Source of the DNA: Isoetes taiwanensis
Taxonomy: Eukaryota > Streptophyta > Lycopodiopsida > Isoetales > Isoetaceae
Assembly (NCBI GenBank): GCA_021234155.1
Contig: JAJEKV010000034.1
Coordinates: 6,244,028 to 6,308,027 of the forward strand
Direction: 5' to 3'
DNA length: 64,000 nucleotides
Positions 1 through 64,000 of this stretch are shown here, piece after piece. Under the pieces are notes generated by a model that ran no database searches, was not told the DNA's origin, and saw nothing but the letters and a program-made list of their open reading frames with translations. Each line of letters begins with the position of its first letter. Within the stretch, counting starts at the first letter, position 1. The translations under genes and the position numbers were made by a program.

Positions 1-1141
1 TGTGGAACCATGACAGGAGGAATGAAAGGGAGATATGTATAGCGTGGTCCAGCATCTTGGGTCACAAGTATTCAGTCATAAGACGAATAACAAGAGGTAG
101 TCCTTGCAGAAACCAGACCAAGATCTGACTCTGCTTGGGATACTCTTTGAGCTTGCTAACCAAGATATGCAGACGATCAACAAAATCACCGGAAGACTCT
201 ATGGGTTGTTGTTGAAGATCATTGAGTTACTTGAGAAGTTGTTGATCGTCATCTGTGGTATTATAATAGGATAGAAAGGCCGTCTTCATTTATTGCGAGT
301 TTTATTTCCAATGACTTTTATTGGCCATGAGCCACTGATGTGGTGCTCCTCGTAACGTGGTAGAGAAGATGTGAAACTTGATATGCGGCTGAGAGTGTCC
401 ATTTAAAACAACAAGAGCTTCAAATTCTTCCATGTGCGCCTGAGCACTCTGATCAAGGATAGGTTTCCCTTTCGCATTCCCAAAAATAGGATAGGTAAGT
501 TTGAGATTGTGGGCAGTGGACAGAATCACAGGAACCTGGGTAGGAAGCGGTGGGGCAAAAGAATAAGCTGGTCCTTGGGGCATAACTGAGGGTTGTGAGC
601 AAGGCACATGCATGGGAATAGTAAACTCAGGAGGTCCAGAACATTGGGGATCATTGGGCAAGATCCCATGTGTGCTATCCTCGTTCAATTTGAGATTGCC
701 AACATTGTAGACGTTCACAGGAGGTTGAAAAGATGGGGAAGATTGAAATTTTTTGACGTGATTGGGACCAAAAGAAACCTGAGTGTCTGTGGGAAAGATG
801 GCTGCGAAGGCAACGACGTCTGCCCAGAGGGAATATGAATATAAGTACTCTCGGGTATTTGGAAGTAATGAGGAATGTGATGCGGTGACTAGGGTTGAGA
901 ACAATGTTTGTGATTGGAAGAGGACCCCCGCCGAGAAAAAACACGAGGGGTGGAGGCGCAGAATGAGCACGTGAGCGTAAACAGCCTCCTTCAATGTCAT
1001 ACTCGGCATCATACATATCGCGAGCAGCTTCCCTGCATTGATGGTGATCCAATCTAGCCGCAATTTGGCTAAGAAGCTCTTCTCGAGTGAGAGCACGAAC
1101 AAACATCTTGAGGTCTGGAAAGAAGGACTAAGACCCGACAA
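1..1141 (-). pseudogene. decayed LTR-retrotransposon gag fragment
   Basis: A minus-strand reading frame runs from 1141 down to 302 (279 codons). Its C-terminal part reads like the start of a retrotransposon gag domain: a stretch with HMEEFEAL, then TTLRGAPHQWL and a short SHW motif. Beyond the stop at 302, similarity continues in another frame (FLSYYNTTDDDQ, then SGDFVDRLHILVSKLKEY, then FCKDYLL), which is the helical part of a plant gag. The frame change and internal stops make this a pseudogene. The N-terminal 150 codons are not recognised and are rich in Ser, Pro and Phe. No matching protease or RT is seen in the window, so the element continues to the left of position 1 or is truncated. 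Confidence 0.5.
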
Positions 1142-2631
1142 AGGCTATAGTGTTTAGGGTCTGGGTTCGGGATTGTCTGCAATACAACCCTCTATGAGGA
1201 AAATTGTTTGGACATTCGGAGAACCTGCTTTTGTTTTTTTTCACGATTTCTTTTCGTTACTTTGGCAGTGGCATTCCATCAGGTCAGACCACATGTTGTC
1301 AAGATCGGACAGAGGAGAAGGCTTCACAGATCACCACCATTATCAGGTCCCCTATTTGTCTTCTGCACGACAATCTAAATGGAAGCATTCAAGTGTCCTT
1401 GCAAGATTCGAATGAGATAATCTAAGTCTTCAACCTATTTGAGAATAAAATGAAGGAAAAATTCCAACGGACCTTAAGTATCTACTTCCCATATGGACAT
1501 ATCGACATGAGTTTGTGGGGCATGAGTAGAAGGAATTCCACTGGAGACTTTGCAATGCCGACAATAATATGATGTCGTCTAGCATTTTGATCCTCAAACC
1601 TGTTATGAAAGTTGCTCTAATATGGAGCTTTTGTTCTTGTATTGCATCTATACCCGCATCTTACACATTGCCAATGTGGCCTGATTGGAGTGTCTGTCTC
1701 AAGGTTGGAGCTGCTGGGTTAGTTCTTGCGGCAGGAAGGATTTTATTGTTGGCTCACAGTAAACAGGATCCCTCAACAAGATTTCAGCCATTATTTTATA
1801 CTCTTCTTTTGAAAATCGATACTCCCAACTGCAGAATAAAAACCTATCATTTTGAGTTGTAAGATATCCATAGGTTTTATTCTGCATTCCTTTTGCGCAG
1901 ATCCATCCAGCTGCTATATTTGATGCATGCTCTAGGCCTTCATGTTTAGGTTTATATATCTATTCGATTTGTATTTAATTTTGCCTTACAGGCCCATTCC
2001 ATTTTGAGCTCAACATAGGTGAAAAGCCCAGGCTTCATAGAAACCTAGAAATATGAATGAGGGTCATTAACAAATGCAAAATACATGCAATCTAAATTTT
2101 TGATGGTTTTTGAAAGTTTTGTATAGGCTATTCAGGAGGTGTTTCAATCCTTTTTATCCTTTCCAAGCCTGTACATGACATGTACAGGGAAAGTTGAATG
2201 ATATGGCTTTTTAGAACATGTAATAGATAAAGCTGATGGTTACAACGTAGCCACCGTCTTCAACTCGTGTTAAGGAATGTGAAATGTGTAATGTAAAAAG
2301 CCACATGTTAATATTTATCTATTTATTTTGAGTAAAATGTAATAAAAGAAATAAAAGTTGCATGGTAACTTTACATGTTTTTCAACTTTAGCCGGTTTTG
2401 TTTTCTATGGATTATAACATATATATACATGTCGTTCAAAGATATTGCAGGGTTTCTTTTCTTATGCAAAGCTTTTGAAAACATGGTTTTTTGTCTACAA
2501 ATTCGTAACTTAAATTAGGAATATAGAAATAACCACGTTACAAAATAATGGAAATGATAATATATATGAATTGGCATGCCTTAAATTATAAATCATCTTC
2601 TTATTAACTATTGAATTTAATCTCGATGAAA
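1142..2631. other. AT-rich stretch without recognised gene
   Basis: Only short open frames are present, none with a recognisable domain. The one structured item is an imperfect inverted repeat at 1831-1885. It may be the decayed flank of the elements on either side. Confidence 0.5.
1831..1885. repeat. short inverted repeat (hairpin)
   Basis: The arms GCAGAATAAAAACCTAT and ATAGGTTTTATTCTGC are complementary apart from one extra A. They flank a loop of about 22 nt. This could be a tiny MITE remnant or a hairpin-forming transcript. No target duplication is evident. Confidence 0.5.
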
Positions 2632-2680
2632 AGCCCAGCAACGCTGGGCACTTTTTCTAATATCTTATAAAAGCAGGATT
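2632..2680. repeat. Helitron-terminus-like hairpin and TC end
   Basis: A perfect hairpin GCCCAGC-AAC-GCTGGGC (2632-2648) is followed at 2656 by TCTAATATCTTATAAAAGC. That string resembles the 5' TC end of plant Helitrons. The same hairpin recurs at 60.67, 60.76 and (degenerate) 60.85 kb, so this is a dispersed family. No Rep/helicase gene is seen, and the extent of any element is unknown. Confidence 0.35.
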
Positions 2681-2939
2681 TAATTAACTGGAGAGAACAA
2701 CACAATTTTGAGAATTTCAAGCATAGCTAACTTACTTAGGTACAAATACTTTCACCTACTTTTTAAGTCTAAGATACATGATTATGCATGATACATATAT
2801 CCATACAAATTATGCATGATACTTGTACGTGTACTTGACACTTGTACATGCCCAATAATAGTGCTACAATCTACACCAATAATTCACATCAATAATTCTA
2901 CGACTATAAGAGCAACTCCATTCAATGGTAGAAGTCATT

Positions 2940-4100
2940 CATCTCCCATGGCTTATCTACCTACTCGTCTAGATCACATCGAGACCATTACTTACTCCAT
3001 GAGCTACGATGATCTTGTTGGATGCATACAAAGAGGTGTTCTTCTCGATCCCTACCTGCAGTCCAAAGTTAATGGTCGTGAGTATGATTGCCTTCGGCTT
3101 CATCGTGTTGTGATCTCTCTTACTCAATCTGGATTCTTGCCAAGGAGGAGCATTTTAGGCAATGTTGCTGCTGCTTATAAGGGTATGTATTGGGCCAGAT
3201 TGAAAGGTCAATGTATAGTCTATCTTAAATTGGATTTTGCCAAGGTATATGATAGTGTGGATTGGGAATTTTTGAAAAAAAGCCTCTTGACATTGGGCTT
3301 TGGTCAGCAGTTCACCAATGATGTTATGAAGCTCCATATCTCTGCATGATCTACTGTGCTTTTTCAGGGAACCCTCCACTGTATTTTCGGTTGGGCGGGG
3401 AGTCGCCAAGGATGCCCGTTAGCTCCACTTTTGTTCACAATAGTAGCTAAGATCCTCCACAGCTATTTACTAAGGCCGTGCAGGATGGAATAATGCAGGG
3501 TCTGAGTATGGAGGATGGTTCATAGGAAATCTGTAATTAGTATGCTGATGACACGTTTCTCTTTCTTGTTGCTGATGCGGACAATCTTTAAAATGCAAAG
3601 CTTCTCTTGATACTTTCTCTTTACCATCTGGAGTTCTTGTTGGTTGGCCAAAGTGTTCTGCATTATGGACGCTTGATGATGTTGTGCCTCCTTGTGTTGC
3701 TGATTTTCCTTGGAAGGTGCTTCCTCATAGGAAGACCACTAAACTTCTTGGTATTCCTGTGGGCATTCATATTTCTACTTCCGATGCTTGGGATATTATC
3801 ATAGAAGGGCTGCGAAAGCATTTGCTTTGGTGCTAAGCTATCTCTGCCAGCACGGATAACAGTTGCTAAGCATGTTTTAAGTAATTCCCACATCTATATG
3901 GCCTCTGCCCTTCTGACTTCTCAGTCAAAATTTCAGGTGATTGTTATCATTGTCCGTAATTTTATTTGGGGTGGGAATGAGATTAAAGCCATTGAGACAG
4001 CTCATGTGAATCAAGCCAGGATAAAGGATGGATTGGAATGGTTTAGATTGGTGATAGATGCTCTCACTTCTTTTTTCGGGCTGCTAAGAGAAGGCGTATG
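2940..4100 (+). pseudogene. L1-type LINE reverse transcriptase remnant
   Basis: The clearest frame (to 3349) contains QSGFLPRRSI, then LKLDFAKVYDSVDWEFL, the first catalytic-Asp region of plant L1-type reverse transcriptases. After a stop the sequence continues with SRQGCPLAPLLF. A different frame at about 3540 holds the YADDTFLFL catalytic motif. Further on, pieces such as KLLGIPVG (near 3745) and NFIWGG (near 3960) match the region after the palm domain. At least three frame changes and several stops make it non-functional. The endonuclease and the zinc-binding 3' end are missing here. A separate L1 3' end with a zinc-binding domain and A-rich tail lies at 28.6 kb, but nothing links the two directly. 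Confidence 0.75.
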
Positions 4101-5568
4101 ATGGCCTCTATTAACTCCCTTATTTTGCCTGATGGTTCAGAGTGTTCTGTTCTGGTTCAGTTTGAACAAAAAAGTGAAGCAAGTATAGTAGGGATCGTAA
4201 CCTTATTGATGGTAAATATATGCTATGTTGGAACTATATTTGACACCATTAAGTTAAACTATCAGACACTTTGTGTAACTGTCTTGAAAGAAAAGTGGTC
4301 TGGAGATTATAGTGTTAACGGATACAGATGAGCCATTTGTTTTTCCAATTTAGTTGAGCAAGTTTTCTTTCATTCAAATTCTGGCAATATGACTGGTGGA
4401 TTCTTATACATTCTCAATCTATATCTCATTGTATTATTGGAATTTCTACACCTGAAGATAACATTGACCCATCATCTGGTAATCAAAATAGGCAATCAGA
4501 TCATGCATGGAGGACTTCATGCATGTATAGAAAGGGAAGTTAAAGTATCGCACTTTGATATTACACCTATAAGGCATAATGAAGATACAAATGTGCACTA
4601 CCTCAAGCATCAGATGTTAATAGTGACATCAATAAAGAAGATACTAATTCCATTTTTTGATCTCCACTGATGACCTTCCATTATGCAATGAGGTTGGAAG
4701 TAATCCAAATGGCCCCAAACTTGAATCCAAAACCAGAAGCTCGTTTATCTGCTATATCCAGATTGATATATCGTCAAAAGGTATCAATTTCTCATTTGCT
4801 ATGTTGCACGCGAGCAAACAAAATTGAATTCAAAAGCATCAGATGCAAAAACTATCAAACATAATTCAAATACACACACCAACATCCATACGATCGTCCA
4901 AGCATAATCGCCATCTCACCAATCCATTTTTCCAAAATCATCAAAAAACTTAGTCGCTCATCCTCCAGACTCATTGATAAACATCTTTGAATAAATGAAG
5001 GAGGGAGAAGTTACCTGTAAATTCAACTAAAAGAAGGTTGACTTGAGGAAAAGGACAAATTGAAAAGTCTGAAATAGGAGGTGATAGTATTGGAGTATAA
5101 TGGTATGGTATAGAAAAACAGGCCTGGAAGATTTCCTTAATGGTATTCTATTGCTATGAGAAGAATGCCCAATAACGAAACCATCATGAGAAGTTGAATA
5201 TATATCGCTCGTCCTCTTTCAAGAATATCACTTCGATGGTGTGGTTAGATACCATTACAAGCACATGAAAGATAGATATACAAAACTACAATCACAAGAA
5301 ACACTTTAGTAAGTCCCAAGTTAACACAAGCAACTGCGAATGCTCATCATTATTGCTTATTCTTGACATCACTAATTGACTCACTTCATGAAGTTTACAT
5401 ATCCAACAATAAATTGTTAAATACTACATATCATACAAGACAGGGGAGGATAAAAATGCTTTGAAAACGTTTCCAAAACTTCAATTGTAGAATGCAATAA
5501 AATCATGTTGGCATTCATAACGAAAAGAAACTCACTTTACATCAAAGGCTCTCTACTTTCTCTCTCTA
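4101..5568. other. no recognised gene
   Basis: AT-rich sequence with frames under about 95 codons and no recognisable motif. The first part (to about 4330) may be further decayed L1 sequence, because it directly follows the RT remnant on the same strand. Confidence 0.45.
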
Positions 5569-5760
5569 GCTCACTTTCTCTCTCTAGCGCCTTGCTCAAC
5601 TTCTCTCTCTAGCCTTCCTTTTCAACTTCCTCTCTGTCTAGCTCACTTTCTCTCTCTAATGCCCTGCTCAACTTCTCTCTCTAGCCTTCCTTTTCAACTT
5701 CCTCTCTCGACTCTCCCCATCTAGCACCTTGCTCCACTACTTTCTCTCTCTAGCCTTCCT
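5569..5760. repeat. 72-bp tandem repeat, pyrimidine-rich
   Basis: A unit beginning GCTCACTTTCTCTCTCTA repeats at 5569 and 5641 (period 72), with a third, diverged partial copy to about 5760. Each unit contains CTCAACTTCTCTCTCTAGCC and a CCTTCCTTTTCAACTTCC block. It abuts the SINE-like sequence to its right, for which it could be tail-side sequence. Confidence 0.75.
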
Positions 5761-5769
5761 TTTCAAGGC

Positions 5770-6045
5770 GACCCAGGCATGCCAATGGAGTGTCCCAAGG
5801 TTTGGCACACTCAAAATTCGCCGGGTGAGCCGCCTCCCAAGGTTTGGCACATGCAAAATTCGCCGGGTGAGCCGCCTCCTGCTTCTTCCTTGTGTCTGCT
5901 TCTTCCTTGTGTCCATGCCTATTCCAAAAAGCTTCTTCAAACCAAGCCCATCCCAAAAGGATTCTGACAATAGCCGGAATCGAACCTCCGCCCCCCACAG
6001 GGTTGAACCCCCCCATGCCAACCAATGAGGGCAGGCATCGTTTAT
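5770..6045 (-). mobile_element. SINE-like tRNA-derived repeat
   Basis: Read on the minus strand, a tRNA-like head starts near 6045. A perfect RNA polymerase III B box, GGTTCGATTCC, lies at 5986-5976. About 36 nt upstream an A-box-like TGCCCTCATTGG lies at 6033-6022, with one mismatch in the core. No full cloverleaf can be folded by eye, so it is not called a tRNA gene. The body downstream (5770-5960) includes a 42-bp tandem duplication (units at 5794 and 5836) and a doubled GCTTCTTCCTTGTGT block. Head plus unrelated body is the usual SINE layout. The 3' end is uncertain. Confidence 0.4.
5794..5877. repeat. 42-bp tandem duplication
   Basis: Two copies of a unit starting CCCAAGGTTTGGCACA and ending GGGTGAGCCGCCT, at 5794 and 5836, differ at only a few positions. 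It lies inside the SINE-like body. Confidence 0.8.
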
Positions 6046-6118
6046 GCTTTTTAAACATTTGTCAATTCTTAATATCCTTTTAACTCTCTAATACCCTTCC
6101 ATACCATAGAACCTCATG

Positions 6119-7494
6119 GCCGCTTCTGTAGCCCCTTGCCCAGACCCCCATTTGGAGGGAGACATTCCCCAACCCCAGCCCTAGCCCCAGCCCCAGCCCA
6201 TCTGGGAGAACCAGGCGGAGGGACCGCCGCGAAAACGACCCCGGTCGGACGCCAAGGACAAGGGAGAAACCTCTTCCATGAGGAGGGAGGCCCGAGCGAA
6301 GGCCCAATCTATGAGATTGACCGGGGAGATGGATGAAGGCTGCTCCAGCCCGACACAGGCGCAGACAAGGGCCATGAAACAAATGGAGGAACAGATTGAG
6401 AGCAACCGAACCTGGATTGCAGGACTCGCAGCAGAGATACAATCCTCGGCGTCCCACGTACTCAAAAGACAGTTGGCAGCGGAAAGGCAATGGATTGCAG
6501 AGATGGGGACCCGCGTGCGGCAGTTAGAAGACGGGCTTCGCTTGGCACACTTTGAGCAAAGAACGGGATAAGTTGTGGCCTTGCCGACTTGTGAGTCGGC
6601 GTGGATTCCCTCCCTCACCACCATAAAGACTATGGCCGCAGGACAAGCGTGGTGTTGAGAGGGATACGGTGGCAACTATCTCCGCCTCAAGTCGGGGCCG
6701 AGGGTCCGCCATCATAATACAGCATCGCCCGGAGCCTTGAAGCCCGACCATACAGAGCTAAGAACCCTACAAAGTAGGGCTGAGGCACATGTATAGGAGA
6801 TACAGGAGCTCCAAGCAACCATTACCCAGCAAGGCAGGGGCCTCCATGCCGAGGTCCATGAACACTTACGGCAGTGCACGAATGAGTTGGCCAAGCAGCA
6901 GAGATTTCAACAGGAGCTAGGCTCCCGACTCCATGCAGCAGAGGCCACAACACGGGGCCAGACAAGCACACATGTTCCACAGCTTACCCGGCCGTCCAAA
7001 GCGCATTACACACCACCGCTTCATCTCGCACAACACACCCCTTGTGTGTGAAGCAGCCCCACACGCCCGGGCAATAGGCATCACTGCCGGGACGTTTAAT
7101 GTTTCCCCGCCTTTCGGTGAGCAGCAGGAGCAGGGCCGCCGACGTCATAATGTGGTGGTACATGGACTCTCGGAGGAGGCAGGAGAGGATCTCACCAAGT
7201 GCATCCAGGATCAGATCCTATCTCGCATGGCATTTCCGAATGCAGTGTACATTGTTCGACCAAGCCGCCTTGGGGCTCAACGCCGTAATGCATCGCGTTA
7301 TGTCGCCTTCATGGTGGCGGGGCATACGCGAAAAGCGTGGAGGCAATTACAGGTCGAGTAGGCAATTGAAGGGGACCACTCTGTATGTCGACCATGATCT
7401 TACTCCGATGCAACAGGAGTCCCGCCGGCAGCAGCTGGCTCAAGTCAAGGACGTCCGTCGCCGGGGTGCCGCAGCCGGAGGTCCGGTCGAGTAA
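6119..7494 (+). pseudogene. LINE ORF1 (coiled coil + RRM-like), frameshifted
   Basis: Three overlapping frames together resemble an L1 ORF1 nucleic-acid-binding protein. The piece at 6278-6571 is a charged, heptad-like helical segment (MEEQIESNRTW, QLAAERQWIAEM, RVRQLEDGL), as expected for the trimerising coiled coil. The piece at 6933-7361 contains RRHNVVVHGLSEEAGEDL and later RPSRLGAQRRN, as in the RRM-like domain. The piece ending at 7494 contains LKGTTLYVDHDLTPMQQESR, the conserved beginning of the C-terminal domain. At least two frameshifts and a stop near 6571 break it. The family role is to bind element RNA and act as a chaperone in the RNP. Confidence 0.65.
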
Positions 7495-7659
7495 GCGCGA
7501 TTTTTAGGTCGGGCTTTGCCGAGGTCACCGATGCGTACGCGCCAAGCCCGCCGCCACTCGGCATCGCCGCCAATTTCTACTTCACCTCTCGCTCATTTGC
7601 TCCAATCGCTCCTCGAATCGCCGCCAGCGCCACATTAATCGCTCCCCTTTAACCGAACG

Positions 7660-8260
7660 TATCATCGAAGCCGCCTACATCAAATGCCAACAAGTAGGAA
7701 CTGCGGCCGTGATGGTATCTTGAACCGCCGTGGCTTCCCCTTGGCGTAAAGGGGAGAGTCTCAACTCTATTGCACCAGATATAGATCTCATTTTCCTCAT
7801 GGAAACATGGGAACATACAGGGCACAGGCTGCCGAACCTCCCAGGCTATCTGTATTTCTCGGTGTTCAATGAGTGCACAGGCAAGCAAGGACATGGCGGG
7901 GTTGCTTGCTACTATCGTGCAACCTTGGGGCATTCAGTCTCGATGCACAAAATAGACAGGTACAATCAATACTTGTGGGTGCACCTGCAGCATGACAGTG
8001 GTAGCGTTCTCTTCATAGCAGCATGCTATTTTCCACATGCCGAGAGCAACTTTTATAACACTCATTCATATGTGGATAGATTGGAGCCTATGTCGATCTA
8101 TATGATGACATACAGCAACACAAACAGTTGGGCAAGGTTATGTTGCTTGGCGACTTTAATGCACGCACAGGAGCCGAGCCAGTCCCAAAGTTTGAGCCCC
8201 TGGCAAAGGACGTCTTGCAGCTGAACCCCGCAGAGGTGGCTTGGTGAAGGGTGTCAGACG
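7660..8260 (+). pseudogene. LINE endonuclease domain, frameshifted
   Basis: The frame 7730-8224 contains LIFLMETWEH, matching the ETW metal-binding motif of AP-type LINE endonucleases, and QGHGGVACYYR, the conserved GGV strand. At about 8150 a different frame reads LGDFNARTGAE, the GDFN catalytic motif. The domain is therefore split by a frameshift between 8040 and 8150. In the family this domain nicks target DNA to start target-primed reverse transcription. The C-terminal part of the endonuclease is degraded. Confidence 0.7.
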
Positions 8261-8475
8261 ACAACCATATTTCGCGCTATGGCAGGCAATAGTTGTTGCT
8301 GGGTAGTATCTCTGACCTGGTTATTTGTAATGGATTGGCACAATGGCCATCTTCCAGCTGCTGCACTTGTAGACAGGAGAAGCAAGGGGGCGGCTCCAGT
8401 GTGGTGCTGGTTGAGGAATAGGATCTGCAACTGGTTGCCCATTTTTCCATTGGAACAGACACTCGGGACGAGGAA

Positions 8476-10975
8476 GTGGACTCGGACCACCAGCCCCTGT
8501 TCGTGCATCTCCATTGGCAAGCTCCTCGTGCATCTACTGCCTCAACACCCCAGGTGCCCCAGCTGTGCCTGGACTACCGCCGTGCAGGGACCTATGCCCA
8601 GCTGCTTGAGCATGACCTGGCAGGACCGCTGCAACTTCCCACACTTCAACAGCAATCTGCTGTGCTGACTCACCTGCTTCTGACAGCTGCTGAGAGATGC
8701 TTTGGGAGAGGCCGCTCACGGGGAACCTCAGGCGCTACCACCTTCCCCCACAACAGGTGGTTCGATGATGAGTGTCGGGAGCTAAAGCGCACACTCTGGC
8801 AAGTCACTGATCCCACCTCCCGCCCACAGGCCATCAGTCAATACCGCTCCTTCCTCAAGAACAAGAAAGCCAGCTACCTCGCAGAGCGTCAACAACAGAT
8901 GTTTGGTCTCCTGGATCGGCACCCCAAGACATTCTGGAGAAGGGTCTTGAGCAAGACTGCACAGCCCACAGGGAACATCACCTGGAGCAATGGGTACAGT
9001 ACTTGCAACAGCTTTACGACCCGCTCGGGGTCTGGACACTAGTCCCTCCACAGATAGGCATGGCTTTGGTCATCACAGAGGAAGATGTCATCATGGGCCT
9101 ACAACGTCTGGCTAATGGGAAGGCAGCAGATTTAGATGGCATGCAGGCGGAACTTCTAAAATGGGCTGGGCCTCCACTGGTGCCTGTTCTCACGGCGTTA
9201 TTCAACAAAGCATTGCAAGAAGGCTTCCCTCCACAGTGGACCACTAGTAGAGTTGTGCCCATATACAAGGCAGGGGACCCTCAATGCCCGGCCAACTATT
9301 GTACTATTATGGTCAGCTCTCTCTTTGCAAAATTGTTGGCTGGCATCCTTGAGCAGCGGTTGACAATATGGGCAGAGGAGGCAGATGTGCGAGCTCTCAC
9401 ACAGGCAGGTTTTCGGCCCAGGCATTCCACCATTGATCATATCTTCACCCTGCGCACATTGATTGAGGATAGCAAGAATCACCGACAAAACCTGTACTGT
9501 TGTTTCGTGGATTTCGCAAAAGTTTTTGACACAGTGCCTCGGGACAGGTTATGGGACAGATTGCGGCAGCTGGGGACTCCCGTTGACTTGCAGAATGCAG
9601 TGTATAGGCTGTACGAGGCATGCTCAGGCCGTATCACATCGTCAGGACAGCCGGTAATAAGTAGTATTGGAGTGCGTCAAGGTTGCCCCCTCTCCCCCAC
9701 ACTCTTTGGCCTGTACATTGACCAGCTGGAAGATTGGCTCTTTGAGCATGGAGGTGCGGGTGCCCATCTCATGCATCACAGAATCCGGCAACTCATATAT
9801 GCTGACGATGTTCTCTTGGCTATACTCCAGAGGACATGCAACGTCACCTGGATGCTCTCGACACTTTTTGCCGATTCACCGGCATGCGAGTTAACTTGGC
9901 CAAAACTAGGGTGCTGCTAGTCTCATCATCCCGTCAGCCAAGGCTTCCCTCATTCACTTACCAGGGACAGGACGTAGAGGTGGCTCCGACCTACAAATAC
10001 TTGGGGGTCGAGTTCTCCACTACCACCCATTGGGATGCTGCCATCAGGTTGCGGGTCACGGCAGGTTGGAAAGCACTCTATGCCATGCAGAACAACAGCC
10101 ACAAGGCAGAGTTATATGCCGGGGGCCACCAGTCACACTTATTTTGGGCATTGGTCGAGCCGGTCCTTTTATATGGGGCAGAAGTATGGGGTCCGGTGAT
10201 ATCCCTCAACACCTGGAATGACTTTGAGCAGGTGCAGAAAGCCTTTTTGGCACGAGCCCTTGGGGTAAAGTCCACAGTTCCATACCAGATCCTACGCCAG
10301 GAGACAGGTTTTCTGCCCCTTCAACGGGCTGCATTGGAACGCCATATCATTTGCTTCCAGAAGGTGGTCGCTATGGGTGATACACGTTTGCCCAACCTTG
10401 CTTTGGCCATGGCGATGGAAAGTCTGCTGGAAGGACAAGCAAGTTCATTGGTTCTCACGCTGGGGTGGACAGGCAAACAGATGTGTACATGTAAGGACAA
10501 AGAAAGATCACAAGGCACTTAAGTTGTACCTAGATGCTACTTTCCTTCGCAAGCTCTGGGATGCAGATGCTCTGACGCACGTTAAGCTAGCACAATATCA
10601 GCAACAAGTCAATCCCAGGCTCACGAGAGGCCCACACCAATATACACCCAGTTGCCCATGAAGAAGTGCAGATTTATAGCTTCCATTCGCACTGATGCAC
10701 GTCGCCTTCGTATTGAGACAGGATATTGGGCTCGGGAAGCTCGAGAGCAAAGGCTTTGCCAGTGTTGCCACCAGGGCGCCATTGAGGATGAATGTCATGC
10801 CCTCCAGATCTGCCCAGCATTTGCCCATATCAGAGAGCGCCATGTTCGATTACTAGTGCCTGGCCAACCGTTGCATGAGTTGTTGAATACGGCGTCAGTG
10901 GGTTTGTTGGGGTCATACCTCCAGGAAGTTATGGATGCACGGACTCAGTTGTGTCTTCCGGGACGGCATTGAACT
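8476..10975 (+). pseudogene. LINE reverse transcriptase and C-terminal region
   Basis: The frame 8476-9042 holds the linker between endonuclease and RT (charged, Trp/Arg-rich). The frame from 9003 to 9920 holds the RT: NGKAADLDGMQAELLK, then VVPIYKAGDP, AGFRPRHSTIDHI, FVDFAKVFDTVPRD, GVRQGCPLSP, and the catalytic YADDVLLA near 9790-9830. A frame change near 9840-9900 leads into 9836-10522 with YKYLGVEFSTTTHWDAA and LLYGAEVWGP, typical of the region after the thumb. A last piece (10652-10972) carries a Cys-rich motif, CQCCHQGAIEDECHALQICP, which resembles the LINE C-terminal zinc knuckle. No RNase H is seen. Confidence 0.85.
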
Positions 10976-11026
10976 GTCCTACACAATCGTACAGCATGTC
11001 AGCAAACTTATTAGTACTAAGGTTTT

Positions 11027-11060
11027 TCCCTCGAAAACCCTTCGGGGCGGGGGTTTTTTA
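11027..11060 (+). promoter_or_regulatory. LINE 3'-UTR stem-loop
   Basis: CTCGAAAACCCTTCGGGGC followed by GGGGGTTTTTTAA can fold into an AAAACCC/GGGTTTT stem. The same block is kept at 30,290-30,322 in the second LINE copy, while surrounding UTR bases differ. Conserved 3' stem-loops are the usual RT recognition site in LINEs, so this is a plausible recognition element. Confidence 0.5.
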
Positions 11061-11175
11061 ATCCTGCCAGTAATACGTTTTCTACTCTCTTTTTTGTTTG
11101 GGTCCCATAGGACAGTCGGTCTCCGTGGATGCTAAAAATCTATTATATTCTATTCTATTCTATTCTATTCTTAAG

Positions 11176-12120
11176 CATGGCAATGCTAGACACACATTTA
11201 CTAGATTCTCGTTAACTTTTAACCCCGGAACAAGCTAGCAACAATTTTGATCGAACAATGAAACTTTTCAAACAATGTTTAACAAATGCTTATAATATTT
11301 TACAAATAAATTGTGTAGCGGATAATTATGTGGAAATTGATTTCAACCGTTAATTTAAAACTGCCATAGAGACATTGGAAACATGAACAATTGTTAAGTA
11401 ATTTGTAGCATCAAAAGTTACTCTAAGTATATTACATAAAAAAGCATTTCAACTGATGCTTACAAATACTGTCAAAACGAATTTATGCAAATAGATAAGT
11501 CTTGCATGGAATCATCTATATATAGTTCCTATTTATTGTATCTAACATTTCTCTTTGCCGACTCATTTCCATGCGTGTAGGGGAATTGTGAAAAAATAGA
11601 ATATAGAATAGAATAGAATTTTTAACGTCCACGAAGATCAATAGGCCATGTGACCTATAGAATGGGCTAGTACAACTAGAATTAGAAATCTTGCATCAAA
11701 AGGTTTTCAAGGAAAAAACCCTTTGGAGTAATGGTGATATTAGAAAGTGAATAATAAATCAGTTTGCAGAAAGAAGATAATTGATTGTTGTTGGCTCAAC
11801 AAACATCTAGTACCTCAAGAATGTAATATGTAGCATAATAACAGGGGGTTTTCTTTTGTTTTTGTACGCTTTTCACAGAGGTTTTCCTAAGATTTCATGG
11901 CGTATTCGAATGGATGTACTAATGCGTACATCTAGAGTGCACCATTTCTTAGTCGTTGATTTAGCTTTTCTTTTTCAATGGTCCAACATCCAAGGGCTCA
12001 CAACAAAAGCCCTCTTTTTATTTTAGGGGCTGATTTTTCCTTGAAAAAACAATTATTTTTAAGTTCCAAAAACAGACATGCAAGCATCGAGATCCCTTAT
12101 TTTAGGGTTCTTTGAAACTT
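11176..12120. other. AT-rich spacer with a minus-strand LINE 3' end
   Basis: Mostly without recognisable content. At 11,597-11,640 the reverse complement reads CTTCGTGGACGTTAAAAATT followed by CTATT-type pentamers. This is the extreme 3' end of a LINE like the one at 6.1-11.2 kb, in the opposite orientation. A degenerate form of the AAAACCC stem-loop block lies at about 11,702-11,728. The LINE body is missing, so this is a strongly 5'-truncated insertion. Confidence 0.5.
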
Positions 12121-12210
12121 CTATGTTCTTGCTCTGTGGAGGAGGGATTTTGTAGCAATGTTGGCCGCCATGGCCAAATCTTTGAAATTTGGAATTTGCT
12201 TAAGTGCAAA

Positions 12211-12342
12211 GCATGCGTTACAAAACCCTAACATGGTGGAATCTATGATGAGCTGCCATATAGCAGTTTGCAGTAAGCATGCGTTACAAAACCCTAACAG
12301 GGTGGAATCTATGATGAGATGTTGTATAGCGGTTGTTTGAAT
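12211..12342. repeat. 66-bp tandem duplication
   Basis: Two units beginning GCATGCGTTACAAAACCCTA at 12,211 and 12,277 differ at about ten positions. The period of 66 keeps a short open frame intact on each strand, but nothing else suggests coding function. Confidence 0.8.
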
Positions 12343-12759
12343 GGGACGGTGAGTCTGGGACATCTTTTTATTTCTTTGTGCCTTCTATTCTATTATTCTA
12401 TGGAGCACAATGGCGAGCTACAAGGTTTCTATCGGAGCCAGCAGGTACATCCTAGACTTCCAAGGCCAGAATTTGAGAGCAGAGGCTAGTCGCGTGGAAT
12501 GGAGACTGGATTTATAGAACCAGAAGGTCAGATCTTGGATAGAAGGCCAGCTTTTAAACAGAAGTCCGGATTTCATGCGTGATCTCGTTTAGTGCAGCCT
12601 TGATGCCTGCCATTGGGTTTTTTTTTCTCTGATTTTTCCCAATGTGCTCAACTTCCAGGCATTTTTTTAGGGTTCTTTTTGGTTATTTGATTATTTGCCT
12701 GCTTCAATATTGCCTTTCCAGATGCAGCTGTTGGCATCTATGGTGAGCTCCAGAAGATT

Positions 12760-13500
12760 ACTTTTACTTTTCTTTGGAGAAGCTATCCAAACTATTGCAC
12801 TTGCATCCTACTGTAGCTGGTGTAACACTTTTACCATTTGGAAATGGAGCCCCAGATGTGGCTGCAAGTATTATGGCCTTCGCAGGTGCAGGTGTGGCAG
12901 AGTTAGGCCTTAACAGTGTGCTCGGAGGAGCTGTTTTTCTTGTTACTGTTGTGGCGGGATCTGTTAGCTTGGTATCCACAGGATTTGCTGTTCATCTAGA
13001 TAGATGGTGCGCATTGCAGCGAACAGCTTCAACAACATCACTCAATCAATGGATGTGGATGTGCTCTTCTATGGTGTTTGATAGATGGTAAGCCTATCAC
13101 TCAAGACTGGTACTTGCTGATAGGTGGAAGTTTGGAGGTTTACTTCTTGGATTAGTGGCTTTGCTAACAACATATATCCGCCAAGGCACTAGCTTCCATG
13201 GGTTTTAGCTGGTTTTTTTATGAGCATAGTATGGTTTTATTTAATTGCTGAAGAATGGGTGGCTGCACTCGTGAGCCTGGGTATTATTTTAGATATAGAC
13301 CCTGCTATACTTGAAGTTACAATCCTAGCCGGGGGTAACTCCATGGGGGATTTAATGGGAAATATTGCAATTGCTTGCCATGATAAGGAGAAGTGCAGAT
13401 TGCAATGTCTGGCTGCTATGCAGGAGCTATGTTTAACACTCTAGTTGGTCTTTGTTACTGCTTGTATATTTTTTTGAGAATGTGTGTAAGAGATGCTTGC
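12760..13500 (+). pseudogene. cation/calcium exchanger (CCX-like) pseudogene
   Basis: The frame 12,774-13,091 contains [21 protein letters not shown] and [14 protein letters not shown]. This is the alpha-1 repeat of plant CCX (NCKX-related) membrane exchangers, with the NGAPD motif. The frame 13,220-13,444 contains [19 protein letters not shown] and [15 protein letters not shown], the alpha-2 repeat with GNSMGDL. A third frame from 13,393 reads [19 protein letters not shown], the following helix. The first and second parts sit only about 130 bp apart, so the large cytosolic loop and several helices are missing, and at least two frame changes occur. Intact family members are about 550-650 aa. 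This is the only host-gene-derived sequence I recognise. Confidence 0.8.
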
Positions 13501-13687
13501 AATATTGTAAATGTGTTAAGGGGTCCTACTTTAAAGACAATGTTGTGTTGCATGTTCGAATACATTGCCTCATTTAATAAAGTCTCTCTCATTATTTCTA
13601 ACATTAAGTATAGTTTGTATCGTTGTTTCTAACATGTCAAATTCCTTTTTAAGTGCCCGAAGGGCCCAAATTTTTTTTAATATAGCA

Positions 13688-14135
13688 ATCAACACATAAC
13701 TATCATTAACATTAATTAACACAAACCATTGCATCCAACACATTTAAATTAAAATCCCCCCCGAAACCCCCTTTGGTTTGGGTGCATATTCACACGGGGG
13801 TTGACGTAGGGCAGCGAGAGCCCCTAAACTTATGTTTTGAACGTACAAAATCAATACCATATAGTACATTACCTCAAATCTTATAGTATTTTGTAAATTT
13901 TGTTATACAGTATACCAAATCCTATACATCTATACCCCACAAACGAGGAACTTTGTGTACGGTGTAGATTAAGAAATAAGGGGTGAATATGCCTATCCAA
14001 CAGCTCTCGTTGCCCGGAGTCACCCCCCGTGTGAATATGCACCCAAACCAAAGGGGGTTTCAGGGGGATTTTAATTTAAATGTGTTGGATGCAATGGTTT
14101 GTGTTAATTAATGTTAATGATAGTTATGTGTTGAT
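13688..14135. mobile_element. 448-bp foldback MITE with ~112-bp arms
   Basis: The left arm (13,688-13,800) and right arm (14,024-14,135) are reverse complements with about one indel. The termini are ATCAACACATAACTATC and GATAGTTATGTGTTGAT. Weaker complementarity continues inward for another 30 bp. The centre is unique and AT-rich. No transposase is encoded. A convincing target duplication was not found, so the superfamily is left open. Confidence 0.85.
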
Positions 14136-16272
14136 AGTTATGCACCAGTGGGGCTCCGAGAAGCTGTGAAAGCATAGAAGGTAATGGCCAAATAACGGTT
14201 CTTTATCATCACAAAAGTATGACATCTTTGGTTTTCATCTTCAATGACATGTAGCTGGCAACATGCATATGCTCTCGCCTCTTGTGGCAATTGCAGCTGA
14301 TCCCATCTAAATGTTTTAGTTCGTAGCTAGTGGGATCCTGTACGAATTAATGCAACATCTACAAGCTTCTTTTTGGACAAAGAAGCAAGTAAATAAGCTT
14401 GTGCTCCATGTGCCAAGCAGGATTTGCTGAAAGAGAGATGTTTTTGTGGCCTTGCGATATTCCATTTAATCAATGGCAATTTGATGTCTGCATATCAATC
14501 TTATGCACAACAATTTCACTCAACGCCATGGGGGGCAAAAGATTACTTCATATAAATGAGAAAGGAGTTGACATAGTGCTTTTGCTTGTAGCGACAACAC
14601 TCCACACAATGCTTAGAATCATGCTATATGGGATTTGCAGCTTGATTCCCATTCAATGTAAAATGATCTCTTTTGAAGTTTCTCTACCTTCTTCCTATCT
14701 AATGATATCCCATCCTCATGTCTTTTCCATGCCAAAGTCTCATGTTTATGCTTTTGCACACGCTTGTTGCATCTCATATAAAGCCCCACTTAACTACTTC
14801 ATTCCAATTAGAGCTTTTGTCTATAAGAAGCCCAACGTAGTTATACGTATTTGAGATCTCTACTTTCTTGCCCTTGCAATAGAATTCGCACCAAATATGA
14901 CACATTTACACGCATGCCTCTTGCATCACAAATCCAATACATCTAGATGACTTCGCATACAAGTTGCACTTCTCCACAATAAGCTGATATCATCTAGATT
15001 GCCGTCTCCTCCATTTTCTGCTATGGATCCATCATCTTGGATTCATGAACGCCAACAAGAAGAGCCAAATGCAAATATTCACACTACATAATTTTTGCCC
15101 GAAGGTTTGGAAAAATTGGTGTGTAAGATGTTGCGAACTAACCTTAAAAGGAATCTAAGGATGATTTATGACAACAGAACATAGGAAAGAAGAGGATACA
15201 TACAAATTAATGGTGCTCCAAGGCTACTTGTCAACAAAAGCATCTCGTATCTACCACCACTATTTCTGATTTCTTTAGCCTTGTCAACAAACGCATCTCG
15301 TATCTACCATCACTATTTCGGATTTCTTTTATCAATCTAAGATATTATGTCCTCTATCGACCCTCATCATGCTCTCTACCCAGCAAACAAAGCCACTTCA
15401 TGATCTGCTCTCCTGGTGTTTCCTCTTCCACACACTGAGAGCATTGCACATAGACAAGTCCAATCCTCTTGGCTTCCATCCTCTTGAAACATTAGCTAGC
15501 TTCATAATAATCTCATGCAATTTCAACACTTCTTCCTTCCCCTTATCAACTTATGCAGAAGACCTACTACATTACTATGCCATGTTAGTCTCTAGAAATT
15601 GCTAAGTTAAGATGGTCTCTAAAAGGAATTGGCTAATTGCTAAGTTGATTGAGCGTGCAAGACTGATACTAAAGGGAAAAGTTCTTGAATTGGAAGAGCC
15701 ACGTTGAAGAACTTCAAATATGTTGATTCATAAACTAGAGGCTTACAAAAAAACTCCACATTTAACTTGGCGTTCAAGATAAAGGTGCAGGTTCTTTTGC
15801 TTCCTTCACAAGAAAGTTCTGAGTCATGCAAAAAAACTTCATGTATCAAGCAATTGACGATTCTATAACACGGAAACACAAGAAATAAAAACATACATCA
15901 CTTACATTTATGCAGAACAAAAGAACAAAAACAATACGAAAGTTTTTGACAAGTCACTGAATTTGCTTTTGAAGCATTAGACACTTTGATGCAAGATCAC
16001 ATGACTGTACACAATTGTTGATGGCTGTGAATTAAAAGAAAAAAGAGGAAAGGCTCCCTTCCAAGATGGAATGCTATACATTTGAATTGTCTTTTCTCTT
16101 CACAATCTGGCAGATCTGCAGACATTGTTGAAGGATCTATACAAGCTTAAATGAATTTTTAATTAACTTTACTCCCTTCGTTGTTCATCTGAAGGTCATA
16201 AACACGTAATCAGCTCTCAACAAAAAATCGTAGGTAAGGGAACAACTTTTTCCCAAAGGTTTATTTACAGCC
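14136..16272. other. no recognised gene; one 53-bp tandem repeat
   Basis: Open frames reach about 150 codons (14,399-14,854) but lack recognisable motifs. A 53-bp tandem duplication with units starting TTGTCAACAAA lies at 15,228 and 15,281. I looked for a 5' LTR matching the LTR at 26,960-28,629 and did not see one here. Confidence 0.45.
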
Positions 16273-17175
16273 ATGGAAGAAGCAGATCTTGCGCGCTTCA
16301 TCAGCAAGTACGAAGCCAAGGAGCGCCGCCGGGAGCAGAGGACGAAGAGTCGGGAAGACGACCCGACCACAGCCAGCGAGCCAAAGAAGAGGAAGGCTAA
16401 AGCCATTAAGGCGGGCAAAAGAAAGGTTGTGAGGGTCGGTAAGCGAGGAACGGGGATCAACATCAACGAACCATCAGGCGAAGAGACCCCGCCTTCTACC
16501 GACGACTCGGACGAAGACTACGTGCCCGGCACAGAGGGAGCAAGTTCTTCAAAACCCCCGGTCGTGGAGGAAGAAGTCCCCCAGCAGGTAGAACAGGAGC
16601 AGGAGGAGGCCGGACAGGTGGTGAAGCCCCCACCTTTCCCGACGTGGGATAGGGTCAAAGCCCCATGGCCACAACGGGAGGCATATGTGATAGACCCTGT
16701 CAAGGTCTATCAGAAGAGGATCAAGGAGCACAACACCTACATGGAGAAGTGGGAGGCATACAATGCCTACTATCAGGAGCACCGGGTGAGGGCAGTCGAA
16801 GGTGGAGTACCCCCGAAGCAAACTCTGAAGCCACCCCCACCAAAGCCCAAGCCTCCCAGAGCACCAGGAAAGAAGCGGGCCGGCAGGAAGAAGCTGGAGA
16901 ACAGAGCCCTCAAGGAAATCCGGCACTTCCAGAGAAGCTACGGACTCTTGATCCCCCGGGCACCGTTTCAACGTTTGGTCCACGAAGTCATGCAGGAGTA
17001 CAACACGGACATGCGCGTGACTGATGAGATGATGTTGTGCTTACAGGAAGCAGCCGAAGCAAAAACAGTGCAGCATTTTGAGGATTCGACGGCCTGCACC
17101 GTGCACGCAAAGAGGGTCACCCTCATGAGGCAGGACATGCATCTTGCCAGACACATCAAGGGAGAACGCCCTTGA
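16273..17175 (+). CDS. histone H3-fold protein with long non-H3 N-terminus
   Basis: An intact 300-aa ORF whose start has a good plant context (GCCATGGA). Residues 211-300 are an unmistakable histone H3 fold: RALKEIRHFQ (alpha-N), LIPRAPFQRLVHEV (alpha-1), CLQEAAEAKTVQHFED (alpha-2), HAKRVTLMRQDMHLARHIKG (loop 2 and alpha-3), ending GERP where H3 ends GERA. Loop 1 has canonical H3 length, without the insertion common in CENH3. The 210-residue N-terminus is unlike any H3 tail: a basic NLS-like block (PKKRKAKAIKAGKRK, residues 38-52), an acidic Ser/Glu stretch (65-115), a Trp/Tyr-rich part (125-170), and a Pro/Lys linker (180-208). The ARTKQ and ARKS tail motifs are absent. The next ORF starts 713 bp downstream, and a chromovirus gag-pol follows on the same strand. 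A divergent host H3/CENH3-like gene is the alternative to a transposon gene. Confidence 0.85.
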   Translation: MEEADLARFISKYEAKERRREQRTKSREDDPTTASEPKKRKAKAIKAGKRKVVRVGKRGTGININEPSGEETPPSTDDSDEDYVPGTEGASSSKPPVVEEEVPQQVEQEQEEAGQVVKPPPFPTWDRVKAPWPQREAYVIDPVKVYQKRIKEHNTYMEKWEAYNAYYQEHRVRAVEGGVPPKQTLKPPPPKPKPPRAPGKKRAGRKKLENRALKEIRHFQRSYGLLIPRAPFQRLVHEVMQEYNTDMRVTDEMMLCLQEAAEAKTVQHFEDSTACTVHAKRVTLMRQDMHLARHIKGERP

Positions 17176-17321
17176 ACTCCTTGTAAATAATGAACATTTT
17201 TGTTAATATAAGGAATTTTTGTGTGAATAATGTGCCTATAATCTTGTTTAAATATGTTAAGAAACTGAATTCTAGCTTTTGTTTTGGTCAAATTGGAGTT
17301 TCTGAGCAAAATTGAGACGAT

Positions 17322-17388
17322 GTCTCACACGTCGCGCCAGGACAGAAAATGAGATTCTCATTTTCGGGCTGGGCGCAACGTGTGAGAC
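17322..17388. repeat. 67-bp palindrome, copy 1
   Basis: The outer arms GTCTCACACGT and ACGTGTGAGAC and the inner arms GAAAATGAGA and TCTCATTTTC make nearly the whole unit self-complementary. It would form a long hairpin in RNA or a cruciform in DNA. Confidence 0.85.
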
Positions 17389-17520
17389 CATGCCCAAAAA
17401 TGCCCAAAACCACTCCAAATCGACCAAATAAGGGGTCAATTCTGCCTAACTTGACGAGTTTAGTAGAATTACAGCCTTAGATTATCCAAATTGATTAAGT
17501 TTAGCCCAATTAGAACCCAT

Positions 17521-17587
17521 GTCTCACACGTCGCGCCAGGACAGAAAATGAACTTTTCATTATCGGTCTGGGCGCAACGTGTGAGAC
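17521..17587. repeat. 67-bp palindrome, copy 2
   Basis: Same orientation and outer arms as the copy 199 bp upstream. It differs at a few central positions: the inner GAAAATGAAC arm now pairs with a mismatch. Sequence between the copies is not repeated. Confidence 0.85.
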
Positions 17588-17888
17588 CTCGTACCATTGT
17601 CTTCACCAAATGATCTCCAAATTGTTGCAATAGGTTCATTAGTTGTCCTTAGCATGCTCAAACCCTAGGAATAGTCTTCAAACTCGCAATTGCACCCCTT
17701 AATAGATCAGAAGCACCTAATCTCAGTAAAATCTAGGCCATCCAAAAATTAGGGTTTCCCATTTTCTATAAATAAGTCCCCCATTTCTCATTTAGCACCC
17801 TGCAAGTTTGCTCTCCACTGCTTAGGCGATCTTCCCGCTCCCTGAGGCGCTTCTGCATCCGTTTGAGACTCTCTTCTTCGCTAGATCA

Positions 17889-19412
17889 ATGGCCACTGCT
17901 GACTTCGGGCGATGGTACAGCGCCAGTGCCCATGCTGCCGAGGCAGATGTCAACGACATCTTCCAAGTCTTTGGGAAAGAAATTGATATCCAAGCTACGC
18001 TAAATGCAACCCCAGCATATAGGCAAGTGCTAGCAGAGTTTCAAGCTAGGGTAGGACCCTCCCTTGTTCAGGTTCCCCCTTGTATAGGATATTTCGTTCC
18101 CCGCCCATCCCTTCAAGCAGCCTTGGGTGATGTTCCCAACATCGCCAAGTACTTAACCAACAAGGCGCAGAGGCTGCCTGACTACATGGTCCTGACAGCC
18201 AACAGGACCAAGTATTTCTCCTACACCGCCGCTCTAGCTATTTTCTTATCCCACCGCGCCGAAAACCCGATGGGGGCAACCTCTATCCCTCCGATGGAGG
18301 TGGACCCCATAGCAGTGCAAGAGGAAGAGCAGATGCTTTTGCAGTATCAGCAGGAACAAGAAGCAAGAGAAGAAGAAGAGGAGTCGGACGACGAGGAATA
18401 CACGGAGCTCGACTCAGACGAAGAACGGCACCAAGCGGAGCAGGAGCTGATCAACTTCGAGCAGAGCAGGCAGAACATCAGAGTTGCTCTCCCACTTGGG
18501 CTAGGCATCACAAGCCTAGCCCCTATCATCATCAACGGAGAGGAGTATCTACTCCTCAGCGACATCCAGAACCTTCCCGAATGCAGGGAGAGGGAGCTCA
18601 GACTGGATGAACTGCTCCACCAACTGCGGCAGACCGACATGGACGACTTCATCGTCCGGGGAGCCTCGGACTTCCCGCTTCAAGTGAGGGAAGCCGACAC
18701 CTACACAGGGGAAGCGACTTCCGATATCCAGGCCTACAGCAGCATCAGGCAAATGATGGACGAGCGGGAGCTGCCAACGGAGGAGGAGTTCCTCGCCCTC
18801 CAAGAACAGATGGGGATCCGTGGAAAGACCACGAGCATCCTAATGCCCAGGCCTTCGACACCACCCCCGGCAAGAGGAGCAGGAATCGACCTCAGGAGAG
18901 TCGACTCCACAATTGAAGACTACCGGGAGCTCACCGAGATAGAGGTCGACGAGTATGCAGGGCGACATAGAGCAGGAGGCCAAACAAACGGAGAAGCTTC
19001 GGCGACACACAACGACAGGTCGCTCAGGTACTACTTGCCGTTGTTGCTGGATGGAAGAGTAGCGGTAATACACCGCAAGTTCAGCCCCAGAGGTGAGGAA
19101 GGAGTGTTCATGCTGATTGCACTCTCAGGCTTCGGCAGGCATGCTCGAATAGCAGCAAACGTCGACTATGCCGTCCTAGTCAAGAGAGCAATGGCACTTG
19201 ACCTCTTCGACTTCGCCATACCCCACCGACGGCAGGCGAGATTGGCGGTGACTGCGGCCCTTACATCCGACCGCATAGTGGAAGAGCTGGCGAGAGCCTT
19301 GCAGGGCGGCTCGTCAGCAAGCGTCATCAGGAACTTGGGTCATTCGGTAGGAACGACCCAAGTTAAGAAGTTTCTTGAGGACAACCCGTCTTACCGGCGA
19401 TTTCAAGACTAA
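17889..19412 (+). CDS. unrecognised 507-aa protein with acidic segment
   Basis: An intact 507-aa ORF with a good start context (ATCAATGGCC) behind a TATA box. I do not recognise a family. Residues 1-125 look globular (VNDIFQVFGKEIDIQ, PCIGYFVPRPSLQ). Residues 144-185 are strongly acidic (EEEEESDDEEY, then LDSDEERHQAEQEL). Residues 190-330 are mixed helix-like with PLGLGITSLAPIIINGEEYL. Residues 330-380 are Pro/Arg-rich. The C-terminus (385-507) looks folded (RYYLPLLLDGRVAVIHRKF, LIALSGFGRHARIAANVDYA). No zinc fingers, membrane helices or signal peptide are seen. It lies between the H3-like ORF and gag; its stop is only about 165 bp before the first gag codons, with no LTR between. Acidic tracts occur in histone chaperones, but that link is only a guess. 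Confidence 0.75.
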   Translation: MATADFGRWYSASAHAAEADVNDIFQVFGKEIDIQATLNATPAYRQVLAEFQARVGPSLVQVPPCIGYFVPRPSLQAALGDVPNIAKYLTNKAQRLPDYMVLTANRTKYFSYTAALAIFLSHRAENPMGATSIPPMEVDPIAVQEEEQMLLQYQQEQEAREEEEESDDEEYTELDSDEERHQAEQELINFEQSRQNIRVALPLGLGITSLAPIIINGEEYLLLSDIQNLPECRERELRLDELLHQLRQTDMDDFIVRGASDFPLQVREADTYTGEATSDIQAYSSIRQMMDERELPTEEEFLALQEQMGIRGKTTSILMPRPSTPPPARGAGIDLRRVDSTIEDYRELTEIEVDEYAGRHRAGGQTNGEASATHNDRSLRYYLPLLLDGRVAVIHRKFSPRGEEGVFMLIALSGFGRHARIAANVDYAVLVKRAMALDLFDFAIPHRRQARLAVTAALTSDRIVEELARALQGGSSASVIRNLGHSVGTTQVKKFLEDNPSYRRFQD

Positions 19413-19590
19413 TTAGACTCTTGATCCCGGAGACTTTTTGTACTAAAATATTATATAAATGTGATTTCTGTTGCACTTTAAATGCCTTGCTAATATAATT
19501 TGTCCCACAACTATGTCAACAACCGCACGTAATGCAAATGAACAAGTAAAACTAACTATATAGCCACGAATTACTTGTGCATGCAGTTAG
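19413..19590 (+). other. ORF-to-gag spacer with splice-acceptor-like site
   Basis: AT-rich spacer after the 507-aa ORF with a possible polyadenylation region. It ends in ACTTGTGCATGCAG just before the gag frame opens, which resembles a plant 3' splice site. The gag frame has no strong ATG here and opens at a GTG near 19,577. Expression of gag by splicing is therefore possible but unproven. Confidence 0.35.
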
Positions 19591-20760
19591 AGGCCTAGGT
19601 GCGGGAGAACAACAACGCCTGGAGAGGGAGGAAATGAGTCCGCCGAGACCACGTCCGGCAAGGAACCTATTTGAAGAATTCGGACCCATGACCCCAGAGG
19701 AAGAAATATCCCAGATGAGGACGGACCTTGAGCAGATAAAGGCTTTGCTGGCCGCACAAGCAGGAGCGGCATCTGTGGGCAACGCTCAACTGCCACAAGC
19801 ATCAGCTCGGAAAACAGGAAGAGACAGGAAGAGGAGCAAGAGAGGGAGGTCCCCTAGTTCGGATTCCTCCGACTCAAGCTCAAATTCAGACTCCGACTCC
19901 GAGGAAGAAGAAGAGCAGGCCCAAGAACAAACAGATGGAAGGCAAAGGAACACTGCAGAGGGACGACAAAGAGACACAAGAACCTTTGACTACCAGAAGA
20001 AGGTAGATTCCGCATTGGGGAATGTTTGGAAGACCAGGAAACTCGAGCAATTCTCAGGCGAGAACAGGTCAGACATGGAGGCAGAGGCTTGGCTCGATGA
20101 GATGAGTGAATATGGCAACGCTTATGGGATGAAGGACAAGGATAAAGGAAGGGTAGCAACAGCCAACCTGAAGGGAGCAGCACGCATATCGTGGAAAGGG
20201 TATGCAAAGGCCCATGGCTTGAGCAGGGATGCTTGCAGGTTCAAGAAGTTTGCTAAAGCCTTCAAGCGCCACTAAGTCCCAAGAGAGCATAAGTCCAGCA
20301 TGATGCAGCAGTTCTATAGGCTCCAACAGGGAAACAAATCAGTCCAGAAATATACAGAGGAATTCATGAGGCTGAGGTTGTATGTGCCAAAGTTAGGAGA
20401 GAAGCATGCAGTAGAAAGCTACATTGAGGGCCTGAATGAGGAGATCCGCAAGCTCGTAAGGGCAATAAATCCTAAGACAGTATCAGAAGCAGAGTCCAAG
20501 GCAATAAGCTTGCAAGGAACGGGACCTCAGAATAGCGGGCAGAGGCAGCAGTATTATCAGGACAAAGGCAAGGCAACAAGGAGTTACAGCCCTAGAGCAG
20601 CTAGCCCGGGTCCAGCGAGAACCATGGTGGCAATCAGGGGAAGCAGCAGGAGAAAAAGCAGGTGTCCTTCAAGGACAAACAGGAGGGGTCAAACTACTCC
20701 AAAGCAGTGCGATCCTTCTTGCAGGCCATGCCCAAGGAAAAGAGACAGGAGTGCATAGAA
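19577..20760 (+). pseudogene. chromovirus gag, one frameshift
   Basis: The first frame (to 20,275) has a Ser/Asp/Glu-rich low-complexity tract (SSDSSDSSSNSDSDSEEEEE) followed by gag-like helices (KLEQFSGENRSDMEAEAWLDEM, LKGAARISWKGY). A stop at 20,273 and a frame change lead to 20,300-20,758 with QFYRLQQGNKSVQKYTEEFMRL and YIEGLNEEIRKLV, the conserved second half of Ty3 gag. Translation then shifts again into the frame that carries the zinc knuckle and pol. In the family gag forms the virus-like particle around the RNA. An original single gag-pol frame broken by two indels is the simplest reading. Confidence 0.8.
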
Positions 20761-23700
20761 AAGCAGCTTTGCTTCAGGTGCTTCCAGCCAGGCCATAGGA
20801 CAGCAAACTGCCCCTACGGCATGAGTGCAGCACTAGCGGAGTTGGGAGATTGGGACACTCTGTCTGACGACGACGGCGAGGAAGGCCGCGACTACATTCA
20901 GGGTGAGTGTCATATCTTTGCTGCAATAGATACAGAGCAAGCAGAGAGCCAGTATAAGGTAATTTCCACAGTAGGGAAGGCCAAGGCCAAGTCATTCATA
21001 GTCCTGATAGACTCGGGAAGTAGCCATAACTTTGCATCCCCCAGAATGGTTCAAATGTTGAAGTTGAAACCATTAAAGTCAAAGCCAAGGCCCGTTGTCT
21101 TCGCAAGTGGAGCAGTAAGGCAGACAGCAGGCAAGAGAATCAACTTCGACATCGACTTGCCAGGGATTAATATCCAGATGGGGGCAGAGGTAATGGGCAT
21201 TGGCAAATACGACTTGATCATAGGTATGGAGTACCTTGGACCAGCAGGGGCCATCATTGATTGTGGAAAGCGGAAGGTGACCTTCCCAACACCCGACGGC
21301 AAGATCATTGAGATCACAGGTAAAGAAGTTGTTCCCATCATGCAGTGTATGTCTTCTAAACGGCTGTTCAAGTGCATCAAGAGTGAGCGGGTGGCATACA
21401 TCTTCAAACTTGAGATTGAGGAGCCGGAGTCAGAAGAAAGTAAAGAAGACAAAGTGCTCAATAAGTTGCCCAAGCAGATAGCTAGTTTGATCACAAAGTT
21501 CCACGAGCTTTTCCCGGATGAGATCAAGCAGCTCCCTCCTTATAGGGGAGTTGAGTGCGAGATAGCACTCGAACCGGGAACAAAGCCGACAAGCAAGGCT
21601 CCATATAGAATGACAACGCAGGAGTTGTCGGAGCTAAAGAAGCAGTTGCAGGAGCTGCTCGACCTAGGTTTCATTAGACCTAGTGTCTCGCCATTTGGAG
21701 CGCCCATTCTCTTCGTTAAGAAGAAGGATGGTAGTTTAAGGATGTGCATAGACTATAGGCAGTTGAATAAGCACACCATTAAGAACAAGTATGCACTCCC
21801 AAGATCAGATGACTTGATGGATCAGCTTCAAGGAGCAAGAATCTTCTCCAAAATTGACTTAAGGTCAGGCTATCACCAGATCCGGATAAAGGAGGAAGAT
21901 ATCCATAAAACCGCCTTCAGGACACGGTATGGGCATTATGAGTTCACGGTGATGCCTTTCGGCTTATCAAATGCCCCTGCGACGTTCATGAGGCTCATGA
22001 ACGATATCTTCAGGGAGTTCCTAGACACCTTTGTGATTGTTTTCTTTGATGACATTTTGGTGTATAGCAGATCCCTCGAAGAGCATGCCCAACACTTGAG
22101 AAGAGTGCTGGAGAAATTGAAGAGGCACCAGTTGTACGCCAAGTTGTCGAAGTGCCACTTCGCCACGGAGAAGGTGGAATACCTTGGTCATGTGATCTCA
22201 GCAGAAGGCATTTCGACGGACCCCGCCAAGATTGAAGCAGTGATTCAGTGGCCGGCACCGAAGAATGTTCATGAAGTCAGGAGCTTTCTCGGTCTAGCAG
22301 GGTATTATAGGAAGTTCGTAAAGAACTTTGCTAAGATAGCGGCCCCGCTAACAGACCTGACGAGGGCAGAGAAGGTGAAAGATTGGGCAGAGCATTGGCA
22401 CAGGAAAGCCCAAAAGGGGTTTGAACTGTTGAAAGAAGCCCTGACGACAGCCCCTGTCCTGACCCTGCCGGACCCGGAGAAAGACAATAAGCTTGTAGCA
22501 ACAGATGCGAGTAAGATAGCTACAGGTGCGGTGCTTATGCAAGAAGAGCGTGTGGTAGCGTATGACTCCAGAAAGATGAACGACGCCGAAACGCGCTATC
22601 CCACGCATGATCAGGAATTGCTTGCGGTTGTCAGGGCATTAAGAATATGGAGGCACTACCTTTTGGGAAGGAAGTTCCAATTGGATACCGACCATCAGAG
22701 CCTCCAGTATGTATTCACGCAACCACACCTCAATCTGAGGCAGCGGAGGTGGATGGAGTTCCTCGAGGAATATGACTTTGAGATAGTCTACAAGCCGGGG
22801 AAACTCAATGTGGTAGCGGATGCGTTTTCAAGGCACCCCCTGACAACTAGAGTGCATTGCAATGCAATTTCGACGCTCTCCAGTGACTTTGGTAAGAAGA
22901 TTGAAGAGACCTTGCCAACGGATGTGGATTTCAGAGAAGTATGGGCAAGCCTCTCCAGGGAGGCTAGAACGGATAAGGAGCGGGAAGCCTTCAAGCATTA
23001 TAAGAAGGAAGGCAACCTGTTATATCACAAGAACAAGTTGTGCGTGCCCAAAGCATCAGGTGTAAGGAAATTGATCCTCCATGACACGCACAACAGCCCA
23101 ATAGCTGGCCATGTGGGATTCATGAAAACATATTTCAAGGTACGCAGCAGCTATTATTGGCCAGGAATGAAGAAGCAGGTAGCTCACTACATCAGGGAAT
23201 GTCAGCTATGCCAGCAGAGGAAGGCAGAGCAGCTTCGAATTCCAGGGGCATTAGAGCCATTAGCGGTGCCAAACGCTAAGTGGAAGGTAATCAACATGGA
23301 TTTTATCACAGGGCTCCCAAGGACAGTAAGAGGGAAGGATACCTTGATGGTAGTGGTCGACAAGTTGTCGAAGATGGCACATTTTGTGCCTTGCAGGACC
23401 ACAGATACAGCTATATGGATACAACAAAGCTCTTCACCAAAGAGATCTTCAGGCTTCATGGCATGCCAAGGAAGATTATATCCGATAGGGACCCGAAGTT
23501 CATGAGTGCATTTTGGCAAGACCTCTTCGCGACGATCCAGACCAAGCTATCCATGAGCACGGCATATCATCCTCAGACGGATGGCCAAACGGAGCGGACC
23601 AACAGGATTTTAGAAGACATGCTACGAAACTACGTCTGGAATAAGCAAGGTATGTGGGAAGAGTTTATTCACTTGGTGGAGTTTGCATACAATAGCACCA

Positions 23701-24395
23701 AGCAGGAATCATCCCAAATGTCGCCGTTTATGATTAATTACGGCTATCAGTGCCTAACTCCAGACACTTGGCACAATCCTGTGTCAAAAGTGGAAGTTTC
23801 GCAGCAGATGTTGGCCGATATGCAGCAGCTTGTGGAAGAAGTTCGAGGGTATCTGCTAGCAGCAAGAAGTCGACAAAAGAGCATCGCCGACAAGCATCGA
23901 ACAGTCAGAGAGTTCAAAGTTGGAGACGATGTTTGGCTCAAGATCAAAGTGAAGCAGGCGAAGCTCAGGATCGGAAATTGTAAGAAGCTTGCTCCAAGGT
24001 GGGCTGGACCTTTCAGAATAGTCGAGAGAGTAGGTAATCAAGCCTACAAGCTAGACTTGCCAGCACACCTAAAGATTCATAAGGTCTTCCACGTGAGTTT
24101 GTTGAAGAAACACACTCCAAACCCAGATGAAGTCTTGGACACTCCAACGTTGTTGGAAATGACGGAGGAGCAGCTGGAAATAGTTCCAGAATTGATTCTT
24201 GATAAAGCTTTCAAGAAAACGAGGAGATCAGAATTCCTCCAGTATTTGGTCAAGTGGAAGCACTTGCCAGTGGAAGATACGACATGGGTACTTAAGAAAG
24301 ATTTAGTAAAGCAGTACCCACAGTTTATGGAGCAATGGGACGGCAAGGTCATCTCCGAAGAAATCGGCTCAGGCATGTCGATTTGTGTAGATTAA
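20662..24395 (+). pseudogene. chromovirus (Ty3) pol with chromodomain, one frameshift
   Basis: The first frame (20,662-23,505) reads as follows: zinc knuckle [14 protein letters not shown] (residues 37-50), aspartic protease [10 protein letters not shown] (Asp117), RT with [19 protein letters not shown] and catalytic FFDD (461-464), RNase H with D615 (ATDAS), E652, D676 (TDH) and D720, then the integrase zinc-binding part ([16 protein letters not shown]) and the first catalytic Asp (NMDFITGLP). A frameshift near 23,410 moves the rest to the frame ending at 24,395: SDRDPKF (second Asp), GQTERTNR (catalytic Glu), then LPAHLKIHKVFHVSLLKKH and a chromodomain-like end (FLQYLVKWKHLPVEDTTWV). Chromodomains steer such integrases to modified H3 in heterochromatin. 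All active-site residues are present, so only the frame breaks disable it. Confidence 0.93.
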
Positions 24396-25216
24396 TTCTA
24401 TGTATAGTTAAGATTAATCTACGCATGCAACCTATGCTAGATATGGGTCGCATGCGTTGTTACCGATGATGGGACCACTATGGTGATCTCTAGGGTGTGG
24501 TGTAATGTCAATGTAGGCATGCCCGCGTTTTCGCTTGGGCGAGTGAAAGGTAGATTAGAAAGTCTACTTCTGTCCCACGGAAGTAGACGACCTCGAGAGA
24601 AAGGAGGTCATTAAGGAATGCATTGATAGGAAAGGCACCTTTAGCCCCATATATGCTTTGATAGGAGGAACTCATCCTTCACTCCCCCCACGCGGGAAGG
24701 ATATCCTCCACGCTGGGCAACTAGAGGTGTAGGCATGAGCGGCATATAGGCATATAGGCGCTGTCTCCTCGGCCATTATGGAAGATTCATCCTCTTCCTA
24801 CGCCGGGAGATTAGCCATGCATCCACGTAGATAGGTGGGGTGGTCACCATATAACCAAAATTTTTATTAATAATTAAATGGTGCTAATGTAGTGTCGACC
24901 TGCAGGCCAATAGAGCGCTCCGGAGGGCAAGGAGGTCGAGCTACGAAGACTTGCAACACAAATTTTGTTGGAATGTGTTGCAAGGAATGAAGAGTACCTC
25001 GGAAGTTAATTTTAATTTTGATAAACTTAATTGTCATGATGAGTGAATTATCGAGTAACCTATTTTAATGATGTTGTGAATTGATAAGTTATTTCATAAT
25101 ATAATGGCGGATAACATCCTAAAAATATTACCTTAAGGTATAAATGTGTAAGTATTATAGTAGTTATCGTATGTATCAGGTTGATTGCAGGTTAGGACGA
25201 CCCCAAGGTGGGGAGA
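24396..25216 (+). other. chromovirus 3' non-coding region
   Basis: No coding frame. It contains CGATGATGGGAC at about 24,463, the motif that recurs about every 100 bp in the related remnants at 39.4-39.8 kb. Near 24,900 there is GCAGGCCAATAGAG, also with a counterpart in those remnants (39,957 region). It ends in a first purine block, AAGGTGGGGAGA, at 25,205-25,216. Confidence 0.55.
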
Positions 25217-26926
25217 CCCACGATCTTGGTTCGGGAAATTCCCCGGAATAAGCACAAGCTACCGTATAAAATGCAAAAAAGTCGTGTTACCAAAAAGTTC
25301 GTCGGATCCACTCCCGAGAAAAAAATTACCTTTTTAGGAAAAGAGACGTGGGACATTTTAAGAGGCGGAAATTTGACAATGCCTAATTTTCTTTATCGGA
25401 TCCTTTAATTCCGCTTTTAGGTTTTGCCTAAGATTTTTTACGGTTTATTTTTGTTCATACTTACAGAGGACGGCGTTAATAGGGCGGCCAGCTACTGCTC
25501 CTCCGTCCAAGATTAGCTCATTACCTCTGCTTCTCCCTCTGTTTTCTTATTTTTCCATCACGGTGGGCGGCTTACAGATGCAGGAGAAGGGAGGAGGAAG
25601 CAAGGATTGAAGGTGCGAGAAGATGCAGGTGGTGATCTTTGAAGGCTAGAATATGTATGCAGTGTGGTCTACCACTGCCATTGGTTTCTAGAATTTGCGC
25701 TGCTGCTAAAGGGGAGGCCAGGTCTATTTTTTTACTCTCTTATGCCCAGATAAATTCGATGCAATGGCTTCCAGCATTACAGAAGGTGCCTCCGATTTTA
25801 TTGTATCTTATATTGGTTTAATCTGTTTACTAATGCAGTGAGAGGAACCGATTGATTTTGCAAGGGAAATCTCAAGTTCTAATGTGAGGTCAGCAACTCA
25901 TGTTCTTCTAGGAATGCCATGTTTTGGATCTGCTGCAAAAGCTCGACCAGAAATGTTTATTGGTTTTTCTTTTATTGTTTGCTTCTATTTCAAGGTGTAC
26001 CCATGTTTATTGCAGGTGATAGGAGCAGCGGTTTTGCAAAAGAAATCTCAAGTTCTAACAAGAGGAGGTGAGCAACTCATCTTCTTATAGGTCATGCCAT
26101 TGCTTGATGCCTTATTCTGGTTTGGACCCTCTTTAAAAGCTGGACCAGAAATGTTATTGGTATTTCTTCCATTGTTTTTTTCTCTATTTTGCTACATTTT
26201 ATATTAGTGTATCCATGTCTACTGCAGGTGATAGAACAGATCGATTTTGCAAGGGAAATCTCAAGAATTACTAAGAGAAGGTGAGCAACTCATGTTAGTT
26301 TAGTCCTGCCATTTGCTTCAGAATATAAATGCTATGTTCTTCTTTATAAAAGCTTTGTTTTACAATCTGACCATATTTTGAACTTGTGATATTTTCTTGA
26401 ATGGATTTCTAGATATAATTAGATGCCGGTTGTTCCTTTATTGGATGCCTGCTGTTGTTGCAAGATATATACTTATTAATATATGCTATCTATTTTCTTT
26501 AGGTAAATCCAATGGCACCTTGAAAAAAGACATCACATTTTGGAGCTCGAAAAGACAAGAACCAAACATCTATTCTAGAAATGGCTGTATTCCAGCATGA
26601 GGTCGAAGTTACGCAGGACCCATTTGCAGCAACTGTTTTGCTATTAGAGATAAACATGTTTCTCTTATTTCTTGGGGGCATTAATATGTATACTTTACAT
26701 TGAATATATATTCTGATGTGTGGATCTGATTTTAAGTATCAAGTTTGCTTGTTGGTTTATAATTTGTAAGAAACTGTAGGCAAGATTTTAAATTGTAGGA
26801 AATTAGCTTGTTGGTTTTAAAATAAAAGGAAATTGTAGGCAAGAATTAAGGATTAACAGGTTGCTCTACAAAGTACAGGAAATTTTCCTTTAGTAGTCCA
26901 AAAATTTCCCGAACCAAGCCCACGAT
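25217..26926. mobile_element. hAT-like DNA transposon, 1.69 kb, 8-bp TSD
   Basis: The inverted termini CTTGGTTCGGGAAATT (25,225-25,240) and AATTTCCCGAACCAAG (26,903-26,918) are perfect over 16 bp. They are flanked on both sides by the direct repeat CCCACGAT (25,217-25,224 and 26,919-26,926). An 8-bp duplication is typical of hAT elements. No transposase domain (BED finger, RNase-H-like core or dimerisation region) is recognisable, so it is probably non-autonomous. The interior holds three tandem exon-like units at about 25.83-26.29 kb. It sits between two copies of a purine block in the 3' non-coding part of the chromovirus, so it is younger than that element. Confidence 0.75.
25834..26295 (+). 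repeat. three tandem exon-like units (177 and 212 bp spacing)
   Basis: TGCAG at 25,834, 26,011 and 26,223 is followed each time by a similar 45-55 bp segment (GATTTTGCAAGGGAAATCTC in units 1 and 3). Each segment ends at an AG-GT(G/C)AGCAACTCAT donor-like site, then an intron-like stretch with GACCAGAAATGT and a pyrimidine-rich end. This is the pattern of a duplicated exon with its intron. Confidence 0.6.
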
Positions 26927-26947
26927 GCTGCGGACAGCATCATTTCA

Positions 26948-26959
26948 AGGTGGGGAGAA
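26948..26959 (+). promoter_or_regulatory. polypurine tract of the LTR element
   Basis: AAGGTGGGGAGA lies immediately before the LTR start at 26,960, the expected place for plus-strand priming. An identical block lies at 25,205-25,216, before the hAT-like insertion; without the insertion the two would be about 40 bp apart. Confidence 0.65.
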
Positions 26960-28629
26960 TGTGACGTTCCAGGACAGTATATGGTCCCAGGATGTATACT
27001 GTACTGCCTCGTCACGCGTACACGCCACCCCGACTGACGTGTACGCCAACGTGTAGCTAAGTTAGTAGCCCTAGGGGGCAACGTGCAAGGAGTGTGTATT
27101 TATTAATGTGCACATTAAACAATGTGCACATTCACTTAGGTGCACATTTTCCCATATGGCCACTTCATGCCAAGTGGGCCACACCCATAGGTGCAATTAA
27201 TGTGCACATTTTCCAATGTGCACATTCATAAATGTGCACACATTTCCATGTGGGCACATTTGGCCACCTAGCCCTTAAAGGCAAGTGGGCCCATTTCCAA
27301 TTATCCCACATGCCAAAAGGGGATAATTGGAAACCCTAGCTAACCCCCTTGTCTATTTAGGGTGAGAAAACCTAACCTGGCCATTTTTCGTTTCTAGGGT
27401 TTTAGAACTCTGTTTTGGCTGCCTCAACATCCAAAACCACCTCCCAGACGCCGTCTGAGAGAATTGCTTCATTAGTTTCTTTGATTCGAGCATCTCAGCA
27501 AGATGGTCGAGCTCAGGTCAGGAGGAGGAACTCAAGGATCAAGTATTTAGGCAATTTGATAGTCTAAACCCCATTTCAGTCATAGAATCAATAGGTTTAG
27601 CCTCTTAAATTGCCCATAGTAGCCCTCTAGATCTCTAGATAGCAGATTCTAACTAAAGAACCTAACTCTATGATGTAGATTAGATCTAGTTCTTTAGTTC
27701 TCTGTGAAGTATATGGATGATGTATCTCTATGAACTCCTTGTATTGGGAAGGGGGGTAGAGACCTAAAGCTTTGTAGTTGATGCTCCTAGAGTAGCCTCT
27801 CTAGCACCCTGTAGATTCGGCCTGTGCACAAGAGCCACACCTGGTTGTGGGTGAAGGGGCCAGACTGGCTAAGAAGGGGGTTCGTGTTCTGACTCTTGAA
27901 CGATCCCTATGGTGTGTTAGTGCTGCCGGGGATCATTGTGACTAGGTCTAATGGCTTGCCACTGCGTGTGGGCAAGGCATGGGCTCGACACTCGTGAGGT
28001 GGTAGATATGACCTTCCATTGAGTTCAAGTCGAATACGGGCGGTGGCCCTCTAGTCACCTTGAGTCAGCATGTAGATCTCTGGAGGGAGTGATCCCTACA
28101 TGCCCCATCGGAACTGGGGAGATGAAACCCAGGAATAGCCCTCTTGGCTATGCATCCGTGGGCTGATCAGTCCCAACACTATTCAGCCTACTCGCAAAGT
28201 GTGCACGGGAGGGGCGGATGGAGTGGACAACCCTAAGCCATGTTCTTATGCCGACCAAATCCATTGCCATGAATTGCATGCGCCCCTTGAACTCACGGAG
28301 ACCCAAGCCGTCAGTCATCCCTTTGAGTCTGAGCCTTGGGTAGGATTTCCCCTATGCATTGTACTGATCATTGTCTTTTGCAGATGTGACGTGCCACCCA
28401 GAGGGTGGATATATGTGTTGCTCTTATATACTGACATGTATGTTTACGCTTCCGCAGCTAGGTAGGCCCTGAGGGAGACGGGGTACAATGACCCCTTTAC
28501 TCTTCCCACTGGAACCCGTCACGGTTGCAGTGTCATGTGGAGGGCCCTGTATCGGCATGGAGCTGGTATGGGGGAAGAACTCCTGTTTGTATACGGTGAG
28601 TGCGCCGTATGCGAGTAGGGGACGTCACA
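26960..28629 (+). repeat. 3' LTR, 1,670 bp (TGTGACG...CGTCACA)
   Basis: It begins TGTGACG directly after a polypurine tract and ends CGTCACA, giving the TG...CA ends and short inverted termini of an LTR. A TATA-like and promoter-like zone with several AATGTGCACATT palindromes lies in the first 300 bp (U3). The right flank is L1 sequence. No second copy of this LTR is present in the window, so the 5' LTR of the chromovirus block is missing, diverged beyond recognition or further upstream. Assignment to the 16-25 kb element rests on position and strand. Confidence 0.7.
27105..27245. repeat. cluster of AATGTGCACATT palindromes in the LTR
   Basis: Five or six full or partial copies of the 12-bp palindrome AATGTGCACATT occur within about 140 bp of the presumed U3. 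The spacing is uneven. They could be dimeric transcription-factor sites or simple repeat growth. Confidence 0.7.
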
Positions 28630-29222
28630 ATTCCAAAGTGGCGGTGTTGTGGTGGCAAGTGGTCGATAGATGCCTAAGAGTCAATAGGTTGGTCCATAAA
28701 ATTAATAATTGGATTTCAGAGTTCTGTCCTTTATGTAAGCAAAGGGCTGAGAGTATTGAGCATTGTTTCTTTCTTGTGTGAGCGGCTTCGACAAGCATGA
28801 TCTTGGTTGTTAACCCTATTTGGCACGTCTCGATCTAGCTAGCAAGTTCTACTCGCTATCCTGCCTGATGCATGGCATAAATGGTGAAAACAAGAATTTC
28901 ATTTTGCGTCTGATTGGCTTTTATCGTCGATCTAGAAGAGAGCAAGACTATATATCTTTAAGGGCATGGATATTGCAGATGAGATTCTTCTTTAGTGGAC
29001 ACAGCTTATAATTGTTCTTCTCTTGATCAAGAGAAGGAAACACTGATTTGACATACTTACCTTCATATTCATTCTTATGTATAGGCAGGTGGTTGTGCTC
29101 AGTTGGATCAGTTTGTCCGCTGGGGTTATAATCCTGTCTTTGCACTTTATGATGTTATAATTTTGGTTGGTAAATAAAGCTTGTCATCCTTCAAAAAATA
29201 AAAAAATAAAAAAAAATTAATA
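28630..29222 (+). pseudogene. L1-type LINE 3' end with A-rich tail
   Basis: The frame to 28,781 reads WWQVVDRCLRVNRL, then CPLCKQRAESIEHCFFLV, the zinc-binding domain at the end of plant L1 RT proteins (CxxC...H...). Later fragments (ALYDVIILVG) precede an AATAAA-like site and an A-rich tail, AAAATAAAAAAATAAAAAAA, ending near 29,222. Stops interrupt it. The LTR to its left is inserted next to or inside it; the 5' part of this L1 copy is not adjacent. Confidence 0.75.
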
Positions 29223-29223
29223 A

Positions 29224-30415
29224 TTGCAACAGCCAAGGCTTCCCTCATTCACTTGCCAGAGACAAGATGTGGAGATGGCTCCTACTTACAAGTATTTGGG
29301 GATCGAGTTCTCTACTACCACCCACTGGGATGCTGCCATCAGGTTGCGTGTCACAGCGGGTTGGAAAGCACTATATGCCATGCAGAGCAACAACCATAAG
29401 GCAGAGTTGTATGCCCGGGGCCACCATCACACCTGCTTAGGGCCTTGGTTGAGCCGGTTCTCCTGTATGGGGCAGAGATGTGGGGTCTGGTGATATCCCT
29501 CACCACCTGGAATGACCTCGAGCATGTGCAGAAAGACTTCTTGGCACGAGCCCTTGGGGTAAAGTCCACAGTTCCATATCAGATCCTACTCCAGGAGACA
29601 GGTTTTCTACCCCTTCAAAGGGTTGCATTGGAATGCCATATTATTTACTTCCAGAAGGTGGTCGCTATGGGTGATACACGTTTGCCCAACCTTGCTTTGG
29701 CCTTAGCAATGGGTCCTCAATGCCTCAAAGCCTGCTGGAAGGACAAGCAAGCTCAGTGGTTCTCATGTTGGGATGTACAGGCAAACAGATGCGTACATGT
29801 ACGTACAAAGAAGGATCACAATGCACTAAAGCTGTATCTAGATGCTAGTTTCCTTTGCAAGCTCTGGGATGCGGATGCTCTGACACATATTAAGATGGCA
29901 CTTGTGCATCCATTTGCCCATGAAGAAGCGCAGACTTATAGCTTCCATTCGTACGGGTGCACATCGTCTCCGCATTGAGATAGAGCGTTGGGCTTGGAAA
30001 GCACGGGGGGATAGACTTTGTTAGTGTTTCCACTAGGGCGCCATGGAAGAGAAATGTCATGGCCTTTAGATCTGCCCAGCGTTTGCTTATATCTGAGCGC
30101 GGTATGTTCGGTTAGTTGTGCCTGACTAGCCACTGCATGAGTTATTGAATACGGCGCCCGTGGGCTTGTTGGGGTCATACTTCCAGGAGGTTATGGATAT
30201 ACGGACTCAGTTGTGTCCTCTGGGACAGTACTGAATTGTCCTATACAATTGTACAGTGTACCAGCATACTTATTACTGCTAAGATTTTTCCCTCGAAAAC
30301 CCTTCGGGGCGTGGGTTTTTTAATTATGACAGTAATACGCTTGCTGCTCTCTTCTTATTTGGGTTCCATAGGCCAATTGGTCTCCGTGGACAATAAAAAA
30401 ATCTATTCTATTTAT
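29224..30415 (+). mobile_element. 5'-truncated second LINE copy
   Basis: It starts at the equivalent of about 9,936 in the first LINE and follows it to the 3' end. Matching motifs are YKYLGIEFSTTTHWDAA (from 29,284), LLYGAEMWG, the conserved stem-loop CTCGAAAACCCTTCGGGGC (30,290), and a short CTATTC tail at about 30,400. Frameshifts separate 29,224-29,493 from 29,445-29,978. It abuts the A-rich tail of the L1 fragment, suggesting insertion at or just after that tail. Confidence 0.9.
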
Positions 30416-31631
30416 TTTTTAAAAAGAGACCGAAGCTTATTGTTCATTAATTATAGAAAATACGTACATAAGGTAGGTGGTGATTGTCATGCTCCAAAAA
30501 AGATTTTGACAACTAACTATTAAACATGCAAATGCCTCTAGAGTTTTGGTACATCAAAGTTGCATTCCCAATTTCATAAGCCATAGAGTAGGAAAATGTT
30601 GGAGCAAAATATTCAAGTAGCATAGTGTTCCAAAATAACCATGAGCATTGGCTTTTGTAATTTCAAACTATTGTGTTGAAAACATGCAATGAAAATTTGG
30701 TTTGGAAGCAGCATCAAAAATTGTGATAGCATGAAGCAAATGGTTATGTGATTCAATGACAACCATGATCTGCATCATGAAAATACTCCAGATAAAACTG
30801 TTACAAGACCATTAAATGCAAGTGGAAAATGCTACAAATAACCATTAATCTTCTTTAAAAAATCTCTAGAATTTGCAAGACTAAACTTCATTGAAGAAAC
30901 TCTTTAACTGTAGACAGATAGATTTGGTATGAATTTTCAAAATAAGAAAGTTAGTATTACATCTCCTCGGATATTTGATAAACTCTGATCCACTTCACTG
31001 GTTTCTAGACAAATCAACACGGAGTGATAAACCAACAATTTTGCTCACATGGCAATTTTCAAGTAGGATGCTTTATAGTTGTGAAGTTTTCTTATATCTC
31101 TTGTATGTATGCAGGATTTTCAACTATTGTCTTTTACTTTATAGGCTATTATTGAGTATCTGCACAGATTTTGATGATAATATTTTTGGCTTGGTTTATT
31201 TGAAGAATGGCTAACAGCTGTTGTCATATTTTTTAGAAATCTCTTAGTAATGCAGCATGACACATTTTACTGAGTGCATATGGAAGAAATCGAAACATTA
31301 AAGTTGTCTAGCGCTGCAACTACAACTGCTAACCGCCATATAATCTGAGCTATTGTAAGTATACCCATTTAATTTCTTTTGCAATTTTGCATGCATGCCT
31401 TACATCTTTTCAATCTGTGCTCGTATTGCAAGTTCCAACATACATGAGAACATGCTTTTCAAACGACTTCAAATGGAACTTACACGTCTTGAAATGAAAT
31501 TTATACAGAACCTTTGCACGGTCTCTCACTTTTTGAAAATTTGTTCATGTTGATATAGAAAATAAATATTTAATAGGTCTTAGTTTTGCCTCAACATGTT
31601 GTTCATATAATGTAATACTGCAACACCACTT
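30416..31631. other. no recognised gene
   Basis: AT-rich sequence with only short frames and no motif I recognise. It separates the LINE copy from a minus-strand Ty3 remnant. Confidence 0.5.
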
Positions 31632-33350
31632 TTATCGCAGTCTGAAATGATCAACATAAATGGTAGTGATGGCCATAACTTGGAATCGATCAGGCCCTAG
31701 AATAACCTGTGACTGCTGATTAAACGAGGGATCTCTCGACTTAGGCTCAAGGCAGGAGCATCGAGACAAAGCATTAGGCTTTTCTTGGAGAAGTCCAGAA
31801 CGGTACTTGATCGTGAAATCAAAGCCGAATAATACTTGAGTATGCCACTGGACCTGACGACGGTTGAGCACTTGAGCAGACTGAAAATATTCCAAATTTT
31901 GATGATCTGTATAGGCTGTGGCCTTATGAGGAGATACTTTCAGGAGATATCTTCACTTCTCAAAAGAATCAACTATAGCCAATAGCTCCTTGTCATAAAT
32001 GGATAGTTAATTTCGGTAGTCTGAAACATCCGTGAGTGAAGGGCGATCGAATGCAGTTCATAGTCATCCCCCTCCTATAACAGGATACTGCCAATAGCAA
32101 AATCAGAAGCATCGGCTTCGACAACATATGGGTATGAAGGGTCTATATGATTTGCATTCAAATACATCAGAATATCATCTAAATAAATGATAACAAGATC
32201 CAAAACCTCTCAAAAGACATCATTAGCCATGTGCTGGAAGATAGTTGCGGCATTGGTAAACTCAAAGTGGCCGTATGGAAGGCTATCTTTCAGTCATCAC
32301 CTTGTCTGATCCAAATAAGAGTATAGATGCCTCGAAGATCAATTTTGAAGTAGCGTGTGTCTACGGTTGCTCAAGTAACTCTGGAATAAGAGAAAGTGGT
32401 ACGGATTGTGCACAATGATCTTGTTGAGGCTGTGGGGTAATCCACAACAAATCGCAAAGATCTGTCCTTCTTAGAGACGAAAAAGATACGAGCCTCTGCA
32501 TGTGATAATCTCAGATAAACTCAGTTTCAAGATTCTCTTCGATATAGGTCCGCAAAGCTCCAACTCTGTTGGTGATAAACTAATGATAAGGCCATATGGT
32601 GGGGTCATCCCTAGCTGGAAATCAAAGGAGTAGTCATAGGAACAATGCTCCGAAAGTTGTTGACTTTGACCTTGTCAAAAACGTTGAAAAAATGCTTGTA
32701 CTTATCAGGAAGGATAGTGGCGGACATTATTGAAGCAAAGCTAGTCGAAGGATGGACTTGAATTGCGAGCTAAAGTGCGATCTTGCTTTCTAGATCTAAT
32801 AAACTTGTGAAGAGAAATCTTTGAGATATGGAGCTGTGTGACTGGGATGAAGCTTCCCCATGAACAGAAGGTTGGACAGGAGCTGGAGCTAGAGCAGAGA
32901 CTGGAGCAGGAGCAGGAGCAGGAGCAGGAACTGGAACATGGACTGGAACCTCATCTAGAACATGAACTGGAGAAGAGATAGAAACTGGGCCAGGAGCAGG
33001 AACATGAATTGGAAGATGGGCAAGAGCGGGATTAGGAGTCTACGATACTGCACAGACTAGAGTAGATGCGGAGCAGAGGCAACAATTGCTGAGGAACTGG
33101 GACTAGATCTAGAACCGGCAAAGAAGAAGGATCTAGAGCGTAAATCAATATATGGGTTAACTCAAGCCAGGGAAGACCCAAGACTACTGGCGCATGTGGG
33201 CTAGCGATGAGATTGAAGAAAATGCTACAAGAAGCTCACTTGAACAAAACCTGAAGAGGTGCAGTACATTTTGTGAATGCACCTGAGGAGATCTCACAAC
33301 CATCAATCACACCAACAGAACTGGGGTGCTCGAGCCCGATATTGATTTTA
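31632..33350 (-). pseudogene. heavily decayed Ty3 pol (PR, RT, RNase H)
   Basis: Read on the minus strand from 33,350 down: protease-like pieces (VLGLPWLELTHILIYAL near 33,180), a Ser/Cys-coding microsatellite (33,060-32,880), the N-terminal RT region (LPDKYKHFFNVFDKVK near 32,690), the RT palm with IIYLDDILMY near 32,180, RNase H entry (VEADASDFAIG near 32,120) and its C-terminal part LNRRQVQWHTQVLFGFDFTIKYRSG (31,890-31,790), ending with a PNALSR motif. Many stops and frame changes are present. Integrase would lie below 31,632 but is not seen. Confidence 0.8.
32880..33060. repeat. GGAGCA/GGAACT hexamer-like repeat
   Basis: Imperfect repeats of GGAGCAGGAGCAGGAG with GGAACTGGA variants, inside the decayed Ty3 element between its protease and RT parts. 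Confidence 0.7.
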
Positions 33351-34073
33351 ATATGTATGTGCTAACTCACTTTTCTCTTAATTTTATGCTCAAGGCTTAA
33401 TGCATTCAACAAATGCAAAACATCCTTAAGGCTATCAATGGTTTATGCAAAGAAAAACTTCATATGATCCACTTGTATTTCAAATCCAAACACTTCTATA
33501 ATACAAAAGTAATAAGTCTCTTCAACAACTATATTTTCTAACTCGTCATTAAACCATTGAAGAAAATCATTGTAGCTCAGGAATTGACCAAATCCCTGTA
33601 GCTTGGTTGACCGGAGTTCTTAAGGCATGCACAGCAAGAAGATCCATCGTTCTTATATACCTTGCACCGTTTATGCTCCTGTATATGCTAAAAATAGCCA
33701 ATCCGGCGGTTATGGAGGTGGATAAGCTTGCCTCCCGATCTTCAAGTATATCCCACAGTCAGAGTTGAGAAATTTCGGCATCCGACGAATTATCCCACAG
33801 GCCTAGCTTAAAAATAAAGCACCTCAACCATTGAACTTTAATTTTTTCTTTTTCCACATGAAATAACCTCGTAACAATGTCTCCATGTCTATATTCGATC
33901 TGCCACTAATTTTACACCCTAATTCTTCATGTCACCTGTTTGGCTGGATCATACAATTACAGGGGAGCCAAATTGTGGTCCCTAATCCCCTGATACTTTA
34001 ATATTCCCTGTTACCCAGTTCAACTTAGGTTTTTAATGATAACAAACCTAATATCACATGATTACTAATTCCA
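33351..34073. other. no recognised gene
   Basis: AT-rich. It lies 3' of the copia coding end on the minus strand, so it may include copia 3' non-coding or LTR sequence, but no second copy is available to define an LTR. Confidence 0.4.
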
Positions 34074-35842
34074 TCATTCCCCCTTCATGTGATATTCCCT
34101 GTCATCACATTGTAATAATTTCCTTATTTCCTGGAATCTGGATAATGGTAGTGCCTTTGGAAGAATATCTGCTCTTTGATCAGCTGTACTAATATAGGTC
34201 AAATGCACTTGATTTTTCCTTACCATATCTCTGATGAAATGAACTTCCATCTCAATGTGTTTTGATCTTTCGTGCAAAATTGGATTTTTTGACATGGCAA
34301 TACAACTAGTATTATCACAATAAATGATTGTTGGTCCTCTTTGAGCAAATCCAAATTCTGCCATAAGTCTTCTCTCCCAAATTAGTTCCTTTGTCAACAG
34401 GGCTGCTGAGTTGTAACTCAGCTTCAGCACTAGATAAAGCAATGCTGCTTTGCTTCTTGCACTTCCAAGCAACTGGGGCTCCACCTAAGAGAATGACATA
34501 TCCTGAAGTTGACTTTCGTTTGTCTAAATCTCCTCCCCAATCACCATCACAATATGCCTGCAATTGCAAGTTGGTTTCATTAAATACTATACCAAAATGC
34601 ATTGTACCTTTCAAGTATTTGAGAATCCTTTTTGCTGCATTCCAGTGTTCTTTACCAGCCTTGTTATTGTACCTACTGAGAATATTAACTGCAAATGCAA
34701 TGTCAGGCCTAGTACACTTTGCTACATAGGACAAACAACCAATCAAACTCCTGTAAGGTATTTTCTCCATTTGTTTACTTTCAGTTTCAGTCTTTGGACT
34801 CATATCTGCAGAGATTCTGTGACCAGGGACCATAGGAGTATATGCCATATTGCAATCTTCCATATGAAATTTCTTCAACATATTTTGAATATGCCCAATA
34901 TCTTGTGATTTCTGTCCCTGTAAACATCTATGCCCAGAAACCTCTTTAATTCTCCAAGATCACTCATTTGGAATCGTTTCTTTAAGATATCTTTGCAATG
35001 ATTTAGTACTTGGGTTCCCTTTGATATCATAATATTGTCATCAACATATAAAGCAATAATGCACCAGTCACTTCCCATTTTGAACCTATAGATATTACCA
35101 TCATAATTGAGCTTCTCAAAACCTTGTTCTAAAAGATATCCATCTATACATTTATACCATTCCCTAGGGGATTGTTTAAGACCATAGACTGCTCTATTCA
35201 ACTTCCAGATTTTTCCTTTTTCTTCTTCAAATCCAGGTGCAGGTCTTAAATAAATTTCCTCCTCTAATTTAGCATTCAAGAATGTTGTACTTACATCCAT
35301 ATGATGGATTTCAAGGTCACAAGCATTAGCAATAGCTAATAACATTCTCAAACTATTTATTTTTACCAATGGTGAGAATGTTTCATCAAAATCTTCCCCT
35401 TTTTCTGAGTAAAGCCCTGTGCAACAAGTCTGGCTTTAAATTTCTTTGTATTTTTGTCTACTCCTGGTTTTATTCGATAGATCCACTTGCTTCCAACTAT
35501 ATTCTTATCAGAAGGAATATCTACCACTGTATAAGTGTTTGTTCTTTTGAATGCTCTCATTTCTTCTTCCATAGCACATTTCCAGTTCTTTCCATTCATA
35601 TCTTGAACTGCCTCCATATAATTTTGTGAATCTTGTCTCTTTCAAGTATCAAAATGTCGAATACAGTATTCATTTCTCCTACCTGAGATACTTTTTCCAA
35701 ATTCAGTTCTACCATGAGACTCTAAATTATGTTTGGCTTCTTCTGCCAACATTTGAGCTTCTGTTCGTTTGGGTTTTCTTTTTGGTCTATCAATTTTACC
35801 AAATTTTGTCTCTTGGTGTTCAATCTCTTGCTCAGCACCTGA
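34074..35842 (-). pseudogene. Ty1/copia RT-RNase H, frameshifted
   Basis: On the minus strand, from 35,842 down: linker with IDRPKRKPKRTEAQ, RT start MNGKNWKCAMEEEM and IVGSKWIYRIKPG, a frameshift near 35,365, then DVSTTFLNAKLEEEIYLRPA, AVYGLKQSPREWY and the catalytic YVDD (35,040-35,060). Another shift near 34,880 leads to RPDIAFAVNILSRY and the RNase H start CDGDWGGDLDKRKSTSGY. A shift near 34,400 leads to the RNase H end, ELIWERRLM, YCDNTSCIAMSKNP and HIEMEVHFIRDMV, stopping at 34,074. All are copia hallmarks. The upstream part of the linker continues at 38,311-38,450 beyond a Ty3 LTR inserted into it. Confidence 0.9.
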
Positions 35843-38315
35843 TGCTGCCATGCTATGGCAGCATGTAAGAGCCAAGCACATATTTGCACTAATCCTATCA
35901 GTTTGATTCAATTTGCAAGACATTAGGGGAATGCTTCACTAGCATACATTCAAGTTTGAAGAGCAAAGGAAGGACAATTGACTCAAGTCACTCAAGAGAT
36001 ACAAGAGGTCAAACAAGCAAAGGAAGTGTAGAGAAGAAGAGAAAGAAGACCCCTTGAAGAGCATTCCATGGTATGTAACCATTTGTGAGCTTGGCATCTT
36101 TGGCATTTTTTGATTTCCATCCCCATCCACTCCACCATCCCAGATAGCATTGAACCTTGGCTCCTTCCTCATACACCTCCCAAAGTCAAACTTGACCTTG
36201 AAAGTTCTTTCTAGTCAAAATACACCTTCATGAAACACCCACTTGCTTCATCATCCACTAGTTCAAGAGAGACTTGACTTAGTCATAACTTTGCTTATAT
36301 AGTCAACATCCCATGCAACTTGAGCAAAATGTAGAGAGGCTTGCAAAATCCCTAAGGGAAATGCTCAAAATTCAAATATGCCCAAGGAGATGCCTCAAAG
36401 ATGCTCCACAAAATTTTTGGCTTCCTAATGAGCACTAGATATGCCAAGTCCCTCTACACCCTACTTCACACATCAAGACATCATACCCATCACCATTATA
36501 TCCATTTCATCTCAAACTCTCATTCAAATCAAAATTCATTTCAAAGCATCATTGTTGCCACATCACCTTTGACACCTCATCATTCACACACATCATCTCC
36601 ACATCATTCTAAAATTTTGACTAGAGAGAATTTTCAAATTCAAGTGGGCTGACACGTCATCATTCCCATTGGCCACGTCATACCACCTAGCCTTGTCATC
36701 ACTTTCAAATGCCACTTCATCCACTCCCTAAACTTTTTTTCCAAATTCCAAAGAGCTCTATTGTGAAAAAAGATCGAGAATATTATAGGGCACAAAAAAA
36801 GATTCACCTAAAAAAAAGAATTTTGAGAAAAGGCCTTATTTTAGGCATTGTATATGTTTTCTAGGGAATCGTGCCATAGGGTTTAAGGGGTGCAAAAAAA
36901 TTTCCTATCTACCCCCAGCCTAATTTCTCTTTCAAGCCAATCCCCCCCTGTCGCGTGGAGTATCCGGGCGTGTGGGGCGGTGGAGGTACCGAATCCCACG
37001 TGGACACTGCACGCAATAATCAGAAGAAATTGATTTTTTAAGCCTTATATACGTGGGATATTTCTCTTCGAACTGCCAAAAACCTAAACCTGGAAAATGC
37101 CAAGATCCGTTCAAGCCGACCTAACAAACCATTAATTCACCACCTAAACTGGCCGAATCATCATGTTTAATGCCATGAATGCTTAGTGCGAGCTAAAAGA
37201 CAGAAGATTGGAAGGAAATGATGAAGATTTCAACGGAACAGAACATTCTACAGAAGGGGATTTTTCGCACAGAAGATGTTCGAGGGCTTGAAGGCAAAGA
37301 AGAACTATTTGGCTTTGAAGAAGGACCGGCTTGACAATCTTGAGCTTGATCCTGACCTCCTATGTTTACCTTTGATCCGGATTATTGACTCAATTCTCTG
37401 GACTTTTATGTGTACCTATTTGATCCTGTGCCCAAGACCCCGAGCTTGGGATGTTACATTGTATCTTCTGAGTGACTGATTAAATTGAAAATCCGACCTT
37501 TGCAGCAATTTGTTTGAGTTGCTTTGTGATCTTTTCCCAAAAAAGCAAAAATTGTTATAGGTTGAGTATCTAGTGCCTGTACACACTGTTGGCTGTGTGT
37601 TGTCTGCCTATGTTACAAATCCTTAGAAAGTGTAAGAGCCAAATCCCTGCATTGCAATGTCAATAAAAGCTGGCATTGTCAGAACATGAGGTATTGCACA
37701 ACAAGCGTGGAGCACAGGAGAGCCACTGTTAGAACTTCAATCCTGTCAAACAAAATGTGTGGAAGTAGGCAGTACTAGATACACGCACAGTTGACCCTTA
37801 GAAAACATTATCTTTCAAGATCATTTTCTTCTTACAGTCTTAGGCTAAGAATTATCAAAAGAAAAAATTAGGTCCCTTCTTGTCAAAAAGAAAAGTTGGC
37901 CCCTGGTGTGCAGACAAATCTGAGAGAAATAGAGTTGGTAGTTCCAGAAAATTCATCACCAATATCGAGTTTCAAATTTCAGCTCTCTGTTAGGGATATT
38001 GACCAAAAATTGACTGGGTCAGTGATCTGAATCTTGCCCATCTAGCCTACTCTGACCTCGCTGAGTTTTTGCAGTCTGTTAGTGTCAAGTGTTGAGCACA
38101 TTGAAGAGTGATATCCACACCCATAGCTTCATAGATCACATTCTCGCAAGTGATTTTTGTGAAGCGGCACTATTTTGTCTTGAGGGAAACACACTCCTAG
38201 TGATCTTTTGTGATTTTTTCTGGAATCTTTGCACTTAGAGTGGTTGCCTCAAGCAACCTGGAGGTTCTAAACCACTGAGGTTGGAGGTTTTGCCAGGAAC
38301 ACCTTCAACACCTGA
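35838..38315 (+). mobile_element. solo-like Ty3 LTR (LTR-1) with CCTGA duplication
   Basis: LTR of 2,468 bp from TGCTGCCATG (35,843) to CCTTCAACA (38,310), flanked on both sides by CCTGA (35,838-35,842 and 38,311-38,315). The copia frame resumes after the duplication, proving insertion into copia. The first 21 bp are palindromic (TGCTGCCAT...ATGGCAGCA). It is nearly identical to the LTRs at 42,073 and 51,751 but lacks about 27 bp near 37,050 that they share. No internal element sequence follows it directly, so it behaves as a solo LTR. Confidence 0.85.
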
Positions 38316-38450
38316 TTCCACTTCTGGCTCAACAACATTACTTGGAATCATTTTTGACTCATTATCAGAGTCACTCAAATCTGCCTGCTCCAATCCTTGA
38401 GTTTTTTCTTCTTCACTTATTGACTGATTTGCTTCTTCAATACTATCTTT
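38311..38450 (-). pseudogene. copia linker fragment beyond the LTR
   Basis: The minus-strand reading is acidic (EEANQSISEEEKTQGLEQ, then DLSDSDNESKM) and continues in frame to the copia linker on the other side of LTR-1 when the LTR and one CCTGA are discounted. It ends abruptly at 38,450 against chromovirus sequence. A second copy of this same junction is at 54,385. Confidence 0.75.
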
Positions 38451-40004
38451 GTTCCTTGAGGCTGCATGGAATGCACAGGTCGATCATCACCAATAGAGAT
38501 CCGAAGTTCTTTAGCGACGTTTAGCAAGACTTCTTCAACACGAGCTGCACCAACTTGTTGATGAGTTTTGCTTATCTTTTGCAGTCAAATCGGCAAAGGG
38601 ACCGCACCAACACAATTTTGGAGAGCACATTGAGAAACTATGATTGGAACAAGTAATCCAAATGGACCGAGTACATCCACCTAGCCAATTAGGTACAAAA
38701 ATATGAAGCAAGAGGCATCGAAGATGTCTCCCCCATGATCAACTACAGTTATCAATGCTAGACCCTAGTCATGTGGCATAATCTAGAGCCCAAGGTGGAA
38801 GTTTCTCAACAACGACAAAGGCATTTATCGCGGTAGCTTTTGGTAGAAGTGTGAGAGTATCTTCAAAAGCATGGGCATATCCGAAAAAGCCTAGCGGATA
38901 GACATAAAACTCCTCGAGAGTTGTTTTGTTGTGAGAGATAAAGTTTGGCTCAAGTAAAGGTTTAGCAAAGGAAGCCAGATCGGCAATCAGAAGAAGCTAA
39001 GCCCTAGATGGGCCGGTCCGTTCAAGATCTTGGAGAAGAGTGGGCTCTCGGGGCCTACAAGTTGGACCCTCGGCCCACCTTAAGGTCTTCCATGTGAGTT
39101 TATTCAAAAGGCACGATCCTAACCTTCATGAGGTTTTGGATATTCCAACTTTGTTGGAAATGATGGAGGAACAAGTTGAAATTGTGCCTGAATTACATCT
39201 TGATAAGTCATTCAAGAAGACTAGGTGATCTTAATTCCTCCAGTATTTGGTCAAGTGGAAGCACTTGCCCGTGGAAGACGCGACATGGGTATTGAAGCAG
39301 GATTTGGAGAAGCAATACCCAGAGTTCAGGAAGGAGTTTGATGGGCGACTCGTCTCCGATTCGATCGACGCCGACTTGCCAGGAGGTTAGCTTAGTATGT
39401 TTCTTAGTTAGCCTTAAGTTCTGGCTCATGTATTCTAGTTAGTAGAGTGCATGTGCCAGGATCTTGGAACGTGTGCGCGATGATGGGATACGCCTTTAAG
39501 GCATTCTCTAGGCCAACACGCACCAAGAGGTGCGCATGACCATTAGGGTCATGTGAGTGAGGAATGAGGCATGGTGGCCGATGATGGGACATCGATCGGA
39601 TGCTCTCTATGCCGCGATGCGGGGTACGCACACCTGGCCGTAGGAGGGTCATGGTGAAGGTTAAAGTGATCATGTGCGATGATGGGATCGTGAGACGTTC
39701 CCTAGCTTAAAACCCTTGGGGCATGATGCACTGGGGTGTACTCGATCTGGGGGATCGTTTACAAGATAGCACTTGATCATGGGTGATGATAGGATCATCT
39801 TAAATGGTCCTTAAGCTCAAATCCTTATGGGGCCATGATCGGGTGCAAGGTGGTAGGGTAACCTTGAGCTGGTAGTTCGGCTCAAGGAGGTAGGTAAGGG
39901 GGGTGGTCCCCTAAAACCACAAACTTATTAACTTATATAACGTAATGTGCTACTTGTGCAGGCCAGTGAAGGAAAGCATGAAGGAGGGAGCACGTTACGA
40001 GAAG
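38451..40004 (+). pseudogene. chromovirus integrase/chromodomain remnant, block R1
   Basis: It starts within the integrase core (LHGMHRSIITNRDPKFFSDV), continues with decayed pieces (NRQRDRTNTILESTLRNY), then SAHLKVFHVSLFKRH-like and a chromodomain-like segment (FLQYLVKWKHLPVEDATWVL) interrupted by stops (for example at 39,228). It is related to the chromovirus at 19.6-24.4 kb but clearly diverged. After the stop at about 39,390 comes non-coding sequence with CGATGATGGGA motifs about every 100 bp. The right end (GTTACGAGAAG, 40,004) joins directly to a gag fragment. Nearly identical blocks are at 54,386-55,935 and 62,916 onward. Confidence 0.85.
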
Positions 40005-42072
40005 AATATGGTCACAAAAAGGGCTGTAAGTTTTCTGAGTTTAAGAAATGTTTCAAGAATGATGAGGTCAGGGCTTGGTTAGAATATGTTATAGGTTTAG
40101 GCACCAATTCTTGGGAAGAACTGGTAAAATTTTTTTTAGCAAGGTTTGGAAGAGTCTTGGACCCCCAAGATTTAATATTTGAGTTGCAAACTTTTCGCAT
40201 CAAACATGGTGAGAGTGTGCAGCAGTATGTCGAGAGATTCAATCACTATCTTGTCAAATGCCAAATCAATCCGGTGCTTCAAATGGCTCCCGAAACTAAC
40301 TTCGCAAACCAACCGGGTTCGCCCAAGCGAACCCCAAAAATTCGCCCAGGCGAATCCGCTGGATTCGCCCAGGCGAACCCGCACCCCTGACGTGGCGGGA
40401 GCGTCGCGGGGGAAGGACCTGCGTGGCATCAGCTACCGGGTTCGCCCAAGCGAACCCAAACCCAGGTTAGATGTACGTGTCATGGCCCTGCCTGCCCTGC
40501 CGGGTTCGCCCAAGCGAACCCCCTGCTACAAACGAAGTATTTCTTTTTTACCTTTCTGCTGCATCTGCATCATTTTCCTGATCTGATCATTTTTTCTGAT
40601 CTAAATATGATTGAATATCATGAAATCGATCCGCCTCAGCCCTTTTTAATGCGATTCTAACATCTTTTTCTTTGCTCAATCTGCCATAGAGAAGCTGTAA
40701 GACGGACCTCCATTTCTGGTCATCTAAAATGCCAAAGATCTCTTTGCCCTGCTCCCGATGTTTCTAGATGGATCCGGAATATAGAAGCCAAGAAATAGAT
40801 GTTTAAAAAATAGGAGGATCCGGAATAGAGAAAGCCAAGAATAGAAATCTGGAAAACAGAAAGAACTTGCTCCCATGTCAGAAGAAATAGCATCCGATTC
40901 TATCTATGCACCCCATGTTTAGCCTCTGTTCCTTGCAGCTCCACCTTCCAACGGCCATCAAAACCGAATTCTAAGCTTGTTGGCCCACAAACGCTTCCCG
41001 TGCCGCTGTTTCAAGCAGAACACTAAAACCTACAACAACTTGGAGCCCTGATTTTGAACCAAATCGAGAGAACAAATGCTTAATCGATTCGCCTGGACAG
41101 AGTGGGTTTGTAACATTTGGGTTTAGAAGAGAAACAATGCGGCTGGAAGGATCTCGAGCTCTGATCTTGGCTCGTGCAACCCTAGCGCCGGGTTTGCCCA
41201 AGCAAACCCTCGCTTTCGACCCTGCACTCGCTTGTACCAAGATTTGTCGTCCGTCGCGACTCTTGTGGGTTCGCCCAAGCGAACCCGGTAGGTGACTCTG
41301 CCATCGGGCCCCGCGATCTGCCATGACAACCTAACCCGGGTTTGGGTTCGCCCAAGCGAACCCGGTAGGAATGCCACGCAAGCTTCCCGCGCCCCCGACC
41401 GTCCCGCCACGCCGTCCGACGGGTTCGCCTTGGCGAATTTTTGGGGTTCGCCTGGGCGAACCCGATTGGTTTCTTGAACCGTTTGGGGAGCCAATAAAGT
41501 CGCGTGAAATCAATCATGTTCCTAACCATACATTGCATCTAGTGGCTTCTTTTATCGGGGATTAAGCGGCCGGACCAAGAATACCGTAAAGCTTTTGAAG
41601 ATCCAAAAACAGGAGGGATTTGATACAATACACAAGGCTTTCACCAAGGCTCTTGAAATTGCAGATATGATATCATACTTACCGGATGACATACACTCAC
41701 CAAGTGATCCCTTTTTTCCAGATTATGAGCGGGGAGTGTATGGGAGCAAAGACTGCACTGTCTATGCTATCCAAAAGGAAAAGAAAAAGGTTAAGGTGGA
41801 AGATGATGAGGCTCCTGCAGCAGATGTAAGAGCAGAGATCACCAAGGTATCTGAGGCACTGGTTGAGGTAACTAAACAACTGCAAGAGTTGAAAAGCTCA
41901 AAATTTGAGAAAAAAACTTACCCCCCATGTGTGCATTGCTTTAGAGATACTCACTCTTCTGATTATTGCTGGTATAGGCCATGCACTAAGTGTGGAAAGA
42001 GAGGTCACTTTGGTAAAGAATGCCCTGTGTGTGAATTTTGTAAGGCTGTAGGACATTATGAGGATAGGTGCA
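40005..42072 (+). pseudogene. partial duplicate of the Tat-like gag
   Basis: It matches 44,790-46,832 along its length. It begins mid-gag (EYGHKKGCKFSEFKKCFKND) and ends mid-zinc-knuckle (AVGHYEDRC), where LTR sequence starts at once (42,073). It carries the same foldback insertion. Scattered indels and stops (for example near 41,565) make it more decayed than the downstream copy. The junctions share 3-4 bp (AAG, GCA) with the alternative sequence, as in microhomology joining or template switching. Confidence 0.85.
40285..41492. mobile_element. foldback element in gag, copy A (1,208 bp)
   Basis: Bounded by GGCTCCCGAAAC and GTTTGGGGAGCC, inside the duplicated gag. Compared with copy B, it has one extra GGATTCGCCCAGGCGAACCC hairpin near 40,360 and a diverged right terminus. 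The hairpin modules and AT-rich centre are otherwise the same. Confidence 0.75.
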
Positions 42073-44538
42073 TGTAAGAGCCAAGCACATATTTGCACTA
42101 ATCCTATCAGTTTGATTCAATTTGCAAGACATTAGGGGAATGCTTCACTAGCATACATTCAAGTTTGAAGAGCAAAGGAAGGACAATTGACTCAAGTCAC
42201 TCAAGAGATACAAGAGGTCAAACAAGCAAAGGAAGTGTAGAGAAGAAGAGAAAGAAGACCCCTTGAAGAGCATTCCATGGTATGTAACCATTTGTGAGCT
42301 TGGCATCTTTGGCATTTTTTGATTTCCATCCCCATCCACTCCACCATCCCAGATAGCATTGAACCTTGGCTCCTTCCTCATACACCTCCCAAAGTCAAAC
42401 TTGACCTTGAAAGTTCTTTCTAGTCAAAATACACCTTCATGAAACACCCACTTGCTTCATCATCCACTAGTTCAAGAGAGACTTGACTTAGTCATAACTT
42501 TGCTTATGAAGTCAACATCCCATGCAACTTGAGCAAAATGTAGAGAGGCTTGCAAAATCCCTAAGGGAAATGCTCAAAATTCAAATATGCCCAAGGAGAT
42601 GCCTCAAAGATGCTCCACAAAATTTTTGGCTTCCTAATGAGCACTAGATATGCCAAGTCCCTCTACACCCTACTTCACACATCAAGACATCATACCCATC
42701 ACCATTATATCCATTTCATCTCAAACTCTCATTCAAATCAAAATTCATTTCAAAGCATCATTGTTGCCACATCACCTTTGACACCTCATCATTCACACAC
42801 ATCATCTCCACATCATTCTAAAATTTTGACTAGAGAGAATTTTCAAATTCAAGTGGGCTAACACGTCATCATTCCCATTGGACACGTCATACCACCTAGC
42901 CTTGTCATCACTTTCAAATGCCACTTCATCCACTCCCTAAACTTTTTTTCCAAATTCCAAAGAGCTCTATTGTGAAAAAAGATCCCAGAATATTATAGGG
43001 CACAAAAAAAGATTCACCTAGAAAAAAAGAATTTTGAGAAAAGGCCTTATTTTAGGCATTGTATATGTTTTCTAGGGAATCGTGCCATAGGGTTTAAGGG
43101 GTGCAAAAAATTTTCCTATCTACCCCCAGACCTAATTTCTCTTTCAAGCCAATCCCCCCACTTGGCGTGGAGTATCCCAGGGTGTGGGGTGATGGAGGTA
43201 CCGAATCCCACGTGGACACTGCACGCAATAATCAGAAGAAATTGATTTTTTAAGCCTTATATACCTTGTCTCCTAAATTGAATCAGGCCTGTGGGATATT
43301 TCTCTTCGAACTGCCAAAAACCTAAACCTGGAAAATGCCAAGATCCGTTCAAGCCGACCTAACAAACCATTAATTCACCACCTAAACTGGCCGAATCATC
43401 ATGTTTAATGCCATGAATGCTTAGTGCGAGCTAAAAGACAGAAGATTGGAAGGAAATGATGAAGATTTCAACGGAACAGAACATTCTACAAAAGGGGATT
43501 TTTCGCACAGAAGATGTTCGAGGGCTTGAAGGCAAAGAAGAACTATTTGGCTTTGAAGAAGGACCGGCTTGACAATCTTGAGCTTGATCCTGACCTTCTA
43601 TGTTTACCTTTGATCCGGATTATTGACTCAATTCTCTGGACTTTTATGTGTACCTATTTGATCCTGTGCCCAAGACCCCGAGCTTGGGATGTTACATTGT
43701 ATCTTCTGAGTGACTGATTAAATTGAAAATCTGACCTTTGCAGCAATTTGTTTGAGTTGCTTTGTGATCTTTTCCCAAAAAACAAAAATTGTTATAGGTT
43801 GAGTATCTAGTGCCTGTACACACTGTTGGCTGTGTGTTGTTTGCCTATGTTACAAATCCTTAGAAAGTGCAAGAGCCAAATCCCTGCATTGCAATGTCAA
43901 TAAAAGCTGGCATTGTCAGAACATGAGGTATTGCACAACAAGGGAGCACAGGAGAGCCACTGTTAGAACTTCAATCCTGTCAAACAAAATGTGTGGAAGT
44001 AGGCAGTACTAGATACACGCACAGTTGACCCTTAGAAAACATTATCTTTCAAGATCATTTTCTTCTTACAGTCTTAGGCTAAGAATTATCAAAAGAAAAA
44101 ATTAGGTCCCTTCTTGTCAAAAAGAAAAGTTGGCCCCTGGTGTGCAGACAAATCTGAGAGAAATAGAGTTGGTAGTTCCAGAAAATTCATCACCAATATC
44201 GAGTTTCAAATTTCAGCTCTCTGTTAGGGATATTGACCAAAAATTGACTGGGTCAGTGATCTGAATCTTGCCCATCTAGCCTACTCTGACCTCGCTGAGT
44301 TTTTGCAGTCTGTTAGTGTCAAGTGTTGAGCACATTGAAGAGTGATATCCACACCCATAGCTTCATAGATCACATTCTGCAAGTGATTTTGTGAAGCAGA
44401 CTATTTTGTCTTCAGGGAAACACACTCCTAGTGATCTTTTGTGATTTTTTCTGGAATCTTTGCACTCAGAGTGGTTGCCTCAAGCAACCTGGAGGTTCTA
44501 AACCACTGAGGTTGGAAGTTTTGCCAGGAACACCAACA
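42073..44538 (+). repeat. 5' LTR of the Tat-like element (LTR-2), 5'-truncated
   Basis: It matches LTR-1 and LTR-3 from TGTAAGAGCC to ...AACACCAACA but lacks the first 20 bp (the palindromic start). It is joined instead to the truncated gag copy. The end differs slightly from LTR-3 (ACCAACA versus ACCTTCAACA). A primer binding site follows 3 nt later. Confidence 0.85.
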
Positions 44539-44541
44539 TTT

Positions 44542-44559
44542 TGGAGGTTCTACCGAGAT
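44542..44559 (+). promoter_or_regulatory. primer binding site, tRNA-Gln-like
   Basis: TGGAGGTTCTACCGAGAT begins with the TGG that pairs with tRNA CCA. From memory it is complementary, with one mismatch, to the 3' end of plant tRNA-Gln. It lies 3 nt after the LTR end, the normal place for first-strand priming. Confidence 0.6.
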
Positions 44560-44581
44560 CATCTTCCTGAAATCTGGACTC

Positions 44582-46978
44582 ATGACACCAAGAAGAGTTA
44601 ACGAGACATCTGAGCCTACTGAAGCACAGGATAATCATGAAGCTACTGCTACACCTACTGTCACCATACAAGCAACTGCAGGCATGCCTTATCAATACTT
44701 TGAGTTAAATGTGCCCACTCCAGTCCCTGTCTTTGATCCGAGCATGAATGCCAACAATTTCCTCAAGACTTTTGAAGAATACTATCAAGAATATGGTCAC
44801 AAAAAGGGCTGTAAGTTTTCTGAGTTTAAGAAATGTTTCAAGAATGATGAGGTCAGGGCTTGGTTAGAATATGTTATAGGTTTAGGCACCAATTCTTGGG
44901 AAGAACTGGTAAAATTTTTTTTAGCAAGGTTTGGAAGAGTCTTGGACCCCCAAGATTTAATATTTGAGTTGCAAACTTTTCGCATCAAACATGGTGAGAG
45001 TGTGCAGCAGTATGTCGAGAGATTCAATCACTATCTTGTCAAATGCCAAATCAATCCGGTGCTTCAAATGGCTCCCGAAACTAACTTCGCAAACCAACCG
45101 GGTTCGCCCAAGCGAACCCCAAAAATTCGCCCAGGCGAACCCGCACCCCTGACGTGGCGGGAGCGTCGCGGGGGAAGGACCTGCGTGGCATCAGCTACCG
45201 GGTTCGCCCAAGCGAACCCAAACCCATGTTAGATGTACGTGTCATGGCCCTGCCTGCCCTGCCGGGTTCGCCCAAGCGAACCCCCTGCTACAAACGAAGT
45301 ATTTCTTTTTTACCTTTCTGCTGCATCTGCATCATTTTCCTGATCTGATCATTTTTTCTGATCTAAATATGATTGAATATCATGAAATCGATCCGCCTCA
45401 GCCCTTTTTAATGCGATTCTAACATCTTTTTCTTTGCTCAATCTGCCATAGAGAAGCTGTAAGACGGACCTCCATTTCTGGTCATCTAAAATGCCAAAGA
45501 TCTCTTTGCCCTGCTCCCGATGTTTCTAGATGGATCCGGAATATAGAAGCCAAGAAATAGATGTTTAAAAAACAGGAGGATCCGGAATAGAGAAAGCCAA
45601 GAATAGAAATCTGGAAAACAGAAAGAACTTGCTCCCATGTCAGAAGAAATAGCATCCGATTCTATCTATGCACCCCATGTTTAGCCTCTGTTCCTTGCAG
45701 CTCCACCTTCCAACGGCCATCAAAACCGAATTCTAAGCTTGTTGGCCCACAAACGCTTCCCGTGCCGCTGTTTCAAGCAGAACACTAAAACCTACAACAA
45801 CTTGGAGCCCTGATTTTGAACCAAATCGAGAGAACAAATGCTTAATCGATTCGCCTGGACAGAGTGGGTTTGTAACATTTGGGTTTAGAAGAGAAACAAT
45901 GCGGCTGGAAGGATCTCGAGCTCTGATCTTGGCTCGTGCAACCCTAGCGCCGGGTTTGCCCAAGCAAACCCTCTGCTCGGCCCTGTACCGCTTGTACCGC
46001 ACTGTCCGTCAGGTCGCACTCTTGTGGGTTCGCCCAAGCGAACCCGGTAGGCGACTCTGCCATCGGGCCCCGCGATCTGCCATGACAACCTAACCCGGGT
46101 TTGGGTTCGCCCAAGCGAACCCGGTAGGAATGCCACGCAAGCTTCCCGCGCCCCCGACCGTCCCGCCACGCCGTCCGACGGGTTCGCCTGGGCGAATTTT
46201 TGGGGTTCGCCTGGGCGAACCCGATTGGTTTGCGAACTTCGTTTCGGGAGCCAATAAAGTGCGTGAAATCAATCATGTTCCTAACCATACATTGCATCTA
46301 GTGGCTTCTTTTATCAGGGGATTAAGCAGCAGACCAAGAATACACAGAAAGCTTTTGAAGATCCAAAAACAGGAGGGATTTGATACAATACACAAGGCTT
46401 TCACCAAGGCTACTGAAATTGCAGATATGATATCATACTTACCAGATGACATACACTCACCAAGTGATCCCTTTTTTCCAGATTATGAACAGGAGTGTAT
46501 GGGAGCAGCACCTGTACCTGTCTATGCTATCCAAAAGGAAAAGAAAAAGGTTAAGGTGGAAGATGATGAGGCTCCTGCAGCAGATGTAAGAGCAGAGATC
46601 ACCAAGGTATCTGAGGCACTGGTTGAGGTAACTAAACAACTGCAAGAGTTGAAAAGCTCAAAATTTGAGAAAAAAACTTACCCCCCATGTGTGCATTGCT
46701 TTAGAGATACTCACTCTTCTGATTATTGCTGGTATAGGCCATGCACTAAGTGTGGAAAGAGAGGTCACTTTGGTAAAGAATGCCCTGTGTGTGAATTTTG
46801 TAAGGCTGTAGGACATTATGAGGATAGGTGCAGTGTCAAAGAATATTTTGCCAGACAAGAAAAATCTAAAATTAGTGAACCAAGTGCATCTATAAGGTTT
46901 GTGCAGGAAGTTGAAGAACAAGAGGAGATTATGGCTGTCCACACCAGAAGGATGAATAATGCCAAGAGAAAGAACTAG
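44582..46978 (+). pseudogene. Tat-like gag interrupted by a foldback element
   Basis: The N-terminal frame starts at 44,582: MTPRRVNETSEP, then YFELNVPTPVPVFDPSMNAN and the gag core WLEYVIGLGTNSWEEL and QYVERFNHYL, up to about 45,068. A 1.18-kb foldback element (45,070-46,252) follows. Gag resumes in the frame ending at 46,978 with NHTLHLVASFI, then FTKATEIADM, a coiled-coil-like stretch (EITKVSEALVEVTKQLQEL), and three CCHC zinc knuckles: CVHCFRDTHSSDYC, CTKCGKRGHFGKEC and CEFCKAVGHYEDRC. Frames run from gag into both ends of the insert, so hybrid short proteins are possible, but full-length gag is not. The pol frame overlaps the gag end in the -1 frame. Confidence 0.85.
45070..46252. mobile_element. 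foldback element in gag, copy B (1,183 bp)
   Basis: The termini GGCTCCCGAAAC...GTTTCGGGAGCC are inverted. Similarity of the two arms extends about 190 bp inward with indels. The arms consist largely of hairpin modules GGGTTCGC-CCAA-GCGAACCC and variants; about nine lie within the element, clustered in both arms (for example 45,101, 45,201, 45,264, 46,027, 46,105, 46,205). The central 580 bp is AT-rich and non-coding. Long arms without transposase recall foldback or MULE-type elements. No exact target duplication abuts the ends, but GTGCTTCAAAT on the left and GTGCGTGAAAT six bases after the right end are similar. Confidence 0.8.
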
Positions 46979-49900
46979 CACCTGAGGAAGCTGAGATTTT
47001 GAAACATAAAGATGCTGAGCAAGCAGTGGCTGTGCCTCCTCCTCCTGCTCAAAAATTTGTCAAGAAGGAAAAAGAGTGTGAGAATTTTGAATATTTGTTG
47101 AAGAATTCTAAAATCTGTGTAGATTTGATGACCTTGCTCAAGATAGCCCCTTCTTACAGAAGAAAGGTACTCAATCTTACTAAGGAAGATGAGTTTGCCC
47201 TGACAAACCACATTGAGGAGCACATGCTCACTCATGATGATAATGATCCTGGAGCTTTCACTTGTGTTGCTAAAATGGAAGCAAAAATATTAACCAAAGT
47301 TCTGCTAGATGGAGGATCACCCTTGAACGTAATGCCACACCATGTCATGAGACTATGTGGTCTAGAAATAGACAAGAAGGCTCCAATGATCTTGAAATCT
47401 TTCTCTAACTCTAAAATCAATCCAGTGGGAATAGTTAGCAATGTGCCTGTTGATGTTGAAGGAATAATGGTTGCAGCTAACTTTGTGGTGGTTGCTTTTG
47501 AAGGAATAGGGGACAAATCAGATATATATGACTTACTTTTGGGCAGAAAGTGGCTTTCTACAGTAGATGCTAGGCCTGTGTGGTCAAGAGGAGAATGTAC
47601 CATCTCAAATGGCAAGAAAAAGGTAACATTGTACAATAAGTTAGGAGAGTTTGAAAGCATGAATTTCATTGAAGAAGAAATGTTGATATCACATCCATGT
47701 GGAGAATTTGAACTGAATGCAGTAGAGTTGGAGTCTAGCATAAAAATCTCAAAAGAGTTAGCTTCAACCAGGTTGAGCAATTTTGCTTATTTATGGTTTG
47801 ATGGTGGTGTTTCCAAAAGGCTTAATGTGGCATCTTCTGCTGCTATTCTCAAGGATGCTTCCAACAGGTTGCTGGCTAAAGTAGGAAGAATTTATCCTAA
47901 TGTCACTTCTAATATGGCAGAATATAAGGCATTTATTGCAGGTCTTCAAGAAGCAAGAAATCTAAACATCAGTAATGTAAGCATCTTTGGAGACTCTCAG
48001 CTTGTCTGCAGGCAAATATCAGGAGAATATCAGACCAAGAATGAAGACATGTTGCAGCTCAAAAATCAAGCCATGCTGGAACTGAAGAATTTTGATACCT
48101 GGGAACTTTGCCATATTCCAAGGGAGCAAAATGGTGAAGCAGACTCGTTGTGCAGAAGTGTGCTACTGGAACATTTGGCTGAGGGAGCAATTCAAGAAGA
48201 AGAACTTGAGAAGAGAGATCTGCAACAGCTATACCCCATCCTGGTAATCAATGCAAGTGAAGACAAACAGGTAAGGGAAGTCAAGGTCAATAAGAAGGGT
48301 CTAGATAGGGTGTTATATGTTGGAGATTTGTTCAGAGAAGAGGACAATGCTTTGGTTACTAAATTCTTTGATGATTGGAAGGATATCTTTGCTTGGGATT
48401 ATGATGAGTTGGTGGGAATTGACAAAAGCATTTGTGAATTTGAAATCAAGATAAAGGAAGGTATGAAACCTGTTATACAAAAGCTAAGAAGAATCAATGC
48501 TTCTCTATTAGGTCTAATCAGGGAGGAATTATACAAAATGAAAGATGCAGGTGTGATTACTGAAATTGTGAACCCTGAGTGGCTATCTTGCATTGTTCCT
48601 GTTGAAAAGAAAAACAAGGCCATTAGGATCTGCATAGACTATAGAGATTTAAACAAAGCTACTGTTAAAGATTGTTACCCTTTGCCATTTCTGGAAGAAG
48701 TGTTGCATGCTGTAGCAGGGAAAGAGATTTACTCATTCTTAGATGGCTTTTCAGGTTTTAATCAGATAAGCATCAAGGAAGGTGATCAGCCAAAAACTTC
48801 ATTCATCACACCTTGGGGAACATTTGCCATGAAAAGAATGCCATTTGGATTGATGAATGCATCTGCAACATTCCAAAGAGCCATGGATACAATTTTTAAA
48901 GAAATGCCAGCTAACATTTTTCGTGTATTTTTGGATGATCTTTGTTTGGGAACTTCTCTGGAAAGACATTTTGATATGCTAATCATGTTGTTTGACTTGT
49001 GTAGAAAGGGAGGAGTGAGTTTGAACCCCAAAAAGTGTGTTTTTTTATCATCAAAAGGAGAATTGCTTGGGCATGTAGTATCTACAGTAGGAATTCAAAT
49101 ATCTGATAGTAAGATTGAAGCCCTAAGGAAACTGGCACCTCCAAAAACCCTCAAACAGGTTAAAAGCTTCATAGGGATGACCAGCTTCTTGAGAATGTAT
49201 GTCCCTCATTTTTCCCACACCATGAGCCCAATCTCTAACCTCACAAAGGTTGGGAAGTTCTCCAAAAGTGAAAGCAAACACATCCTAGTAGATTGGGATG
49301 AGCAATGCCAAAATTCTTTTGACAAGATCATTGATGCCATTTGCAAATCTATCCTGCTAAAACCTCCTGATCTAGAGAAACCCTTCAAAGCTTATATCAG
49401 TGTGACAAAAAAAGCAATTGGTTTGGCACTGCTGTAAGGGGACCATGTAATTGCTTTTGCAAGCAAGATGTGGTCTGATACTGAAATTAGATATCCCAGG
49501 TTGGAGAAAAGTGCAGCAGCTCTGATGTTTTTGATAGAGAGACAAGGACATCTTCTTCAAAACAATCAGGTGCAAGTGTTCATGAGGCAAAATCCTTTTT
49601 CACTCCTTTTTGCAAAAAAGCAACCAAAGGCCAAACTGTGCAGGTGGGCTTGTAAGATCCAAGCTTATGATATTACTGTAAAAGTGGTAAATTTGATCGA
49701 GAATCCCAGTTCCTATCTTCCACTTGTGTTGTTTGAGCATGAAGATCAAGATGGTTTATGTGTTGATGACAATCTAACAAACTTGATCTCTTTTGATGCA
49801 GAAAACATTGACTGGCAATTTGACATCAGAAACTATCTGGAAAGCAATGAATTGCCTAAGAATTTGAGTGGCAGTCAAGAAAGGAGATTCAGGGACAAGT

Positions 49901-51089
49901 GCAAGAAGTTCAGGCTAATTGAAGGGATCCTATGCAAAGTTGACAAGGAAGGAGTCTTGCTGAGATGTGTGGATGAAGAAGAGGCTAGAATGATAATTGA
50001 AGCGTGTCATGAGGGAGTTTGTGGAGGACACTTTGCAGCAGATACAACTGCAAAAAAGATTTTAAGGTCAGGATACTTTTGGCCTACTCTCTTTAAGGAT
50101 TGTTATGAGACTATAAAATGCTGCCATAAATGTCAGATTTTTGGCAAAAAAACTTTGACCGGTACCGCCGGGACCGCCATAATTTCCTCGGACCTTTCCA
50201 AATGTGGGGGCTGGATTTTATAGGCCCCATGGACCCACCTTCCTCAGCTCAACACCGGTTTATATTAGTTGCCAGCGATTATTTTTACCAAATGGGCGAG
50301 GCAATTCCTTTGAGAGAAGCCAATGCCCAAGCCATTGCAAGATTTTTCGCATGAAAAATATCGTGCGGATTTGGCATCCCTTTCAAAATAGTTTCTGATA
50401 GAGGCAGCCAATTCATCAACCATGCAATTGCATTACTTCTAGCCACCTTGAAAGTCAAACACACCAAGAGTTCATCCTATTACCCTCAGGGAAATGGCCA
50501 GGCAGAATCAACCAATAAGACTCTCAAATCAATCCTGAAGAAGACCATCAGTGTTTCAAAAAAGGATTGGTATTTAAAACTCCATGATGCACTTTGGGCA
50601 TACAGAACTACCATCAAAGTGGCCATAAAGCACACCCCTTTCAGTTTGGTGTATGGGATAGAATCAGTATTGCCTATAGAATTAGAGCTTCCATCACTCA
50701 GGCTGGCCTATCAGATAAATTTGGAAATGGATGATGCTCTAAAAGACAGATTTGTGAGATTGATGCAGCTTGAGGAGCATAGATATGAGGCTGAGAATGC
50801 AATAATGAGGAAAAAGGCTAAGGATATTGCAGCCTTCAAAGCAGCACATAAATTACAGGGAGTCTTGAAAACAGGAGAGTTAGTGTTAAAGTGGAACAAA
50901 GCAAGGGAAGATATGGCATCAAAGTTCGAAAATCTTTGGGAGGGACCATTTGAAGTGATAGGGACAGCTGGCAAGGATTCGTATTGGCTGAAGGATATTG
51001 CTGATGGCAGAGAATTGATGAACCCTATCAACATTGTGCACCTAAAAAGGTATTGGCAACAACATGTTGCCCTTGCTCTGTTCAACTGA
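46972..51089 (+). pseudogene. Tat-like pol: PR-aRNH-RT-(gRNH)-INT, broken frames
   Basis: The first frame runs to a TAA at 49,437. Counting residues from 46,999: protease-like VLLDGGSPLNVM (Asp104-Gly-Gly), then a complete archaeal/plant-type RNase H (262-390; FDGG D268, MAEY E308, GDSQ D332, GEADSL D382), then RT (470-700) with ICIDYRDLNKA and an FLDD catalytic box (644-647). The RT-linked RNase H that follows lacks catalytic Asp residues (KPFKAYISVTKKA; later VFMRQNPF). After the in-frame stop, 49,468-50,223 carries the integrase zinc region (HKCQIF). Frameshifts near 50,200 and 50,350 separate GLDFIGPM and VASDYF from VSDRGSQF and GNGQAESTNKTLK. The end (50,448-51,089) lacks a chromodomain. 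RNase H before RT is an unusual domain order. Confidence 0.9.
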
Positions 51090-51750
51090 AATCTCTGTGG
51101 TAAGATGTAGCTAGGTTTAGTTAGTACATAGGGTTAAAGCTAGATCAATTAAGCCTGTCTTAGTAAGTGTAGTTCTGCTTTAGAGTTGTTATTTGTGTAC
51201 TAATGAGTTTATAAGTGTTGCTATGCAGATTGTGATCAACTGAGGGAGTGAATTAATACTGATGATCATAGTTCCATACAGGTGCACCTGAGCATGTCTT
51301 TTACACATCTCTTCCACTGCACTACATTAATCTTCATCATCTGGAGTTGCTGTCATTGCCTCCACACCAGCAACTCATTCAAACTAACAAGCTTTATCTT
51401 CACATGCAGGTGCATTCCTATGTTTATCTCCATCTGTCATCTGATCAAGAGTTGACCTCATTGCATCAGAAAACCCCCCTACATTGTCAATAAATTTCCC
51501 AAGCTGCTGTCATACCACCATCCTGCAGCTTCTCAGAACTAAAGAGATTTATTTTCCATGCAGGTTCATCTGAAAGTAACATCATATGCACGTTCATAAT
51601 GCCAAATCTATCACTTTCCAATCCATATGCAGGTCATTGAGTTGCCAACCATATTCTCATATTGGCAACTGGCTGGAGATATGTCAAGAGTTATCAAACA
51701 GCTAGTCAAAAGGGGCTGGAAGACCAGCCTTCTCTTTTAGTTTGGCATAA
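51090..51750 (+). other. Tat-like element 3' non-coding region
   Basis: No coding frame. Repeated CATGCAGGT(G/T)CA-type motifs (51,240-51,640) are present. A purine-rich AAAAGGGGCTGGAAGA lies at about 51,710, 30 bp before LTR-3. This is the only polypurine tract candidate, though not immediately adjacent to the LTR. Confidence 0.5.
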
Positions 51751-54245
51751 TGCTGCCATGCTATGGCAGCATGTAAGAGCCAAGCACATATTTGCACTAA
51801 TCCTATCAGTTTGATTCAATTTGCAAGACATTAGGGGAATGCTTCACTAGCATACATTCAAGTTTGAAGAGCAAAGGAAGGACAATTGACTCAAGTCACT
51901 CAAGAGATACAAGAGGTCAAACAAGCAAAGGAAGTGTAGAGAAGAAGAGAAAGAAGACCCCTTGAAGAGCATTCCATGGTATGTAACCATTTGTGAGCTT
52001 GGCATCTTTGGCATTTTTTGATTTCCATCCCCATCCACTCCACCATCCCAGATAGCATTGAACCTTGGCTCCTTCCTCATACACCTCCCAAAGTCAAACT
52101 TGACCTTGAAAGTTCTTTCTAGTCAAAATACACCTTCATGAAACACCCACTTGCTTCATCATCCACTAGTTCAAGAGAGACTTGACTTAGTCATAACTTT
52201 GCTTATGAAGTCAACATCCCATGCAACTTGAGCAAAATGTAGAGAGGCTTGCAAAATCCCTAAGGGAAATGCTCAAAATTCAAATATGCCCAAGGAGATG
52301 CCTCAAAGATGCTCCACAAAATTTTTGGCTTCCTAATGAGCACTAGATATGCCAAGTCCCTCTACACCCTACTTCACACATCAAGACATCATACCCATCA
52401 CCATTATATCCATTTCATCTCAAACTCTCATTCAAATCAAAATTCATTTCAAAGCATCATTGTTGCCACATCACCTTTGACACCTCATCATTCACACACA
52501 TCATCTCCACATCATTCTAAAATTTTGACTAGAGAGAATTTTCAAATTCAAGTGGGCTAACACGTCATCATTCCCATTGGACACGTCATACCACCTAGCC
52601 TTGTCATCACTTTCAAATGCCACTTCATCCACTCCCTAAACTTTTTTTCCAAATTCCAAAGAGCTCTATTGTGAAAAAAGATCCCAGAATATTATAGGGC
52701 ACAAAAAAAGATTCACCTAGAAAAAAAGAATTTTGAGAAAAGGCCTTATTTTAGGCATTGTATATGTTTTCTAGGGAATCGTGCCATAGGGTTTAAGGGG
52801 TGCAAAAAATTTTCCTATCTACCCCCCCAGCCTAATTTCTCTTTCAAGCCAATCCCCCCCTGCCGCGTGGAGTATCCGGGCGTGTGGGGCGGTGGAGGTA
52901 CCGAATCCCACGTGGACACTGCACGCAATAATCAGAAGAAATTGATTTTTTAAGCCTTATATACCTTGTCTCCTAAATTGAATCAGGCCTGTGGGATATT
53001 TCTCTTCGAACTGCCAAAAACCTAAACCTGGAAAATGCCAAGATCCGTTCAAGCCGACCTAACAAACCATTAATTCACCACCTAAACTGGCCGAATCATC
53101 ATGTTTAATGCCATGAATGCTTAGTGCGAGCTAAAAGACAGAAGATTGGAAGGAAATGATGAATATTTCAACGGAACAGAACATTCTACAAAAGGGGATT
53201 TTTCGCACAGAAGATGTTCGAGGGCTTGAAGGCAAAGAAGAACTATTTGGTTTTGAAGAAGGACCGGCTTGACAATCTTGAGCTTGATCCTGACCTTCTA
53301 TGTTTACCTTTGATCCGGATTATTGACTCAATTCTCACGGACTTTTATGTGTACCTATTTGATCCTCGTGCCCAAGACCCCGAAGCTTGGGATGTTACAT
53401 TGTATCTTTCGAGTGGACTGATTAAATTGAAAATCGACCTTTGCAGCAATTTGTTTGAGTTGCTTTGTGATCTTTTCCCAAAAACAAAAATTGTTATAGG
53501 TTGAGTATCTAGTGCCCGCATTAACACCTTTGTTCGTGTGTTGTTTGCCTATGTTACAAATCCTTAGAAAGTGCAAGAGCCAAATCCCTGCATTGCAATG
53601 TCAATAAAAGCTGGCATTGTCAGAACATGAGGTATTGCACAACAAGGGAGCACAGGAGAGCCACTGTTAGAACTTCAATCCTGTCAAACAAAATGTGTGG
53701 AAGTAGGCAGTACTAGATACACGCACAGTTGACCCTTAGAAAACATTATCTTTCAAGATCATTTTCTTCTTACAGTCTTAGGCTAAGAATTATCAAAAGA
53801 AAAAATTAGGTCCCTTCTTGTCAAAAAGAAAAGTTGGCCCCTGGTGTGCAGACAAATCTGAGAGAAATAGAGTTGGTAGTTCCAGAAAATTCATCACCAA
53901 TATCGAGTTTCAAATTTCAGCTCTCTGTTAGGGATATTGACCAAAAATTGACTGGGTCAGTGATCTGAATCTTGCCCATCTAGCCTACTCTGACCTCGCT
54001 GAGTTTTTGCAGTCTGTTAGTGTCAAGTGTTGAGCACATTGAAGAGTGATATCCACACCCATAGCTTCATAGATCACATTCTGCAAGTGATTTTGTGAAG
54101 CAGACTATTTTGTCTTCAGGGAAACACACTCCTAGTGATCTTTTGTGATTTTTTCTGGAATCTTTGCACTTAGAGTGGTTGCCTCAAGCAACCTGGAGGT
54201 TCTAAACCACTGAGGTTGGAGGTTTTGCCAGGAACACCTTCAACA
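51751..54245 (+). repeat. 3' LTR of the Tat-like element (LTR-3)
   Basis: 2,495 bp from TGCTGCCATG to CCTTCAACA, with the palindromic start present. It is followed by CCTGA (54,246-54,250) and the same copia fragment and chromovirus block that follow LTR-1. Differences from LTR-2 are clustered (for example around 52,825-52,890 and 53,330-53,420). Confidence 0.9.
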
Positions 54246-54385
54246 CCTGATTCCACTTCTGGCTCAACAACATTACTTGGAATCATTTTTGACTCATTAT
54301 CAGAGTCACTCAAATCTGCCTGCTCCAATCCTTGAGTTTTTTCTTCTTCACTTATTGACTGATTTGCTTCTTCAATACTATCTTT
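54246..54385 (-). pseudogene. second copy of the copia linker fragment
   Basis: Essentially identical to 38,311-38,450, including the CCTGA start and the abrupt junction to chromovirus sequence. It shows that LTR plus flank was duplicated, or assembled twice. Confidence 0.8.
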
Positions 54386-55935
54386 GTTCCTTGAGGCTGC
54401 ATGGAATGCACAGGTCGATCATCACCAATAGAGATCCGAAGTTCTTTAGCGACGTTTAGCAAGACTTCTTCAACACGAGCTGCACCAACTTGTTGATGAG
54501 TTTTGCTTATCTTTTGCAGTCAAATCGGCAAAGGGACCGCACCAACACAATTTTGGAGAGCACATTGAGAAACTATGATTGGAACAAGTAATCCAAATGG
54601 ACCGAGTACATCCACCTAGCCAATTAGGTACAATAATATGAAGCAAGAGGCATCGAAGATGTCTCCCCCATGATCAACTACAGTTATCAATGCTTGACCC
54701 TAGTCATGTGGCATAATCTAGTGCCCAAGGTGGAAGTTTCTCAACAACGACAGCATTTATGCGGTAGCTTTTGGTAGAAGTGTGAGAGTATCTTCAACAG
54801 CATGGGCATATCTGAAAAGCCTAGCAGATAGACATAAAACTCCTCGAGAGTTGTTTTGTTGTGAGAGATAAAGTTTGGCTCAAGTAAAGGTTTAGCAAGG
54901 GAAGCTTCGCATCGGCAATCGTAAGAAGCTCGCCCTAGATGGGCCGGTCCGTTCAAGATCTTGGAGAAGAGTGGGCTCTCAGGCCTACAAGTTGGACCTC
55001 TCGGCCCACCTTAAGGTCTTCCATGTGAGTTTATTCAAAAGGCACGATCCTAACCTTCATGAGGTTTTGGATATTCCAACTTTGTTGGAAATGATGGAGG
55101 AACAAGTTGAAATTGTGCCTGAATTACATCTTGATAAGTCATTCAAGAAGACTAGGTGATCTTAATTCCTCCAGTATTTGGTCAAGTGGAAGCACTTGCC
55201 CGTGGAAGACGCGACATGAGTATTGAAGCAGGATTTGGAGAAGCAATACCCAGAGTTCAGGAAGGAGTTTGATGGGCGACTCGTCTCCGATTCGATCGAC
55301 GCCGACTTGCCAGGAGGTTAGCTTAGTATGTTTCTTAGTTAGCCTTAAGTTCTGGCTCATGTATTCTAGTTAGTAGAGTGCATGTGCCAGGATCTTGGAA
55401 CGTGTGCGCGATGATGGGATACGCCTTTAAGGCATTCTCTAGGCCAACACGCACCAAGAGGTGCGCATGACCATTAGGGTCATGTGAGTGAGGAATGAGG
55501 CATGGTGGCCGATGATGGGACATCGATCGGATGCTCTCTATGCCGCGATGCGGGGTACGCACACCTGGCCGTAGGAGGGTCATGGTGAAGGTTAAAGTGA
55601 TCATGTGCGATGATGGGATCGTGAGACGTTCCCTAGCTTAAAACCCTTGGGGCATGATGCACTGGGGTGTACTCGATCTGGGGGATCGTTTACAAGATAG
55701 CACTTGATCATGGGTGATGATAGGATCATCTTAAATGGTCCTTAAGCTCAAATCCTTATGGGGCCATGATCGGGTGCAAGGTGGTAGGGTAACCTTGAGC
55801 TGGTAGTTCGGCTCAAGGAGGTAGGTAAGGGGGGTGGTCCCCTAAAACCACAAACTTATTAACTTATATAACGTAATGTGCTACTTGTGCAGGCCAGTGA
55901 AGGAAAGCATGAAGGAGGGAGCACGTTACGAGAAG
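54386..55935 (+). pseudogene. chromovirus remnant, block R2
   Basis: A near-identical copy of R1 (38,451-40,004) with the same stops, the same chromodomain-like end and the same non-coding tail. Small differences occur (for example near 54,740 and 55,219). At AGAAG (55,935) it changes to unique sequence (ATAGGAGTCATAG), where R1 changes to gag. R2 probably retains the original right flank. Confidence 0.85.
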
Positions 55936-57135
55936 ATAGGAGTCATAGATTTTAGACTAACTATGAACTCCTAAATTTGTTTTAATAATATTATATGTGT
56001 ATACTTTTATAATAATAATTGTTATCCTTTATTATAAAGTTTTAGTGTATGTCGTGCATAAAACCTTAAAACTTTCGACGGCCCAGATTTCACTTAAAAT
56101 TTTGGACGGTCCTTATCCCTAAAAAAAAAGGGGGTTATTGGGTGGGTGTTGCTATGGGCGCCGGATCTCGGATCTGCTTATGCTAGGGTTAGCCTAATCA
56201 AGAATGCAAGTCCGGCATCAGTGTTGGAACACCCTACATCAGAGGAAATTCTTTGGTTCGGGGAGTTAGCCCGAGAAAGGATTGCCTCGCCAATCATCCG
56301 CTACAAGAGGGCCATGGGTCTTCTAAAGAAGGTGATGAGGCGAAATACATAGCACATCCATTTATCTTCTCGGCTACGATAAGACATGCAAAATACATAT
56401 GTCTATTTTTTTTGTAGATAACAATTTGAGAAGAGTAGGAAGCCCGGCATCTTCATCTCGAGAGAGGATCACAAGTTCAACGGACCGGGGTAAGTTTTAT
56501 TTTGCAAGCTATGTTGTGCTTTGGAGTTCAATTATCCGGATGTCAAATTTATAGATGCGAGAACTTGCTAAAGTGAAGCATGAGAAGATTGATTGCCATA
56601 TTAGGGCACGGGAGGAGAACGAAAAAGGCTAAGGCTTTAAACAAGTAGGTGATTTATTACATAAAGCAGATTTCGGATAAGAAGCTTACGCCATTGTTTG
56701 AGGGCAAGTTCTCTTTATTTTCTTATTAGTGTGTGAATCAATAGTTGCTTTGTTTCTATGTAAGGAATCTCTGGGGTGTTCCTCAATATGGCTGAATAAT
56801 TCCTTGCATATGCCATAACTTTGTTTAAGATTTATCCAAAGTTTATGTCAATCCGAATGACCATTGGACAAATCATGACTTGGCCTAGAATTTATGAAGG
56901 ACCCATCTTTTAACAATGAAGATTATAATGCTTTTACGAGTTGACAACGGAAACAAAGCGGACAAAAACCGGCAAAATGCCATATGGAGGAGGTCAGTTC
57001 CATCTCATTGCATGTTCTTGCATTGACAAGTGCATATTGCTCCAAATGACATAATGGCTTCAATATATAGCGCAAATAGATTTCCATCGTCTGCTCCAAT
57101 CTTTTGCAACCGAGGACATGTCTTTCTTTGGGGAA
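55936..57135. other. no recognised gene
   Basis: A short frame at 56,146-56,352 (ASVLEHPTSEEILWFGELA) looks protein-like in composition but is not recognised. The rest is AT-rich with no structure seen. Confidence 0.4.
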
Positions 57136-57635
57136 TTAGAACGACAAATGTATTTTGGTATATTTGAGACATATACAATAGGAATTTGATACATGTGCGC
57201 CTAGAGTTATTTTTAGAGCTTCCCTTGAGCTTTCAATGAATAATCTTGCTTGAGAAATGGATCTTGCATTTGCAAGTTATGCCCAAATATATCGCTAGCT
57301 GGCCAAATAGTGAACATGGTTGTTTTAATTGTTGTTGGAGGTTTCAAAAAGGAGGCAATCATTTTAATGTATATCTCCGTGTTATGTATTTAGTTTAGAG
57401 TAGTTACTTGGGGTTAACCTCCATGTTTCTTTGTAGAATTAGAACGACAAATGTAACCTCCATCTTTATGCTCTGCTTTGTAGAATTAGAACAACAAAGA
57501 TATTTTGCCATATTTGACATATATACAATAGGAATTTGAAAGATGCTTGCCTAGACTTATTTATAGAGCTTTCCTTAAGCTTTCCAATGGATAATCTTGC
57601 TTGATAAATGGATCTTGCATTTACAAGATTGAGAA
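57136..57635. repeat. two ~150-bp diverged direct repeats
   Basis: The segment at about 57,138-57,280 and that at 57,477-57,630 share AATTAGAACGACAAA-like starts, ACAATAGGAATTTGA in the middle and AATGGATCTTGCATTT near the end. The start is repeated a third time at about 57,437. Similarity is roughly 80-85% by eye. Confidence 0.65.
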
Positions 57636-57745
57636 ATTATGAATAGGAGCGCCAAGTTTCTTTCATGTTTACTTGATTCTCTGTTATTTTGCGAGCATGT
57701 GGCGTTTTTGGCCTTTGAAGAATCAAGAATCATTAGAACACCTAA

Positions 57746-58379
57746 TCACGAAGAAGCATATTGGTTGTTCACACTGTGTATACTACGTGATTTAACACCA
57801 AATGGCTTGCCAGCGCCATTCAAGTCCCCAAGAATGATCGTAGTGCTATTCGGTACATATCCACCCAATGGCGTATTGGAATGCATCTGAGGGAGCATAC
57901 CTTTGGCGATAACATGGACATAAAGGTATGATGGATCCTCATGCTTTTTATTCAAGAATTTATAAAAAGCAGTGTAATATTTAGGGTTGTTCACAGTTGT
58001 CGTTCTTATTGATTCTCCTTTTGCAGCAAGGGCTTGGGTTTCTCCTTGGGCGGTTCTTGAGCAAGACTCTGTCAGGCCTATAAATCCAACCGGATTGTCT
58101 ATCCGTGAATGCAGTCTCAAAGGGCATGTTATTTTCCGGCATCTTCGCTGGCCGAAGTTTGTAGCAGAGTTGTGATGTTTGAATGGTTTTCGGCAGTTTA
58201 AACTTGGTGGAGATTATGTCTGTGCGTATTACAAATCCGCGCTTAAAGATAACTTTCATATTTTTCTTCACATCTTGCTGCGAATGTGAGGTATATGAAA
58301 GTATATTAGCCCTGGACTCCAAGATTTTTCTGTAAATTTTATTATTCTCTTCTATCTGCAGATCCTCTTGGAGCAACAT
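57746..58379 (-). pseudogene. unrecognised minus-strand coding-like region
   Basis: Two overlapping minus-strand frames (58,379-57,981 and 58,120-57,746) have protein-like composition: DVKKNMKVIFKRGFVIRTD and FKLPKTIQTSQLC in the first, YTAFYKFLNKKHEDPSYLYV and VPNSTTIILGDLNGAGKPFG in the second. A frameshift in a once-continuous frame would explain the overlap. I do not recognise the family, and no start or promoter is clear. It could also be chance. Confidence 0.25.
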
Positions 58380-60669
58380 ATATCAGAAGGTTTTTTTCCT
58401 TCAAGGTTGTACTTATGTTAACATTGCGGAATTTGTCAGGGAGATTATTGACTGAGCCACATGAGCAACTGCAATATATAATGCAACTCTGCCTTAAGGT
58501 ACAAAATCAGAATGGTAACATGTATTTGAGGCATTCCGGGGTGCTTATGTTGTGCTGGAATATGCAGTGATGGATCAAATGTCTAGGGTTACAAGACCTA
58601 ATCTTTATTAAGTTCCAAGATATTTGCCATATGGATAGGTTTTTCCAGTTTTTAAGTGTTTTACGGAATTGAACTGAACAACTGGAATATGTAAAATATT
58701 AAAGAAGTTTGATAAAAAGGTTGGTTTCAGAGTTGGAGAACATTATCCTGCAGCACGAATTAACCACCCCCACTCTCAGCTGCAGCCTATTTATGAACAG
58801 CTGGTATTTAAGTCTAGCACCATATAGAATAATTTGATGCAGTGTGCCGTGGCATAACTGCTTTTGTTATCTTTGGTGGCAAAATGTGATGTAATATAGA
58901 GTGAATCTGTATGTGTCTAGAACATGAAAGTGGAATATGAAGGCCCATATATGCATGGTTTCTGCCATTCCTTATACATCAGGTACTCAAGCTTGCATTA
59001 TTTTCTAAAAACCATGGCCCTTCTCTAGCAAATCTAGGTTGCACAATGGTAATGAGAATTTAAAAACTTCTCCTTCAAAATTGACCATTCCTCAATTTGT
59101 TATATTGGCAGGCTTTGGGTAAATTTAATCAGTGCAAAGATCTCTTTGCATGGAGGGAATGCTATATTGGCAGGCTTTAGAATGCTTAGAACTACAAAAA
59201 TTATGCAAGGTGGCAAACAAATGATTGTCGTAGATCTATATATTCAACTGCACTGCATTGCCATGTTCTTTTCCAACAATTACAATTTTACATTTAAATA
59301 TTTAATTGTATTTCAATGTCCTTTTCCAATGCCATGTTCTTTTCCAACAACTACAATATACTTCAATAATTTTCCAACAACTACTTGGATAATTATATTG
59401 TCATGTTCTTTTTCAACGACTACAACTGCCCTTGATTAATTTAGCAGCTATTAGCAGTGTTGCAAAATATATCATCATATAGAGAAGGAAATAGATAAAT
59501 TTGTTAGATCATCATATAGAGAAGGAAATAGAAAAATTTGTTAGATCGGGAAATAGGTAAATTTGTAAGATCGTATGAAAAGAAAGGGTGGAATGATGTG
59601 TGATGTGGATAAAAAGGCGGCTTCTTAAAGAACTTTCTCTCTAAAGTCCATTGCCTTTTTAACCTTTTCACCTACTGCCTTTTTCTGCCCCTTATATATG
59701 ACCTCCAAGCCTTATATTTGCAGGGGATCTAGGTCCTAGCTGTATCTTAGGCCAAAGATGGAAGACAATAATGAACACAACTTAGGTACCAAAAATCTTG
59801 GCATCATTATCAACCCTAGGGTAAGACATATTTTCTGATGCATCCAAGAAAATGTATCAATTTAACATCATGCTTTTGTTTCTGGATGCCTACAAAAAAT
59901 GATCTGACGATGTGCTCCAACACATTGCTCAATTGGAGCAATCAATCGATGATTTACATGGTTCAATGACGTCATTCGATGTGAACTTAGATGAATGCCC
60001 AGACATCACCCTCCCACAATTGAATGCATTTCAAGCTATACTTTGCCAACATCTAAATGGGCCGAATCCAAATGCATATTCTTGGCACCCGTTCATTTTT
60101 ATCCTTAGATACAAAAATTACGAGAAAAGAAAAACCAAATATACATCACAAACAACGAAATACATACAACAAAATACATAACAAAACTTGAGTTATTTAT
60201 CAACAATCTATAGGTCTGTAGGATTGCATATTGGACAATGTATGTCATGTTGTCCTATAACGAAGAAGACGAACAACTGGAGACTGAAGAGCAACAAGCA
60301 CAAAACCGGAGAGTGATGACCAACATATGCGGAGCCAACGGCCCGGGATTCGATCAAGACTTGGTAGAGATACTCAAAGAATGCACCTTGGAACTCCTCG
60401 CCACCTCACAGAGACTTTGACTATAACCTCACCTCAAACCTGCTTAGATTAACATTTTACTTCCACTCAAAATTGCTAAGAACAAGCATCACAATGTTCT
60501 ACTCAAAGCTCTCAGAGATATCGACAAAACCATCTAACATGAAGGAGATAGGTTTCTTAAACGTTCTTAAACCTTTGGAAAGTTTTCGTTATAATAAAAA
60601 GGCACAAATGTTGAATTATACTGCATGCTTTTCTCATTGTGGCTAAAACATTTACAGCCTCCCAAAGTA
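58380..60669. other. no recognised gene; minor repeats
   Basis: AT-rich. A 37-bp tandem repeat (ATCATCATATAGAGAAGG units at 59,471 and 59,508, third partial to about 59,580) and several ATGTTCTTTTCCAACAA copies (59,260-59,430) are present. A 60-codon frame at 60,238-60,420 (SYNEEDEQLETEEQQAQNRR) and a related-looking frame at 59,912-60,181 are hydrophilic and unrecognised. Confidence 0.45.
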
Positions 60670-60777
60670 TGCCTAGCAACGCTGGGCACCATTACTAGTA
60701 GCTATATAATGTTTTTATAAACTTATAAATATAGCTTTATAATTACACTAGTAATGGTGCCCAGCGTTGCTGGGCAT
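60670..60777. repeat. facing Helitron-like 3' ends or short MITE
   Basis: GCCTAGCAACGCTGGGCACC followed by ATTACTAG-T (60,671-60,699) has the hairpin-then-CTAG-T layout of a Helitron 3' end. Its reverse complement, with a perfect hairpin, lies at 60,747-60,777. Both ends are flanked by TA, so a 100-bp inverted-repeat element with TA duplication is the alternative. A third related sequence follows at 60,832. Confidence 0.5.
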
Positions 60778-60831
60778 AAGTTGGAAACTTGTGTGGCAAA
60801 AACCTGTTCAGCTCAGACTCCTTCTCATAAA

Positions 60832-60872
60832 TCTAATATAATAGAAACCAAGCCCAGCATTGCTGAGCTTTA
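60832..60872 (+). repeat. Helitron 5'-end-like sequence
   Basis: TCTAATATAATAGAAACCAA followed by the imperfect hairpin GCCCAGCATTGCTGAGC. Plant Helitrons start with TC and a similar AT-rich string. It directly precedes the pyrimidine tract. Confidence 0.35.
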
Positions 60873-60885
60873 AGAGGTTTTTGTG

Positions 60886-62355
60886 CATTCGACACCCTTC
60901 CTTTTCCCTTTGCTTTTTGCTCTATCCCGAATTTCCCCTTTTCCTCATTTCTATACACACTTTCCTTTTTTCTTTTCCTTTTTTTCCGCAGTTTTCCTAC
61001 ACGCCTTCTTTTTCCCTTCTCTATTTTGTTTCCTTTTTTTACCCACTTCTCCCTTCTTTTCCCTCTTTTCCCTTTTCCTTGTTGCCTTTGTTTTTTTTTT
61101 TGATGGACTTTTTCCCTGCCCTTTCATCCTTTTCCCACCCTTCCCATTTTCCCTTTCCTTTTCCCCTCCTTTTTTCTTTTCCTTTTCACTTTCCCTTTTT
61201 CCATGCACTTTTTTTGTTCCATTTTCCCCACCTTTTCATGTGCCCTTTTCTTCCTTTCCCCATCCTCTTCCTCTTTATCCTTTGCCCTTCCTGCTTCTCT
61301 TTTTCCATCTATTCTATTCTATTCTATTCTCCTCTTTTCTTCATGCCCCCATTTCCCTTACCTTCCCCCCTTTCCGCCTTCGTTTTCATTTTTTCTTTCA
61401 CTTCCTTTTTCATTATTTCGCCACCCTTTCGCTTTTCCCCATGCCCCTTTTCCCTTTCCTTTCCCCCTTCTTTTTCATTTTCCCTTTTCTTCTGCCTCTT
61501 TCCATTTCCTTTTCTCTACCCTTTTTTTTGCCTCTTTTCCTACTTTCCGCACCCTCTCTCCCTTTTCCACTTTCCCCTTTCCTCTTTTTCCTTTTTCTTT
61601 TTTTTCTTTTCTTTTTTCCCATGCTCTTTTTCCCCTTTCCTCGCCCTTTCCCTCTTCCTTTTTTTTTTCGTGCCCCTTTCTCATTCCTCTTCTTCTTTTT
61701 CAATTCCTTGCTCCTCACCCTTCTCCTATTCCCCTTCTCCCCCTCCCTTTTTCTCGTTTTCTGACCCTTTGCGTCTTTTTCTTTTCTCGGTCTTTTTTCC
61801 TTTCCCTTTTTTCTGAGGGACTTTTTCCTTTTTGGTTTCCTTCTTTCCCGATCCTTTCATTCTTCCTCTTTTACTTGTGCCCGTTTTCTCTTTCCTTCAC
61901 CCTTTCTCCCTTCCTTTCCTTTTCCCATGCCCTTCCCGCGTTTTTTCTCTTTTCTTTTTTTCTAAACTCGTTTCCCCTTTTTTCCCCCGCCTTTTGCTCT
62001 TCCCCCTTTTCTTTTTTCGCTTTCTTTTTTCCCCTTTCTTGACCCTTTTTTTCTTCCCTTCTTTTTCGTTCCTTTTCCCATTCTTCACCCTTTTCCCCAC
62101 TCTTTCCCTTTTTCTATGTTGTTTCCCCTTCCCTTTTCCCTTTTACCTCTTCCCCTTTTTCTCGTGCCCATTTCTCAGGTTCCCTTCCCCCCTCCCTTTT
62201 GATTTTTTCTTTCCCTTTCCCTTTTCCCATACATTTTTATCTCCACCTTTTTTCCTTTCTCATTTTCCCTTTTCCCGTGTCTTTTTCCCCCTTCATGTTC
62301 TCTCTTTCCTCCTCCATTTTCCTTTTCAGCTCTTTTCCTTTACCCTTTCCCCATA
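60886..62355. repeat. 1.47-kb polypyrimidine tract
   Basis: Almost only C and T on the + strand, in blocks such as CCCTTTTCCC and CTTTTTTTT. Short punctuations like CATGCCC, CGTGCCC or CATGTGCCC recur irregularly (about 61,202, 61,238, 61,342, 61,440, 61,620, 61,669, 61,926, 62,163). A CTATT pentamer run lies at about 61,307-61,330. Long open frames in two + frames (up to about 318 codons of Phe/Ser/Pro/Leu) are a by-product of low complexity. The punctuation suggests decayed tandem units rather than pure slippage. Confidence 0.9.
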
Positions 62356-62389
62356 AGAGATCAAAACATGACCAATCACGATGGTAGGA

Positions 62390-64000
62390 AGTTGTGCGAG
62401 AAAACTTGACCTTTGGTGAAAGAGTGCAAGGACGGATTAAGAAAGAGAAACCTTCAAATATTTTAAAAAGGAAGGTAATCTCTAATAGCAAAGAACAATT
62501 ACGCGTACCCAAAGTATAAGAAATAAGAAAAGTATAAGAAATAAGAAAAATCTTCCAGGACACGCATAATAGCCCTATTTCCGGCCATGCAAAATTTATA
62601 AAGGCCTACTTCAAGATTAGAAGTAGCTACGTCTAGCCGGATATGAAGAAGCAGATAATCAGACATATCCAAGAATGTCAGTGCAGCCAGCAGACAACGG
62701 CGGAACAATTTCGAATTCCAGGAGTTTTGGAACCTTGGGCGGTGTCAAACGCCAAGTGGGAAGTTATCAGCATGCATTTCATAGCGGGCCTTCCAAGGGC
62801 AACAAGAAGCTTGAAGCCTTGATGGTTGTGGTATATAGCTTATCAAAAGGGCACATACTTGCCGTGCCACACCATAGACACCGCCTAGGGATCTAGCAGT
62901 GTGGTCTACATAACAGTTCCTTGAGGCTGCATGGAATGCACAGGTCGATCATCACCAATAGAGATCCGAAGTTCTTTAGCGACGTTTAGCAAGACTTCTT
63001 CAACACGAGCTGCACCAACTTGTTGATGAGTTTTGCTTATCTTTTGCAGTCAAATCGGCAAAGGGACCGCACCAACACAATTTTGGAGAGCACATTGAGA
63101 AACTATGATTGGAACAAGTAATCCAAATGGACCGAGTACATCCACCTGGCCAATTAGGTACAATAATATGAAGCAAGAGGCATCGAAGATGTCTCCCCCA
63201 TGATCAGCTACAGTTATCAATGCTTGACCCTAGTCATGTGGCATAATCTAGTGCCCAAGGTGGAAGTTTCTCAACAATGGCAGCATTTATGCGGTAGCTT
63301 TTGGTAGAAGTCTGAGAGTATCTTCAACAGCATGGGCATATCTGAAAAGCCTAGCAGATAGACATAAAACTCCTCGAGAGTTGTTTTGTTGTGAGAGATA
63401 AAGTTTGGCTCAAGTAAAGGTTTAGCAAGGGAAGCTTCGCATCGGCAATTGTAAGAAGCTCGCCCTAGATGGGCCGGTCCGTTCAAGATCTTGGAGAAGA
63501 GTGGGCTCTCAGGCCTACAAGTTGGACCTCTCGGCCCACCTTAAGGTCTTCCATGTGAGTTTATTCAAAAGGCACGATCCTAACCTTCATGAGGTTTTGG
63601 ATATTCCAACTTTGTTGGAAATGATGGAGGAACAAGTTGAAATTGTGCCTGAATTACATCTTGATAAGTCATTCAAGAAGACTAGGTGATCTTAATTCCT
63701 CCAGTATTTGGTCAAGTGGAAGCACTTGCCCGTGGAAGACGCGACATGGGTATTGAAGCAGGATTTGGAGAAGCAATACCCAGAGTTCAGGAAGGAGTTT
63801 GATGGGCGAGTCGTCTCCGATTCGATCGACGCCGACTTGCCAGGAGGTTAGCTTAGTATGTTTCTTAGTTAGCCTTAAGTTCTGGCTCATGTATTCTAGT
63901 TAGTAGAGTGCATGTGCCAGGATCTTGGAACGTGTGCGCGATGATGGGATACGCCTTTAAGGCATTCTCTAGGCCAACACGCACCAAGAGGTGCGCATGA
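62390..64000 (+). pseudogene. decayed chromovirus integrase to chromodomain (with R3)
   Basis: From 62,390 it follows the RNase H-integrase region of the chromovirus at 22.9-23.4 kb, with stops: EREAFKYFKKEGNL, HNSPISGHAKFIKAYFKI, a zinc region with CQCSQQ where the intact copy has CQLCQQ, and NAKWEVISMHFIAGLP, in which the first catalytic Asp reads His. From 62,916 it is nearly identical to blocks R1 and R2 (second catalytic Asp region, LFKRHDPNLHEVLD, chromodomain-like YLVKWKHLPVEDATWV, then the non-coding tail with CGATGATGGGAT). It runs off the window. It is the most complete copy and shows what lay upstream of R1 and R2 before truncation. Confidence 0.85.

Follow-up and report, generated by a model that had tools for sequence, protein, structure and literature searches.

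A Ty3/gypsy chromovirus lineage in Isoetes taiwanensis carries a conserved histone H3 gene

Here we describe a Ty3/gypsy chromovirus from the genome of Isoetes taiwanensis that carries a gene for histone H3, the fold and N-terminal tail of which are under purifying selection. The gene was found as an open reading frame in a 64,000-nt stretch of genomic DNA (hereafter the window) and was then read in other copies of the same element. Carriage of the gene by the element and selection on it we regard as close to certain. Our preferred reading, to which we give a probability of about 0.6, is that a chromovirus lineage captured a host H3 gene, probably a CENH3-like one, and kept it as a working gene, whose product would be a nucleosomal H3 that shapes chromatin on the element itself or on its targets. 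The nucleosomal mechanism, taken by itself, stands at about even odds.

The H3 gene and the element that carries it

The H3 gene of the window (16273..17175, + strand) is an intact frame of 300 codons, in which residues 211-300 form a full H3 fold with a loop 1 of canonical length and a C-terminal GERP, just as the first-pass annotation had read it. The Pfam Histone profile (PF00125) matches residues 187-296 (E 1.6e-26), histone H3.3 is the top PDB sequence match (2e-28), and the copy at locus L013 matches the same profile at 1.8e-28. The fold is thus of H3 type; the annotation had staked its reading on the domain scoring against histone profiles, and it does. Residues 1-212 have no relative at E 0.001 among 692 candidates scored from ~5.8 billion proteins. 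The AlphaFold model of the H3 is of poor confidence in the fold region, with pLDDT block means of 46-65 and a broken alpha2. No match to the H3 was found among viral contigs and phages, nor any to the downstream frame ORF2 among viral contigs, genome contigs and plasmids, which leaves a phage, plasmid or viral source unsupported.

The chromovirus that the annotation had placed next to the gene lies downstream of it on the same strand, with gag-pol at 19.6-24.4 kb (Pfam). It comprises a stop-interrupted gag region (19556..20755, +; Ty3_capsid/Retrotrans_gag) and a pol region (20605..24395, +) encoding protease, RT, RNase H, integrase, an SH3-like domain and a chromodomain, with a frame change inside the integrase. 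The domain order is that of a chromovirus (Gag, PR, RT, RNase H, IN, C-terminal chromodomain), as assigned by Pfam in the window and by tblastn in other copies. Further downstream, sequence reading identified a nested DNA transposon of ~1.7 kb (25225..26918) with 16-bp terminal inverted repeats and the 8-bp target duplication CCCACGAT. It is followed by the polypurine tract AAGGTGGGGAGAA (26947..26959, +), which is also present in other copies, and by a 3′ LTR of about 1.67 kb (TGTGACGTTCC...GGGGACGTCACA; 26960..28629, +). Codon usage of the H3 gene correlates with that of ORF2 at r 0.83, with that of pol at 0.77 and with that of a neighbouring gypsy element at only 0.25.

Two other features of the window were recorded. 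Another gypsy element (35842-40005 and 51750-55936) has apparent LTRs of ~4.2 kb that are 97.7% identical and contain a fragment of a degenerate chromovirus integrase; a third piece (62916-64000) is cut off by the end of the window. At 60860-62400, a long pyrimidine-rich tract holds several overlapping F/S/P-rich frames and is almost certainly non-coding.

Self-comparison of the window revealed no LTR pair flanking the H3 frame, and carriage is therefore undecidable from the window alone. We searched the genome (1,658,258,908 bases, or 1.66 Gb, in 1110 contigs) with the H3 protein and found at least 131 copies of the gene, the window's own among them, on 68 contigs and at most eight on any one. 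The other 130 matching rows are 75-96% identical to the window H3; counted by eye, 35 of the 131 rows contain stops and 96 contain none. ORF2 lies downstream of H3 at all eight loci read first, the window included. In blastn comparisons with seven other loci, similarity begins only at 16271-16277, with unrelated flank upstream of this junction, so the window copy is 5′-truncated and its first methionine is internal. Measured against a 413-aa copy, about 113 codons are missing together with the leader and the 5′ LTR, and the 300 codons present are what remains of about 413-439.

Ten other copies were read over 10 kb or more, seven of which had also entered the junction comparison. In all ten the H3 gene lies inside a Ty3/gypsy chromovirus, in the order LTR, H3, ORF2, gag (nine of ten), pol, and sequence matching the 3′ LTR of the window starts 2.5-2.75 kb upstream of the point at which the window H3 frame begins. 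Whether multiple copies always precede the same gag-pol was a check proposed in the first-pass annotation, and ORF2 and pol do follow H3 in 10 of 10. ORF2 is partial in L022 and 37-65% identical in L016; by tblastn, pol of L016 was found only in the adjacent stretch, and gag was detected in nine copies, L022 being the exception. A second LTR was located, again in an adjacent stretch, for seven copies (aligned lengths 1.31-1.75 kb in the six pairs measured), and L016, L017 and L022 have no simple LTR pair within the sequence read around them.

The LTRs start with TGTGACGTTCC and end with GACGTCACA, or nearly so, and thus have TG...CA termini. Six of the seven pairs are bounded by 5-bp target duplications (GTATC, AAACC, ACAAC, ACTAG, ATGTA and GATGC); in the seventh, L018, the alignment ended before the LTR end, so the duplication is not resolved. 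One base past the 5′ LTR, all six copies whose end was read have the primer-binding site TGGTATCAGAGC, which we take to be that of plant initiator tRNA-Met, and the polypurine tract precedes the 3′ LTR in six of six. With at least 131 copies, an LTR upstream in every copy read at length, and target duplications, primer-binding site and polypurine tract wherever both ends were read, the retrotransposon-carried H3 that the annotation had put forward is established. LTR-LTR distances (K2P) of 0.012-0.062 in six copies would correspond to roughly 0.4-2.4 million years, given an assumed plant substitution rate of 1.3e-8 per site per year. A further H3 copy (L032, 4988-5887), 76% identical and with an interrupted frame, lies beside L016, the two H3-bearing elements being ~11 kb apart on the same contig.

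A CTATAAATA box lies 123 nt 5′ of the ORF2 start (17766..17774, +). This box occurs exactly twice in each of the ten 10-kb stretches, once ~120 nt before ORF2 and once before H3, at ~110 nt in those copies whose H3 start was read, a recurrence that suggests two internal (TATA) promoters per element. The spacer between H3 and ORF2 also contains two near-palindromic hairpins of ~80 nt each (17309..17588, +; z -8.5 for folding against shuffles), and arms of the same hairpin pair are present upstream of H3 in nine of the ten copies (L013-L015 and L017-L022, not L016). In these nine, the near-palindromes (GTCTCACACGT...ACGTGTGAGAC) together with the TATA box make up a module that precedes both H3 and ORF2. 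The spacer had at one point been considered as an LTR, a reading dropped once the real LTR was located.

ORF2 itself (17889..19412, +; 507 aa) belongs to no known family, searches against Pfam, NCBIfam, PHROGs and PDB having returned nothing usable. Its one relative, P0122, is 46% identical over 501 aa and is encoded on a 2007-nt contig; the identity blocks are clustered to a degree reached by 0 of 5000 shuffles. The structural model of ORF2 has a mean pLDDT of 36, and its pN/pS across three intact copies, one of which is the window's, is 0.134.

The full-length protein and the constraint on it

The start of H3 was read in 31 copies: ten in the long stretches, one in L032 and 20 in short stretches. 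Of these, 18 have a frame that begins MAR[TD]K and encodes 413-439 aa, a proportion that is not a genome-wide rate, because all 20 short-stretch copies were picked from rows without stops; the other 13 have no MAR[TD]K start in an open frame. The 18 full-length proteins are up to 26% apart in sequence. Their tail is exactly MARTKQTARK in 16 cases, and MARTKQTTRK and MARDKTVSRK in the remaining two. All 18 have R2, K4, R8 and K9, and none has the usual S10, which is replaced by P in 17 and by T in one. The first-pass annotation had described the protein as having no H3 tail; this holds for the truncated window copy and fails for the family. Between tail and fold lies an insert of 314-340 aa, which is variable and charged and has NLS-like basic stretches; as seen in the window copy, it comprises basic, acidic, proline-rich and Trp/Tyr-rich stretches. 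At 413-439 aa, the protein thus departs from canonical H3 (~135 aa in total), in which tail and fold are contiguous.

Pooled over the 18 full-length copies, pN/pS is 0.116 in the tail, 0.359 and 0.218 in the two parts of the insert, and 0.059 in the fold, with pS at ~0.39. A set of 17 copies was used for codon bootstraps and for the tree described below; L038 was left out, as its frame runs beyond the usual end, and L016 was retained, although its insert looks frame-shifted over part of its length. In this set the fold gives 0.057 (0.031-0.093) and the tail, of 10 codons, 0.123 (0.055-0.187), the two ranges overlapping. Pieces of pol give 0.204 (six copies, window included, pieces below 80% identity excluded). 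The dN/dS analysis across copies that the annotation had called for, run here as pN/pS, thus places both fold and tail below pol. The choice of intact copies favours lower pN/pS, a bias that does not account for the lower value of the fold relative to the insert. We conclude that fold and tail are under purifying selection and that, as far as pN/pS goes, constraint is stronger on the H3 fold than on the enzymes that the element itself encodes. In a neutral-decay simulation based on the window copy alone, the fold taken by itself gave a weak result (P 0.125) and the whole ORF gave 0 of 2000; the pN/pS comparison supersedes this simulation. A chance ORF or pseudogene is rejected by residue conservation and by the pN/pS results.

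Within the fold, the window copy retains C110, H113, R116, D123, L126 and I130, which presumably form the H3-H3′ interface, and R69, R83, K115 and T118, which we take to be DNA contacts. Judged against ten reference H3 and CENH3 sequences, it keeps 22 of 29 invariant positions as against 26 of 60 variable ones (p 0.0035). The seven invariant residues lost are T58, A88, A91, L100, L109, K122 and R129, and R63, R72 and F84 are lost as well; in other copies R72 is kept and L100 is replaced by I. Private substitutions concentrate in residues 75-112, spanning loop 1 and alpha2, where 16 of 23 are found and 9.8 would be expected (P 0.003, a post hoc value, since the stretch was chosen after the substitutions had been seen). 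This region guides deposition in CENP-A, and by analogy a changed choice of chaperone is plausible for the element H3.

The origin of the fold was addressed by shared residues and by an H3/CENH3 phylogeny. Twelve fold positions are common to one or more plant CENH3s and differ from canonical H3, and five are shared with canonical H3 only; R63P, L65A, Q85T, S87E and V89L are shared with all three of the plant CENH3s compared. The tree included 17 element copies, these three CENH3s and ten of 118 folds from the long H3-like proteins discussed below (of 120, two fell short of 85 aa). The element folds grouped with plant CENH3 at UFboot 90, a value that falls to 66 with one element sequence, and AU tests did not reject grouping with canonical H3 (p 0.46) or with the long H3-like proteins (p 0.38), the one-sequence test giving the same outcome. 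CENH3s are recognised by a longer loop 1 and by the absence of Q68, F84 and T107, numbered from Met (PMC7598501); the element H3 has a canonical loop 1 and keeps Q68, though F84 and T107 are changed. The element fold may descend from a plant CENH3.

Explanations for an element-borne histone

If the H3 is nucleosomal, as we prefer, it would be made from the element's own internal promoter, enter the nucleus, pair with H4 and be built into nucleosomes on element DNA or at insertion sites. Its long insert and changed loop 1-alpha2 face would there modify silencing or integration, with K4 and K9 still open to host enzymes. The strong constraint on the fold favours nucleosome assembly; the constraint on tail and fold together is also compatible with a decoy function. 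As we weigh these candidate roles, support falls from a nucleosomal H3, through an integrase tether, to a decoy.

In the tether explanation, the element H3 would mark nucleosomes that the integrase chromodomain recognises, and insertions would be steered to them. A chromodomain was found in nine of the 11 pieces searched (eight of the ten fetched 3′ pieces, and the window; none in L031 or L032), and all nine keep the cage W and have I and L at the first and third aromatic positions. By these residues the domain is of group II type, the pattern of which is loss of Y24 and Y48 with W45 kept, and the 2012 paper that describes this pattern reports the partner of plant group II chromodomains as not found (PMC3350952). 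Steering is harder to reconcile with the spread of at least 131 copies across 68 contigs, at most eight to a contig, and we consider a tether possible but rather unlikely.

A decoy, or histone mimic, would need no nucleosome assembly: a free H3 tail on a long linker would titrate host writers and readers of K4 and K9, and new copies would escape silencing. The tail pN/pS of 0.12 and the presence of K4 and K9 in 18 of 18 copies agree with this, as does the P found at the S10 position in 17 of 18 (T in one). However, a pure tail decoy needs no fold, and the fold has a lower pN/pS than the tail (0.057 against 0.123, with overlapping ranges); we therefore hold the decoy, too, to be a minority explanation.

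More tentatively, the element may carry both halves of a private chromatin signal: its H3, of centromeric ancestry and with the K4/K9 tail intact, would be one, and its integrase, with the group II chromodomain, the other. The element would then pack its own DNA, or mark its landing sites, with nucleosomes that only its own machinery treats differently, and would amount to a retroelement with its own histone code, an idea that we offer as speculation.

That the H3 is a passenger, captured and then copied along without use, is very improbable. Plant LTR elements have been described as capturing host genes (PMC7264820), an open frame with a MAR[TD]K start is missing from 13 of the 31 copies read and stops occur in 35 of the 131 rows, yet the fold is held at a pN/pS of 0.057, below the 0.20 of pol, at a pS of ~0.39, and the tail is kept beyond a variable insert. 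The annotation's other option, a host H3 or CENH3 gene merely lying beside a chromovirus, could appeal to the absence of a 5′ LTR of the window copy within the window and to the five substitutions shared with the three plant CENH3s. For the window ORF it is rejected, with next to no residual probability, by the number of copies (131 or more), by the LTR upstream of all ten read at length and by the target duplications outside the LTRs.

Comparison with known systems

LTR retrotransposons are silenced via H3 modifications, and chromoviruses are thought to choose their sites via chromodomains. With an H3 of its own, encoded and conserved, a chromovirus brings a histone into the silencing conflict on the side of the parasite. 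The element H3 is also a candidate ligand for plant group II chromodomains, and the family lends itself, as a natural experiment, to asking which of its parts, tail or fold, count when an H3 serves an element and not the cell. An LTR retrotransposon carrying its own conserved histone H3 was not found described among the matches listed from the open literature searched, nor was any LTR element encoding a histone; fungal hAT elements with an H3 gene are already known.

The fungal cases are hAT DNA transposons with H3-like genes in Pyrenophora tritici-repentis (H3L; PMC3538342) and Pseudocercospora fijiensis (PMC6710886), which are, as here, mobile elements with an H3 gene. The H3L of P. tritici-repentis has insertions in the N-terminal tail, matches neither H3 nor CenH3 completely and is accompanied by reported ESTs (PMC3538342). 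Whereas those elements are DNA transposons with TIRs and a hAT transposase, the Isoetes element is an LTR retrotransposon with LTRs and gag-pol. The amplified H3 copies of P. fijiensis are reported as all inactivated by RIP (PMC6710886), whereas tail and fold are under purifying selection here; and those of P. tritici-repentis, described as recent, hardly differ from one another (PMC3538342), in contrast to the divergence among our full-length copies.

Captured genes in plant LTR elements have been reviewed (PMC7264820). A Ty3/gypsy element of Phalaenopsis likewise carries a captured host gene as an extra ORF, which is ALKBH5-like and has activity in vitro, but this ORF encodes an m6A demethylase and not a histone (PMC9289625). 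The extra domains named in the main text of a survey of 121 angiosperm genomes include no histone (PMC9289625).

Plant CENH3 shares with the element H3 the five substitutions listed above and, in two of the three sequences compared, the terminal RP. By contrast with plant CENH3, the element H3 has a loop 1 of canonical length, Q68 and an insert of 314-340 aa, and is multicopy and mobile.

Long H3-like proteins also occur on 'ena' contigs (P0002-P0121; 120 listed of 437 matches). They are at least 165 aa long and were picked by shared words, so that their fold likeness to the query is partly due to selection. Among the 120 listed, 39 start with MA.TKQT and have a long insert before the H3 fold, as here; 59 of the 120 are at least 350 aa long. 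Their folds, with a median identity of 81%, are much nearer to canonical H3 than is that of the element H3, and hhalign detected no relation between their inserts and the element insert. N-terminal homology to these proteins was not upheld: one local match reached 0.002 with composition correction off, and phmmer gave none below 0.1. The number and diversity of the long H3-like proteins suggest another multicopy, perhaps mobile, long-H3 family. Four genome-contig matches of P0040 look like ordinary H3 genes.

Non-seed-plant chromoviruses have been treated elsewhere (PMC2864245). With the group II plant chromoviruses (PMC3350952), the element described here has in common the gag-pol order and a C-terminal chromodomain that has lost Y24 and Y48 but not W45. 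Unlike them, it has two extra ORFs, H3 and ORF2, between the primer-binding site and gag, each with an internal TATA box and, in nine of the ten copies, the hairpin pair.
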